Source: Medakamo hakoo (lineage: Eukaryota; Chlorophyta; Trebouxiophyceae; Coccomyxaceae). From it: a stretch of 64,000 nt of DNA. Shown here in pieces: positions 1-64,000 of this stretch. The notes beneath the pieces are model-generated. The model made no database searches, was not told where the DNA came from, and saw only the letters and a list, made by a program, of their open reading frames with translations. Within the stretch, counting starts at the first letter, position 1; each line of letters begins with the position of its first letter. The stretch lies in assembly GCA_026636295.1 (NCBI GenBank), contig CP089457.1, positions 248,001 through 312,000 on the forward strand, read 5' to 3'. The position numbers and the translations under genes were made by a program.

Positions 1-1
1 C

Positions 2-187
2 CTGCTGGAGCGGGCTGGAGGCGGCGTGACGCCGACCCGCCTGCCGCCCATGGCGGCGGGCCAGCCGTCGACCCTGGGCCGGCGCCGCGCGCTGCTGCAG
101 ATGAATGAGAAGGAGATGGAGGAGGCGCCGGAGATCGCCGTCGCGCCCTCGCCGATGGGCCAGCCGCTGATGGAGAAGGAAGACTGA
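2..187 (+). CDS. C-terminal end of an unidentified protein (partial)
   Basis: An open frame enters from the left edge of the window and ends at TGA 185-187, giving 61 residues. The tail is Pro/Gly-rich at first, then charged and Met-rich (segments QMNEKEMEEAPE and GQPLMEKED). There is no recognisable domain, membrane segment or targeting signal in what is visible. The choice of frame rests on its being open to a clean stop and on its normal codon use; it could also be the last exon of a spliced gene. I do not recognise the product. Confidence 0.5.
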   Translation: MLERAGGGVTPTRLPPMAAGQPSTLGRRRALLQMNEKEMEEAPEIAVAPSPMGQPLMEKED

Positions 188-566
188 AGCGCATTGTGGA
201 GGGCACGGCCGCGCCGCGTCGTCGTTGCGTTGAGTTGACTTGAGTTGAGCGGGCGGGATGGAGAGGCGGGAGGGTGGGGCGGTGGCGGCGAGCGCGCGCG
301 CGCCCGAGCCTTCCCACTCCCCACTCCCTTTTTCTTGGCGAGAGCGCGTTGGAGATGGGAGAGAGCGAATTCTTGGCTTCCATGGAGTTGTGTCTTGTTG
401 CATTGCCCTGCTTGCCTTTTTTTCCAGAAAACAAAATCCACGGCCGACGCGTTTGCAAGGTTAGAGAGGGCCAGAGTCCAGACTGCTTTGTTCTCGGCCT
501 GCGGGCGGCCCTTTCTTTTCCCTCCGCGCCCCGCACCACCACCGCCCCTTTGCCCTCCCACTCTGC
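188..566. other. Intergenic stretch between the left-edge gene and the AP endonuclease
   Basis: There is no supported gene here. The stretch holds the 3' end of the left-edge gene and the presumed promoter and 5' UTR of the downstream gene. It contains alternating GC around 294-302, pyrimidine-rich patches and a T run near 417-424. No TATA box or other element stands out. Confidence 0.4.
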
Positions 567-2357
567 ATGGCCGCGTGGTTGCTGCGCTCCCTCAGCTTCA
601 GCCTCCGCCGAGCCGCCGCCATGTGAGTTTTGAGAGGAACAGCCCGCCGACTGCTTTTTTGCTCGCTCGCATCAACTCACGCGCTCCCTCCTCTCTCCCG
701 CAGGTCTCCGCCTAAACGGCCGCATCCGTTCTTCGCGGGCGCTGCGGGACGGTGCGTGTGCGCGCAGAAAAGAGAAAGGCTGGGCCTTGAGGGCCCGGGC
801 AGCCCTCCAAACACGTCGGACGTGCTTTTTTGGAGCCGCATGCGTTTTTTCTCGCTCGCGCTCACGCTGCGCACGACCTCCCCATCCCATGCACTCCACT
901 CCCACACAGCGCCAAGGCCACCAAGCTCGCCCACGCCGCGCCCGCCACGGCGGCGACGCCTGAGGAAGCCGAGAACACGCAGCCCGCACCGCCCAGCCCG
1001 GCGCCAGCTAAACGGGCGGCGTCTCCTGCGCGGGCGCCTGCCCCCGCCACGCGCCGGTCCACCCCGCCGCGCGCGGCCGGTGTGGCCACGGCCGCGAAAC
1101 TGGCCGCCGCGTCGCCCGCCCGCCGCGCCACGCCCGCGCGCGAAGCGTCGGCCAAGCCCTCGCCCGCAGCCAAGCCGCCGCGGCGCACCCCGCCGGCGCC
1201 CGCGCCCAAACCGCGGAGCGTCCACGACGCGTTGGGGGGCGGCGGCCGGGCGGCCGCGCCGCCGTTGTCTTCCTCCGTCCCCAAAGCCACGCTGGGCCGG
1301 CCGGCGCCCATCCCGCCGCTGCCGGCAGAGCCCGTCCACCCCTACGCGCACCCGCCGCCGCGACCAGAGGGTCACTACGACCCGTCGGTTCAGCGCCTGC
1401 GCCCCCTGCCCGACGGCTCGTACGTCGCCCTGGCCTGGAACGTCGCGTCCCTGGGCGCCCTGATGCGCAAGGACCCGCACGCCATCCAGCGCCTGGTCGC
1501 CACAGAGCGCGCCGACGCCATCGCACTCCAGGAAACCAAGCTCCAGCCGGGCAAACCGGAGGCGGACGCGGAGAAAAAGCTGGGCCTGCCCGGGTGGCAC
1601 GTGCACTGGGCGTCGTCGAGCGCGAAAAAAGGGTACTCCGGCGTCGCGATTGCGACCCGGCACGCGCCGCTGTCCGTGCGGGTCGGGATGGGGCTGCAGG
1701 AAGCGGACGACGAAGGTGCGCGCGCGCAAGGAGGTTGGACAGGCAGGGCGGGCGGGCGCCTTGGGAGAGCGTGGGCGCGACCGGCGACACACACTCACGC
1801 TTCTCTCTCAACACAAAACCTAAGGCCGCGCCCTGGCCGTCGAACTCCCCCGCTTCTGGCTGGCCACCGTCTACGTCCCCAACTCGGGCGAGGGGCTGCG
1901 CCGCCTGGACTTCCGCACCCGCCCTGGAGGCTGGGACGACCGCTTGGCCGCCTGGGTCGCGGACCTCTCGGCCGCCTCCGGCGGGAAGCCCGTCGTCCTG
2001 TGCGGCGACTTGAACTGTGCGCGGGAGCCCGTCGACATCTATGCGCCGTCCACCCACCTGCGGTCTGCCGGCTTCACGATTGAAGAACGGGAATCGTTCG
2101 CGGACCGCCTGCTCGGCCGGGCGGGGCTCGTCGACTCGCTGCGGGCCCGCATCCCGGCCGACCAGCCCGCCTACACGTACTTTTCGTACCGCGCGGGCAA
2201 CCGGCCCAAAAACCGCGGGTGGCGGCTCGACTACTTCCTGACGCCGGCCGCCTTTGACGGTGAGGCCGTCGCGGACGCGTGGCAGCTGCCGCACGTGCTG
2301 GGGAGCGACCACGTCCCTGTCGGCCTGGCGATCAAGGGCGGGGCAGGGGGGGAGTGA
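567..2357 (+). CDS. Exonuclease III-type AP endonuclease, organelle-targeted (4 exons)
   Basis: DNA base-excision repair nuclease of the ExoIII/APE1 family, which cuts the backbone 5' to abasic sites. My gene model has exons 567-622, 704-751, 910-1715 and 1825-2357; all introns are GT-AG and phases agree, giving 480 residues. Exon 1 starts MAAWLLRSLSFSLRRAAA, an Arg/Ser-rich, acid-free stretch typical of a mitochondrial or plastid presequence. A disordered Pro/Ala-rich linker of about 130 residues follows. The catalytic domain then shows the family motifs in order: WNVASL (metal-binding Asn), LQETKL (catalytic Glu), GYSGVAI, CGDLNCA (Asp/Asn), RGWRLDYFL and GSDHVPV (catalytic Asp-His pair). 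All active-site residues look intact. The catalytic part is certain; exons 1 and 2 are inferred from splice signals and phase. Confidence 0.85.
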
Positions 2358-2481
2358 GTGGGCGGTGGGTTTTCAGTGCGTGTGTGTGTGTGTGAGGGCC
2401 TGTAGACGCGCGCGCGGGGGATGGAGTTGGACGAGGTTTTTTTTTTTGCCGCCCTCTCTCTCTCTCTCTACACCCCGTCTC

Positions 2482-4604
2482 TCACGCACCGGCCAGCACG
2501 GCCACCCGCCCGCTGCCCGGCGCGGCCACCTCCCCCGCCGCCTCCAGCGCCCACGCAAAACACCGGCCGTCCATCACGCCTAGCGGCGACGCCAGCGCCG
2601 GCCGGAAGTCCATGTGGCCCAGGACGTCGCGCTGCAGGTCCACGCCCGGCGCGACCTCGACCAGTTCCAGGGCCGTCGACGCGCCGCCGCCGCCGCCGCC
2701 GCCGCCCGCCGCCGCCAGCCGGAACACGGCGCGCTCCGTGACGTACAGGACGGGCCGGCCGCCGCCCGAGCTGCCCGCAAACGTCTTTTCGACCAGGGCC
2801 GCCCTGAACTTGCGGTGCCGGCCCTCATGCGTGATGCGGAGGGCCGGGCCGCCGCCGCCGGTCCCAGCCTCCACGGACACGGCCAGGCCGCCGGACGTGA
2901 ACGTCCCCACGAAAATCACGGCGCGCGCGGATTGCGAGATGTCGATGAACCCGCCGCACCCGGGTGTGCGGCCGGGGAAGCACGACACATTGACGTCGCC
3001 GGCCGCGTTGACCTCCGCCATGCCCAGCACAGCCGCGTCCAGGGCGCCACCGTTGTACAGGTCCAGCATCGTGGCCGTGGACGTGAAGGCGGCCGGCCCC
3101 ACGGCCGCGCCAAACAGGCGGCCGCCGACGGGCGTGCCGCCGATCGCCCCCGCCTCCGTGGACAGCGTCAGCGGGAGGGAGCCGTCCGCCGCGCAGCAGG
3201 CGGCCACGCCCTCCGGCATGCCCACGCCGATGTTGACGATCGCGCCCGGGTGGAGGAGGGCGCCCAGGGCGAGGAGGGCGCGCTGGGCGACGATGCGACG
3301 CACGCCCGTCGGCAGGTGGCGGTCCAGGGAGGACGGGCGGCGGCCGCCGCCGCGCAGCGCGTCCACCACGGCCGGCGGCAGGCCGGCCGCCCCGCCGATG
3401 GCCAGGTCTTGCGCCGGGTGGTCCGGGCCCACCACGACCAGGCGGTCGACCAAGCAGCCGGGGATGGTGACGGCCGACGGCGGGATGGACCCGCTGGGCA
3501 CCAGGCGGCCGACCTGGACGACCACCTTGCCGCCGGAGTTTTTGGCCGCGGCCGCCTGGTAGAAGAAATCCAGGTGCGGCAAGGCTTCGCCCGCACAGGA
3601 CACGTTGCCGTCCGTGTCGGCGACCGTGCCGCGGAGCAGCGCGACGTCGACGGCAGAGGGGGCAGCGTAGTGGAGGTACGTCTGCGGCGACTTGCCGCCC
3701 CGCCCGCCGCCGGGCAGCGTGACGCGGGAGACGAGGTCCCGCGCGCCCGGCGTGCGCTTGCCGCCTCCCTCCGTCGGGTCGACAAACGTCCCGAGCCCGA
3801 CGCGCGTCGTGGGTCCCGGCCGGCCCGCCGCCACGTCACGAATCATGTGCGAGACGACGCCAAGGGGGAGGTTGTGCGCTTCCAGGCCGGAGGCGGGCGC
3901 GTCCCTGATCAGCGCCGCGAACTCGGGCGACAAGCCCGTCCAGGCGTAGATCAAGCGGCCGAGCAAGCCAGGGACGGCGAGCCTGCCCAAGCCGCGGCCT
4001 TTGCCGTCGCCCACAGCCGCGACGACGAGCAGCCCCAGCCGGCGTGGGGTGGACGTGGCGTCAAAGCGGGCGCGCAGCGCGTCCACCAGCGTTTCCGGGT
4101 GGGAGACGCCGACAAAGCCGGAGACCTGGGAGGGTGTGCGTTGTTGGGGGGTGCGGGTGGTGCGGGTGTGGGAGTGCGAGCCTGCGTCGGTGCGTGGTTC
4201 TCCCCGTCCATCAGGTCGCGTCAGCGAGGGTGGCCGTGATTTTTTTGATGGGAGGAGCGCGCGCAAACCAAGACTCCGACAGCGCGTGTGGGGGCCAAAC
4301 AACGCCTCATGCCCGCAACACTCACCACCAGCATGGACCCGTCCGCAATGTCCGCCACCGCATCCTCGGCGGACACAATCGCGGGCCGGTGGGAACTGCT
4401 CGTCGTCGTCGCGTTCCCACTTTCCTCCGCGCGCGCGCGCGCTGGTTGGACGTGCGTCCGTCCGTCCCCCCACGACGCCAGCGGGCGACAGGCATGAGCT
4501 GGGTCGAGGTGGGCGGCCAGCACACGCACCCGTGTGTGGCCTGTGGCGGGGAGGGGTGCAGTGCCCGCCGCCGCGGACGCGTCGGACGCCGGCCAAGTGG
4601 TCAT
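2482..4604 (-). CDS. Family I acyl-CoA:acetate/3-ketoacid CoA-transferase (YdiF/propionate CoA-transferase type)
   Basis: Transfers CoA between short-chain acyl-CoA and a free acid such as acetate. Exon 2 (4125-2482) carries nearly all of the enzyme; exon 1 ends at 4326 with the conserved N-terminal segment VSAEDAVADIADGSMLV, and the GT-AG intron 4126-4325 is phase 0. Later landmarks are FVDPTEGGGKR, VADTDGNVSCAGEA, NIGVGMPEGVA and STEAGAIGG, whose Glu is the family's covalent catalytic residue, then GGFIDISQSA. The alpha and beta halves are fused in one chain, as in YdiF. The start is uncertain: ATG at 4604 gives about 640 residues with an N-terminal extension of about 80 that does not look like a clean presequence, and a further upstream exon is possible. 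It lies tail to tail with the AP endonuclease, 124 bp apart. Confidence 0.8.
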
Positions 4605-4739
4605 TTTTTTTTTCCCGCAATGCCCACCCGACGGAAGTCGCCCTGCTTGCACCAACCCGCTCTTCTTCCCACTCCCATCATCATCACAAAGGCGAACGAC
4701 GACCCCCGGCCCGACCGCCGGCCCACAAACCACAGCGCG

Positions 4740-5513
4740 ATGGACGCCCCCTCGTCCCGCCGCCGCACGTCATCCTCTTCTTCCAGCGGCAGTTCCGCGT
4801 ACTGCACCGCACCCGGCTCCCGCCGCGCCTCCTCGTCCACCTCTTCCACTTCCACCTCCTCAACCACCCACCCTCCAGCCGTGGCCGCCGCGCGGGAAGC
4901 CGCGGCCGCGGCCGCCGCCGCCGCAGAGACAGCCGCGGCCGCCGCCCGCAGCGCTGTCGAGGCGTGCACGCTCCAACGCCGGGCGCTGGTGGCGGACCGG
5001 AGGCGGGCTGCTGCCCCGCCAGCCCCTCCTACCCCGCCTCCCTCCAACCTCGCAGCCGACGTCGCCGCCGCTCAAGCCGCCGCCACGACGGCCGCCGCCC
5101 GGGCAGCGGCTTTAGAAAAGGCACTCACCACTGCGACAGCCGCAGCCGCGGCTGCCAAAGCCCGGGCCGCCAGCCTGGCCGCCGACCTGGAGCGGGCGGT
5201 CGCCGCACGTGCGGCGGCAGAGCGCTCGGCCGCAGCGTTGCTCGCGTCCGACGCTGCACGGACGCGGACACTGGCGGCTGCGGCAACTGAGGCTGCGGCG
5301 TTGCGAGCAGAGCTCAAAGCCGCTCGTGCAGCCCAGGAAACGGCGGCCAAGGCCAACGCGCCGACCGAGCGCGAACGCTCCCTGGCAGCCGCGCTCGCGG
5401 CGGGCAAGGCGCGCGAGCGCGAGTTGGGCGCGGCGTTGCGGGCGCATGCGCGCCTGGTGGCGGCGTTGCAGCGGGTGGTGGATAGACGGCGCGGTGGTGG
5501 GGAGGGGGAGTGA
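4740..5513 (+). CDS. Ala-rich coiled-coil protein, function unknown
   Basis: Single-exon frame of 257 residues starting at GCGATGG. Residues 1-45 are Ser/Arg-rich and low-complexity. Residues 50-90 and 105-245 are almost pure Ala/Arg/Glu/Lys helix with heptad spacing (for example ALEKALTTATAAAAAAKARA, then LERAVAARAAAERSA), so a long coiled coil is expected. A short Pro-rich hinge (PPAPPTPPPS) splits the helix. There is no catalytic motif and no membrane segment. Such composition is cheap to generate in a GC-rich genome, so homology by composition alone should be distrusted. The frame ends 15 bp before a perfect palindrome and faces the DUF726 gene tail to tail. Confidence 0.55.
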   Translation: MDAPSSRRRTSSSSSSGSSAYCTAPGSRRASSSTSSTSTSSTTHPPAVAAAREAAAAAAAAAETAAAAARSAVEACTLQRRALVADRRRAAAPPAPPTPPPSNLAADVAAAQAAATTAAARAAALEKALTTATAAAAAAKARAASLAADLERAVAARAAAERSAAALLASDAARTRTLAAAATEAAALRAELKAARAAQETAAKANAPTERERSLAAALAAGKARERELGAALRAHARLVAALQRVVDRRRGGGEGE

Positions 5514-5527
5514 GGGACGCGTGTGGC

Positions 5528-5555
5528 GTCCGTCCCCTCACGTGAGGGGACGGAC
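5528..5555. repeat. Perfect 28-bp palindrome between two convergent genes
   Basis: Two 14-bp arms (GTCCGTCCCCTCAC and its exact complement) meet with no loop, centred on CACGTG. It sits 15 bp after the stop of the coiled-coil gene and about 65 bp from the stop of the opposing DUF726 gene, with a short T run after it on the plus strand. In RNA from either strand it could fold into a GC-rich hairpin. Possible roles are 3'-end formation or blocking of read-through; CACGTG is also an E/G-box core. The role is inferred. Confidence 0.6.
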
Positions 5556-5620
5556 ACCATTTTTCCAGCAACAACAAAAAAACAACAATACCTAAACAAT
5601 CTCCCGTGCTCCCGCGCCCC

Positions 5621-8600
5621 TCATTCCGACAGCCCCATCAGCCCCAGGATCTCCGGCACCTTGTCCCCGTAATCCAAGTGCCCGCCGACCACCGCGCCCA
5701 GGTTGACGTTTTCCACGCCGGGCACGGGCACGGGGCACAGCCCGCCCGCCGGGCGGACCAGGCCGGACGACGCCCGGAACGCGACGCCCAGCACCCAGTC
5801 CGACCGGCAGTACCCGTTGAGCAGGCGGCCGCTGACCGCGCGGCGGGCCATGGCCCACCGCTCGGGCCGGGCCGTGACGGGCGTGCCCAGCAGGACGGCG
5901 TGTTCCACGATGCCCGCGCCGCCGACGCGGCGGCGGGGGGGCGGGGCGGCGCCAGGCGCGGACGGCGCGTGCGGGCGGGGCGTGTTGCCGCCGCCCACGC
6001 CCGCCACCCCGGCGGCCGCGCCGTCGTCCGCGCACCGCACCAGTTCCAGCAGGCAGTGGAAGACCAGGCGGGCGCCCATGGAGTACCCGACGAGCGTGAC
6101 GGGCCGCCCGCCCGCGCCGCCGCTCATGAGCACGTGCGCCAGCAGCCGCCCCGCCTTGACCGCCCGGTCCAGGGCCATGGCCCACGCGGAATCAATGGCG
6201 TTGGAGACGGAGACGAGGGCCATGGGCCCCGCCGCCGCCACGGCCGCGCCCGCGTACAACCAGTGCTGCAGCGCAAACTTGACGGCCTCCTGCGCGGCCT
6301 GGTTGCGCACCCAGGCCGACACGATGGCGGACAGGCGGATGAGCTCCTTGGACTCCCAGACCAGGGCAAAGCGTTCGGCGTCGGGCGTCGGGGCGGCGGC
6401 GGCCGCGGCGCGCCAGGGCGTCAGGAAATCCGGGCGGGAGCGGGCCCAGCCGGACACGCAGACGGTCACAGCCAAGCGCTGGTCGGCCGGGCGGCGGGTG
6501 GCGGACAGTGGGGCCGGCAGCAAGGGTGGGCCGGCCGACGGGTCGTCCTCGTCCAGGGCGGCGGAGGTGGGGGTGCGGCGGGGATGGTGGCGGCCGCGGC
6601 GGCGGCGGCGCTGCCCCGCGCCCGCGCCCAGGCCGGACGGCGGGAGGAGCGGCGGCGGGCGGAGCGCGGACGTCGCGCTGTCGTCCGCGGGGCCGACGGT
6701 GCCCGCACCATCCAGCGGGTGGCTGTCCGTCTCTTCGGGCGCCCAGGACGAGGCTTCGCCCGGGCGTGGAGGCGGCGGCGGCGGCGGGGCGGAGGAGGAC
6801 GTGGAGGCCGCGCCGGCCCAGCTGGCGCTCGGCCCTCCAGCGGCGCCGGCCGGGCTCTCGTAGCTGCCCTCGCTCCCGTCGTCCTCGCTCTCCTCCCCGT
6901 CCTCGCCGCCGCCGCCGCCGCCATCCCACCCGTCCTCGTCCCGCACCTCCCAGAAGCCGAATTCCTGGACGTCGCCGACGCGGCGGGCCATACGGGAGCC
7001 GGCGAACGCGCCGCCGCCTGCGCCGACGCCGCCCGCGACGAGCGCGGTGCCGGCCGAGGTCGCGAGGAAACCAGAGACAGACGCGGCGGCGGCCGATGCG
7101 GCGGCCGTGCCGCCGACGGCCGAGATGGCGGCGGACAGGCCCGCCGCGACGACGGGCGCGGCCAGGCCGCCCGTCACGGCGAAAAGCGCTCCAATGCCCA
7201 GCGTCGCGCCCGCGACTTTCGCGGCTTTGGCCGCGGCTTCGCGCGCCGACGCAGCAGGCGCGGCCGCGGTCGCGTCTCCGCTCGCCCCACCCTCCCGTTT
7301 TGCTTCCGCCGACGCGGCCAGCTCCACGGCGACCAGCTGTTCTAAGGCGGCGACTTTAGGCCAGGGCACGCCCAGCCAGTGGGCGACGCGCTTCAGGGCC
7401 GTGCGTGACCGGGCGTCGTAGGGCTGGGCGCCCGGCGGCGGTGGGGGTGGTGCAGGCGGTTTGGTGGCCGTCGCCCCGCCGCCGCGGCCGCCGCCTGTGT
7501 CCGCACATCCCGCGCCCTCGGGCCGGGCGATGCACCCTTCCAACAGCTCCCACATGGCGGCCACGGCTTTGGCGGGTGGTGGCCGGACGGGTTTTGTGGG
7601 TTGAGGCCGGCGGGTGGGCGGCGGCGGGGGTGGTGGTTGTGGTGGTGGTGGCGGTGGAGCAGCACCCGCCGCCGCACTCGTCCCGGCCAAGGGCTGCGCC
7701 AGCGCCGCCGATATGGCGCCGCGCACGTCGGCCTTGCCTGGCGAGGAAGGGCCAGGCGCGCTCGCGCCTCGCGGCGGCGGCGTGCGCGCGCCACCACCTC
7801 CGGTCCGGGAGCCGCCCAGGGCCGCCGACGCCAACCGTTCCGCCAGCAAGTCGGCTTCCAAATCCGAGTCGGAGCCGCCGCCGTCGTCAGCCGCAGCAGC
7901 AGCGACAGCAGCAGCAGCCGTCGCGTCGGCGCCGCCGCCGCCGCCCTCAGCGCCCGTGCTGCCAAAAATGGCGGCCACGTCCGCGGCCGCCCCGAAACTC
8001 GGCGACGCGGGCAGCGGGCGCAGCAGGTCTGCCGGGTCCGGCGGTGGGGGAGGGGGTGTGGACGACCGGTCTCCGGCCTTGGAGCTGCTGCCAGCGAGCG
8101 CCGCGACGTAGCTGGCGGCCAGGGCGGCGCACTCGCCCCGGCCGGCTGGTCCGAGGCCGCCAACTTCAGGCAGCCGCTTCAGGCCCGCCCAGCACCGGCG
8201 CGGCAGCCGCAGCGACGCGTAACACCGGTCCAGGAGACCGCCAGGTGCAACGCAGTCATGCCCCCAGAACGCGGCCCGGCGGGCGGCGGCCAAGGAGGCG
8301 ACGGCGGCCGCGGCGGCGGCGGCCGTGTCGGCAGACAGCCCGGGCGCGGATGAAGACGACGCCGCGGCCGCCGCTTGTGCGGCCGCCGCCGCGACCGCGA
8401 CGTCGTCGTCGTCAGGGGGTTCTCCCCACGCCGTGTCTGGGTCGCCGTGCTGGCCGAACTCGGTCTGGTGTGAGGGGTGTGGAATGGGACGGGACGGAGG
8501 AGGGGAGTGAGGGGGGAGGGGAGGGGCGCCCCCAGGTTGGTGCGGCGTCGTGTGCCGCAAGAAGGAAAAGACGCGCAACAGCCGACCGCTCTTCCCCATC

Positions 8601-8686
8601 ATCCATCCATCCCGTACCTGGACCAGGTGGAGGGCCAGGGTGTACAGCGCGGCTGCCGCGTAGCGTTCGTCGTCTTCCAGGTCCAT
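5621..8686 (-). CDS. TMCO4/Mil1-like DUF726 membrane-associated alpha/beta hydrolase
   Basis: Two exons (8686-8618 and 8464-5621, intron GT-AG, phase 0) give about 970 residues. The N-terminal half is disordered (Ala, Pro and Gly runs). The conserved DUF726 region begins near TALKRVAHWLGVPWPKVAAL and has a glycine/alanine-rich hydrophobic hairpin (TLGIGALFAVTGGLAAPVVA onward) that is probably membrane-inserted. The hydrolase-fold part has TVCVSGWARS, WESKELIRLS, the nucleophile elbow GYSMGARLVFHCL (Ser), HAVLLGTPV, DWVLGVAFRASSG and a C-terminal GGHLDYGDKVPEIL with a candidate catalytic His. Yeast Mil1 is a Golgi/endosome protein of this family and human TMCO4 is its relative; the substrate is unknown. 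Start MDLEDDERYAAAALYTLAL is the only good ATG before the first donor. Confidence 0.8.
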   Translation of the reverse strand: MDLEDDERYAAAALYTLALHLVQVRDGWMMGKSGRLLRVFSFLRHTTPHQPGGAPPLPPHSPPPSRPIPHPSHQTEFGQHGDPDTAWGEPPDDDDVAVAAAAAQAAAAASSSSAPGLSADTAAAAAAAVASLAAARRAAFWGHDCVAPGGLLDRCYASLRLPRRCWAGLKRLPEVGGLGPAGRGECAALAASYVAALAGSSSKAGDRSSTPPPPPPDPADLLRPLPASPSFGAAADVAAIFGSTGAEGGGGGADATAAAAVAAAAADDGGGSDSDLEADLLAERLASAALGGSRTGGGGARTPPPRGASAPGPSSPGKADVRGAISAALAQPLAGTSAAAGAAPPPPPPQPPPPPPPTRRPQPTKPVRPPPAKAVAAMWELLEGCIARPEGAGCADTGGGRGGGATATKPPAPPPPPPGAQPYDARSRTALKRVAHWLGVPWPKVAALEQLVAVELAASAEAKREGGASGDATAAAPAASAREAAAKAAKVAGATLGIGALFAVTGGLAAPVVAAGLSAAISAVGGTAAASAAAASVSGFLATSAGTALVAGGVGAGGGAFAGSRMARRVGDVQEFGFWEVRDEDGWDGGGGGGEDGEESEDDGSEGSYESPAGAAGGPSASWAGAASTSSSAPPPPPPPRPGEASSWAPEETDSHPLDGAGTVGPADDSATSALRPPPLLPPSGLGAGAGQRRRRRGRHHPRRTPTSAALDEDDPSAGPPLLPAPLSATRRPADQRLAVTVCVSGWARSRPDFLTPWRAAAAAAPTPDAERFALVWESKELIRLSAIVSAWVRNQAAQEAVKFALQHWLYAGAAVAAAGPMALVSVSNAIDSAWAMALDRAVKAGRLLAHVLMSGGAGGRPVTLVGYSMGARLVFHCLLELVRCADDGAAAGVAGVGGGNTPRPHAPSAPGAAPPPRRRVGGAGIVEHAVLLGTPVTARPERWAMARRAVSGRLLNGYCRSDWVLGVAFRASSGLVRPAGGLCPVPVPGVENVNLGAVVGGHLDYGDKVPEILGLMGLSE

Positions 8687-8999
8687 GGCCTCTGGAGACG
8701 GAGAAGAGCTCGACTGCCGCGCGCCCCTCAATGCCCCTGCTGCTGGAACGACCCCCGCGGCGGGCGCGGTCTGCCGGCCCGTTTTAGCTTGGCTAGAGCG
8801 CGGGCAGGCGGAGAAGCGTCTGAAGAAGGGATGCGCGTGTGAACGCGGGCCCGCTGCCGGGAGCCCCGACACGGCGGGGGAGCGCGCGGACGTCTCCCTG
8901 CGCCGGCGAAACGAAAGAGCGAGTGAAGGCGAAGCTGTGGGTCGACGTCTCCCCACTCTTCAATTCGGTAGAGGCAGCACTAGACACAACTCCGCCGCC
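8687..8999. promoter_or_regulatory. Shared upstream region of divergent DUF726 and eL19 genes
   Basis: The 313 bp between the two start codons must hold both promoters. GC is lower just before the eL19 start. I see no TATA box. The intergenic location is all that supports the call. Confidence 0.35.
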
Positions 9000-10498
9000 A
9001 TGTCGTCGCTCAAGCTCCAGAAGCGGCTCGCCGCCTCGGTAAGGGACCTTTTGAAGCGGGTGCCGCTTGCTGCGGCTCCTTGTGTGCGGCGCGGCGGCGG
9101 CACCGAGTGAGCGCGCGCTCCTCGGCGGCCGCCGCCTCCACGCAGAGCGCGCGTGCGCTCTGTGCAGGTCCCGCCACGCTCTTCCGCCCCGTGCAGACTG
9201 ATGCCCAGGCGCCTGTCTTAGCCTGGACTGCCAGCGTTGGACTTGCGGCAGTCGGCGGCAACCCCCCGCGAACCTCCCCTGCCGATGGACGCGCTCACGC
9301 CTTGACCCGAAAAAAAAAACCTCCTCGAACTTTTCCCAGGTTCTCAACTGCGGCCAGCGCAAGATCTGGCTCGACCCCAATGAGGTCACCGAAATCAGCA
9401 TGGCCAACTCCCGTAAGTTTGGGTCGATTGGGTGGTCTGACGGCGCGGAACGACGAAAACAAAGAAAACAAGCACCCGCCGCCGCCGATTCGGTCGCACA
9501 GCGCGGGAGACGCGCACGCACGCCTGCCCAGCCTGCCCACCTTCACACCGCCACGGTCTGGAGATATGGACACGCCCACACGCCCTGCCGTGGACGCAAG
9601 GGTCTTGCGACCTCGCGGCATGCGGCGGGAGTCGCCCGCGTGCGGCTGCTCGCCGCCGCCCCGCTCCCCACCCTCCGCCCGCCCGCCGCCAGGCCTCATG
9701 AACGACCCGCCTGCCCGCCCGGCCCGCTGCGATGCGTACCTGGATATGCCAGAAACTTGTGTGCGGGGGCCCACGCCCGACCGTCCGCACGCGGCCCCGC
9801 CGCGCGCGGGCCGAAACATTTTTCGGGCGATCTCTTCGCGACCGGGCCCGACCGACCTGCCCTCCTCTGGTCACGCACGCCGGGACGGCCGTCGTCGCCC
9901 ATCGCTCGCTCACACACACACTCCACCCTCCCCCCCCCCCCCCCCCCCTCCTTCCACTCTCACAGGCCAAAACATCCGCAAGCTGGTCAAGGACGGCCTG
10001 GTCATCCGCAAGCCGGGCGTCATCCACTCGCGCTCGCGCGCGCGCGCGACCGCGGAGGCCAAGGCCGCCGGCCGCCACACCGGCTACGGCAAGCGCCGCG
10101 GCACGCGCGAGGCCCGCCTGCCCACCAAGCTCCTGTGGATGCGCCGCATGCGCGTCCTGCGCCGCCTGCTCGCCAAGTACCGCGCCGCCAAGAAGGTGGA
10201 CAAGCACCTGTACCACTCGCTGTACCTGCGCGTGAAGGGCAACGTCTTCAAGAACAAGCGCGTCCTGATCGAGGCCATCCACCGCCAGAAGGCGGAGCAG
10301 GCCCGGGACAAGGCCATCGCCGACCAGTTCGAGGCCCGCCGCGCCAAGGGCAAGGCGGCGCGCGAGCGCAAGGCCGCGCGGCGGGAGGAGCGCCTGACGG
10401 GCGGCGCGGCCGCTGCCGCGGCTGCCGCGCCCGCCAAGGCCGCGCCTGCGGCGGCGGCGGCTCCCGCTGCCGCGGCCAAGGCGGGCGGCAAGAAGTAA
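9000..10498 (+). CDS. RPL19: Cytosolic 60S ribosomal protein eL19
   Basis: Three exons, 9000-9038, 9340-9412 and 9966-10498 (introns 301 and 553 bp, GT-AG, phases 0 and 1), give 214 residues. The protein starts [13 protein letters not shown], then [52 protein letters not shown] and [17 protein letters not shown], all diagnostic of eL19, which sits on the large subunit and bridges to 18S rRNA. The C-terminal tail is extended with Ala and Lys (AAAKAGGKK). Identity is certain. The ATG sits in CCGCCATGTC. The two 5' introns are the longest intronic share of any short gene here, as often seen for ribosomal protein genes. Confidence 0.95.
9930..9948 (+). repeat. Poly-C run of 19 in the second eL19 intron
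   Basis: Uninterrupted C tract embedded in the pyrimidine-rich 3' part of the intron, ending 17 bp before the acceptor AG at 9964-9965. It probably acts as the polypyrimidine tract. Its length is prone to sequencing error. Confidence 0.8.
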
Positions 10499-11021
10499 GT
10501 GAGCGGACGCGTTCGCCCCCTTCTTCTTTTTCCGTGGCGTGTGTGTCTTTCCTCAATCAGTTCGGGGGTGCTTTTTGTGCGGGGTGGAGAGAGAGAGAGA
10601 GAGTTTTTCCGGGTAACAAAAAGAAAGAGACTTTTTCTTTGCCTCACAAACGGTGTGTGCGTGTGTGTGTGTGTGGGTGTGTGGGTGGGGTGTCGGTGTG
10701 TGGGTGGGCGGGGAGACGGCGGGAGGACGGCCCTCTCGTTTGCGTTCTTTTTTCTCTGCAGGCGGGGTTGGGTCGAGGCGTCGCCCGGTCCGGCGCGTCT
10801 CCGCGGCGCCCCACCCCCTCACCCAATCTATGCAGGCAGAGAGACAGATGCGGTGGTGGTGGTGTGAAAATCTTCTCTCTCTCGTTCTCTTGTTCTACAA
10901 AAACCGCGGACCCCCAGGCAGGGAGGGGGTGGCCGGAGAGGCGGCGGAGACGGACCGCGCGCCGCGAAACCCGATCGACGCGCCTTCCCACGCGACCACG
11001 ACCCTCCCTCCATCCCTTTTC
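10499..11021. other. Convergent intergenic region rich in GA, GT and CT simple repeats
   Basis: There is no supported gene between the eL19 stop and the stop of the ATP-synthase-e-like gene. It holds a (GA)n run near 10588-10602, GT-rich repeats at about 10651-10705 and CT-rich sequence near 10873-10893. It should contain both 3' UTRs. Confidence 0.6.
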
Positions 11022-11273
11022 TCAGTGATGCCCGGCGCCCGCCGCTTCGGCCGCAGCTTTGGCCTTGGCCGCGCGAGAGCGCAGCGAGGACAGGTGCCAC
11101 GACCCGTAGAGGAGGCCGACGGAGAAGGCAGACACGCGCAGGACCTGTGTTTTTTAAAGAGAGGAGGGGAAGGCGAGTGAGAACAGGGCGGAGACACGCA
11201 GGGCTGCTGGGTGGAGGCCCAGGCGAGCACAACGCACCGCGGCCAGGGTGGAGCCGCCGGAGTACGGGTGCAT
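11022..11273 (-). CDS. Mitochondrial F1Fo ATP synthase subunit e-like small protein
   Basis: Two exons (11273-11238 and 11144-11022; intron GT-AG, phase 0) encode 52 residues. The N-terminus is MHPYSGGSTLAAVLRVSAFS, followed by one hydrophobic helix with the motif GLLYGSWHLSSLRSRAAKAK and an Ala-rich tail. The Gly-x-x-Tyr-Gly helix followed by basic residues matches subunit e, an inner-membrane Fo protein that helps ATP synthase dimerise. It is shorter than known family members (70-100 residues), so a missed 5' exon or a different small membrane protein remains possible. Small size and splicing make this gene easy to miss. Confidence 0.55.
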
Positions 11274-11425
11274 CGTGTCGACGGCGACGGCGTTTTTTTC
11301 TTGTCTCGGCCGAAAAAAATGGGAGCAGTGAAGAGGGAAAGTGTGTGTGTTCCACTCAAGCTTTCTAGGCGTCGGTCGTGTGACGGGGGAGAGCCAGGGG
11401 CTACGGCCTCCTTTGCCCACACGCC
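11274..11425. promoter_or_regulatory. Short bidirectional promoter region
   Basis: 152 bp separate the start codon of the ATP-synthase-e-like gene (-) from the proposed start of the FtsHi-like gene (+). It contains A-rich and T-rich patches around 11292-11320, unusual in this GC-rich DNA. If the FtsHi start lies elsewhere the region is longer. Confidence 0.3.
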
Positions 11426-14400
11426 ATGCGGCCGGCCACCACGCCGTGCCAGCGCGGCGCCGCTCGCGCGGCAGGTGCGTTCCCGTGCGGGCGGAAGCGA
11501 GCGCGGCCCCTGACAACCGACGGGCGACGGCCAGCCGTCGTCGCGTGCATGCGTGAGAGCTCTGCGTGTCGGCCACGCCCAGTCACAGCCACGCCCTCCG
11601 ATTGGCCGCCTCCAATGCCGGGCTTGTAGCAGAGCCTGTCAAGCTCTCAGCGCACTGACGTGGGAGGCAATCCATCTGCGCCTGCTCCCACCACGACGGC
11701 CGACACCACACGACCCGACCACCTCCTCACCCTCTCTTCACTCTCTCCACCCACCACAACCCCGCCCAGCCCGCCCGCCGCTGCCGCCACGCCGCGGGCG
11801 CCTCGCCCCTCCTCGCGCCCTGGACGACTACGACGACGAAGATGGTGACTTCACGCCCGCGGCCGCCGCGCCCCCACCAAAACAGCCGGAGCCGCGGCAA
11901 GAGCGGGCACGCCCCTCCGACGGCCGCGGCCGGTCCGCCCTGGCCGCGCTCCTCTCGCCCGAGCCGGCCGTGCCGCCCGGCCCGCCCCGCCCCGCGCCCG
12001 GCCGCTTCACCCGTGCTGACTTGGCCCGCATCCGGGAGCGTGGCCCGGGCCCGGAGGACGTGGTCATGAGCATGCAGATGGAGGCGCCCCTGGACGAGAG
12101 CGAGGCCGGGAGTGGGTCGCCCGCCGGCGGTGGGTCGGACGCTGGCGCGTCCGGCGCCGCCACGCGGACCTACACCTGGGTGCCGCGCGAAGTCACGGGC
12201 GGCGCGTTCGTCAGTGAAGCCGAGCCGGCCTGGGGCGGCCCCGCCGGCGCGCGCGCCCGCCTGGGCCCGCCCCGCTCCCCGTTTGAGCTGTGGGCCGGGC
12301 TGAGGAAGCGCGACTGGACGGACGCGGCCGCGTACGACCCTGCGGCGCCGCCCTGGCGGGTGGACGTGTGGGCGGGCGGCCGGAACTGGGGGCACACGGG
12401 GTACCGTGTGCTGGTCACGCCGGACGCGGCCGCGGCCGCGCGGGCGAATGACGCGGCGGCCGCCGCGCGCGCGCGCGTGGCCGCGGCCGCTGCCGCGGCC
12501 GCCGGCCGGGGCGTGCCCGACCCGGCCGCCCTGGCCGCCCCGCCGCCGCCCGAGCCCACCCGCCCCTTTTGGGTGGACTTGCCCACGCCCGGCGTCCCCG
12601 CCTTCACGCACGACTACCTGGCCGGCGGCACGCACTCGGGCGCGGCGCGCGCAAAGCGCGTCCCCGCGACGCCCGGCTCGCCGGCCGAGGTCGGCTGGGA
12701 GCTCGTCTTCCACGCGCTCTTCACGTCGTCGGAAGCGCGGCTGGCGCCGTCCGCCGCCGCCGAACTGGCCCGCCAGGGCTGGGTGCGGCCGGGCGCCCAC
12801 CCGTACGACTGCCCGTCGGACGCGCTGATCCAGCTCAGCTGGCGCGCCGTGCCGGCCGATCCGCGCGCGGGCCCGGACCTGGGCACGCGCGTCGGCGAGC
12901 TCGCGGCCGCGGCGCGAGCCGGCGCGCCGGCGCTGGCGGCCTCCGCCTTTGTCTTCGCGGTCGTCGCCTTCTCGCTGGTCGACTCCTTCCGCAAAAAGAT
13001 GCCGCAAGACTTTCAGGAGGCGATCGAGTTTGCGCAGTCCAAGGGCCGGGCGCGCCGGGACGGGTCGACGGGCGTCACCTTTGCCGCGGTCGCGGGCGCG
13101 GACGCCGTCCTGGCCGACGTCCGCTTCATCGTCGACTTTTTGAAAGACCCGGCGTCGTACGAGGACTCGGGCGCGGTGCCGCCGAAAGGCGTCCTGCTGG
13201 AAGGCCCGCCGGGGACGGGCAAGACGCTCATCGCCAAGGCCATCGCCGGCGAGGCGGGCGTCCCCTTTTACCAAATGTCCGGCTCCGAGTTCGTGGAGGC
13301 CATCGTCGGCGTCGGCGCCGCGCGCGTGCGCGACCTGTTCAAGCGCGCGCGCGTGCAGGGCGAACCCGCCATCGTCTTCATCGACGAGGTGGACGCCCTG
13401 GGCACGCGCCGCGCGTCGCAGGGCCAGCGCCCCAACGAGGAGCGGGAGCAGACGCTCAACCAGCTGCTGACGGAGCTGGACGGCTTCACGCCCGGCACGG
13501 GCGTCGTCTTCCTGGCGGCGACCAACCGGGCCGACTTGTTGGACCCGGCGCTGCTGCGCCCCGGGCGCTTTGACCGCAAGGTCGTCGTCGGCCTGCCGGA
13601 CACGGCCGGCCGGGAAGCCATCCTCCGCGTCCACGCCTCGCGCCGGCCCCTGGCGGCGGACGTGGACCTGGCCCAACTGGCGGCCGACACGCCGGGGCTG
13701 AGCGGCGCCGAGCTGGCGTCCGTGCTGAACGAGGCCGCGCTCGCGGCCGCGCGGCGCGGGGGGAAAGCCATCGCCGCCGCGGACGTGGACGCCGCCGTCG
13801 ACCGCACGCTCTTTGGCCTGCGCCGCCCGCGGCTGCCCGCGCGCCTGGGCGCCCCGCTCGCCGCGTTCGCCGCGCACGAAGCGGGGGTGTGCGTCGTCGC
13901 GGAAGCCATCCGCGCGGCCGACGCGGCGGCCGGGCGGCGCTCCCGCCTGGAGGCCGTGGAGCGGGCGTCCATCGAACCCCGGGGCGCGACCTGGTCGCGC
14001 ACGGTCTGGGCCCGCAACCCGGACGACGACTACTTTGTGCTGACCCGGGGCCGGCTGCGGGCGCGGCTGCGCGTGCTGACGGCGGGGCTGGCGGGCGAGC
14101 GCGTGCTCGCACCGCCCGGTGAAGGCGAAGGCTCGACGTACGCGTCCGCCAACGGCTCGCTCCGGTCCGCCCTGCACCTGGCCCAGCGCGGGGTGGGCCA
14201 CTACGCGCTCGGCCTGCACAGCCCGGCCGGGCCGTCCCTGCCCGCCTTCGCCGCCCCGCCCAAGCCCCTGAAAGCCGAGGGCGAGGCCGCGGTGTACCGG
14301 GTGGCCGTCTCCCCGATCGACGGCGACGCCCTCGGCTCGGAGGGGGCGGAGACCGGCACGCTGCTGGCCTGCTTCCAGCCGGACGACCTCACACGAGACA

Positions 14401-14669
14401 CGGCCCGGGCGGCGGCGCTGTTTGCCGTGCGCCAAGCCGCCGACGACGCGGAGGCCATCCTGCGCTGCCACGCGGCCGCGCTCGGCGCCGTCCGGGACGG
14501 CCTCCTCTCCCGCGGCACGCTCACGGGCGCGGACGTCCGCGCCCTGATGGCCGCGCACCCGCCGAGTGGCGAACCTGTGTTGTCAGAGCCCATGGGGGCG
14601 GGCGGGCCGCCGCTGGGCGTGGAGCGGCCGGAGGGGCTGGACGGGCGAGTCGCGGTGGATGCTGTGTGA
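11426..14669 (+). CDS. FtsHi-like AAA+ membrane protein with a broken protease motif
   Basis: FtsH-type AAA+ ATPase, probably plastid. The main exon runs 11770-14669. I propose a first exon 11426-11474 (MRPATTPCQRGAARAA, transit-peptide-like, phase 1, GT-AG), giving 982 residues; the start is tentative. Residues ~404-420 form a membrane helix (ALAASAFVFAVVAFSLV). The AAA core is intact: Walker A GPPGTGKT (495-502), pore-loop region GSEFVEAIVGVGAARVR, Walker B VFIDEVDALG (D555, E556) and second region of homology ATNRADLLDPALLRPGRFDR. The M41 zinc motif HExGH reads HEAGV (719-723), so the second His ligand is Val. This is the hallmark of FtsHi proteins, which keep ATPase but not protease activity; plant FtsHi members serve in plastid import motors. 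No third-ligand region is recognisable after it. Confidence 0.8.
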
Positions 14670-14733
14670 GCGAAATGGATGGAAACAAAAAAAAATTCTC
14701 GGAAAAACTTTTCAACAAAAAAGAAAAACGCGC

Positions 14734-14757
14734 GCACACACACACACACACACACAC
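14734..14757 (+). repeat. (AC)n microsatellite
   Basis: Twelve AC units between the convergent FtsHi-like and YbaB genes, continuing imperfectly as CTCACACTCACACG to about 14770. It lies in the likely 3' UTR. Confidence 0.85.
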
Positions 14758-14801
14758 TCACACTCACACGCCTCCGCCCCTCTCCACCCCTCGCGCCCGG
14801 C

Positions 14802-15743
14802 TCACGCCCCCGGCACGCCCGGCAGCCCCAGGGAGGACGCCATCTCCCGCATGCGGGCTTTCATGCCGTCCACCGACTTTGTGTGCGCGTCCTTCATCGC
14901 TTCGGTGACCAGGGCGGCCAGCGCGTCCGCGCCCTGGGCGTACGCCTCCTCCGTGATGTCCACGGACCGGGGTTCCTGGGCGCCCGTCATGACGACGCGC
15001 ACGGTCTCGCAGGCGGAGTAACCCTCGAATTCAGCGCTGCAGGGTGGGTGTGTGTGTTGGGCAGGATGGTGGAAGGGGTGAGAGAGTGCCGGGCCGCGCC
15101 TCTTTTTTGTTGCCACCCACCTCCTCTCTCTGACCTCCTCCGCCCTCATCAGCAACTCTTACTTGGACAGCTCGCGCTGCACTTTCTGGGCTTCTTCCTG
15201 CGCCTTGCGCATGTTTTCCATGAGGCCGCCGATGTTGGCGAGCGGGTTGCCGCCGCCCTGTGGAGTGGGGGTGGGGATGGTTGCGGGGAGAGGGGTGAGG
15301 TGTTCGACGCGCGGGTCTAGCCACGGTGCTGTGCCAGGCGGTCCATGCGGGCCATGTGCCGTCCCCCCATCCGCTACACAAACCACGCTCAGGCATGACC
15401 TAGCATCTCTGTTTATTGCTGGCACGCTCGGATGGGGCAATGCGCGACAACGCACCTCTTTGCCGCCGCCAAACAGCGCGCGTGCGGGCGCCGGCGGCCG
15501 GCGAGCGGCTGGGGCGGCGCGGCGGCGTGGGGCGGATCTGCGTTGGGGATTTTGTGGGGATGCATGGGTTGGCCGGTCAGTCACGATACATGGTGTGCAG
15601 TTTGGAGGGCCGAGACGGCCAGGGCCCGGCGCCAGCGGGTGGCGGAGCCTGCGGGTGGCGTGCCACACGCTCGCAGGAGCGGACAGCGAATGCGGACAAG
15701 TTTTTGCTCTCTGGGGTGTCGGGCGGGCGACCGCCACCTCCAT
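14802..15743 (-). CDS. YbaB/EbfC family nucleoid-associated DNA-binding protein, probably plastid
   Basis: Small DNA-binding protein that coats bacterial or organellar nucleoids as a dimer. The exons I infer are 15743-15456, 15257-15163 and 15036-14802 (GT-AG, phases 0 and 2), 205 residues. The YbaB core spans the last two exons: NIGGLMENMRKAQEEAQKVQ (first helix), then AEFEGYSACETVRVVMTG and DITEEAYAQGADALAALVTE, ending in a helical tail. The first ~85 residues are Arg/Pro/Ala-rich without acidic clusters, fitting a transit peptide. The ATG at 15743 is the first in frame, but this segment has no homology support, so the true start may be nearer the core. Confidence 0.7.
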
Positions 15744-15967
15744 CCTCCACCACACACACAGCGTACGTCAGCGGAGTTGCGCCTGCACCCAGGCGGGTGA
15801 GCGTCGCGGACTGGAACATTACTTTCTTTTGTGGAAGGTTGAAGGGATGATGGGGGAAGAGTGCTGTGAACACGCCCGGCCGAACTTGGCCCCGCCTCAC
15901 AGACCAGCAACCTCCTTTCTCGCCCCTCCCTTCCGCCTTCCTCGCTCTCCCAACCAAGCTCGCAACC
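15744..15967. promoter_or_regulatory. Divergent upstream region of the YbaB and small membrane protein genes
   Basis: 224 bp between the two proposed start codons. A CT-rich stretch (about 15905-15955) precedes the plus-strand ATG. No specific element was recognised. Confidence 0.3.
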
Positions 15968-16747
15968 ATGTCTTCGGACTTAGCCGCCGCCATCATCTCC
16001 GTGCCCGTGTCGCTTGCGTGCGCCGCGGCCGGGCTGAGCCTGTTCAAGCTGTCCTACACGGTGCGTCGCGAGAAACACAAGCACTTTTTTTCCGAGACCG
16101 CGTCCCGGCGCTGTCCGCCTCTTTTTTGTCTCAACTGACATCACAGACGGATGTGCAGGACGCAAACCAGTCAATGATGGCAAAACAAAGTTCAGGCATG
16201 GCGTGCGGGGCGCCACATTGTGCTTCCCGCCCTCGCACAACGGCTCTATTCTCACGACGCATCCAACACTGACCCACAAATTCAGCTTCTGACCCGTTTT
16301 GTCGGCATTATTTTGTCCCTCCCGGTCCTCGGAGACCTGCTCAAGACGCGTGCGTTTGACATGGCGCGGGAGGAATGGAGGGGGCAGGAAGCATATCGAC
16401 GCTCGCGGGCTTAACTCCAGAGCTGGGCGCATCCTCGTCGCAGCAGCCGCCAGCACCACCCCCACCACAACAAAAACAGCCACCCCCACCCACCCACCCC
16501 CACCCCCGCCCCTCCCAACCCGCCTCCCTCCCCAGCCCTCGCCATCATTCTGGGCGCGTTCGAGTCTTCCCTGGGCCCCGCCGCCAAGTTCGTGCCGACC
16601 TCCACCCACTTTTTCCTCGCCGCGGTCGTGGCCGCCTTTGCCGAGCCGCGCGTCGCCCTGCCCGCCCTGCCCTTCAAGCTGCCCGCCCTGCTGGGCGGCG
16701 GCGGCCGCGCGCGCCGCGGTGCGGCCACCCCGTCCCGCCGCCGGTGA
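15968..16747 (+). CDS. Small multi-pass membrane protein, unknown (3 exons)
   Basis: Exons 15968-16060, 16286-16349 and 16536-16747 join with GT-AG introns in phases 0 and 1 to give 122 residues. Hydrophobic segments are near residues 5-25 (LAAAIISVPVSLACAAAGLS), 33-50 (TRFVGIILSLPVLGDLL), 53-66 (LAIILGAFESSLG) and 77-88 (FFLAAVVAAFA). The C-terminus is basic (GGGGRARRGAATPSRRR). The model is supported by matching phases and continuous hydrophobic character across both junctions. I do not recognise the family. A possible poly(A) signal AATAAA lies at 16872-16877, 125 bp after the stop. Confidence 0.5.
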
Positions 16748-17306
16748 AGGTGTGGAACGCGAGGCCCGGTGCCAGGGCGGGGGGGCCGCCCCCGCGCCGT
16801 GGCGCGGGGCACCCCGTCCCGCCGTCGGTGGGCAGTGCTGACGACACGAGCGGGCGAAGCCAACAAAGCCGAATAAAAAAACGAATAAGAACACTTGTTC
16901 TTGGAGAAAGAGAGAGACGACAAAAGGGAAGTTTTTTTGTTTCCTTGGCAGGGAAAGGGCGTGCCACCGTGGAGTCTCTCTCTCTCTCTCTTTCTCTCGC
17001 ATGTGAAAAAGGGAGGGAGCAGGCGGTGAGACGGAGCACGAAAGTTGCGGCGAGAGAGAAAAAAAAACGCCTTTTTCCACACCACCGCGCGCTTGTACCA
17101 TCTTTGGGAGAGGAAAGTTTCGTGTGTGTGTTACAAAAAGAAACTCACCGCGTTTCCCGGGCGCGTGGTGGGGTAGGAGGCGCGCTGCGTGCCTCCCCCC
17201 ACATCTCTTCGCGCTGGGGCGTCGCGGTGAAAGTTTTGTGTCCCCACATATCATGAATAAATTTTTTACCTCTCGTCAACCAACGCCCCTCCCGCGATGA
17301 TGCACC
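16748..17306. other. Convergent intergenic region, AT-richer than average
   Basis: No gene is supported in these 559 bp. It contains AATAAA at 16872-16877, a CT microsatellite near 16975-16998, several A or T runs and a second AATAAA near 17256. It should hold the 3' UTRs of the small membrane protein and the chalcone-isomerase-fold gene. Confidence 0.5.
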
Positions 17307-18180
17307 TCACTCCGCCAGCAGCTGGCCCAGCCCTGCAACAATGGACGCCTTCCCTTCCGCGCTCACAGGCGAGGAACCCAGGTACAGGTCGAAAAACGCG
17401 GGCGCGAACGCCTTGGACGAGATCTTGCCCAGGTCCCGCCCGCCCGCGCGCACGGCCATGCCCCCGCCCGGCGCGTTGGAAAAGGCGAGGTCGGTGCCTT
17501 TCTTAAACTCCGTCGCCTCAAACAGGGCTTCGAACGCGTCTATGGCGGCCGGGTCGCCGGCCTTGGCCAGGGCGGGCGCGAGCGTTTCGCGGACGGAGGA
17601 CAGGAAACGGCCGCGCGTCAGCAGGCCGGTCGTCACGACCACGCGCAGCGTTTTGGGGACGGCGTTGGACGTCACGGCCTTCAGGAACGCCGGGTCCGCC
17701 GCGGACTTGGCGCCGGCGGCGACTTTCTTGACGGCGGCCGGGTCGACGTACAGGCCCAGGGCGTAGACGTCGACGTTTTTAATGCCCAACAAGCGTTTGG
17801 ACCGGGCGCTGGTGTTTTTGACCAGGGCGCAGATGGATGGAGGTGGTGAGGAGAGGAGGGGGGGGGGGGCGTGCGCGACCGATCTAGCCTTTTTCCGCGC
17901 CACGCCGCGCCCCGACCTCCCTCCCTCGCACTCACCCAACACCAGCAAGCTCCGGACAGTCACGTTTGACAAGGTGGCAGTACGCGCCCGGGAAGGCCGA
18001 GCCGGTCCGTTTTTCGACGGTGGACGACGCGCGAGGCGCGCGCGGCGCCGCAGGAGGCGCAGCCTCCTTGCCCGCCGTCGTCAGGGACGCAAACAGACCG
18101 GCGTAGTGGCTGGTCGTGCGCGTGGAGGGGCCGGCCTCATCGCTGGCCGTCAGGGCGACGCCGGGACGGGTGGTGAACAT
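17307..18180 (-). CDS. Chalcone-isomerase-fold (FAP/CHI-like) protein
   Basis: Two exons (18180-17936 and 17808-17307, intron GT-AG, phase 2) give 248 residues. The junction rebuilds the conserved first strand region CPELAGVGARSKRLLGIKNVDVYALGLYVD, a strong check of the model. Later family segments are KTLRVVVTTGLLTRGRFLSS, FKKGTDLAFSNAPGGGMAV and FFDLYLGSSPVSAEGK. The N-terminal ~75 residues (MFTTRPGVALTASDEAGPS and on) may be a targeting region. The fold includes plant plastid fatty-acid-binding proteins (FAPs) and true chalcone isomerases; an alga would more likely have the FAP type. I cannot assign ligand residues confidently. It lies head to head with the Rieske oxygenase. Confidence 0.8.
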
Positions 18181-18309
18181 GTCTCCTGGCGCGCTTTTGT
18201 TTTGGACGGACGACAAAGAAAACAGAGCTTGTGTGGCAGCGACAAAAAAGCCACGCCTTGCACACACGAGCGCTCGTTTTTTTGTTGCGCAGCGAGCGGG
18301 CGCGAGCGC
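18181..18309. promoter_or_regulatory. Short bidirectional promoter region (CHI-like / Rieske oxygenase)
   Basis: 129 bp between two opposed start codons. It contains several T and A runs (for example around 18243-18250 and 18278-18285), which stand out from flanking GC-rich coding DNA. Shared regulation is possible, not shown. Confidence 0.35.
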
Positions 18310-19608
18310 ATGCTCGCCCCGCGGGCCGGGCCCGGCGCCCTCCGCCACGCCGCAACATGCGCGCGGAGCCTGGCCACTCAGGCAGCTTCACGACTGTTCG
18401 AACCCTGGCCAGACGCGGCCGCGCCGTTGGAAGACGCGAGCTCGCCGCCGCCGGCCTGGAACACGCCCGCACCCGCCGCCCACGCCGCCGAACTGGGCGC
18501 CGTCTTCTGGGGGCCGGGCGCCTGGCTCCCAGTCGCCCGGGCGTCGACCGTGTCCCAGCCCGGGGACAGGGCTGCCAGCACAGTCGCCGGCGCGCCGACC
18601 CTCACCGTCCGGGACGGCGGCGGCACGCTGCGGGCGTTCCACAACACGTGTCGCCACCAGGCCGCCCGCCTGGAGGCCGGGTGTTCCACGTCCGACCGCA
18701 TCACCTGCCCCTACCACGGCTGGACGTACGGCTTGGATGGGCGCCTGACCTCCGCGCCCGGCCTGGGCGCGTCTGGTTTCAAGGCCCGGGAGTTTGGGCT
18801 GCGACCACTGGGTGGTGGGCCGGCCGCCTTTGGCCCGTTTGTGTGGGCGCGGGTGGGCGCCGGGCCGGACGAGAGTTTTGAGGGCTGGCTGGGTGGGCGC
18901 TCGGCGCGCGCAGAGCTGGCCGACGCGCTGGGCCTGGTGGATGATGGCGCGCCGCCACCACCTCCACCCGCCGACGTGGCGGGCTTCACGCACGTCGGCG
19001 CCGAAACCTTCCCCGTCCGCGCCAACTGGAAAGTCGCCGTCGCGAATTACCTGGACGGCGGGTACCACGTCCCCGGCGGCCACCCCGCCCTGGCGGCAGG
19101 CCTGGACATGGGCACCTACACCAGCCGGCTCGTCGGGGGCGGGAGGGGAGTCGCGTCGCTGCAGACCGTGCGGGCCGCCGCGGGCGGTGAGCGCGTCGGC
19201 GCCGCCGCCGACGCGCGGCTGGCCAGCGCGCACGGCCGGCCGGCCGCGTACGCTTTCCTGTACCCGGCGACGATGATCAACCGATACGGGCCGTGGCTTG
19301 ACGCGAATGTGGTCGTCCCGACCGGGCCCGACTCCTGCCTCGTCCGGTACGACTGGTGGGTCGAAGACGGCGCGGCCGCCGAAAAGAGGGGGCGGGGCGG
19401 GGCGGCGACCCCGCTCGCCGCCCTGTTTGCCACAGACCTGGCCGCATCCGCCGCCGTCCAGGCTGAGGACACGGCGCTGTGCGAAGCCGTCCAAGCGGGC
19501 AGTGCGTCGCCAGGTGCCGTCCCTGGGCGGTACGCCAAGCGAGAAGGGTTGCTGAAACGGTTTCATGAGCTGGTGCATGGCGACCTGGCCCGGGCGGGGT
19601 TGGTGTAA
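18310..19608 (+). CDS. Choline-monooxygenase-like Rieske non-haem iron oxygenase
   Basis: Single exon, 432 residues, start MLAPRAGPGALRHAATCARS, an Arg/Ala-rich presequence. The Rieske [2Fe-2S] ligands are C114-R-H116 and C133-P-Y-H136 (FHNTCRHQ ... TCPYHGWTYG). The mononuclear iron site is in YLDGGYHVPGGH, with His253 and His258; DGGYHVP closely resembles plant choline monooxygenase, which oxidises choline to betaine aldehyde in plastids using ferredoxin. A third carboxylate ligand should lie near the C-terminus but I do not assign it. Related enzymes use carnitine or other quaternary amines, so the substrate is an inference. Other segments: NWKVAVANYLDGG and FLYPATMINRYGPWLDANVV. Confidence 0.8.
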   Translation: MLAPRAGPGALRHAATCARSLATQAASRLFEPWPDAAAPLEDASSPPPAWNTPAPAAHAAELGAVFWGPGAWLPVARASTVSQPGDRAASTVAGAPTLTVRDGGGTLRAFHNTCRHQAARLEAGCSTSDRITCPYHGWTYGLDGRLTSAPGLGASGFKAREFGLRPLGGGPAAFGPFVWARVGAGPDESFEGWLGGRSARAELADALGLVDDGAPPPPPPADVAGFTHVGAETFPVRANWKVAVANYLDGGYHVPGGHPALAAGLDMGTYTSRLVGGGRGVASLQTVRAAAGGERVGAAADARLASAHGRPAAYAFLYPATMINRYGPWLDANVVVPTGPDSCLVRYDWWVEDGAAAEKRGRGGAATPLAALFATDLAASAAVQAEDTALCEAVQAGSASPGAVPGRYAKREGLLKRFHELVHGDLARAGLV

Positions 19609-19706
19609 GCGTGGATGGAAAGAAAAAAAGGCAGGTTTCAGGGTTCTAACAAAAAAGCGCACTTCCCGTTCTCTCTCTGTCTCTCTCTCTCTGCTCTCTA
19701 CACTCT

Positions 19707-22700
19707 CTACACGGCGTTGTCCGGGTCCCAAATGGTGCGGCGGTGGAAGTAGCCGCTGGACACGTCTTCGTCGTCGCCGCCGTTGCCGTCGTCAGACGCG
19801 TCCATCATCCGCCCCAAGCCGCCGCTGGCACCGCTGCCGGCGGGACTGCCGGGCACCATGGCCTGGTCGCAGTCCAGGGAGTCCAGGTCGCCCAGCCCGC
19901 CAAAGGCCGCGGGACCTGTGGGCGGGTCGGGCGCGGCGGCGGGCTGGCGCAGGACGAGGGTCGGCGCGCCGGCGGGCGGGCGCACGCCGCCGCCACCGCC
20001 GCCCTCTTTCGCCGCCGCCATCGCCGCGGCCAACGCCTGCCGGTCCGCCCGGCTGGGCGGCAGTCCCCCATCCCCACCGCCAGGCCCACCCCGCCGTCGG
20101 TAGAACAGCAGGTACGCGGCCCGGGAGCGCGCGTCCGCCGGCTTCACGGCCGCCGTGCGCGCGTCGTCAAACTCCGTCCAGCCCGCCCCCGGCACGGCGG
20201 CCGTCGCGGTGTAGTGGCCGCCGCCCAGGCCGCCGTAGTGGTTGACGACGCCGCACAGGTCGTACAGGTGGGCGTCGGGCGCGGCGGCCGGGCCAAAGGC
20301 GGCCGCGTCGGCCGCCGCGGCCGCGGGTGGGAGGCGCGCCCGCAGGTCCAGGCCGCCCAGCGGGAAGTCGACGGGCGCCTCGATCTTGTCACGCCACGCA
20401 CGGGCGTGAGCAAAGCGCTTGAGGTGGACGATGACGAGCGGGGGCAGGCGGCAGAGCGCCAAGCGTTTGGCCGCGCGGACGGGCGCCTTGCAGCCCGGGC
20501 ACCGCCACTCGTCCCCCGCCGCCAGCGTCTCCGGCGCGAGGAAGGCGTCCAGGCAGGCGTCCAGGGTGAGGGGCGGCGGCGCAGGTGGTGGTGGCGCGGG
20601 CGGCAGTGGGGACGCCGCCGCGGCGGCGGCGGCGGGGGCGGCGGCGGGTGGAGCGGGACGCGGGAGGGAGCCGGCGCCCCCGCCCGCGCCGCCCAGTCCG
20701 CTCGTTTTGAGGGCGGACAAGCTGGGCGGGCCGCCGCCACCGCCGCCGCCGCTCGTCCACTCCGCCACCAGGACGTCGGGTGGAGGGGAGGGCGCCGCCC
20801 CGCCAGCCGCCCCAGGCAGCGACCGGGCAAAGCCTTGGAGGCGGACCAGCTCGCCGGACCGCGACGCAAAGCGCAGCGTGCGCAGCGTGGCTGGCAGGCC
20901 GCCCTGTGCGGTGGGGGGAGGTGGCGGCACGGCGGGCGGCGCGCGGACGGGTGACGGCACACCCTCCTCGGCCAACCCGTCCCGGGGCGACACAGACACG
21001 CAGCCCGGGCGGCGGACGGGTGACGCCGGCAAGGAGGGGGCGGCGGGCGCGCCGCCGCCACCGCCGCCGCCGGCCGCCGCCGCGCCGATGCGGGGGGAGC
21101 CGTCCTCGTCCATGGGCGCCGGTGCGGCGGTGGTTTTCAGGCCGCTGTCCACCAGGAGTTTGGAGGCGGGGACGAAGGCGGCGGGCGGCGGGGCTGGAGG
21201 CGGCGACGTGCCGCACAGCGCAGCGAGGGCGGCAGCCGCGGCCACGTGCAGGCCCGTCCCCGCCGGCACCGGCCCGCCCGCCAAGGCCGCGGCCCGCACG
21301 CCCTCCTCTTCGCCGTCCACGTAGACGAGCAAAGGCACCGACGCGTCCGCCCGAGTGTCGCCGCCACCGGCGTGGACGAGCGCGAAGGCGGCGGCGGAGC
21401 GCGGCGGGGCGGCGATGAAAGCGTACGCGACCAACGGCCCGCCACTGCCCGCCGTCGCGGCCGACGCGTTCGCCGCCGAGCCCAGCAGCCGCGGCGCACG
21501 GCCGCCGCCGCCCACTTCTTGCGCCAATTCAGCCAGGATGAAGTGGGCGGCGCCTGGCCCTGTGCCCAGGGCGGCCGCGATGGCGGTGGTGACGGCGCCG
21601 AGCGTGAGGGCGGTCGAGCTCGCGAGCCCGTCCAGGGGCACGGCCCGCGGGGCGGGCAGCCAGGCGGGGGGCGGGGCGGTCAAAGCCCCGCCCACGCCGG
21701 CGATGGCGCCGGCGACGACAGTCACCACCCGCGGCGGGCGCGGTGCGGCGGACGCCCCAACCTTGGGCGGCGACCTCGGCCGCGCCCGCCAAAAGCCAAA
21801 CGACGAGCCGCCCGCCGCCGCGGCTTTGGGCGGCACGGGAATCGGCAGGGACAGGACGGAGAACGGGTCGGCCGTCACGGACGCCCGGCCGCAGTCCGGG
21901 CAGGTCAGCGTCGACTGCAGCTGGCCGTGGCAGGCGTCGACGACGAGCGAGTCGTTGCGCGCGGTGTGGGCCGCCCAGGCACGGGCCGCGACCGCGGTGC
22001 CAGCCGCCGCATCGCCCGCCGCCGCGGCCGCAGCTTCAGCGGCTTCCTCGCCGGGGGGGCGGCCTTCGTTCGGGTCGGCGACGTACGGCTTGACGCGGAC
22101 GCGGTTGAGGTCTTCGTGCACGCCGTCCAGCAGGAAGGCGGCCAGTTCCTGCGCGTCCTGCTGCGCGTAGCCGGCGAACTGGGGCGCGAACTGGGCGAGG
22201 GCGGCCTTGAAACCACGGGGCGCGATGGAGGCGGTGTCGCCCGCCCACAGGCCGGCGACCAGGCTCGCGAACGCGGTGGCCAGCCTGCCGCCGCAGCCCA
22301 GGGGGTTGGCCGGGTTGATGTCGGCCGCCCACGCCCGCCCCGGGTCCAGCAGCGGGCGGGCCAGCGGGGGCGCGCGGGCCAGGCACTGCACCGCCGACGC
22401 CATGAAGCACGTGTTGCCCAGGTTGACCAGGCCCGCGACGCCGGGCGGGGCGCCAGGGGCGGGCGTGGCCGAGTCTTGGGCGTGCAACCCCGGCGACGAC
22501 GACGCATAGGTCGACCCCCCAAAAGCGCCGGCGGCACGGGTCGACGGGCCGGGCAGGTAGCCCGCGGATCCAAACGCGCTGTACGACCCCAGCGGGCGTG
22601 GGGAGGGCGGGAGGATGGGCGGGACGACGGGCACAGCAGCCGCGCCCAGGCGGAGTGGCGGTGGCGTGCGCACGGGGCTGGCGGGCCCAAACGCGCCGCC

Positions 22701-23585
22701 GCCGCCGCCGCCACCGCGGGCAGGCGAGGCGAATGTGGGCTCGATCCGGCGGGGTGGCGTGGACACGTCATCCTCCCGGGCCAGGCTGTCTAAAGAGGCT
22801 TCTCTCTTGATGGGAGGCGGGGGTGGCGGCGGAGGCGGAGGCGGCGGCGGCGGCGGTGCCGGCACCCGCACCGGCGGTGGCAGCGCCGCCATCACCCCAC
22901 TCGCCGCGTCCCGGACGCGCAGGACGAGCGCCACGTCACCCACGGCGACCAAATGGTCGCCCGCCTGCTCGTCCAGGACGGTTTCGAGGTCCGCTTCGGC
23001 CTGGGACGCCGCGGCCGGGTCGGCTAAAGCGACGTCCTCCAGTGCGACGCCCAACCCGGCGGCCGCGCGGGCTTTGACGGACGCCAGGAGCTCCGCCTTG
23101 GGCACGGTCAGCAGGATGGGCTGCGCAGCGCCGTCCGAGCGTGAGACGCGGACGCGGAGCGGGCGCAAGTCGACGGGCGGGGCGTGCGGCGTGCCGGGCG
23201 GTGGGGCGCCAGTCGCGGGCACGGTCAGCTCTGGCCCGCCGCCAAACCTCCCCACGAGCGCGGCAAACGAGCCTGGCGTGACGGCGACAAAATCACGACC
23301 ATAGGCAATGTCCAGGCGGGGTAGGGGGGTCGAGGACGACGTGCCGGGCGCGACGAGGCGGGCGTTGGAGACGGGCCCGGGCGGACAGGAGGGGGTGGAG
23401 GTTTCGGCCGGCGCGGGGGGAGGCGGCGCGCCCGCCGCAGCGGCAAGAGACCGGCGGGTCGCCTCGTCCGCGCAGCCGCTGGTCCAGGCCGCCCACCAGG
23501 AGGCGGGCACTAGCGCCAGGTCTTGGGCCGGGCGCCACGGCCGGGCGGCCGCTTCCGCCGCGGCCACGCGCGCGTAGAGGTCCAT
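19707..23585 (-). CDS. DUSP-containing ubiquitin-specific protease (USP4/11/15 type)
   Basis: Cysteine protease that removes ubiquitin. One exon, 1,292 residues, from MDLYARVAAAEAAARPWRPA. The N-terminal DUSP-like segment has LVPASWWAAWTSGC. The catalytic domain starts GVAGLVNLGNTCFMASAVQC with nucleophile Cys393, followed by the QQDAQE box and zinc-finger pairs (LTCPDCG, WRCPGCK). Long disordered inserts split it, as in USP4/15. It closes with VIVHLKRFAHARAWRDK, YDLCGVVNHYGGLGGGHYTA (catalytic His1124) and WTEFDDA. All key residues look present. Proline, alanine and glycine runs fill the inserts. A UBL domain like that of USP15 may lie around residues 130-230 but is not obvious. It is head to head with the ankyrin-RING gene, which may also act in ubiquitin signalling. 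Confidence 0.9.
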   Translation of the reverse strand: MDLYARVAAAEAAARPWRPAQDLALVPASWWAAWTSGCADEATRRSLAAAAGAPPPPAPAETSTPSCPPGPVSNARLVAPGTSSSTPLPRLDIAYGRDFVAVTPGSFAALVGRFGGGPELTVPATGAPPPGTPHAPPVDLRPLRVRVSRSDGAAQPILLTVPKAELLASVKARAAAGLGVALEDVALADPAAASQAEADLETVLDEQAGDHLVAVGDVALVLRVRDAASGVMAALPPPVRVPAPPPPPPPPPPPPPPPIKREASLDSLAREDDVSTPPRRIEPTFASPARGGGGGGGAFGPASPVRTPPPLRLGAAAVPVVPPILPPSPRPLGSYSAFGSAGYLPGPSTRAAGAFGGSTYASSSPGLHAQDSATPAPGAPPGVAGLVNLGNTCFMASAVQCLARAPPLARPLLDPGRAWAADINPANPLGCGGRLATAFASLVAGLWAGDTASIAPRGFKAALAQFAPQFAGYAQQDAQELAAFLLDGVHEDLNRVRVKPYVADPNEGRPPGEEAAEAAAAAAGDAAAGTAVAARAWAAHTARNDSLVVDACHGQLQSTLTCPDCGRASVTADPFSVLSLPIPVPPKAAAAGGSSFGFWRARPRSPPKVGASAAPRPPRVVTVVAGAIAGVGGALTAPPPAWLPAPRAVPLDGLASSTALTLGAVTTAIAAALGTGPGAAHFILAELAQEVGGGGRAPRLLGSAANASAATAGSGGPLVAYAFIAAPPRSAAAFALVHAGGGDTRADASVPLLVYVDGEEEGVRAAALAGGPVPAGTGLHVAAAAALAALCGTSPPPAPPPAAFVPASKLLVDSGLKTTAAPAPMDEDGSPRIGAAAAGGGGGGGAPAAPSLPASPVRRPGCVSVSPRDGLAEEGVPSPVRAPPAVPPPPPTAQGGLPATLRTLRFASRSGELVRLQGFARSLPGAAGGAAPSPPPDVLVAEWTSGGGGGGGPPSLSALKTSGLGGAGGGAGSLPRPAPPAAAPAAAAAAASPLPPAPPPPAPPPLTLDACLDAFLAPETLAAGDEWRCPGCKAPVRAAKRLALCRLPPLVIVHLKRFAHARAWRDKIEAPVDFPLGGLDLRARLPPAAAAADAAAFGPAAAPDAHLYDLCGVVNHYGGLGGGHYTATAAVPGAGWTEFDDARTAAVKPADARSRAAYLLFYRRRGGPGGGDGGLPPSRADRQALAAAMAAAKEGGGGGGVRPPAGAPTLVLRQPAAAPDPPTGPAAFGGLGDLDSLDCDQAMVPGSPAGSGASGGLGRMMDASDDGNGGDDEDVSSGYFHRRTIWDPDNAV

Positions 23586-23666
23586 TGCGCCGAGCGCGAA
23601 GCAAGAAAAATGCGGGGAGTGGAGGGCGGGCAGTGTGGGGCCCGGGCCGCGCACAAGGCGGACGCA
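23586..23666. promoter_or_regulatory. 81-bp bidirectional promoter between USP and ankyrin-RING genes
   Basis: Two start codons face away from each other across only 81 bp (including CGAAGCAAGAAAAATGCGGG). Both 5' UTRs and both promoters must share this space or overlap coding DNA. Both genes encode predicted ubiquitin-pathway proteins, one removing and one probably attaching ubiquitin. Confidence 0.4.
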
Positions 23667-25857
23667 ATGTTTGGGCGAAACAAGCTCCGGGCCGCGGCCC
23701 GGCGCCTGATCTCCGCGGCGGCGGCGGCTGACGTGAGCGGCGTCCAGGCCTGTCTGGCGAGCCCAGAGCCCGTGCTGGACCTGCTGACCGAGCGGGTGGG
23801 CGGGCGCAACGCGTTGATGGCCGCGGTCGGTGAGGAACACCCCTCCTGCGCCCTCCCCTCCCCTCCCCTCCCTCTCTCCAGTCAGGGCGCTTTTGACGGC
23901 GGCGGGGGGCGCCCTGGCCGCGCTGGCCGCGCTGGCCCGTCCGCTTACACGCATGCCACATCCAAACGAAACCCCCCCCCACACACACACACACACACAC
24001 ACAGAGGCCGGCTCCGCCCCGGCCGTCCGCCTGCTGCTCCAAGCCGCGGAAGCCGCGGGCGGGCCCGGCGCCACGAAAGCGCTCGCCTCCACGCCTGCCT
24101 CGCCGACCGGGCAGACCCCGCTCACCATGGCCGCCACGCACGGCGGCGCCGGCCACCTGCAAGTCGTGGCTGCCTTGCTGGAAGCGGGCGCGGATTTCTT
24201 GGCGGCCAACGCCCGCGGCGACACGCCCCTCCACGCAGCCGCGCGCGCGGGCCGGGCCGCGGCCGTGCGCGCCCTCCTCAACTCCACCGTCGCCGTCTGC
24301 TCGCGCCGCGCCCGCCTGTCCTCTGTCGTCGTCGTCAACGCGGCGGCTGGGCCGGCCGGGCCGCGTGTGCGCCTGGTGGACGCGCGCACGGCCCGGTCCG
24401 GCCTGGCGCCGCTGGACCTGGCCGTGCTGAGCGGCAGCGCCGCGACGGTTGCGGCCCTGCTGGCCGCCGGCGCCGACGGCCTCGCCCTGCTGCCGAGGTC
24501 AGCGGCGGCAGCAGCTCGCGCCGCACCCGGCTCCACCCTCCTCCACCTGGCCGCCGCACGGGGCATGGCCTCCGTCAGCGCCGTCTTGGTCGAAGCCCGG
24601 CGCGGCGGGTCCGGCTCCGGCGCCGCCGACCTGCGGTCCGTCCGGGACGCGTTCGGCCGCCTGCCGTCCCGCCTGGCCGCGGACCAGGGTTACCCTGACC
24701 TGGCGCGAGCGCTCGCACCGCCACCGGACGGTGGAGGGGAAGGCAGGAGGCCGGCGGCGGCGGCGGGTGCGAGCGTTCAGGGAGAATGCCACCGTCCTGC
24801 CCGCACGCCCAGCGGTGTCCTGGCCGCCATCGCCGCCCGCGCGGCCTTGTTGCTGGACGTGGCCCGGGCGGAAGATGAGGGTGGAGCTGGTGGTGACGAC
24901 GCAGCTGATTTAGAAGCCGCCGTGTCCGCGGCGAGTGCGTCGCTCGCACCCCCCACGGGCGGCGGCGGCGGCGCCACCGCCGCCGACCACAAGGCGGGCG
25001 TCGCGGCGCTCGTGCGCTCGCTCGCCATCGTCTCCGCGGGCGGGGCCAAGGCTGTTGGCAGTGCGACGGCGAGTGCGTCCACGGTCGCAGCTGCTGCCCT
25101 GGCCCGCGCCGCCGCCAACGCCATCGCGGCGGCGTGCCCGGCAGCAGCGCCGGCGGGCGGGCGGAGCAGCCGCGCGACCGAGGGCCTGGCGGCCGGCGCC
25201 GACCCCGCCGCCGCCGCCGCCTTCACCGCCGCCGTCTGCACCACGCTTGCCGCGCCCGCGGCGGACCTCCTGTCCGCGACGGCGGTCGTCATCGCGGGCG
25301 CGCCCGCGCCTGGTGGAGGTGGTGGTGGTGGCGGTGGTGGTGGCGAGGCGGTGAGGGTGGTGACGCCCCCGCCGCCACGCGCCCGCTTTGGCGGCTGGGC
25401 GCGGCGTGCGCTGGGCTGCGTCCGGCCGGCAGCTGCCGCGGCCGCCGCCTGGGCGCCCGGATCAACCACCGCCTCTCCACGCGCCGAAGTCTGGTCCGCG
25501 CCCGCGTACGATGGCGCGTGGGCGCACGCGGCCGCCGTGGCGGCGGAGGAGGAGGGCCGGGCGCGGCGGCACACCACGCCGACCAGCGGCGGCAGTGTTG
25601 AAGCACCGCCGCCACCGCCGCCACGGCCGCTGCTCGACCTGCCACCTGCCCGCCTCACCCTCCCATCCCCGCTGCCCACCCCTCCCGCCACGTGCCCCGT
25701 GTGCATGGACGCGCCTCCGGGCGTGCGGGCGTGCCCGTGTGGGCATGCGCTCTGTGCCGGGTGCGCTGGCGAGCTGTTGGCGCGAGGTGGGGTGTTGGCC
25801 GCGCCGCCGGCGTGTCCGTTTTGCAGGGCCGAGATTGTTGGGGTGGTGCGGGTGTGA
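23667..25857 (+). CDS. Ankyrin-repeat protein with C-terminal RING finger (predicted E3 ubiquitin ligase)
   Basis: Two exons (23667-23829, 24005-25857; phase 1, GT-AG) give 671 residues. The start MFGRNKLRAAARRLISAAAA leads into ankyrin repeats across residues ~1-300: NALMAAV, GQTPLTMAATHGGAGHLQVV, GDTPLHAAARAGRAAAVRAL, LAPLDLAVLSGSAATVAALL and STLLHLAAARGMASVSAVLV. A long Ala-rich helical region follows. The C-terminus has a C3HC4 RING: CPVCMDAP...CPCGHALCAGC...CPFC, all eight zinc ligands present. The layout resembles plant XB3-type ligases. The intron carries an (AC)n run (23980-24003) directly before the acceptor. TGTAA, the usual green-algal poly(A) signal, occurs about 20 bp after the stop (25878-25882). 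Confidence 0.8.
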
Positions 25858-26013
25858 GCGGTTGTGAGTAAAATTGTTGTAAATTGTTTCGGGATGGGGG
25901 AAAGCGATGGGTGGGACAGATTGGGCCCCCGCTCCACACTCGCCAACGGCTGCGCGAAGGAAATCGCCGGCGCGGAAAAAAGCCGCGCGCGCGCGCACGC
26001 ACAGCCACCAGCC

Positions 26014-28013
26014 ATGGACGGCCCAGCGAAGAAGGCGGGACTGTTCGGTCGGCCGGCCACGCAGTCTGCCCCGGAGGTGCGAGTGGGGAGTCCAGGAGGG
26101 TGGGCGCGGGCGTGAGGGGAGCTGCGGGCGCGTGCGCGCGCCCGTCCTCGCGAGACGACGACGGCTGGACTCACCACAACCTCCACCCCCCATCCATCCC
26201 AGATCTGCCCGCCCCGGGAACCCCACCTCGCCTCGTCCTCCTCCGCCGCGCAGGCGTACCAGGCGTACCGCGCGGCGACCGACCTGGGCGAACCGTACCG
26301 CCTGCCGCGGTCGTTCCTGGCGGGGACCAAGCCGTACCCGGGCCCGGACGTGCCGGAGGCGCCGTTGATTGCGCTCGTCAACGCGCGGGCGGGCGGGCGG
26401 GCGGGGCCCGCCCTGGCGGCTGCCCTGTACCGCGCCATCGGCGCGGCCCAGGTGTTTGAGCTCGGCGCGTGCGAGGACGGCGGCGCGGCCCCCGGGCCCG
26501 TCCTCGAGGCGGTGCTGTCCAACCTGGACGCCGCGGCGGCGAGGGGGGACCCCGTCGCCGCCCACCTCCGCGCCCGCCTGGTCGTCCTCGTCGCGGGAGG
26601 CGACGGCACGGTCGCCTGGGTGCTGGGCACGCTCGCCGACCTGGCCTCCAAGCCCGGCTCGCCGCCGCCGCCGCCCGTCGCCATCCTGCCGCTCGGCACG
26701 GGCAACGACCTCGCGCTCTCGTTCGGGTGGGGGACGCGCTTCCGCCGCGCCTGGGTCGCCGACCACGCCGCCCTATACGCGACGCTGGAACGCATCGCGC
26801 GCGGTGGGGTGCGCGACCTGGACACGTGGCGCATCGTGCTGAGCAGGGATGGCGCGACGCCGGACGACGCTTTTCCGTCCCTGCCGCACTCGCTGGACAA
26901 GGCAGACACGCCGGCTCCGTCCGCCACCGGGCGGTTTTGGAATTATTTCTCCCTGGGCCCCGACGCGGGCGCCGCGCACGGCTTCCACTCCCTGCGCGAG
27001 CGCCGGCCCTGGGCCGCGCCCGGCCGCCTCATCAACCGCCTGTGGTACGGCGTGTTTTCCTGCTTCTCCGGCGCGGGCTGGTACTGCGGCGGCGCGCCGA
27101 TCTCGACGCGCGTCCGCCTGCGCGCCAAGCGGCCCAACGCGGCGGGCGGGGCCGACACGGCCGCGTGGGTGGACGTGCCCATCCCGCCTGGTGTGAAGGG
27201 CATCGCGATCCTGAATTTGCAGTCGTACGCGGGCGGGTCTGACCACTGGGGCCTGCGCGACGGAGCGGTGCGTAGTTGCCAGACAGTGGGAGGGGGGGGG
27301 AGGTGCCTCTCTCCTTCATGCCCCACACTCACCACCTCCCTCCCCCTCCCCACTCATCAAACCAGCCTCCACCACCCGGCGCCGTGTGCGGCGGCGGCGG
27401 CCTGGGCCCGGGCGCGGCCGTCGCCCGGTCGGAGGACGTGTGGCTGCCGGCCGCGGATTCCGGGCTGCCCGCGCCCGTCAGCGGTGGGGGTGGGGGTGGG
27501 AATGGAGCCACCACCTGGTCCCAGCCCATCTTCAACGACGGCTTGGTCGAGGTGATCGGCTTCAAGAGTGGGTGGCACTTTGGCGCGACCATGGCGGGCC
27601 TGTCCCCCAGCTGCCACGCCGTGCGCTTGGCCCAAGCCGCCGAAATCCAGCTGGAATGTTCCGCCGGCCCAGCAGGCGGGTGCGGCGGCGACGGCCGCGA
27701 CCTGTGCATGCAGGTGGACGGCGAGCCGTGGCGGCAGCCGCTGCCCGAGCCGGGCGAGCCGCCGCTCGTCATCACCGTCAGGCATGAGGGCGCGGCGCGC
27801 ATGCTGTTCAACGGCGTCCGCCTGGCGGGCGTCGCGCCCAAGATCCGGCGGCTGGCCGAGCGCGAGCGGACGGTGTCGCTGGGCGTGCAGAGGAGGCTGA
27901 CGTCGACGGCCAGCCTGGCGGCGGAGGCGGGTGGCGGCGTGGGTGGGCGGGGTAGCAGCAGCGTGCAGATGGCGTCCAGGCTGGGCGGGCCGGCGGCGGC
28001 GGTCGGCGTGTGA
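26014..28013 (+). CDS. Diacylglycerol kinase (plant-type, no C1 domains)
   Basis: Phosphorylates diacylglycerol to phosphatidic acid. Exons 26014-26076, 26203-27267 and 27366-28013 (GT-AG, all phase 0) give about 591 residues. The catalytic domain starts PLIALVNARAGGRAG, with the ATP loop VVLVAGGDGTVAWVLG (GGDGT) and ILPLGTGNDLALSFGWG. The accessory domain follows with FWNYFSLGPDAGAAHGFHS, NRLWYGVF, LNLQSYAGGSDHWG and DGLVEVIGFKSGWH. The C-terminal tail is Ser/Gly-rich. No cysteine-rich C1 pair precedes the kinase, as in plant clusters II and III. A second possible acceptor near 26251 would shorten the N-terminus by 16 residues. The first exon is only 21 codons. Confidence 0.9.
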
Positions 28014-28070
28014 TGGGTGGCGGGCGCGCGTGGGGGGCGGGCGTGGTGTGTTGCAAATCCCGTGCTGGTG

Positions 28071-30360
28071 CTAGTGTTTCCCGACCGGCCCGCCGCCGCC
28101 CTCCCCGCCTCCCTCCCCGCCTCTCCCCCCTTCCTCCGCCCGGCTGAACACGGGCTGCATGACCCGCTCATCAAAGGCTGTCCACCACTCCACAAACTCG
28201 CGCTGCTGGCGTGGCGAGGCCGGGCTGTTGTTGGGTGGGGGGTGAGGGCGTCCCCCCTCGCCCCGCGCCAGGTCCGCCGGCACCGCCGCCGCCCGCCGCC
28301 AGTGCGAGGGCGGTGGCGGCGGCGGCGGCGGCGGCGGTGGTGCCACCGGCCACGCTGCGCCCACCAGGCGGTCCGCCACGTCCGCGGGCGGCGCAGGCGG
28401 TGGAGGAGGAGCGGGCGGCGGCGGCAGGCCTTCCGCCCCGCCGCCACCCCCGCCCAGCAGGCTGACCTCTTCCATCGACCCGCCGTCGGCCGGGTGGAGC
28501 GGCTGGGGTGGCGGCGCGGACGCCGGTTTGTTCGGCAGGCCCACCGGCACCACGGGCGCCGGGCTCACGCCGGGAGGCGCGGCCGCCAGCTCGATGACGG
28601 CGGGCGGGGAGGGAGGCGGCCGCCCGGCCTCCACGCCGCCGCCGCGCCCGCCCGGCCCGCCCCCGCTCCCCAACAACCGTTCCAGCACCGGCTTGGTCGC
28701 CGCGCCAAAGCCGAGCGTCGACACCAGCACCACGATCAGCGTGGCGGAGACGAGCGTGGCGCCCTTGTCCGTCGGCGCGCCGTCGCCGCCTCCCCCACCG
28801 CCGCCATCGCCGTCGGCGCTGTAGTAAAAGCAGACGAGCGCGACGGATACCGCGCCGCGCATCGCGCCCGCCCACCACGCCACGCCGCCTTCGCGGGCGG
28901 TCAGGCTCGCCGTCCCCGCCCACCGGTTGTGGGCGGCGAGGACGGGCGCCAGCCAGGCGGCCCGGGAAGCGAGCATCAACGCCGAAACCAGGGCGGCCAC
29001 CCCCAGCGCGGACGGCGTGTGCGTGCGCGCCCACTGGCCCGGGTCGAGCGCGGCCAGGCCGACAAACGCGAAAATGGCGCCTTCCGCCACGAGCGAGGCG
29101 GCCGCCACCGCCGCCCGCACCGCGCCGCGGTCCGTGCGCGTCAGGGACGGCAGGCCGTAGTGGGCCAGGACGACGGCCGCGCAGAAGAGGGCGACGATGC
29201 CGGACAGGCCGGCCGCGTCCCCGGCCAGGTACGAGGTGTAGGCGGACGTGCAGATGAGGCCGATGGCGGGCGGGCCGCCGTGCACGCGCGTGGCTTTGAT
29301 GAGCCAGGCGCCCGCCAAGCCAAAGGCGACGCCGAGGGCCAGGGACAGGGAGAAGAGCGTGGCGAAGGAGGCGAGCATGACGCCGATGGTGGACGCGTCC
29401 ATGCGCGGCGCCGGGCCGAGCGCCTGGGGGACGGGGTGTGGCAGGGGTCGGCGTGGTGGTTAGGGTTGGCGAGGGGGGTGGATGGTGCGTCTTTTTTTTC
29501 CTTCACTCCCGCCCCTCGCACACGCCTCACCTTGACCGTGTGCAGCAGCGCGATCGTCGTCGCGTCATTGATGACGCCCTCGCCAAACACCAGGTTGAAC
29601 AGCATGGGCGCGTGCTCCGGCTCCAGGACCTGACGCGGGCGGAGAGAGAGAGGGGTGGGTGGGATGGGGGCGGAGGGCGACAGAGGGCGAGGGGCGTCCT
29701 TCCCCACACACACCGCCTCTCACCTGCAGCACCGCCACGGAGTCAGTGGCCGCAAAGATCGCTCCCAACGCCAGGCAGTCGGCCAGGGTCAAAAAGCGCG
29801 GCGCGTCCGGCCCACGGCCGCCGCTCCCCACCACACCAGCGACGGCCGCGAGCCCCGCCGCGACGGCCGCAAACGACGCGTACGTGCCGCCGATGCCCAT
29901 GGCGGAGATGGTGGCCAGGTTGGCAAAGAAGGGCCGTTGGCGGACTGCCAGGCCCGCGTGGAGGATGATGGGCGGCAAGAGGAAGACGAAGAAGGTGGAG
30001 GGGTTGAACTCCATGAGCCGGGCAGCGGCCGCGGGTGGGAGGAGGCGGAGCGCGCGCGCGACCACCAACGCCGCGCCCAACGCCAAGCCCGCCGCCGCGG
30101 CGGCCATGCCCTCGCCAAAGTACCGGGACCGGCGGGCCAGGGCGTGGCCGACGGACAGCCAGAGCACCATGGCGACGGCCATCATGCCTGCGCGCGCGCG
30201 TGTGTTTTAATTTTTGGAGGGGGAGAGAGGTTGAGTTACAGGCCGCGCGCCGCCTGGAGAGAGAGAGAAGGCGCCCTCGCACCCCTCTGCGCTCCCTCTC
30301 ACGCTCACCCGTCACCAGGTGGCGGGCTTCATCTACGTCCGGTTCGTCGGCGTCCGCCAT
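28071..30360 (-). CDS. CPA1-family Na+/H+ exchanger (NHX/NHE type)
   Basis: Electroneutral cation/proton antiporter. Exons 30360-30309, 30187-29724, 29629-29531 and 29423-28071, GT-AG, phases 1, 0, 0, about 655 residues. The N-terminal MADADEPDVDEARHLVTG is cytosolic; about 12 membrane helices follow. Diagnostic segments: FFVFLLPPIILHAGL (amiloride-site region), GAIFAATDSVAVLQ, LVFGEGVINDATTIALL (the Asn-Asp pair of electroneutral CPA1 transporters) and WAGAMRGAVSVALVCFYYS (conserved Arg). The C-terminal tail of about 200 residues is Pro/Gly-rich and probably regulatory. Whether it sits on the plasma membrane, vacuole, Golgi or plastid cannot be read here. It is convergent with the DGK gene, 57 bp between stops. 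Confidence 0.9.
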
Positions 30361-30549
30361 TGGAGTGGTGTATGTGGTGTGGATGGTGTGAGGACGCCAA
30401 AAATGGAAAAAGAGAAAACATAAAATGCGAGCGTGGCGGGTTGGTTGCACCCCCTCCTCCCTCCACCCCTTCCCTCCTCCAGCAGCGCGACGCTTTTTCA
30501 ACGGCCCCTCGAGAAAGAATGCCACCGTCCCGGCTCCTCCCCTCACTCA

Positions 30550-32401
30550 TCACCGCGACTTCTTCCGCACCAGTCGGTCCACGCTGAACTGCCCCCCGCC
30601 GAAGGACTGCGCCAACAACAGGCCGCCCGCGACGCCCAGGTTGACGAAGAAGTGGGAGCGGACGTGGGCCGCGTAGAACGCGTTGGGCCACGTCTTCCAG
30701 ATGGGCCAGCACGCGACGGCTTCGACGGCGAGCGTGGCGGCCAGGGCCCGCGTGACGGACGACGCCCGCCACCCGAGGGCAAAGGGCACCGCCAGCGCCA
30801 GTTCAGCCAACAAAAAGTTGTTGTCGTGGCCGTCGGAGAAGGAGACGGTCGACGCGTGCATGGCCCGCCACGGGCGCCAGCCGCGGCCCGCCACCCGGCG
30901 CAGCTGGGCCAGGCCGCCGACCAGGAGCAAGCCGCTGACGAGCAAGCGGCCGGCGAGGAGGACGGCCGACCGGGCGGCGCCGGCTTCGGCGCGCGCGCGC
31001 GCGATGGCCGCGTCCAGGAGGGGCAGGCCCGCGAAGGACGCGGCGGCCTGGGCGGTGCGGGGCACGGGCGTTGTGGCGGACGCGCCCTTCTTCCCGCCCC
31101 CGCGGCCGGCGTGCTCCTCACTGCCCGGGTGCGCGGCCAGCAGCGCGGCCGCGCCCACCATGGCCAGCTTTTTGGCGAGCAGCTCCGAGGGCGCGCGGCC
31201 GTACCGCCACATCAGCAGGGCTTGGGCCCACAGCGTCTGCGAGGCTTTCCACATCATTTCGGCGGCGAGGACGGCGGCGGCGGCGGGGACGTGGCGGCCT
31301 GCGATGACGGCCAACGACGCCGGCAGGACGAGCGCGAGCGACACCAGCGGGAACGCGGCCGGGCGGGTGCCACCCATGCCGGCGCCGCCCGCGGCCGCCG
31401 CGCCGGACGCGGCGGCGCCCTTCCCACGACGCCAGGCCGCGACGTCCAACGTCACCAGGTGCATGAAGTAGGCCGCCACGGCCGCGCGGGCCAGGGCGTG
31501 CGCCGCGCGCGACGACTCGGCGCGGTGGACGGTGGCGGCCGTGCGCGCGAGCCAGGACGACGCCGCGGACTTGCGGCGGGACGCCGCCGCCGCCCGCGTC
31601 TGCGGCGGCGCGCCGTACGCCGGCCGGTAGTCGTAGCCCCCGGGCACAGGCGCGTGGTGCTGGTGCGCCGTGGCCGCCGCACCCGCCAGGTGCGCCTGCG
31701 GCTGGAGCGCGTCGGTCGCGGCGGTCGCGAGCTGTGTGGGTGGGGTGGTGGGGACGGGTGGGAATGGCGGGCGCGGGGAATCAGGGGCCAGTGCTTGGGC
31801 GCAGGCTCTGTGCCGCACTGACCAGCAGCGTGGGTGACACCTCTGCTAGGCGCAAGGATGGGGGCGGTGGCGGCCTGCAGACGCCCGCCAGCGGCGCAGC
31901 TGTCGCGCCGCGCGAATTCGCGTCTGCCCGCCACAGAAAAAGCCGCCACCGCCACTCCCCACTCACCTGCGTGTGCAGCTGCCGGGCCGCGGCGAGGGCC
32001 TGGGCCCTCATGGCGTCCATGGTGGACGCATCCCAGGCGACGTGGGTGGTGGTGGAGGGAGCGGCGGGAGCGTGGTGGTGCGTCGGCCGCGCCGCCGGCG
32101 CCGCTGCGGCCGTCGCGTGGACGGCGTGCGGCATCGCACCCTCGCCTTTCTTACGCTGGCCCAGGCTGGCCGGGGCCGGGCCCTGTGTGATGGGAGGGGT
32201 GAGGAGAATGAGCGTGGCGGTGTTTATGGGAGAGAGAGGGCGGCGAAGAGGCGAGAGACCCCGCCATAGCGCGGCACGGCGCAAACGCATGCGGCGGGGA
32301 CGGCGGGGGGGGCGGCGGCCGCGCCCGCCACGCCCACGCCCGGGCGAGCGACACGGGACCCCAAAATGACGCACCAGGTTGGCGTAGGCCGGGCCGTCCA
32401 T
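30550..32401 (-). CDS. SURF4/DoxX-like multi-pass membrane protein with ER-retrieval tail
   Basis: Three exons, 32401-32375 (27 nt), 32182-31967 and 31731-30550 (GT-AG, phase 0), about 474 residues. The N-terminal ~150 residues are disordered (Ala, His, Pro). The membrane part has several helices, including FPLVSLALVLPASLAVIAGR, LLAGRLLVSGLLLVGGLAQL, LLAELALAVPFALGW and FFVNLGVAGGLLLAQSFGGG. The protein ends RLVRKKSR, a textbook KKxx COPI-retrieval signal, and the last helix plus GGG..SVD resembles SURF4/Erv29 cargo receptors of the DoxX superfamily. The plant HR-lesion-inducing-like DoxX family is an alternative. Family assignment is by pattern only; the 9-codon first exon is the weakest part. 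Confidence 0.5.
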
Positions 32402-32912
32402 CTGAGGAGGGTGGCGAGCGTGTGTGTTTGGGGGAGAGGCGCACAAGGACACGGGAGAGTGAGAGTAGAGTCGGCTCAGGGACAGCTCTCTGCAACCCGA
32501 CCACCCCACACCACCCACCTGGACGCCGGACCATCCGCCCAGCGGTGCAGGGCCACCCACCACCTCACCTCTGCACTGCAGGTCAAGCCTCTAGTACTGC
32601 TGGGCAGGGGGGGCGGGAGATGGCGTCTTGGGTGTGCGGGCGTTATGCGGGCGTTACGGGCTGGGCGGGAGGCCTGTCACACTGCCGATACTGCGCGCCC
32701 AGGGAGCGAGGCGTGCTCTTGTGCGGCGCGACAGGTGGGTTTAAAAGGGAATCAAGACGCTTGAGGTGCAGGGCTCTCTTGGGCAGCGAGAATGAATGAG
32801 CTTGAAGTGCTCTCTCAGACTATTGTCCTCTCTCCCCGCCGCCGCGACCCCTCCCCGCGGCCGCACACCCTGCACCCCGCCCTCCGCACCTCAAGGAGGA
32901 CTCTTCCAAGCC
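32402..32912. promoter_or_regulatory. 511-bp divergent upstream region of the SURF4-like and NRPS genes
   Basis: The largest promoter-like interval in the window; no gene is supported in it. It must contain the control region of the giant NRPS on the right and of the membrane protein on the left. Just before the NRPS ATG it is CT/CCGC-rich (32811-32905). No known element recognised. Confidence 0.4.
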
Positions 32913-35900
32913 ATGGCGCCCTCCGACCTGGAGGGCGCGCCCTCGCTGGCCCTGCCGTTTCGAGCGCCGGGCTCGACGGCCAGCGATGGCCGCCGACTGA
33001 CGACGCGCCGCGAGTTTGCTGCGCGGCTCGACGCCGCCACCCTGCACGCGGTGTTCCTGGTACGTCAAGGCCGAGCCTTAAGTCTTGTCTACCGCCTGCC
33101 AAGGGGAAGAGAGGGAGAGGGCGGCGGCGGGGCGCGGGCGCGCTCCCGGAGGGGGGGAGGGCGGCCCATCGTGGGGAGCGAAATTCGCGCGCGGAACGCG
33201 CGCGCTCCGTCGCGCCTCATTGACGCCCACACCCCTTGACCTCCACCCTCAGGCGTACTGCGGACGCGTCGGCCGTGAAGAAGACATCCTTACGCTGTAT
33301 GGTAAAGCGACCGGCGCCGTCGCTGTTCGACTCGCGCTGGACCCTTTGATGACGCTCGCCCGCCTCGTAGAGGCCGTGGGAAACGCGGCGCGCGCTGCGT
33401 TGCCCTTTTCGCCCTCGGCCGACGGACCCACGCTGACGGTGGCCTTTGCCGATGGCGTGGACGAAGCAGAGCAGGTAAAGAGTCCATTTGAGGGGGATGG
33501 AGCGAGGTTTGGACGTGGTTGTCCCGCCCGGCCGGGCACCCGTTGCGGGGCGGGTGAACCTTCCTATTCACGCACAAACTCCCCCCACGTGCCAAACGCG
33601 CGCGCCGTTTGCCTCAAACACGGAATCAACGGCGGGCCGGCCGCCACACGCGCTGCCGCCGCCTCCCACCCTCACCGGCGGGCCAATAACCACCCTGAGT
33701 GACTCACCGACCCAAAAAAAATCAACGCCGCGCCAAACGCAGCTCCCTCCCTCGGTCGACCTGTTCCTCGCGCCGCTGCCGGGCGGCCGGGCCGCCCTCG
33801 TCGCGGCCGCGGCTGCCTACCCGGCCGACGCTGTCGCGGCCATGGCCCACCACCTGGAGACCATGGCGGCGGCGGTGGCGGAGGCTGGCGCGGACGTGCC
33901 CATCGGCGACATCCCGCTGGCCCCGCCGGCCGAGCTGGCCGCGGTGGTCTGCGGCCCGACTGCGCTCACCGACGCGCACGTCGCCCTCCCGCCCACCGCG
34001 ACGCTGCACGGCCTGGTCGCCGCCGCCGCGGCGGCCAACCCGGCCGCGCCCTGCCTGGTGTCAGCTGACGGTGCCGACGTCCGGTCGTACGCCGACGTCG
34101 ACGCGGCGTCCGCGGGCCTGGCCGCGCGCCTGGCCGCGGGCGTGCTGGCGTCTGCGCCGCCGCCGGGCGAGGCCGGCAGCCACCTGGTCGGCGTCGCGCT
34201 CGACCGCGTGTCCGCCGCCGGCCGGGTGGGCGACGCGATCGTCGCCATCCTGGCCGTGCTCCGCGCCGGCGCCGCCTACGTCCCGCTCGACCCGGCCGCC
34301 CCGCCGGAGCGCCTGGCCGCGATCGTGGGCGAGGCCACGCCCGCGGCCGTCTTTGTCGACGACCCGGCGTCCGTCGTGGCCTCCACGCTCCGCGCCGCGG
34401 GCGTCCGCGTCCTGACGGTGGCCGAGGTGGAAGCCTGGCAGGCGCCGACCGAGGCGGACGTGGCCGCCGGCGTGCGGCCGGCCGACTCGTCGTCCGCCGC
34501 GTACGCCCTGTTCACGTCCGGGTCGACGGGCACGCCCAAGGGCGCGGTCTTGGAGCACGGGTCCGTCGCCTCGTACATCGCCCACACCATCGCGGACTAC
34601 CGCATCACGCCGTCCGACGTCTTCCTCATCCGCACGTCTCTGGTCTTTGACGTGAGCGTCAGCGAGATGTTCCTGTCCCTGGCATCGGGCGCTTCGCTCG
34701 TCATTGGCCAGCATGGCGTCGGCGCGTCGGGCGAGGACTTGGCCGCCCTCGTCGCCGCGCGCGGCATCACCGTCTTGCACGCCGTCCCCTCCCAGCTGGA
34801 CCTGTTCAACCGGGCGTTGAAGGGCGAGGGCGTGGCGGCGCCCCTGCCCCGCCCGGCCGCGCTGCGCCTGGTCATTGCGTCGGGCGAGGCCCTGCCCACG
34901 CCCGTCGCGGTGTCCTTCCGCGAGGTCGTCCCCGCCGCCGTCCTGGCCGACTTGTACGGCCCGACCGAAGCGGCCGTCCACGTCACGGGCCAGGACGCGG
35001 GCCTGGTCCCGGCGGGCGGCCGCATGCCCATCGGGCGGCCACTCCCCGGCCTGCGGGCGTACGTGGTGGACGCGCGCCTGCGGCCCGTGCCCGCGGGCGT
35101 GCCCGGCGAGCTCCTGATCTCCGGCCGCCAGCTCGCCCGCGGCTACCTGGGCCGCCCGGAACTGACGGCCGCGGTCTTTGTGCCCAACCCCTTCTACGAC
35201 CCGGCCGTCGACCCGCCGTCGTACTCGCGGGCGTACCGGACGGGCGACCTGGCGCGCTGGGTGCGGCCGCCCACGCCGCCGAGCGGTGTGCCGCCTCCGC
35301 CGTCAGCCTTGCCAGTCATTGAATTCATGGGCCGCCTGGACGACCAGGTCAAGATCAAGGGCGGGCACCGCGTGGAGCTGGGCGAAGTGGACGCGGCCCT
35401 GCTCGCCGCGCCGGGCGTGTCCAACGCCGCGTCCGTCGTGCGCGCCGACCGCACAGGCGCGCTCCACATCATCTCCTTTGTGGAGCCGGCGTCCGTCGAC
35501 CTGGCGGCCGTCGCGTCCGCACTGGAAGCCCGCCTGCCGGCGTACATGCGCCCGACGGCCGTCGTCCCGCTGGACGCCATGCCGCGCCTGCCGTCGGGCA
35601 AAGTCGCGCGCCGCGCTCTGCCGGGCTTTGACGAAGCCGTCGCCGCTGCTTTGGCTGCGGAGGGTGGGTCGCTGCGCACGGCGCCGGCCACCGCGGCGGA
35701 AGAGGCGGCTCAGTCCGCGTACGCGGCCGTCTTGGGCACGGCCGACCCGGCATCCATCCCGCTGGACCTCGCGTTTGCGCGCCTGGGCGGCACGTCGCTG
35801 CAAGCCGCTGCCGTCGCGGCGCGCCTGTCGCGCGAGGTCGGTGTGCACGTCCCGCCGGCTCTGGTCCTCCACGCGTCGACGGCGGCGGCGCTAGCGGCGG

Positions 35901-38900
35901 CCGTGGAAGAGTTGATGGTGGGCGGCGTGGCGGTGCCGGCGCTGGCCGCGACCACCACGCCCGCCACCCGTGCGGCGGGCGTCCCCGCCTCGCTCAACCA
36001 GGCGCAGATGGTCGCCCTGCACGCGCTCGCTCCGGACTCGCCCGCCTACAACGTGGCCAGCGTCGCCTTCTTCGACGACGCTAAAGCCGTGCCGTCCCCA
36101 CGCGCGCTGGAGCAGGCGCTGCTCTGGCTGGCGACGCGGCACGGCAGCCTGAGGACAAAGTTTGCGGTCGGGCCGGGCGGCGAGCCCGTCCAGATCGTGG
36201 CGTCGCCGCAGGCCGTCTTGGACGCCGGGATCTTGCGCACGGCGGAAGTGGCCTCCGGCTCTGGTCGGGCTGGTCTGCTGGCCGCCGCCCGGTCCGACGC
36301 GGCCCGTCCCTTCCAGCTGGTCGGCGGCTTGCCGCTCTTCCGCTTGCTGCTGGCGACCGACCCGGCGAGTGGGTGCGCGGCCTTGGCTCTGACCGCCCAC
36401 CACGCCATCACCGACGGCGCGTCCCAGGGCATCATGTGGTCGGAGCTGGCCGCCACGGTCGCGGCTCTGTCCACCGGCGGCGCGCCGCCCACGCTGCCCA
36501 CGCTCACGCTCGCGTACGCGGATTTCTCGGCGTGGCAGCTGGCTCGCGTCGCGGACGGGTCGCTGGGCCCGCACCTGGACTACTGGCGCCGCACCCTGGC
36601 CGGCGCGCCGCCGCTGCTCGAACTGCCGACGGACAAGCCGCGCCCGGCCGTCGCGAGCGGCGACGGCGGCAACGTGCCCTTTGCCCTGCCCGCCTCGACG
36701 GCCAGCGCGCTGCGCGCCCTGGCGGCCGAGTGCGAGGGCACGCTGTTCATGGCCCTGCTGGCGGCCTTTTCCGTCGCGCTGGGCCGGTACGCCCGGTCGG
36801 AGGACGTGGTCGTCGGCACGCCGGCCGCCGGCCGCGACCACGCGCCGCTGCACGGGCTTGTGGGCTACTTTGTCAACCCCGTGGCGCTGCGCACCGACCT
36901 GTCCGGCTCGCCATCTTTCCGCGACCTGGTCCGCCGCGCGCGCGCGACCGTCTCCGGCGCCCTCATGCACGCTGACGCGCCCTTCCTGTCCGTTGTCGAA
37001 GCGGTGGGCGCCCGCCGCGGCGGCGGGTCGCCGCCCATCTTCAACACCATGCTCGTCCTCCAGGACGCGGCGTTCATGCCGGCCGTGAGTTTCGGCGCCG
37101 GCGCCGGGTCGGCCATCGTGCCACAGAAGATCGACATGGACGCCGCCGCGTTTGACCTGACGCTGGACGTTGCGGAACGTGCCGACGGCTCGCTGTCCGG
37201 CCACGTCGAGTACAGTGCGGACTTGTTCGAGCGGGCGACGGTGGAGCGCTTTGCGACCAACCTCGCGTTGCTCATCGACGGCGCGCTGGCCTCGCCCGAC
37301 ACGCCGGCCGAGGCTTTGCCGCTCGCCCCGGCCGACGAAGTCCGCACCATGCTCGTCGACTTCAACCGCACCGACGCGCCTTTCCCCGCCGACAAGTGCG
37401 CGCACGAGCTGTTTGAAGCGCACGCGGACGCCACGCCGTCGGCGCGCTGCCTGCTGCACGAAGGCGGCGAGGCCACTTACGGGTCCGTGGAAGCGTCGGC
37501 CAACCGGTTGGCCCACCACCTGGTGTCTTTGGGCGTCGGCCCCGACAAGCCCGTCGGCCTGCTGATGGACCGGTCGCCCGAACTGGTGGTCGCCATGCTC
37601 GCCGTCTTGAAAGCCGGCGGCTGCTACGCTCCCCTGGACCCGGAGTACCCGCCTGACCGGCGCGCCATGATCCTGGAAGACGCGGGCGCGGTCGCGTTGG
37701 TGGCGCACGGCGGCATGCAGGGCGACTTGCCCGCAGGTTCGCCGCCGGCGGGGTGCGCGGTCGTCGACCTGGACGACCCGGCCACGGCGTCCGCCATCGC
37801 GGCCGCGCCGTCCACCCGCCTGCCCGCCCGCCGCGCCGCCCCGTCCAACCTGGCGTACATCATCTTCACGTCCGGCTCGACGGGCCGGCCCAAGGGCGTG
37901 GCCATCCAGCACGACTCGTTGGTGAACATGGTGACCGGCGACGTCGAGCACGGGTGGGGCCAGGCCGCCGACCGCCGCGTCACGGTCTTCAAGTGCCCGA
38001 TTTCGTTCGACGTCGCCGTGCTCGAAGTCTGGGGCTGCCTGGGCCACGGGTCGGCCATGGCCATCGCCAAACCGGGCGGCCACCGCGACACGCACTACCT
38101 GGCGGAGCTGTTCGCCCGCCACGGCGTGCAGGCGGCCGACTTTGTGCCGTCGGCGCTGGGCGCCATGGAAGCCGAAGGCCTGCTGGCCACGCACGGCGGC
38201 GCGTTCCGGTGCGTGACGGTCGGCGCGGAGGTCGTCCCGCCCGGCCTGCCGCCCGCGTTTTTCAAGTCCATCCCCGGCTCGGCCATGAAAAACACGTACG
38301 GCCCGACGGAGGCGACGGTGTACTGCACGTCGTTCACGCTGCCGCCGTCCATGACGGCCGACACGTTTGCGTCGCTGCCTATCGGCCGCCCCACCCAAAA
38401 CGTGCGGTGCTACGTCCTGGACGCCGGCCTGCGGCCGGTGCCCATCGGCGTGCCGGGCGAGCTGCACATCTCCGGCGTGCAGGTGGCGCGCGGGTACCTG
38501 GGCCGCCCGGACCTGACGGCCGAGAAATTCGTGCCCAACCCGTTTTACGACCCGGCGGTCGACGCGCCCGGTTTTTCGCGCCTATACAAATCCGGCGACC
38601 TGGTCCGCTGGACGCCCGGCGGCGACCTGCTCTTCGACGGCCGCGTCGACTTCCAAGTCAAGCTCCGCGGCTTCCGCGTGGAATTGGGAGAGTGCGAGGC
38701 GGCCATGATGGCGGCCGGGCTGGGCGTGTCGTCGGCGGTCGCGGTCGTGTCCGTCGACACCGGCGGCCAGCAGCGCCTGGTCGCGTACGTCTCGCCCGCG
38801 TCGGTCGACACCGCCGCGCTCACTGAGTCGTTGCGCGCCCGCCTGCCGGACTACATGGTGCCCGCGCTCATCGTGCCGCTGGCCGCCATGCCGACCCTGC

Positions 38901-41900
38901 CGTCCGGAAAAATCAACCGCCACGCCCTGCCCGCGCCCGACTGGGCGGGCGTCGCGGCCGAAGAGTATGTGCCGCCCGCCACGCCCGCTGAGGCGGCCGT
39001 CGCGGCCGTCCTGGCCGACGTCCTGGGCATGGACAAAGTCTCCGCCACCGTCGACTTTTTCCGCGTGGGCATGACCTCCTTGCAAGCGGGCGCGGTCGCG
39101 GCGCGGGTGGGCGGCGCCCTGGGCGTGCGCGTCCCGCCGCCGCTCGTGCTCAAGCACCCGACGATCCAGGGCCTGGCCGCGGCCGCGGCCAGCCTGACGC
39201 CGGGCGAGGGCGCCATCCCGGCGTCCACCTCGCCCGCGGACCGGGCGGCGGGCGTGCCCGCGTCCCTGAACCAGGCCCAAATGGTCGCCCTGCACGCGCT
39301 CGCGCCCGGGTCGGCGGGCTACAACATGGGCGAGTTCCTGCCGCTGGGCGGTGGCCGCGTGCTGTCGGCTGGCGGCATTCCCGCGCTGGAGGCCGCGCTC
39401 ACGCACCTCATCGCCCGCCACGAATCCTTGCGCACGGGTTTCGTGGAGCGGGCGTCGGACGGCGCTGCGCTGGCGGTCGTCCTGTCGCCGGCCGACGGCG
39501 CGGCGGCGGTTTTGCCGGGGGGCCGCCTGCGCCGGGCGGCGCTGCCGTCCCCGGCCTCGCCCGACGCGGTCGCCGCGGCCGCGCGCGCCGAGGTTGAAGC
39601 GCCCTTTGACGTCACGGGCGGTGGGGCCCTGTTCCGCGCCCTGCTGCTGACGGAGGGCGGCGTCGGTGGCGACGGCGACGCCACGCCGGCCGCCCTCGTC
39701 CTGACCACCCACCACGGCGTGTCCGACGGCTGGTCGTGGGGCGTGATGTGGGCCGACCTGGGGTCGGCGCTGGCCGCGTGCTTGGCCGGCTCCACCCCGC
39801 CCGCCGACCCGCTCCGCGTCCAGTACGCCGACTACGCGGTCTGGCAGCGGGCCCGCCTGGCCGACGGCGGCCTGGCACCGCACCTGGACTACTGGCGCCG
39901 CACGCTGGCGGGCGCGCCGCCCATGCTGGAGCTGCCGACGGACAAGCCGCGCCCGGCCGCGCCGAGCGGCGCGGGCGGGAATGTGCCGTTCGCGCTGCCC
40001 GCCGCCACGGTGTCCGCCCTGCGCGACCTGGCCGCCGAGTCCGGCGGGTCCCTGTTTATGGCCTTGCTCGCCGCGTACGCCCTGGCGCTCGGCCGGTACG
40101 CGCGGGCGGAAGACGTGGTGGTCGGCACGCCCGCTGCCGGGCGCGACCGCCCTGAAGTCGCGGGCCTGGTCGGCTACTTTGTCAACCCCGTGGCGCTGCG
40201 CACCGACCTGTCCGGCTCGCCCTCCTTCCGCGCCTTGCTGCGCCGCGCGCGCGAGACGGTGACGGGCGCGCTCACGCACGCGGACGCGCCCTTCCTGTCC
40301 GTCGTCGAAGCCGCGGGCGTGCCGCGCGGGACGGGCCACTCGCCGCTGTTCCAGACCATGCTCGTCCTCCAGGACGCCGCCTTCAACGCGGCCGTGCCTT
40401 TCGGTGGCGTCGACGTCCACCCGGTCCAGGTCAACTGCGACACCTCCAACTTTGACCTGACGCTGGACGTTGCGGAACGTGCCGACGGCTCGCTGTCCGG
40501 CCACGTCGAGTACAGTGCGGACTTGTTCGAGCGGGCGACGGTGGAGCGCTTTGCGACCAACCTCGCGTTGCTCATCGACGGCGCGCTGGCCTCGCCCGAC
40601 ACGCCGGCCGAGGCTTTGCCGCTCGCCCCGGCCGACGAAGTCCGCACCATGCTCGTCGACTTCAACCGCACCGACGCGCCTTTCCCCGCCGACAAGTGCG
40701 CGCACGAGCTGTTTGAAGCGCACGCGGACGCCACGCCGTCGGCGCGCTGCCTGCTGCACGAAGGCGGCGAGGCCACTTACGGGTCCGTGGAAGCGTCGGC
40801 CAACCGGTTGGCCCACCACCTGGTGTCTTTGGGCGTCGGCCCCGACAAGCCCGTCGGCCTGCTGATGGACCGGTCGCCCGAACTGGTGGTCGCCATGCTC
40901 GCCGTCTTGAAAGCCGGCGGCTGCTACGCTCCCCTGGACCCGGAGTACCCGCCTGACCGGCGCGCCATGATCCTGGAAGACGCGGGCGCGGTCGCGTTGG
41001 TGGCGCACGGCGGCATGCAGGGCGACTTGCCCGCAGGTTCGCCGCCGGCGGGGTGCGCGGTCGTCGACCTGGACGACCCGGCCACGGCGTCCGCCATCGC
41101 GGCCGCGCCGTCCACCCGCCTGCCCGCCCGCCGCGCCGCCCCGTCCAACCTGGCGTACATCATCTTCACGTCCGGCTCGACGGGCCGGCCCAAGGGCGTG
41201 GCCATCCAGCACGACTCGTTGGTGAACATGGTGACCGGCGACGTCGAGCACGGGTGGGGCCAGGCCGCCGACCGCCGCGTCACGGTCTTCAAGTGCCCGA
41301 TTTCGTTCGACGTCGCCGTGCTCGAAGTCTGGGGCTGCCTGGGCCACGGGTCGGCCATGGCCATCGCCAAACCGGGCGGCCACCGCGACACGCACTACCT
41401 GGCGGAGCTGTTCGCCCGCCACGGCGTGCAGGCGGCCGACTTTGTGCCGTCGGCGCTGGGCGCCATGGAAGCCGAAGGCCTGCTGGCCACGCACGGCGGC
41501 GCGTTCCGGTGCGTGACGGTCGGCGCGGAGGTCGTCCCGCCCGGCCTGCCGCCCGCGTTTTTCAAGTCCATCCCCGGCTCGGCCATGAAAAACACGTACG
41601 GCCCGACGGAGGCGACGGTGTACTGCACGTCGTTCACGCTGCCGCCGTCCATGACGGCCGACACGTTTGCGTCGCTGCCTATCGGCCGCCCCACCCAAAA
41701 CGTGCGGTGCTACGTCCTGGACGCCGGCCTGCGGCCGGTGCCCATCGGCGTGCCGGGCGAGCTGCACATCTCCGGCGTGCAGGTGGCGCGCGGGTACCTG
41801 GGCCGCCCGGACCTGACGGCCGAGAAATTCGTGCCCAACCCGTTTTACGACCCGGCGGTCGACGCGCCCGGTTTTTCGCGCCTATACAAATCCGGCGACC

Positions 41901-44900
41901 TGGTCCGCTGGACGCCCGGCGGCGACCTGCTCTTCGACGGCCGCGTCGACTTCCAAGTCAAGCTCCGCGGCTTCCGCGTGGAATTGGGAGAGTGCGAGGC
42001 GGCCATGATGGCGGCCGGGCTGGGCGTGTCGTCGGCGGTCGCGGTCGTGTCCGTCGACACCGGCGGCCAGCAGCGCCTGGTCGCGTACGTCTCGCCCGCG
42101 TCGGTCGACACCGCCGCGCTCACTGAGTCGTTGCGCGCCCGCCTGCCGGACTACATGGTGCCCGCGCTCATCGTGCCGCTGGCCGCCATGCCGACCCTGC
42201 CGTCCGGAAAAATCAACCGCCACGCCCTGCCCGCGCCCGACTGGGCGGGCGTCGCGGCCGAAGAGTACGTCCCGCCGACCGACGCCCTGGAAGCCGCTGT
42301 GCAAGCCGTGTGGCAGGACGTGCTCGGCCTGGATAAAGTGTCCACGACCGCCAACTTTTTCGCGGTCGGCGGCACGTCCCTCCAGGCTGGCCTGGTGTCG
42401 TCCCGCCTGCGCGTGGCGACGGGCATTGCCCTGCCCGCCCTGGCCGTCTTCCAGGCGAAGACCATCGCCGGCATGGCGGCCGCCGCTGCGAAAGTCGCGC
42501 CTGCCACCGCGGCCGCCCTCATCGCGGGCGGTGCGGCTGGTGCGGGCGCGGCGGCGGCTGGTGCGGCTGGTGCGGGCGCGGCGGCGGCTGGTGCGGCGGG
42601 CACGGCGGCCGTCCCGCTGACTGCTACCGCCGCCGCCACGGCCGCGGCAGCGGCGGCCGCGGCCACGGCGGCCGGCCGTGGCTGCTGCGGCCTGCTCCGC
42701 GGCCGCGGCCGCGGCGGCGCGCCCACGCCCGGCCGCGCCCTGCTGCCCCAGTTCCTGGGCTTCACGCTCGCGCTCTTCCTGCCGTACCTTGTCTACTCGG
42801 GCGGCGCGGTCCTGATCGCGAGCCTCAACCTGTGGCTGCCGCGCCACGCCCGCCTGGCCATCACGCTGGCCACGCCGCCAGTGATCCTGGCGTGCGTGCT
42901 GTGCCTGATCGGGGGCGGCATTGCGCTGCGTGCCGCTGTGCTGCCCCGCCTGTCCGACGGCCAGACCGCCCCGCTGTGGGGTGCGACGTACATCCGCTGG
43001 TGGGTGGCCCGCGCCGTCCTCCTCAACGTGGAAGCCTTCCTGCCCTTCTTGCGCGGGTCCGAGCTCCAGGTCATGCTGTACCGTGCGCTGGGCGCGAAAA
43101 TCGGGCGGCGTGTTCGGATCGACACCACCGCGCTCGCCGACTATTCTTTAATCGAAATCGGGGATGACGTGGTCATCGGTGAGGGCGCGTCCATCTCTGC
43201 CGTCGAACTGGAAGCGGCGCCGGCGCCGGGCGAGCCTGGCCGCATGGTCGCCCGCCGCGTCGTCATCGGCTCCGGCTGCACCATCGGCCCGGGCGCGGTC
43301 GTCGCGCCGGGCGCGCGCCTCGCGCCTGGGACGGCGCTCGGCCCGGGCGAGTCGTCCGCCGACCCGCCGCCGGAACACCCGTCGCCGCACGTCCGCACCC
43401 TGCCGCCGCCCGTCCCGGGTAGCATCGCTTTGGCGGCGGGCCTGACGACGGCGTTTTTACAGGCGCTGGTTGTCGTTCCGTCGTTCATCCTGTCCCTGTG
43501 GTTGACTTTCGCCGCGCTGTACGGCAACAACGATGACGTCTACCACAATTTCGGCGCCACGCTGCACTGCCTGTTCCAAGCAAAGCCTCACCCGTCCGAT
43601 GTGACGTGCGTGAAATGGGTGCCGGGCGTGTGGTTGGACATCGCGTCCATCCCGTTCGTCTTCCTGGCTTCGGCGATTCAATTCTTAGTCATCACGATCC
43701 TGACCAAACGCGTGTTCGTCGGCCAGTTCACCGTGGCGAACGCGCCATCCTTCACGCGCGGCTTTGGCGCCTTCAAAATGGCCGTCTGGCGCGGCCTGCT
43801 GCATGCGCCGCTGCTCCACCTGGCAACGGCCCTGCTGGAAGGCACGCCGCTCATGGCTGTTTACCTGCGCGCGCTGGGCGCGGACGTCGGCGCCAACGCC
43901 TGGATCGCGGGCGACGTCAAGTTCGTGGAAGCCGACCTCATTTCCATCGGGGAAGGCGTGTCCGTGGGCTCCTTGGTCACCCTGGTCACGCGGACGTACG
44001 GCGAGCCTGCGCTCGTGCCCGCGAAAGGCCGCGCCCTGGCGGCCAAGTCCACAGCCCGCGGCGGTGGTGCGGGCGCGCCGGTCGCGCCGCCGCCCGCGCC
44101 TACGAGCGTCGACGACATCCTGGCCATCGAGGAAGGGCGGGCGGGCGTGGCGGCCTTGTTGCGGGCGCCGTTGGCGTGCCAGGACTCGGCCGGCCCGCAC
44201 GCGGGCCTGACCCCGCCCAAGCCGCCGACGCAGACCGGCCCCGCCGCCACCGAGCTGTGCGCGCCCATCCGCATCGAAAAGAACACGGACGTGGCCACGC
44301 GCTGCCTGGTCTTCCCCGGCGCGCACGTGGGAGAGGAGTGCATCCTCGGCAACGGCACCGTCGTCCCGCCTGGCTTCGTCCTGTCGCGGTCGTCGGTCAT
44401 GATGGGCGCCTCCGTCCTGCGCGACGGCGCGGACGTGGAGGCCGCCGAGGCTGCCGCCCGTGCCCGCGGCGACGCGGTGGGCGTCTGGCTGGAGGGCGCG
44501 GCCCTGGCGAAGCGGTTCCGCCGCTTCGGCGCGGGCGCCGTCGCGGCCTGCGGCCTGGGTGGCGCGCTGCTCCTGTCGGTCGAGGCCGCGACCCTGTTCG
44601 GCCTGGTCCTGACGGCCGAGCTGCTGCTGGGCATGCCGCTGGCCGTCGCCATCTTCCCCTTTGCGACCGCGCTCTCCCTGGCCGTCACGGTCGCCATCGT
44701 CACGGCCGTCTCCCGGTCCCTGGGCGCGAAGAAGCCCGGAAAATTCCCGTTCTTCGGCGGCGCGCACTTGGCGTGGCACGTCCGCGGCCATTTCGCGGAA
44801 GCGGGCCTGGCGGCCTGGTCGCGCCTGCTGCACGGGTCGGCCCTGGGCGCGGCGGTCCTGCGCGCTCTGGGCGCGTCCGTCGGCGCCGGCGCGCTCATCG

Positions 44901-45190
44901 ACACCGACGCGACGGGCGAGCCGCACCTGGTGTCTGTCGGCGCGGGCTGCATCCTCAACGGCGAGTCGGAGCTGCAAGCCCACTCGATCGAAGCGCGCGA
45001 ACTCAAGCTCGTGTCGACGGGCATTGACCCCGCGTCCACGCTGGGTGGGCACGCGTACGTCATGGCGGGCGCGCGGGTGGAGCCGCACGGCGTCCTCGCG
45101 CCCGGCGCCATCCTGATGAAGGGCGAGTCGTTGCCCGGCGGCGCGGTCTGGCGCGGCGTGCCTGCTGTGCCGGACTACGGCAAAGCGTAA
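32913..45190 (+). CDS. Three-module membrane-anchored NRPS with Pls/PosA-type terminal region
   Basis: Non-ribosomal peptide synthetase. Exons 32913-33059, 33253-33474 and 33743-45190 (GT-AG, phase 0) give 3,938 residues. Order: C-terminal half of a condensation domain (1-~185, no HHxxxDG); A1 (~212-750: LFTSGSTGTPKG, LYGPTEAA, YRTGDLARW, PSGKVARRAL); T1 (LGGTSLQ, Ser808); C2 (HHAITDG, 1009-1015); A2 (~1344-1857); T2 (MTSLQ, Ser1902); C3 (HHGVSDG, 2113-2119); A3 (~2444-2957); T3 (GGTSLQ, Ser3002); Ala/Gly linker; then ~800 residues of three repeats, each with membrane helices and a hexapeptide beta-helix (GDDVVIGEGASISAV; FPGAHVGEECILGNG; AGARVEPHGVLAPG). There is no thioesterase or reductase. 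That ending is the Pls/PosA terminal region; in bacterial Pls it makes poly-lysine. All A domains keep the alpha-amino-group Asp (FDVSV, FDVAV). Confidence 0.92.
37151..38967 (+). repeat. NRPS internal duplication, copy 1 (module 2)
   Basis: 1,817 bp with no difference that I can see from 40451-42267, read line by line. It begins at the codon for Phe in FDLTLDV near the end of the C2 domain, covers the rest of C2 and all of A2, and ends inside EEYVPP just before the T domain. Outside both edges the modules diverge at once, at protein and codon level. Confidence 0.95.
40451..42267 (+). repeat. NRPS internal duplication, copy 2 (module 3)
   Basis: Second copy of the 1,817-bp block, exactly 3,300 bp (1,100 codons) after the first, in the same frame. 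It covers the end of C3 and all of A3. Identity including third positions implies very recent copying or ongoing gene conversion; a collapsed or mis-joined assembly is the technical alternative. Confidence 0.95.
42531..42590 (+). repeat. Two exact 30-bp tandem units in the NRPS linker
   Basis: The 30-bp unit starting GTGCGGCTGGTGCGGGCGCG occurs at 42531-42560 and 42561-42590, followed by a partial third. It encodes a 10-residue Ala/Gly repeat in the flexible linker between the last carrier domain and the membrane region. Its length may vary between strains. Confidence 0.9.
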
Positions 45191-45754
45191 CATTCAACAC
45201 AAAAAAACACAAGAAAACAAAACACGCTGTACATGTATCGGGGAGAGAGAGAGGAGAGGGACGGGTGCATGGTGAAAAAGAGAAACGTGGTGGGTGTGGT
45301 GGTGGTGGTGGGATGGATGGATGGATGGTAGGTGGGTGTGTGGGTGGTGCGCCATCGGCGGGGTGGGAAACTCAAATGACAAATCCTTTTTTGGGAGTGT
45401 GTGGGCTGTGTGTGTGCGTTTGTCCTGAGAGTGTGTGTGTGTGCGCGTGATATTGGGGCGGGCGCGAATCCTGTAATTTTTTTCTCCGCGAAAATGCGAA
45501 AGCCCCTCGACGGCTTTGTTCATGAGGGTGGGATGGCCTGCGCCGGCGCCGCACAGCGAGTTTGGGGGGGCCGACGGCGCATCTTTGCAAGGGCCGCCGC
45601 GGCCGCGGGAAGCGTTGCCTTCCCTGGCCGCACACGCCCAGCTGCTGTCCGCCTTTCAAAAGGTTCTGCTGAAGGCAGCAAGCCGCACGGCGGCGCGGCG
45701 CGGCGCCAGGACGCGGCGCATGCGTGTGCGCTCGTCGCCCACGCCCCGCCCGCC
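45191..45754. other. Region between NRPS stop and J-domain start, with GGAT and GT repeats
   Basis: Low-complexity 3' flank of the NRPS: GA-rich at 45244-45258, GGT repeats at 45295-45310, a (GGAT)n run at 45311-45328 and GT-rich stretches to about 45450. From 45494 to 45754 the frame of the J-domain gene is open and could be a 5' coding extension (see that entry). No other gene seen. Confidence 0.5.
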
Positions 45755-46387
45755 ATGTCGTCGTCATCCTTCTACGACATCTTGGGCGTGCCGTCCACCG
45801 CGTCCGCCGACGAAATCACGGCCGCCTTCCGGTCGCGTGCCTTGGAGCTCCACCCTGACGTCGCAGGCGCCGAATCGGCCGAAGCGTTCAGAGCGGTGTC
45901 GGAAGCGTACCAAGTCTTGAAAGACCCGGCCTCGCGCCGGCGCTATGACGCCCTCCAGGCGGGCGGCGGCGATTTCACCGGCTTCGCGGCTGGTGGGGGA
46001 CGCCCAACCGCGTCTGCAGACCCGTTTGACGAGCATTTCGCAAAGTGGTGGGAGGCCCAGGGCTTCAATGTCAAGCCGGACCCGCGGTCGCGGGAGCAGG
46101 CGCGCGCGGCGGCCGCGGCGGCCGCAGCTGAAGAGTGGGAGCGGGAAAAGGCTGGGGCGCGCGCGGCGCGGGCGGCTTTTGCGGCCCGTCGAGCGCGTAC
46201 GGTGGAAGCCCGCGCCGCCCGGCACGCCAAGGTTTTGCGCGGGTTTTGGCAGGCAAAGCCGGGATGGGGCTGGCCGGACGGGCTCGCGGCGGCTGTTGCG
46301 GTCGCGAGCCTGGCCGGGGTGGCTTTCCTGGCGCGGCCTCCTCCGCAGCAGGCGGGGAGGCGGCGAGAGGGTGATACGAGTGAGTGA
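45755..46387 (+). CDS. J-domain (DnaJ) co-chaperone with C-terminal membrane helix
   Basis: Stimulates Hsp70 ATPase. From ATG 45755: 210 residues. The J domain is residues 5-70: FYDILGVPSTASADEITAAF, then the HPD signature (LELHPDVAG), AYQVLKDPASRRRYDAL. A charged Ala/Arg/Glu helix follows, then one hydrophobic segment near the end (GLAAAVAVASLAGVAFLA) and a basic tail, so it is probably tail-anchored with the J domain in the cytosol or stroma. The frame is open upstream; starts at 45494 (MRKPLDGFVHEGG) or 45533 (MACAGAAQRVWGGRRRIFAR, presequence-like) would add 87 or 74 residues. I chose the start that abuts the J domain, but an organelle-targeted longer form is credible. Confidence 0.75.
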   Translation: MSSSSFYDILGVPSTASADEITAAFRSRALELHPDVAGAESAEAFRAVSEAYQVLKDPASRRRYDALQAGGGDFTGFAAGGGRPTASADPFDEHFAKWWEAQGFNVKPDPRSREQARAAAAAAAAEEWEREKAGARAARAAFAARRARTVEARAARHAKVLRGFWQAKPGWGWPDGLAAAVAVASLAGVAFLARPPPQQAGRRREGDTSE

Positions 46388-46572
46388 CGCGTGTGTAGAA
46401 GGTAGCGGGTCGTGTAGAGTGAGGGAGATTCTCCGTGCTCTTCCGTGGCGTCGGCGCTGGACCGGAAGAGAGAGAGAGAGAGGGAGGGAGAGGCCGGCCA
46501 GGGCGTGCGCGGGGCCCGCGCTCCCAACACACCACACACTAAAATACCGCCCCCCACACACACTGCACGGCC

Positions 46573-49500
46573 ATGGCGGACGATCCCGCGTCGCCGTGCG
46601 TGGGCGCGGGGCCTCCCGGCACCGCCGGCTCCCTGGCCGTATCGCCCGCCCGGCGGCGGCGCCTGTTCATCACGTCCGGCTTGATTCTTGGTGAGCCGGA
46701 AAAATTTGCGCAGGGAGTCGGGCGCGCCCGCCCTTGCACACACGCGCCGCCTTTCCCTGGCACGCGCCCGCAGGCAACGCCCCTGCCACTGCCGCGTGAC
46801 TGCTGCGAGAGATTCAGCCATTGGTCTGGCAGGGGGTTTGGGTGAATCGGACTGCTGGACGCCGTCGCCACAGCGGTCGGAACCGAATGTGCCCCGAAAC
46901 AACGCCGGCCGGCGGCGTAAAAGGTTCGGCGCGCGGGGTGCTCGTCTTGCGACGCGCCTCCGCGCCGCACCCGCTTTTCGATTCGGGCTTGCGCGGTCCC
47001 AGGCCCAGCCTTGTGCATGCGCAGCTTTAACGGCGGCGGAGGAGAGAGGAGGGCGAGCCTGGCCTGGGCGCGCGCGCTGTCGTTTGCTTGACCCTGGGCG
47101 GCCTTCGCCACTTCGCGCTCACGCCCCCCTCACGCCCACGCCCCCCACCACCACACCACAACACCTCCACAGGCAACGAGCTCATGGAACGCCTGGCCTA
47201 CTACTCTTTGTCCACCGACCTGGTCACTCGCCTGGACATGCTGGGCGCGTCGTCCGCTGAAGCCGCGTCCGCGACCATGGTGAGTTTGTCGTGCGGGTGG
47301 GCTCCCCGGCCGCCTGTGTTTTTTTCCTTCCTTCCTCCCGCGACCTGACCTGTGCCCCTTTGTGCCACCACCCTCCCAGGTCTGGCAAGGCGCGTGCTAC
47401 CTCGTCTCCATTTTCGGGGCCTGGACCGCCGACGCCTGGCTCGGCCGGTACTGGACCATCGTGGCCTTCAGCTCCGTCTACCTGCTGGGCTTGGCCGGCG
47501 TCGTGCTCTCGACCGGCGTCGCGGCCCTCTCCTCGCGCGCCTGGCTGATGGGCGCCCTGTACATCGTCGCGCTCGGCACCGGCGGCATCAAGGCCAACGT
47601 GTCGTCCTTCGGCGCCGACCAGTTCGACGACGCGTCCCCCGCCGAAGCCGCGGCCAAGTCCCGGTACTTCAACGCTTTTTACTTTGTCATCAACGTCGGC
47701 GCGCTCATCGCCTCCCTGTTCGTCGTCAACGTGCAAGCGTCCGTGTCCTGGCTGGTGGGGTACGCCATCCCGGCGGCCGCCTTTGCGGTCGCGTTCGCCT
47801 TTTTCCTGGCGGGCACGCCCCTGTACGTCCACGTCGCGCCGCGCGGGTCGCCCTTTGTGCGGTTGGGCGCGGTGTTTGCGGCGGCGGCCGCCAAGTGGAG
47901 GGTCGCGCCGCCCGCCGACCCGGCCCTGCTGTACGAGAGCGACAGCGACGACGAGGACGGGGGCGACGCGTGCGACGCGTGCGCGCTGGAGGCCAAGCCC
48001 GCGGCCGGCGCCCCCGCCCCCGGCCTGCTCCACACCGGCCGGGGGTGGAGCGCGGGCGCGCGGCCGGGCGCTGCGCCGCTCGGCCCGCCCAGCCGCCGCG
48101 TGTCGGCGACCGGCGACGACGACTCGGCCGACGGCGGCGGCCTGGCCTGGCCACGCGACGCCGCCGACGCTGCGGCGCTGGGCGTCCACCACGACCCGCC
48201 GCTGCGCCTGCCGTCCAGTGTCGTGCGTGCGGCTGTCCGCTCGGACAGGCGGGCAGCCACCCGCACCTCCACCAGCGCCGCCAGCGAAGCCGGGTGGGCG
48301 GGCGTGCCGCGCCCGCTGTCAGCCGGCGTGGTCTCCCGCGCCGCGTCCTCGGTGGCGGGCAGCCTGTCCCGGGCCGGCTCCGTGGCGGAGGGGCCCGCGC
48401 CCGCGACGCCCGGGTCCGGTGCCATTGCGTCGGCGTCGGCCGCCGCGGCCGCCGCCACCGCGGCCGCGTCTGGCGTCCGCCGCCGCGCCCGCGCCGAAGC
48501 AGCTGCCGCGGCTGCCGCCGTCAAAGCAGACAACCAGCTGCCGACGGCCTTCGTGCCGCCCACCTCCCGCCGCCTGGCCCACACGACGTACGCGCGCTGG
48601 TTGGACAAAGCGGCCACGCCGCTGTCTTTCTACTACAAGAGCGCGGCGGCCGCGGGCGACCAGCACCCGCCCCCGCCGGGCGGCGGGCCCCTGTGCTGTT
48701 GTGCTGCCTTGGGCCCGGATGACGCGGTGTACGAAGCGCCCGGCGCCGCCGCCGTCGCGGGCAAGACGGTCGCGGACCTGGCGGGCGGCGGCAGCGCCGC
48801 GCGGCCCGCCCGCCTGCCGGGCGTGCCGCGGCCGCACGCCCCCCGGGAACGCCACCTGTGCTCCGTCACCCAGACGGAAGAGACAAAGCGCATGCTGTCC
48901 TTCCTGCCCATCTGCCTGTCCACCGTCGTCTTCTCGGCCGTCTACGCCCAGATGAGCTCGACCTTTGTCCTGCAGGGCAGGTTCATGGACCGCCACGTCG
49001 GCGGCCTGACCATCTCCTCGGCCACCCTGTCCGCCTTCAACACCATTGCCGTGTTGATCTGCGTCCCGCTGTACGACATGGTGGTCGTGCCCGCCGTGCG
49101 CCGCCTGCGGCACGGCCGTGCGCCGACCTACCTGCAACGGATCGGGGCGGGCCTCGCGCTGTCGGTCGTCACCATGGCCGTCGCGGCGGGCGTGGAAGCC
49201 TGGCGCCTGGGCATCGCGGCCCGCGGCGGCAAGCCGCCGTCCGTCTTTGCTTTGGTCCCCCAGTACGCGCTCGTCGGCGCGTCCGAAGGTGGGCGGCCAG
49301 GGACATGGGGCTGGGAGGAGGCGGGCGCGCCGCGCGCGCGCGCGTGCGCGCGCGCTCCAACCACCGTCCTTCCCCCCTCCCATGGGTTTCTCTCATGTGT
49401 CCGCCGGTCCCCCCTCCCCTCCCCAACCCATCCCCTCCCCAACCCATCCCCTCCCCCCCCCACCCCACCCCACCCCACCCCACCCCACCCCCCCACCCCA

Positions 49501-49991
49501 CCCCCACCCACCCACACCCACACCCACCCACACACCCACCCACACACACACACTCTCACACAGTCTGTGCATTCATCGGCCTGATGGAGCTGTGCTACTC
49601 CGAATCGCCGGATTCCATGCGCTCGCTCGCGTCCGCCCTCCAGCTGGTCACGGGCGCGGTCGGGTCCTTCCTCTCCTCCGCCATCGTGTCGGCCGTGGAG
49701 TCGACCGCCCGGGCGTACACCGGCCGGGGCTGGCTGCCCGACCTGGACGAAGGCTACGACGGCCGCCTCGACCTGTTCTACACCCTGCTCCTCGTCATTT
49801 CGGCCGCCAACCTGGTCTTCTACCTGTGGACCGCGTCCCAGTACCGTTACAAGGTCCTGGCCGACCCCAGCGTCCGGGCGGGGCGGGCGGGGCTGGCCGC
49901 CCTGGCGGCCGCGGAGCAGGGGCGGCCGCGCACGGCGGACGCGGAGGCCGGTGGCTGGCGGCGGCGGGCGTCGTCGGCCGGCACGGCCTGA
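46573..49991 (+). CDS. POT/PTR (NPF) family proton-coupled peptide transporter
   Basis: Major-facilitator importer of di/tripeptides, or nitrate or other small solutes in plants. Exons 46573-46690, 47173-47279, 47380-49288 and 49564-49991 (GT-AG, phases 1, 0, 1), 853 residues. Family landmarks: GNELMERLAYYSLSTDL (the E-x-x-E-R proton-coupling region appears here as NELMER), GRYWTIVAFSSVYLLGLAG, ALGTGGIKANVSSFGADQF (PTR2 signature region), FNAFYFVINVGAL, and in the C-terminal half AVYAQMSSTFVLQG, FNTIAVLICVPLYD and GLMELCYSESPDSMRSLASA. A disordered loop of about 300 residues separates the two six-helix halves. It lies 1.4 kb downstream of the NRPS on the same strand. TGTAA occurs about 80 bp after the stop (50070-50074). 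Confidence 0.9.
49289..49563 (+). repeat. C/A-rich simple-repeat intron of the POT gene
   Basis: The last POT intron. It starts GTGGGC, has alternating GC (GCGCGCGCGTGCGCGCGC) near 49330-49352, then CCCCTCCCCAACC units, CCACC repeats and CA repeats up to the acceptor CAG at 49561-49563. A long one-sided purine/pyrimidine tract like this can be unstable. Confidence 0.7.
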
Positions 49992-50170
49992 TGGAGAGGG
50001 GCTCGTGAGTCACTCTTGCGCACGTAACCACCGCCCGGAGATGTCAGCCTTCCTTGTTTTGTTAAAAACTGTAAAACACTGTGAAATTATAGTGCACGTC
50101 CAACGACGCAGTCACACGTCCGTCCTTTCCCCCTTTCCGCGCCCAACGCCAAACACCGCCCTCACACCAA

Positions 50171-50287
50171 ATGCCCCCACGCCGCGGCGGCCTGGACCCG
50201 GCTCTGCAAAAGGGCGAGTACTGGGTGGACGCCGTGGCGGTGGGCGCGCTGCTGGCGGCCGCCCTGTACTTTTTGATCTTCTGGTGA
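50171..50287 (+). CDS. 38-residue single-pass membrane microprotein
   Basis: ATG 50171 to TGA 50285-50287 encodes MPPRRGGLDPALQKGEYWVD followed by a hydrophobic helix (AVAVGALLAAALYFLIFW) that ends at the stop. A basic N-terminus plus one C-terminal helix looks like a real small membrane subunit, for example of a respiratory or plastid complex, but I cannot name it. It starts 179 bp after the POT stop and ends just 13 bp before the next start codon on the same strand. Confidence 0.45.
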   Translation: MPPRRGGLDPALQKGEYWVDAVAVGALLAAALYFLIFW

Positions 50288-50300
50288 AAGAGAGGAACGC

Positions 50301-51020
50301 ATGCGCGGCCTTGCCCGCGTCGCGGCCGCGGCTGGGAGCCTTGGTCCCCGCCTCCACTGTGGCGGGTGGGTGGGGCAGGGTGTGGGGCTTGACTGTGCAG
50401 GCGTTCGAAGCCTGAGCACGCCGCCTTCACCGCCGGCCGGGTCGTCTTCCGAACCGACGACGGCAGCGGCGGCGGGTCCTCCTGAACCCCTGCGCGCCCG
50501 CCCGCGCCGGGTCATCTACCGCGCCCGCGGCATGGTGCCGTTGCGGACACTGGTCCGCTTCAAGATCTTCCACCTGGCCGCCGCTGCCGCCGCCGCCGGC
50601 CCCGCCGCGACCGCCCTGTCGGGCGGCGGCCTGCCCGGCACGGAAGCCGTGCTCGCCGCGGCGACCGTGGGCGCGTGCGGCGGCGGCGCGGCCGCCCTCA
50701 ACTGGCTGGCCCGGCGGTATGTGGGCGAGCTGTCGCTGTTGGAGGGCGAGCCGGGCGGACGCACGCTCGTCGTGTCCACGCTGGACGGGTGGGGCCGGCG
50801 CGTGGACGAGGCGGTGGCGGTGGACGGGCTTGTCCCGCCGCTGGCGGGCCTGCCCCCGGACGCCGCGGCCGCGGCCGCGACCGCCCGCCCGCTGCTGGCC
50901 GTGGACGTGCGTGGAGGAGGTGGTGGATCGGGGCGCGCCTCACGCCAGCTGTTGGTCAGCCTGACGCACAACGCCTTTGTCGACCGGGACGCGGTGATGC
51001 GGCTGTTGACGGGCGGGTGA
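50301..51020 (+). CDS. Mitochondrial membrane protein, TMEM186-like
   Basis: Single frame, 239 residues. The start MRGLARVAAAAGSLGPRL is a basic, acid-free presequence. The core begins VIYRARGMVPLRTLVRFKIF, has two membrane helices (FHLAAAAAAAGPAATALS and EAVLAAATVGACGGGAAALN) and a C-terminal soluble domain with LSLLEGEPGGRTLVVSTLDG and LVSLTHNAFVDRDAVMRLL. The order YR-x-x-G, helix pair, beta-rich tail resembles TMEM186, a complex I assembly factor of the mitochondrial inner membrane; the match is by pattern and is weak. ATG 50532 (MVPLRTLVRF) is an alternative start. The upstream microprotein ends 13 bp before this start. Confidence 0.5.
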   Translation: MRGLARVAAAAGSLGPRLHCGGWVGQGVGLDCAGVRSLSTPPSPPAGSSSEPTTAAAAGPPEPLRARPRRVIYRARGMVPLRTLVRFKIFHLAAAAAAAGPAATALSGGGLPGTEAVLAAATVGACGGGAAALNWLARRYVGELSLLEGEPGGRTLVVSTLDGWGRRVDEAVAVDGLVPPLAGLPPDAAAAAATARPLLAVDVRGGGGGSGRASRQLLVSLTHNAFVDRDAVMRLLTGG

Positions 51021-51113
51021 GGCTTTTGCAGGAGAGAGGTGTGTGAATGAAAAAAAAAACACAGGCACAGGCACAGTTTTTGCTTTTGCACGGAAAAAAT
51101 CCATCTATTCCTA

Positions 51114-51803
51114 CTACAACATCAGAGCTTCGTCATCCGGGATGGGCAGCGGCAGGGGCCTGCGCTGCGCGGCAGGCTGCGGACGTGGCGCCGGCCTCGC
51201 GTCCTTGCCTCTCATCTGGATGACCGGCCGCGCGGCCGGGCGGGCCGCCACGCCCGCGGCAAAGCGCTTCGCTTCCGGCACCCGGCCCAGCTTGGCGAGG
51301 ATGCGGGCGCCGACGGGTAAAGAGGGGCTGTCCCGGACGCGCGCACGGCCTCCTCGCCCGCGGCCACGCACCGCGGACGGCGGCAGCACCACAACGCCAC
51401 TCCCCCTCCGCTCCGCCTCTGCTTTCACGGACCGCTCCCGCAGTTTGGCGGCAGCGGCGTCGCGGCGGGCTTGTTCCGCGGCGTGCAAGCGCCGCCACCG
51501 ACCGGAGCGGGCGTCTGTCAGCGGCGATGCGCGGGCCCTTGCCGCGACGGCCGGGAAAGACGCGGCAACCAGCCGCTCCCATGCTGGTTCCAGGCAGTCT
51601 GAGATGTCGCGGCCGGACGCGGCGGTTTCGTCGGCAATGATGGTGAGAGACTCCGCGGGGGCGCGCACGACCAGCGGTGGAATGAGTTCGGCTGGCAAGT
51701 CGCCCAGGGAGCCGACGATGCCGGGCGTTTGCGCGGCGGTCGCAATGAAGGCAGAGGTTGCCGCGCGAAGCGTCGGGGCGCCGAGCGAATGGTGGTCGCC
51801 CAT
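51114..51803 (-). CDS. Elongin-A-like protein (RNA polymerase II elongation factor SIII subunit)
   Basis: 229 residues, one exon. The region GSLGDLPAELIPPLVVRAPA followed by ESLTIIADETA, LEPAWERLVAASFP and SGRWRRLHAAEQARRDAAAA matches the elongin-A core: a degenerate F-box-like helix pair, then the '(L/D)xxWxxxxxxxFP' segment and the 'WRxxxxxxxEExR' helix. Elongin A boosts transcription elongation and can act as a cullin adaptor with Elongin B/C. The C-terminal half is basic, Arg/Pro/Ala-rich and disordered, ending PIPDDEALML. Animal proteins are much longer; fungal and algal ones are short like this. Its start is 243 bp from the stop of VPS13 on the same strand. Confidence 0.7.
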   Translation of the reverse strand: MGDHHSLGAPTLRAATSAFIATAAQTPGIVGSLGDLPAELIPPLVVRAPAESLTIIADETAASGRDISDCLEPAWERLVAASFPAVAARARASPLTDARSGRWRRLHAAEQARRDAAAAKLRERSVKAEAERRGSGVVVLPPSAVRGRGRGGRARVRDSPSLPVGARILAKLGRVPEAKRFAAGVAARPAARPVIQMRGKDARPAPRPQPAAQRRPLPLPIPDDEALML

Positions 51804-52045
51804 TCGGCGACGCTAGCGGGGGCCCAGCCACCGCCGACAGCCTGTGTTTCCGAATCCGTCTGTGCGCACACAGTCCTGGTCTGTCATACGCGGCGGAGGG
51901 AGGTGTGACGCGCTGCCACGCCTGGCGCGGCGCGTCCGAAAAGGAGACAGAACAATGACAAGGCGCGCGGCGCGAACGACGTCTCTCCCCACATCCATCC
52001 CTCTTCCCGACCGTCGACCGAGCACAGAAGAACGTAAAAAAAAAT

Positions 52046-55000
52046 CTACACCACCCCAACCCCACCGCTCAGGCTAGACCGCCCCACGACCGACGACTCT
52101 GACCTCTCCCCACTCACACTCCCACCCACACAACCAACCATCGCGGCCTGCACAGCCGCGGCCAGAGCCCGCGCGTCCGCCTCCGTCTCACAGTCCAGCA
52201 CCACCGACCGGAAGGGCTTGAACAGCCCACCTAAACCACCACCAGCAGGCATAGCAGGCCGCCCTGTCCCGGCCGTCTGCGGTCGAGCGGGCGTGCCCGC
52301 CGCCGCCGCCGCCGACACGCCCACGGGCGAGGGAGCAAAGGCCAGGACCTCCACCCGCCTCAGCCGCGCGTCGCGTGGACCAGCAGCGACCACGCGCACG
52401 CCGGCCACGTCGCCAGTCGACGCGGCCCAGTCGGGCGCGCGCGTGCGGGCACCCCCACCGGCCCCGGCTGTGGACACGGGCCGCGGCGTGTGGCGGTGGT
52501 GGTGCGCAGCCGCCGCGGCGGCGGCTGCACCAGCCGCCGCCGCAGCCAGCGCCCGCATCCCGTGCGGCGGCGGCGGCGGGCGGACGGGCGCGACCAGGAT
52601 GCGGGCGTCCGTGATGAGGACGAGGCGGCCAGGTAAGACGGACGGAGTCTGGGCGGCCGGCCGCGGCCGCGGCGGTGGCGAGGTGGTGGTCGCCCCTCCT
52701 CCAGGCGCCGACGCACGGACCGGCGGCGAGCCGCCCTCGCCCTCCCCGCCGCCACCGGCCAGTGCGACCGCCACGCGGCGGCACTCCAGGTACGTCTCTC
52801 CGCGCGCCGTGCGCGAGGTGGCGGCTCCACCGCCAGACAGTGGCAGTTCGCGCAACAAAGCCATGCCCGCCGCTTCGTGCCAGTCATACGCCGGCAGGGG
52901 CCGCCCGCGCCCATCCACCCGGCGCGGTGGCCGCACGCGCGCAAAGCGCGGCGGCTCTCCCACCGCGGCCGCGCGCAGGGCGGCGGCGGCGGCAGCGGAG
53001 ACGTCCAGGGCAGCGGCGGCTGGAGCGGCCAGGGCGGCGGCCGCGCCGCGGGCGGCGCCGCGGAAGCCGCCGCCCTGGCCGCCGCTGCCGCCGCCGCCCG
53101 GCCGCAGCCCGGCCAGCGCGCCCTCCAAACCAAACACGTCCAACGCCGCCCGGGCCGTGGCCGTGCCTTTGGCCGCCGCATTGGACAGGCCAAAGACGGC
53201 GTGGGCGGCGGAGGCGCGCACACCCGCGGCGGCCGCACGCGCGGCCCGCGCCGCTGCCGCAAAGGGCGAGCCGCCCGGCGCCGCTTCCGCCGCGGCCGCG
53301 GCGAGCCCCGCGGCCGGCGCGGCCGCCAACGCCCACAGGCCCATGCCCAGGTGCGCGAGCAGCTGGGCCGGGTCGCCCAGCACGGACGCCGACCCGACCA
53401 GCTTCACAATGACGGGGACGGCGGCCCGGGTGTAGTGCGCGGCCACGGCCTGGCGCAGCTGGGCCGGGCCCAGCAGCGGGTGGCGCAGCGTCAGCCCCCC
53501 CAGCGTGACGTGCGCGCCCTCGACTTCGCCGACCAGGGCCAGGACGGTCTGCACGCCGCTGCTGCCCGCGGCGCCCGGCGGCGGCGCGCCGGACCGGGCC
53601 GCACGCCGGCGGCGCACCTCGCCCGCCACGACCGCCGCTTTCGCCTGCGGGGCGGCCGGGTGGAGCGAGAGAATCGCGCGGACGGGGCCGACCCGGATCA
53701 GGTCGGCGTAGACTTTCAGGGCGGAGGGGGGCTGCGCACCCGCCGGCGCGCCCGGCTGGACCTCTTCGCCGTCGCCGGCGGCTGCACCGTGGTCGGACGG
53801 CGGCACGCTGGGCCCGCGCTGTGGGGACGTGCGGGCGCGCTGCTGCTGCAACGGTTGCAGCGGTGGCACTGACTCGCCCCGCCCGCTCGGCGCGACGCTG
53901 CCTTCCAGGCGGGCGCCGCCCGGCGGGAGGGGCGGGCCGCCACCCGACCCGAACCCGCCTGTGAGGCGGGCGAAACCGGCCGACGCCGCCGCCCCAGCCC
54001 CGGCCACCGCGCCCGCCAGCGCCGTCGCAAAGGCCTGTTCCACGTTGAGGGCGAGCGGCGCGAAATCCGCTTCGGCCGTCTCGATGCACAGCACGCCGTC
54101 CGGCCGCCGCGTCCAGGCGGCCAAGCGGGCGCGGAAGGCGGTGGGAGGGGGGGCGGACGACGTGGTCGAGCCGTGGTGAGGAGGTGGCGCCGCTGTCAGG
54201 GCGCGCGCGGGCGGCGCCGCGTCTCCACCGCCACCGCCGTCGCCGACCGACCCGCCGGCGGGCGAGTAATGCACGCCCAGCAGGCCGCCCAGCTCCACGG
54301 GCGCGACCAGCACCACAGGGTGCGCACTCCACGGCCGGGCATCATCGACCTGCGCCCGTCCCACCGCAGCTTCCACCCAGGCGCGGGCGCCGTCGTGGGC
54401 GGCACGCGCGCGCAGGCCCGCCACGCGAGCGTACACCAGCTCGGCCAGGGCGCCGGTCGCCGTCGCAGCCATCGGCGCGCGCCGCCCACTGCCGCCTGGC
54501 CCGACCAAGGACACGCCGACACCCGCCAGGTGCAGGGCGACGTCCAGCACAGGCGGCGGCGCGCGCGGGTTGTGCGCGGACGACGGCGCGGGCGTGAGGG
54601 CGGAGGTGGAGGAGGACGACAGCGCGGCCGCGGGCGGCGGCGCAGACGGCGGCGCCGCCGCGCCCGCGTCGCTCGACCCGCCTCCTCCGCCCAGCCACCA
54701 CGTCCCCGGCCCGCGCGCGGACCAGGGCCGCCAGTCGACGGGAGGCGACGCCGCCGACGCCGCCCCCATGCCGCCAGCCACCAGCCCCCGCCACCCACCC
54801 GCCAGGCCCAGGCCGGCCGAGGGAGGCGGGTGGACGTCCAGGTCGACGACGGTGAGCACGCGCGTCGGGCCTTCCGCGGACACCGTCGCCCGCAGGCGGC
54901 GTGGCCGGCGGGCGCCGCGGTCCGGGGAGGGGGTGGCAGACGCTCCGGGCGCACGAGACGCGGCCGCCACAGCGCCCGCCGCCGCGGCTGCGGCCGCGTC

Positions 55001-56205
55001 GCCGAGCGAGGCGGTGAACGAGCCGCCGACGCGGTCGAGGGCAAACGTGCCGAGCCGCCGCCCGTCGGCCAGCGCCACGACCAGCCGCCGGCTCCCCGTC
55101 GGTTCATCCCACGCGTACGGCGTCGACGACCAGGGTCGCAGCACGTCCCGGCGGGCGGCGACGTCGGCGGACGAGGCGGGCGGGAGGCGGCCGCCGCCCG
55201 GGGCGCCGGAGCTGGCGCCGCTGCCGTGGCCCACGCCCACGCCCGCTTGGGCCACGACCAACTCCTCGCCCGTGCAGTTGTCCAGGCGGTACGGCGCGAA
55301 GCGGCCGGACTGGTCTGACAGCGTGGCGACCAGGCAGCCGCCTCCCACCGCGACGACGTCGACGCGGAGCAGGCGGGCGCCCGCGGCGGCGGCGGCGGCG
55401 GCGCTGGAGCCGCCCGCCGCGCCCGCGAGCGCGGCCGCCACGCGGTCGCTGTGCCTCAACCGCACCAGCTGGTCGCCCGGCGTCGCCGGGTCGAAGGCGC
55501 CCGACCACAGCCAGCCGGGCTCGTGCGGGCGGACGGTGAGGGCCAGGGGCCGGCCCGTGTCCCGCCAGTGCACGACGCGGGAGGCGCCGGGAGCGAGGGG
55601 GCGGCCGCCGTCGGCCGGGTGGGGCGAGCCGCCGCCGTCCAGGCCGGCCTGCGCGAATTGCAGGGCCGGCCCGCCCGGCGGCAGCGCCGACCGCAGGACG
55701 AAGCGCGGGCCGACGCGGAGCTCCAGTCCACCGGGCGTCGGGTGCGCGGCCAGGGCGACCACGTACCCGGCCCGCGCTTGGTCTGGGCCCGCGGGCGCGG
55801 GCGAGGCTTGCGCGGCCGCGGGTCCGCCGCAGCCGCCCGCGTGGTGGGAGAGCGCGCCCGCGGCGCCCCACCCCATGCCGCGGGCCAGCGCGCACGGCAC
55901 GACGACGGCGGCCGCGCCGCCCACCGCCGCATCCAGCGGCACGGCTTCGGACCAGTAGGTGCGGCCAGGTGGGGCGCGGGCTGGGGACGCGCGCAAGCGG
56001 ACGCGGAGGCGGGGCAGGGACGCCGGGCGCGGGGGCGGGCGCCCGTCGTCGGCGCTGGCCGCCGCAGCCGCGGCGGCCGCCGCAGCGGCCGCAACGGCAT
56101 CCGCCACAGCCGGCGGCGTGTCCAGCAGCGTGGGGTACTTGCGCACCGCGTCAGGAGCAGTGGGCGGCGGCGGTGGCGGGACGGGCGTCGCGCTCCCGCT
56201 GGCGT

Positions 56206-56236
<31 letters not shown>

Positions 56237-59200
56237 CGTGCCCAGGGCCAGCACGCCGTGGAAGGCGTACCCCAAATCCGGCCCGGCCAGGGCTTGTCCC
56301 AGCCCGTCCAGCGCCGCTTCCTCGCCCGCGCCCGACCCGTCAGCCGCCAGGGGCGGAACCCAGGTGTCGGGCACCCAGTCCGGGCGGGCGGCGGGCGCGG
56401 GCGAGGAGGCGGGCGAGCCGTCGAGGAGGAGGGGGGTGGAGGCGGCCGCGGGGGGTCCGGCGCCCCCGCTCCCGCCGCCGCCGCCGCCATCCAGGCCGCC
56501 CACCTCAAAGTCAAAGGCCAGGGGCACGCCGGACGTGTTGATGGCAAAGGCCCCCGCTCGCACGCGCAGCGTCGTCGCGCCCGTGTCCGGGCAAGCCTCG
56601 CGTTCCAGGCGCAGCGCGACGCCGTGCCCGCCCGGCTTGGTCGGGCCGCCGGCGCGGGTGGCAGCGGAGGCGGACGCCACGCCCGCGCCGGGCGTGGCTG
56701 TGGCCGCGCCGCCAAAGACGGACCGGGGCATGACGGAGCGCGCGCACCGCACCACGACGGCGGGTGGATGAAACTGACGAGCGCCGCTCACGAGCGCCGG
56801 CAGCGTCGCGGGCGCGGATTTCAAAAAACCGAGCGGCTGGAGGACCGCGTCGTCGGGAGACACCGCGTCCCGGGCGGCCGGCAGTTCCGCCCGGCCACCA
56901 GGGCCTAAGGACAGGCGAGCTCCGCCCGGGCCCAGGGAGACGGCCAGTGGCAGCGGCAGCGCGTTTTCAAAGGACAGCGGCGCACGGACGACGACGTCCC
57001 ACCCGGCATCACCACTGCCCGACGGCGCGAGCCCCACGTTGAGGCGCAGGTCGGGCGTGCGGGGCGGGGCGGCCAGGGCCGGGCGCACGGCCACGGACCG
57101 GGCAGCACGTGCAGACGGAGGAGGCGGCGGTCCGCCCGCCTGGCCAGACCCGCTGGCGTCGCTGGCCGCGTCGTCGGCCGCGAGCGCGGCGCCCGACCTG
57201 CGCGCGGGCGGGCCGCGCGGCCCGCCCTCCGCGGCGTCGACCAGCGGCGCCAGGCGCACGCCCACGGACCAGTCGTACCGGTGCGCGCCGCCCGGCCCCG
57301 CCGTGCTGGCCGGCCGCAGGGCCAGCATGCCCGGTTCCGGCCGAATGGCGGGCAGCCAGGCCGACCCGCCCGGCCCCAACACCGCCAGCGGCGCCGGCTC
57401 CAGCCCGAGCGGCGACAGCAGCCCGACCTCGAGCACCGCGCTCGGTGGCGGGGCCCGCGACGCCGCGCCGCGCGGGCCGTCCGGGCCCACCGCCCCAGGC
57501 GGGCTGGCGTTGACGATGCGCAGGCAGGAATGCAACAGGACGGCCCGGCCGCCGCCCACGCCGCCCGACCCGACGCGCCAGCCGATGCGCGCGCGCAGCC
57601 CGCCCGCCGCGACGGCGACCGCGTCGCCGACCTCGGCGTCGGCGCCGTCGTCAGTGTTACTGCTGCCGGCGTCCACGCCCAGGTCGATGGGTGGGAGAGC
57701 AGCACCGCCGCCCGCGCCCAGAAGGACGACCGCCAGGGCGCGCGGTGGGGGTGGGCGCGCCGTGGCGAGCGCCCGCAGCGGCGGCGCGGTCGGGCGCCGC
57801 GCCCTCGCGGCTGCCGCCGTCGCTGCGCCCGCCTTGAAAAACGTGCCTGGCGGGCCGGCCAGGCGACCGTGGCGTTCGTCGTCCGCCCAGGCGGATAAGG
57901 GAAGGTCAGCAGATTCACCTGGTGCGATGTGCGTGGTGGAGCCCGCGGCCGGGCCGGCGAGGCGGGCCCGGCGCGGGCGGGGCGGGGAGGACGCGACGGC
58001 GCTCGGCGGCGGCCGGGCAGTCTGCGTCCCACCGCCGCCGCCGCCACTCCCAGCCGTCGTCAGCCAGACTTCGACCGGCGCGCCCGTCGCGTTGGTCACC
58101 GCAACGACGGGCGCGGCCGCCCGTGCCGCCGCCGCGGCCGCGTCCAACGCCCCGTCCAAGCTGGCGGCCGACACCCACCAGGGGTTGGCGCCGCCTGCGC
58201 CGCGCGCTGCGCGGGCCGCAATCGCGGCGGCCGCGGCCGCCACGGACGCGGCGGCGGGTAAGCCGGGTGGCGCGGTTAGTTCCATGATGGCCCGCGACCG
58301 CAGGCGGGCGCGCAGGCGGGCGGGCTCGTCCGTGGAGGCGGAGGAAGGGGCGGCGGCGGCGGTGGCGTCAGCGCCCCCGCCCCGACCACCACTCCCTCCA
58401 GCCGGCGCCCGGCCGGCCAGCGACACGTCCACCGGCCACGCCGGGTCCAGGACGGGCTCCCACCCGCCCGCGCCCGGGTTGAAGGCGCGGGCGGACAGGG
58501 ACGCCCGGATGCGGGCACGGACGGTGGAGACGCCGGTGGGGGCGGCAGGCGGCCCCGCCGCGGCCACGGATGGTGCTGGCGGCGGCAGGACGAACGACGT
58601 CCAGACGACGCGCGCGTCGCCGCTGTGCAGGGCGGCTTCCAGCACGGGCGCACCAGACCGGGCTCCGGGAGCCGTCTCCAACAGGACGGCGACGGAGTTG
58701 ACGCACACGCGCAAGCGGACGGACCGGGCTGGGCGGAGGGGGAGGCGGTCACTGGGCGGCAGGGGTGCAGGGTTGGCGCTGCCACCCCCACCACTCATGG
58801 CCGCCGTCGCAGCGGCCGCAGCCGCAGCAGCCGCGCCATCTTCTGCTTCTTCTGCGCCCGGAACGCCAGGCGCGGTGGCTGTGACGGCGGCTGCGGCAGC
58901 TGCCGCCGCCGCACTCGCCGCCGCGACGATGACTTCTCCCGCGACATCGGCGACCTGGCGTGCGGTCGACGCGGCCGCCGCAACTAACGCCGCGGCAATG
59001 GCCAGCCGGTCGGGCGACAGCCAGGCCGCGACCGCGTCGACGGCGACCCGGACGCGGGCGGTGGCGGTGGCGGGCGTGGACGGACCGGTGGGTCGCGGGC
59101 CCAGGCCACCGCCGCCGTCTTCGTCGCTCGACGTGCCGCGCGCGTCGTCGTCAGACGCCCACCCACTGCCCTCGTCGCCCGTCGCTCCTGCCGGCGCTCC

Positions 59201-62200
59201 GGCAGGCTTGAAGCGGGTGACCAGGTCGCGGGCGGCCGCTAAGGCACCTCGCGCCGCACCTCTCCGACGAGGCGTGGCCACGGCCGCGGCGCGAGCGTCC
59301 GCGGCGTGCGACCCGCGCGCGCGGCGGCCCGGGCGAGCAGGCGGCCCCACCGCCGCGCCCGCGCCCAGGCGGTGGACGGAGATGGTCCACGCGCCGTCCC
59401 GGCCGCGGTGCGCGGACGCTCCAGGCATGGCGATGGCTAAAGCCGGCACGGACGGCGCGGACCCGTCATAATCGTCGTCGTCGTCGTCGTCTTCCAACGG
59501 ACGGGGCGCGGGCGAGGGCGAGCGCGACCCCGGCTGCGGCGGCGCGGTGCCGGCACGGTGGCCGGCGCTGTCGCCGCCGCGCAGGCCGGGCGGGCCCGCT
59601 GCTTGGACTGCCAGTGACAGCGGCCCGCACGTTGCGCGCAGTGGCATGGGAGGATCAGTCGACTTGGGCGGTGGAGGCGGGCGTGGCGCGACGGCGGCCA
59701 GGCCCGCCGCGGCCGCGGCCTTGACGCCGTCGACCGCGCGGGGCAAGCCCGCCGCCGCGGCCACGCACTCGGCGCCGATGCGGGCGCCGTCCCGCCAGGC
59801 GGGCGCGGACATGACCACGCGCATGGTCGCAGCGCTCAGGGCGAGGAGGGGTGGGGAGGCGGGGGAGGGCGGGCCCACGACGAGCGCGCCGCCCACGCGC
59901 GCGGGCGCGGCGCGCCCCCTCCGCCGGCGCGGCGGCGCGGCGAGGAACGCGACTTCCACGGCTGGCGGCGGCGCCCCCTCGTGCCCACCTTCATGCGGTG
60001 GGGATGTGAAGAAGGGCGACTGCGCCCGTTGTTTGCCACCCGCGGCAGACGACGTGGGCCCGGGCGAGGACAGAGCGCCGTCCTCTCCAGACATCCCGCC
60101 CACGCTGCCGCCGCCGCCGGCCACGATGGACGGCGAGCCGGCCCGCAACGCCGACCAGGTGGGCGACGTGATGTCTTGGTGGTGGTGGTCGCCGTGCGAG
60201 GACGGTCCCGCACCCTCGCCATCAATGCTGGAGTGCGCGGACTCGTAGGCGGAGCCGCCGTCCCCGTCGTCGTCGTCGTGTCCATTGCCCTCGTCTCCCT
60301 CGCCCGATGAACTGCCGGCGGGCGAGGGTGACGCCGATGCACGCAGCGGCGCCCAGCCTGCACTGCGCCGGGGCACAGACAGGCGAGGCAAGTCGGGGGC
60401 AGACCCCATGGTCGGCCCAGGCACGGCACCCCCGCCCAGCGCGGCGGCCAGGCCGCTCGGGCCGGGCGTGGCTGACGCGCGCGCGCCGCCGCCGCGAGAC
60501 AGGGGCGCAGCCGCTGCGGGCACGCTGCCGGCCCGGCCACCAGCTGAAGACGCCAGTGAGGACGCGGACCCGCCCGCACCCGCGACGGAGGGCGTGACGC
60601 CGCGAGACGGCGGCGGCAGCGTGCTTGCCCGGGCGTTGGAAGTTGGCGGCGCGCCGGGCGCACGACCACCCCCGCCACCACTCGGCTCGACGGACGCGGC
60701 CGCCCACGCGATGGACGCCGACCCGCCTGTCGACCCGCGCAGGTCTAAGCGCGGGGACGCCAGACGCAAGACGACCGCGCCGCCGCCCGCGTCCGGCGCG
60801 CCCCGCACCCGCAGGCGGACGGAGGCGATCAGGAGGCGGGCGGTTGGCAGGGTCAGAGGCTGTGGCGGTGGTGGTGGTGGTGCCTGCTGCTGCTGCGCCG
60901 GCGGCGGCGGCGGCGGCGGCACGGACCGGGCTGGGCTGGGCGGTGGGCGGGCCTGTGGTACCGCCGCACCGCCCTCCCCGCTCGCCGGTGGGAGCGCGAC
61001 CCCCAGCGCGGCCGCGCCCCAGGCCGCCGCCCGGGCGAGCGTCGCAACCGCGCCCGGGCCCAGGTCGGCCGACACACCGCCGCACGTGGCGTCCAGGCCG
61101 GCTGCCGGCCGTGGGCGGGCGTCGACGCGCACGCCAGACACAACCAAGGCAGCGGGGCGTTCCCGTGAGAGCAGGAGTGAAGCGCTGGAGGCCGGCCCGC
61201 CACCGCCCCCGGCCGCCAGGGCCAGCGCGGCCGCCAGTTCGGCTGGCAGGCCGCCCGCGCCAGGGCCGAGCGCGCCCCACCACCCGGTCGCTGACGCGGC
61301 GGCGGACGCGGGCCCGCCCACGGGATCGATGGCTGACGGGGACACCTTCAAGGCCAAGCGTGCGATGCGGGCGACGATGGCCGGGGCGGCGTCCGTCGTC
61401 GTGCGAGTGGCGGGGCCGGGCGGGGCGCCATCCGCCGACCGCCCGGGCGCGAGGGCCGGGTGCGACGCCGGCCCGGGGACGGGCGGCGGCGCGCCGGGCG
61501 GCAGGCACACGACAGCGCGGTCCAAACTGAGACGGACAGCATCCAGCGGGGGCGTGGCGGTGGGTGCGGCGGACAAGCGGGAGGGACGGCGGTTGGCCCG
61601 CCGCCGCGCCGCCCGCCCGCCTCCGCCGCTGCCGTCCTCGGACAGCAGCAGCAAGCCCGCGGCTGCCGCCGCCGGGTCGGAGCCGATGGCGGCGGCTGGC
61701 AGGGCCAGGGCTAGACCCGTCAGATCCAGGGCGATGGTCGACGGGACGGGCGGAGGCTTGGCGTCGCCGTCGCCGTCGCCTCCAGCCGCCGCCCTGGCCG
61801 CGTCTGCGGCAGCAACCGCCGCCCCGACCCGCACGAGCAACCCCGCGCCGACCACCAGGCCCGCCGCCGTCACGGCCGTCGCTCGGGTCACGCCCTTGAC
61901 GTGCGTGTGCGTGACGCGCAGGCGGGCGGGCGCGCCCGGCCGGGCGGCGTCAATGGTGGCGGCGGCGGCGGGCAGCGGAGGGGTGGTGGTGGTGGTGGTC
62001 GGGGGCCAGGCAGCACCACCACCACTGCCAGCCGCGGTGGGCGTTGCGCCCAGGCTGAAGGGCGGCCCGCCGCCCTCGCCGTGCGACACGGTCTCCCAGT
62101 CCGCGACGCGCAGTCCCACCACATCCGCCGAAAAGACCTCCCAGTCTGGCGAGGTGGCGAAGGTCAAGGCGAGGGCGGACGCGGCCAGGCCGGCCGCGAG

Positions 62201-64000
62201 GCGGGGCGGGCCCACGGGCGCCGTGCCTGGCCCGCCCGGGCGCGCCCACACGGGCGGCGGCAGGGCCGCGTACGCGGACTCGTCTGTGATGGCCAAGCCT
62301 GGCGCAGACGCCTGCACGCACAGCTGGCCCGGCCCTGGGCCCGACCGCACCCGCACAGCCACCGGGCCGGCGAGGGTGGCGCCCAGGCGCGCGCCGGCCT
62401 CACAGTCCAGGGCCAGCCCCAGGCCGCCGCCCAGCTCGACGGACAGGTCCAGGGCAGGCGCGGCGGCTGTGAACTGGGATGCCAGGAGCCCAGACGGGCA
62501 CGGGGCAGGCCCTGGCGTGGAGGGCGGCCGGGCCGCGCCCGCCGGCCGCGGCTTGTCGGGCGGCAGGGAGGCCTGCAGCGCGGCCGCGGCGGCGGCCACG
62601 CCGTCCGAGGCGAGGCCCAGGCGCAGCGGCCGCGGGCTCGCCACGCTGACCCGGACGCCGGGCGCGTCGCGGCCGGGCCCGCCCACGGCCAAGGCCAGCT
62701 TCGCGGACGCGGGTGAGGGAGGCAGCAGCGTCAGCCAGGCCCGGGCGGACGGCGGCGGCGGTGGGTGGCTGTGCGGTGGCGACGCGCCCGCCGCCGCCGC
62801 ACCCGGCGGGCTCGTCCCGGGCATGGCGCCCCCGCCGCCGCCGGGCGTGGGAGGGCCCGGCTCGGGCGGCCCGACCACGCCCACCGCCGCGGACAGGCCC
62901 GCCACCGTCACGCCCGCGTCCACGGTCAGGGCGGACGCCAGGGCGTCGGACGCGAGCCGGTCTGCGAGCGCGGCCGCGCGCGCGCGCTCGGCGGGCGTGG
63001 CCGCGGTCGACGCACCGCCCAGGGCAGCAAACAGGGCCGCCACGGCGGCCGCGCCGCGGGAGCCGCCGTCCGGTGGGGGTGACGTTTTCAGGCTGATGGA
63101 TCCGGCGCGTAGGACGAGGGCTGGCCCAGGCAGCGTGGGCGGCGCGGGCGTGGGCGTGCGGCCTGGCAGGCGGCGGGCGGCGGCGGTGGTGGTCGTTGAC
63201 CCCACACCGCCACCACCGCCCGCTGCGTGGCTCGCCACGGCGGCGCTGGACGGCGGTGGTGGGCGTGGGCGTGGCGGCCCGGGCGCCTCGCACATCAAAG
63301 ACAGGCCCGCCACGTCCACCTCCAGGGCCAGGCGGCCGCCAGGGACGGCGGCCGCCACGGCCCGGGAGTCGGACCCGGGAGTGGCGGCCGGGCGCGCGCC
63401 CAGAACGCGCGCCGCGCGCGCCGCGACACGCGCCGCCCGCGTCGGCAGCCCGTTCTCCGCAGCCAGTTCCCGGGAGGCGAGCGTGGAAGCCCGCACAGCG
63501 GGCGGCCCACCGCACGCCGTCAGCGCCTCGTCCAGGGCCGCCAACGCGGCGGAACGTGGAAAAGCTTCCAGCGGGCGCACCGACACGCGCACGGCAGTCG
63601 GCGCGCCGGGCGCGTGCGTGGCGGCCAGGACGATGAGTGGGGGTTGAGCGCGGCCTGCAGCCTCGCCGTCCTCCGGTGGAGCGGCTGTGAGCAGGACGTG
63701 CGGGGTCGTGGAGGACGGCGGCGCGTCTGCGACTCCCCACGCCACCACCTGCGCCGACCGCATGCCACCGTGAGCAGATCCGCGGCCGTCCGCGCCCTCG
63801 CACGCGGCCAACCACGCTCCACCTAATAACAGGGTCGCAACACGCGGGCCGTCCAGGGCGGGTGCGTGCAAGTCTACACGGGCGGCGTCGACGCGGGCGG
63901 ACAGGGCCAGGCGAGGCGGCGGTGCCGTGGAGCCAGGCGCGGGCGTGCCTCCCCTAGAAGACGGGGGCACGCTGCCACGGCCGCTGACGCGAGACGCGAC
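52046..64000 (-). CDS. VPS13-family bridge-like lipid transfer protein, C-terminal part (5' end outside window)
   Basis: One uninterrupted frame of 3,984 residues runs from the right edge to TAG at 52046-52048. The first ~1,900 visible residues are beta-rich groove segments broken by long Pro/Ala/Gly inserts. Then come six spaced copies of the VPS13 adaptor-binding (VAB) repeat: VTNATGAPVEVWL (~58090), IVNASPPG (~57510), FENALPLPLAVSL (~56960), INTSGVPLAFDF (~56530), LRSALPPGG (~55690) and LDNCTGEELVVAQ (~55270). Near the end are VGSASVLGDPAQLLAHLGMG and HAVFGLSNAAAKGTATARA (VPS13 C region), then a PH-like domain ending FRSVVLDCETEADARALAAA. VPS13 proteins carry lipids between membranes at contact sites. 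The N-terminal chorein domain is not in the window. Confidence 0.85.

Follow-up and report, generated by a model that had tools for sequence, protein, structure and literature searches.

The NRPS gene at 32913-45190(+) of the window (the whole 64,000-nucleotide stretch of DNA that was analysed) encodes a protein of ∼3,938 amino acids in which three adenylation-carrier (A-T) units and two condensation (C) domains are followed by a terminal domain (TD) that, judged by its sequence, is truly homologous, though only distantly similar, to the TDs of Pls and PosA, the single-unit bacterial enzymes that make poly-lysine and poly-ornithine. The occurrence of Pls-type TDs in eukaryotes is already known, but the open-licence literature searched did not yield any multi-module NRPS with such a domain at its end. 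The best explanation for this architecture, to which we assign a probability of somewhat under one half (∼0.45), is that a colinear three-module NRPS, the product of a nuclear gene in a green-lineage alga, would build a tripeptide thioester and pass it to the membrane TD for release or condensation.

Gene model and module architecture

The NRPS domains lie in a stop-free frame of 3,900 codons at 33488-45190(+), which is preceded by two short predicted exons. Residue numbers given for P0001 are converted to those of the full protein by adding 38. Exon 1 (32913-33059(+); 147 nt, 49 codons) is predicted to begin with the ATG at 32913 (MAPSDLEG...) and to end at a GTACGT donor at 33060, and exon 2 (33253-33474(+)) comprises 222 nt or 74 codons. 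The two predicted introns, at 33060-33252(+) (GTACGT...CAG) and 33475-33742(+) (GTAAAG...CAG), are of the GT-AG type, and both are in phase 0 and keep the frame. By eye, the N-terminal ∼200 residues (exons 1-3) resembled a degenerate C-lobe of a C domain; this assignment was rejected, with a profile score of 4.0 bits compared with 4.5 bits for the best shuffled sequence.

The domain order of the protein is A1-T1-C1-A2-T2-C2-A3-T3, followed by an Ala/Gly-rich linker and a TD of ∼825 residues. Pfam identified three AMP-binding, three PP-binding and two Condensation domains together with hexapeptide repeats at the C-terminal end, and no thioesterase (TE), reductase or epimerase domain was found by Pfam in the NRPS frame. 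The first unit consists of A1 (34007-35620(+)) and T1 (35684-35887(+); GGTSLQ). It is followed by a second module composed of C1 (35987-37357(+)), A2 (37412-38929(+)) and T2 (38996-39184(+); GMTSLQ), and by a third composed of C2 (39263-40651(+)), A3 (40712-42229(+)) and T3 (42290-42487(+); GGTSLQ at 42368). The A domains were located by Pfam (A1 also by NCBIfam) and by their pocket residues, with DNA comparison in addition for A3, and the C and T domains by Pfam and motif position. Both C domains contain the HHxxxDG motif, as HHAITDG at P0001 residue 971 (nucleotide 36398) in C1 and as HHGVSDG at residue 2075 (nucleotide 39710) in C2. The carrier Ser motif is present in T1, T2 and T3, and the core motifs and A10 Lys of all three A domains, as read from the translation, are intact. 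The C-A-T modules, HHxxxDG motifs, A cores and carrier Ser residues are those of a canonical multi-module NRPS, except that the TD stands in place of a C-terminal TE or reductase. The first-pass annotation had described three A-T units and two complete C domains without a TE or reductase, and this was borne out by both Pfam and the motifs.

Modules 2 and 3 share a tract of 1,817 bp that DNA comparison showed to be identical base for base. One copy, at 37151-38967(+), covers the end of C1, A2 and the sequence up to T2, and the other lies at 40451-42267(+). The edges of the tract are sharp, and outside it the parts of C1 and C2 and of T2 and T3 are ∼45-85% identical per 100 bp. The tract could have arisen by recent gene conversion or duplication, or it could be an effect of assembly or polishing; whichever it was, modules 2 and 3 are both real, because they differ in the C and T portions beside the tract. 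Since A2 and A3 are identical, the same residue would be incorporated twice. An identity so exact and so sharply bounded might also reflect an artefact of the assembly or the gene model, such as a mis-joined or over-corrected repeat, a different number of modules or a TD belonging to another gene. We consider this very unlikely. Recent gene conversion accounts for the tract equally well, the differing sequences on either side of it mark two distinct modules, and no stop interrupts the frame from A1 onwards. Moreover, no Met codon occurs across residues 2996-3196, which extend from T3 to TD repeat 1, so the TD has no possible separate ATG start upstream of its first helices, and the codon usage of the TD agrees with that of the remaining NRPS (r=0.98). 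An antisense ATG frame of 502 amino acids at 43685-45193(-) lies opposite the TD and is probably a by-product of a G+C content of 70% or more.

Homology and conserved residues of the terminal domain

The Ala/Gly-rich linker seen in the translation (42488-42712(+)) joins T3 to the TD (42713-45187(+)). As had been anticipated in the first-pass annotation, this C-terminal region matches TIGR02353 ('NRPS terminal domain'), with an E value of 7.6e-58 and 196 bits over three stretches. Although homologous, the TD scores below the curated cut-off of 423 bits, and the accompanying statement that such an ending defines homopolymer synthetases was too strong for this protein. When each third of the TD was searched alone, TIGR02353 was again the top family (1.3e-21, 1.2e-13 and 1.2e-26). 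Non-TD matches to the same model in four genomes score about 18-32 bits, so the TD match is not a generic hexapeptide match. Hydropathy analysis reveals three pairs of hydrophobic helices within the last 825 residues, alternating with left-handed β-helix (hexapeptide) repeats (Hexapep 4.8e-12, three stretches). The three TM-helix pairs and three β-helix repeats of CHPA (cationic homo-poly-amino-acid) synthetases, the Pls/PosA family, are thereby accounted for by hydropathy, Hexapep and the per-third TIGR02353 matches, and the paired-helix layout is as published for PosA and PDAP synthetase (PMC10522769; PMC4668381). An AlphaFold model of the TD from a two-row alignment had a pLDDT of 30 and was discarded, so the fold was assigned from sequence and hydropathy.

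The three repeats of the TD differ in how well they are preserved. Repeat 1 (42761-43357(+)), with its TM pair at 42761-42946 and a β-helix extending to ∼43357, aligns with positions 45-196 of the TIGR02353 profile and keeps the P.WG....R.W block. Repeat 3 (44525-45172(+)) aligns with positions 475-695. It keeps Q3830, H3832 (codon at 44981), E3835, K3840, K3878 and E3880 (P0001 numbering), which form the CHPA invariants Q.H..E....K and K.E, as well as the MK.E...G.P block, and it has lost a Tyr (A3860). Repeat 2 (43421-44437(+)) is degenerate and contains a long extra stretch, at which no convincing splice pair for an in-frame intron was found. The middle third aligns with profile positions 37-148, which correspond to repeat 1, and the CHPA signature of repeat 2 is absent, the bacterial Asp being replaced by S3495 and the Gly-Asn pair by A3603-T3604. 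Repeat-specific models were made in this analysis and eight bacterial TDs were held out from them. Repeat 2 of the held-out TDs was assigned correctly in all eight cases, with 90-197 bits for the repeat-2 model and 43-86 bits for the repeat-1 model; the corresponding scores of the algal repeat 2 are 20-28 and 52-66 bits. Either the algal repeat 2 has thus degenerated into a generic repeat, or a copy of repeat-1 type has taken its place.

Over the entire TD, 58 columns show at least 85% conservation among 32 bacterial TDs; the algal protein retains 37 of them and differs at 21. In a tree with bacterial TDs, the end branch of the algal TD has a length of 4.16 compared with a median of 0.22, and its identity to any bacterial TD of the tree set is at most 25%. 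The branch is too long for the TD to be placed in a particular bacterial clade, and no relative was found among the viral contigs scanned. Given this very long branch and the score below the cut-off, the chemistry of the TD may have been changed or lost. The main rival to release of the peptide by aminolysis is that the TD serves solely as a non-catalytic membrane anchor of Pls origin, with the peptide released through hydrolysis, cyclisation or the action of a separate thioesterase. Such a role would be in keeping with the long branch and the low TIGR02353 score, with a middle repeat that scores as repeat-1 type, and with the 21 altered columns, which include the Asp, Gly-Asn and Tyr positions. 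However, repeat 3 keeps the Q/H/E/K residues and MK.E...G.P, and six polar invariants would not be expected in a mere anchor. We regard anchoring alone as rather unlikely.

Adenylation pockets and proposed product release

The pocket residues, read by motif, are D-V-S-A-I-S-L-V-H-K in A1 and D-V-L-F-T-G-T-V-Y-K in both A2 and A3, with the A10 Lys as the last residue. All CHPA synthetases are reported to share an Asp at pocket position 1 and a Glu at position 3 (PMC10522769), and the same script read a D-x-E pocket in four of four bacterial A-T-TD proteins (D-F-E in two, D-M-E and D-L-E). None of the algal A domains has this pair, position 3 being occupied by S, L and L in A1, A2 and A3. An acidic pocket residue is possible at places other than position 3 (PMC10522769); the algal pockets have none beyond the usual Asp, and the substrates are likely to have neutral side chains, although the reading uses bacterial rules and is weak for an alga. 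The A1 pocket was cross-checked on an alignment to LgrA, which is the best solved-structure match of this domain. Naming of substrates from the pockets was rejected, and LgrA, as the closest solved A domain, was not counted as substrate evidence.

The sequence suggests that a short, non-cationic peptide, rather than a poly-amino-acid, is the probable product of the enzyme, which would act at a membrane. We propose that the modules A1-T1, C1-A2-T2 and C2-A3-T3 would be used colinearly and that the two canonical C domains would form two peptide bonds to give an aa1-aa2-aa2 thioester. The chain on T3 would be handed to the membrane-embedded TD, which would act in place of a thioesterase. Relatives of the TD join an aminoacyl group held on a carrier to an amine, forming an amide. 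In the algal enzyme, the thioester would be attacked, and the peptide released, by a free amine at the membrane face, whether an amino acid or some other small amine, and the His/Glu/Lys set of repeat 3 is the candidate active site. The intact repeat 3 together with the degraded repeat 2 makes a single aminolysis release likelier than iterative polymerisation.

A true polymerase would use the TD iteratively in the manner of Pls, either extending the tripeptide with free amino acids or joining tripeptides to one another, and the TD is indeed homologous to the polymerising domains of Pls, PosA and PDAP synthetase. This seems distinctly unlikely, since the protein has no CHPA-type A domain and its peptide bonds would already be made by the two canonical C domains. 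In addition, all three tandem domains of Pls are reported to be essential for bond formation (PMC4668381), yet repeat 2 of the algal TD is degenerate. The first-pass annotation had proposed either a short peptide or an amino-acid polymer made at a membrane; the short peptide is still the best inference, and the polymer is disfavoured by the lack of the pocket Glu and the loss of repeat 2.

Release by aminolysis could amount to a new mode of NRPS termination, in which a TD with a remodelled middle repeat ends a multi-module line either by coupling the peptide with a free amine or by delivering it across the membrane. We put this forward as a tentative and still doubtful proposal. If it is correct, a Pls-type TD would be able to follow on from ordinary condensation steps, and the Pls TD would count as a membrane condensation domain of general use rather than solely a homopolymerase. 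With one repeat that has lost its signature and another that has kept it, the algal protein would also provide a comparison case for how Pls enzymes join or release their products.

Related enzymes and genomic context

The bacterial sample consisted of 294 plus 398 genomes of Planctomycetota and Pseudomonadota, in which TD matches were collected at E≤1e-60; Actinomycetota, Cyanobacteriota and Myxococcota were covered by plasmid records only. None of the 38 matches from these ∼690 genomes is in a frame longer than 1,695 amino acids, which is single-module size, and four plasmid TD genes encode about 1,340-1,380 amino acids. An additional C-A-T module would lengthen the frame by about 1,000 amino acids. 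The three-module form had been called unusual from the outset, and with respect to these two phyla and the four plasmid genes it is so. The algal enzyme resembles Pls, PosA and PDAP synthetase (TIGR02353) in having a three-repeat helix-pair/β-helix ending behind a carrier domain, no thioesterase, and the Q.H..E....K and MK.E blocks of repeat 3. Unlike these enzymes, which have a single A-T unit without a canonical C domain, it has three A, three T and two canonical C domains, lacks the position-3 Glu and the repeat-2 signature, and reaches 196 bits against the required 423. The Pls family is described as single-module (PMC4668381). Among the best TD matches (phmmer, 137 bits) is an A-T-TD protein from an Isosphaeraceae member of the Planctomycetota (L001:7841-11854), whose identity to the algal TD is 43% in repeat 1 and 30% in repeat 3. 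It differs from the algal enzyme in being a single module with a D-F-E pocket, an intact repeat 2 and a TIGR02353 score of 584 bits. A separate clade of planctomycete Pls-type TDs (L014, L015, L018, L019, L021 and L022), in proteins of single-module size, scores 330-390 bits, which is also below the TIGR02353 cut-off.

Pls-type homologues have been described in fungi, Amoebozoa, Metazoa and Alveolata, and these eukaryotic CHPA homologues share the Pls-type TD, with the fungal clusters having fewer than 1,500 residues (PMC10522769). The network in that study was limited to proteins of 1,100-1,800 residues, so multi-module forms could not have shown up in it (PMC10522769). In Trebouxia, a green lichen alga, antiSMASH assigned a NAPAA, epsilon-poly-lysine-like cluster, the architecture of which is not given in the text (PMC11523091). 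NRPSs are rare in algae and almost all of their products are unknown (PMC4661987). The NRPS of Cyanophora has two C domains like the present enzyme and 'likely makes a tripeptide', and those of Bigelowiella and Aureococcus are multi-module with three C domains (PMC4661987, PMC7073580). Unlike the enzyme described here, none of these three is mentioned as having a Pls-type terminal domain. Cyanophora genes contain an average of 9.2 short introns (PMC6704402), unlike the NRPS gene in the window, and on this intron density Cyanophora was rejected as the host and a glaucophyte of its kind is disfavoured.

The genes surrounding the NRPS gene indicate that the host is, on sequence evidence, a green-lineage photosynthetic eukaryote. 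The neighbour that points to a photosynthetic host of the green lineage is an FtsHi-type AAA protein encoded at 11916-14558(+); its best match is Ctap1 (457 bits), which we take to be a Chlamydomonas chloroplast protein, followed by a chloroplast FTSHI 1 chain (350 bits). The eL19 neighbour matches a top group of chains at 218-224 bits, presumably mostly from plant ribosomes, and all other chains at 180 bits or less. The other flanking genes encode DUF726, CoA-transferase, Na/H exchanger, DnaJ, diacylglycerol kinase, POT/NPF and ubiquitin-hydrolase-like proteins. The codon usage of the NRPS gene correlates with that of its FtsHi, USP, PTR2, CoA-transferase and Na/H-exchanger neighbours with r=0.95-0.98, and with that of the short eL19 gene with r=0.89. 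The green-lineage FtsHi/Ctap1 and eL19 flanks and the common codon usage uphold the earlier placement of this NRPS in the DNA of a photosynthetic eukaryote. Bacterial contamination of a eukaryotic assembly would be in line with the bacterial homologues of the TD and the NRPS modules, but it is unlikely, to the point of being extremely improbable, given that eL19, ubiquitin-hydrolase-like, FtsHi, DnaJ and NPF/POT genes of like codon usage lie on both sides and GT-AG introns are predicted at the 5' end. Nor is there a close bacterial match, the C-A-T module being ∼37-44% identical to the best plasmid places listed and the TD at most 25% identical to the bacterial TDs of the tree set.

Directly downstream of the NRPS gene is a DnaJ-domain gene (45755-46388(+)), and the second gene downstream encodes a POT/NPF transporter (46574-49991(+)) with introns and an inserted low-complexity stretch. 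The transporter was considered as a peptide-transport partner of the NRPS and rejected, as it is closest to plant NRT1.1 and the DnaJ gene intervenes. A gene for a protein resembling the alpha subunit of Rieske ring-hydroxylating oxygenases, with no introns visible, is located at 18397-19605(+). At the other end of the window, an open frame of 3,974 codons (52046-63970(-)) contains a 1,930-amino-acid part without a Pfam match at 0.001 and looks as if it encodes a very large eukaryotic protein, resembling VPS13 by eye.
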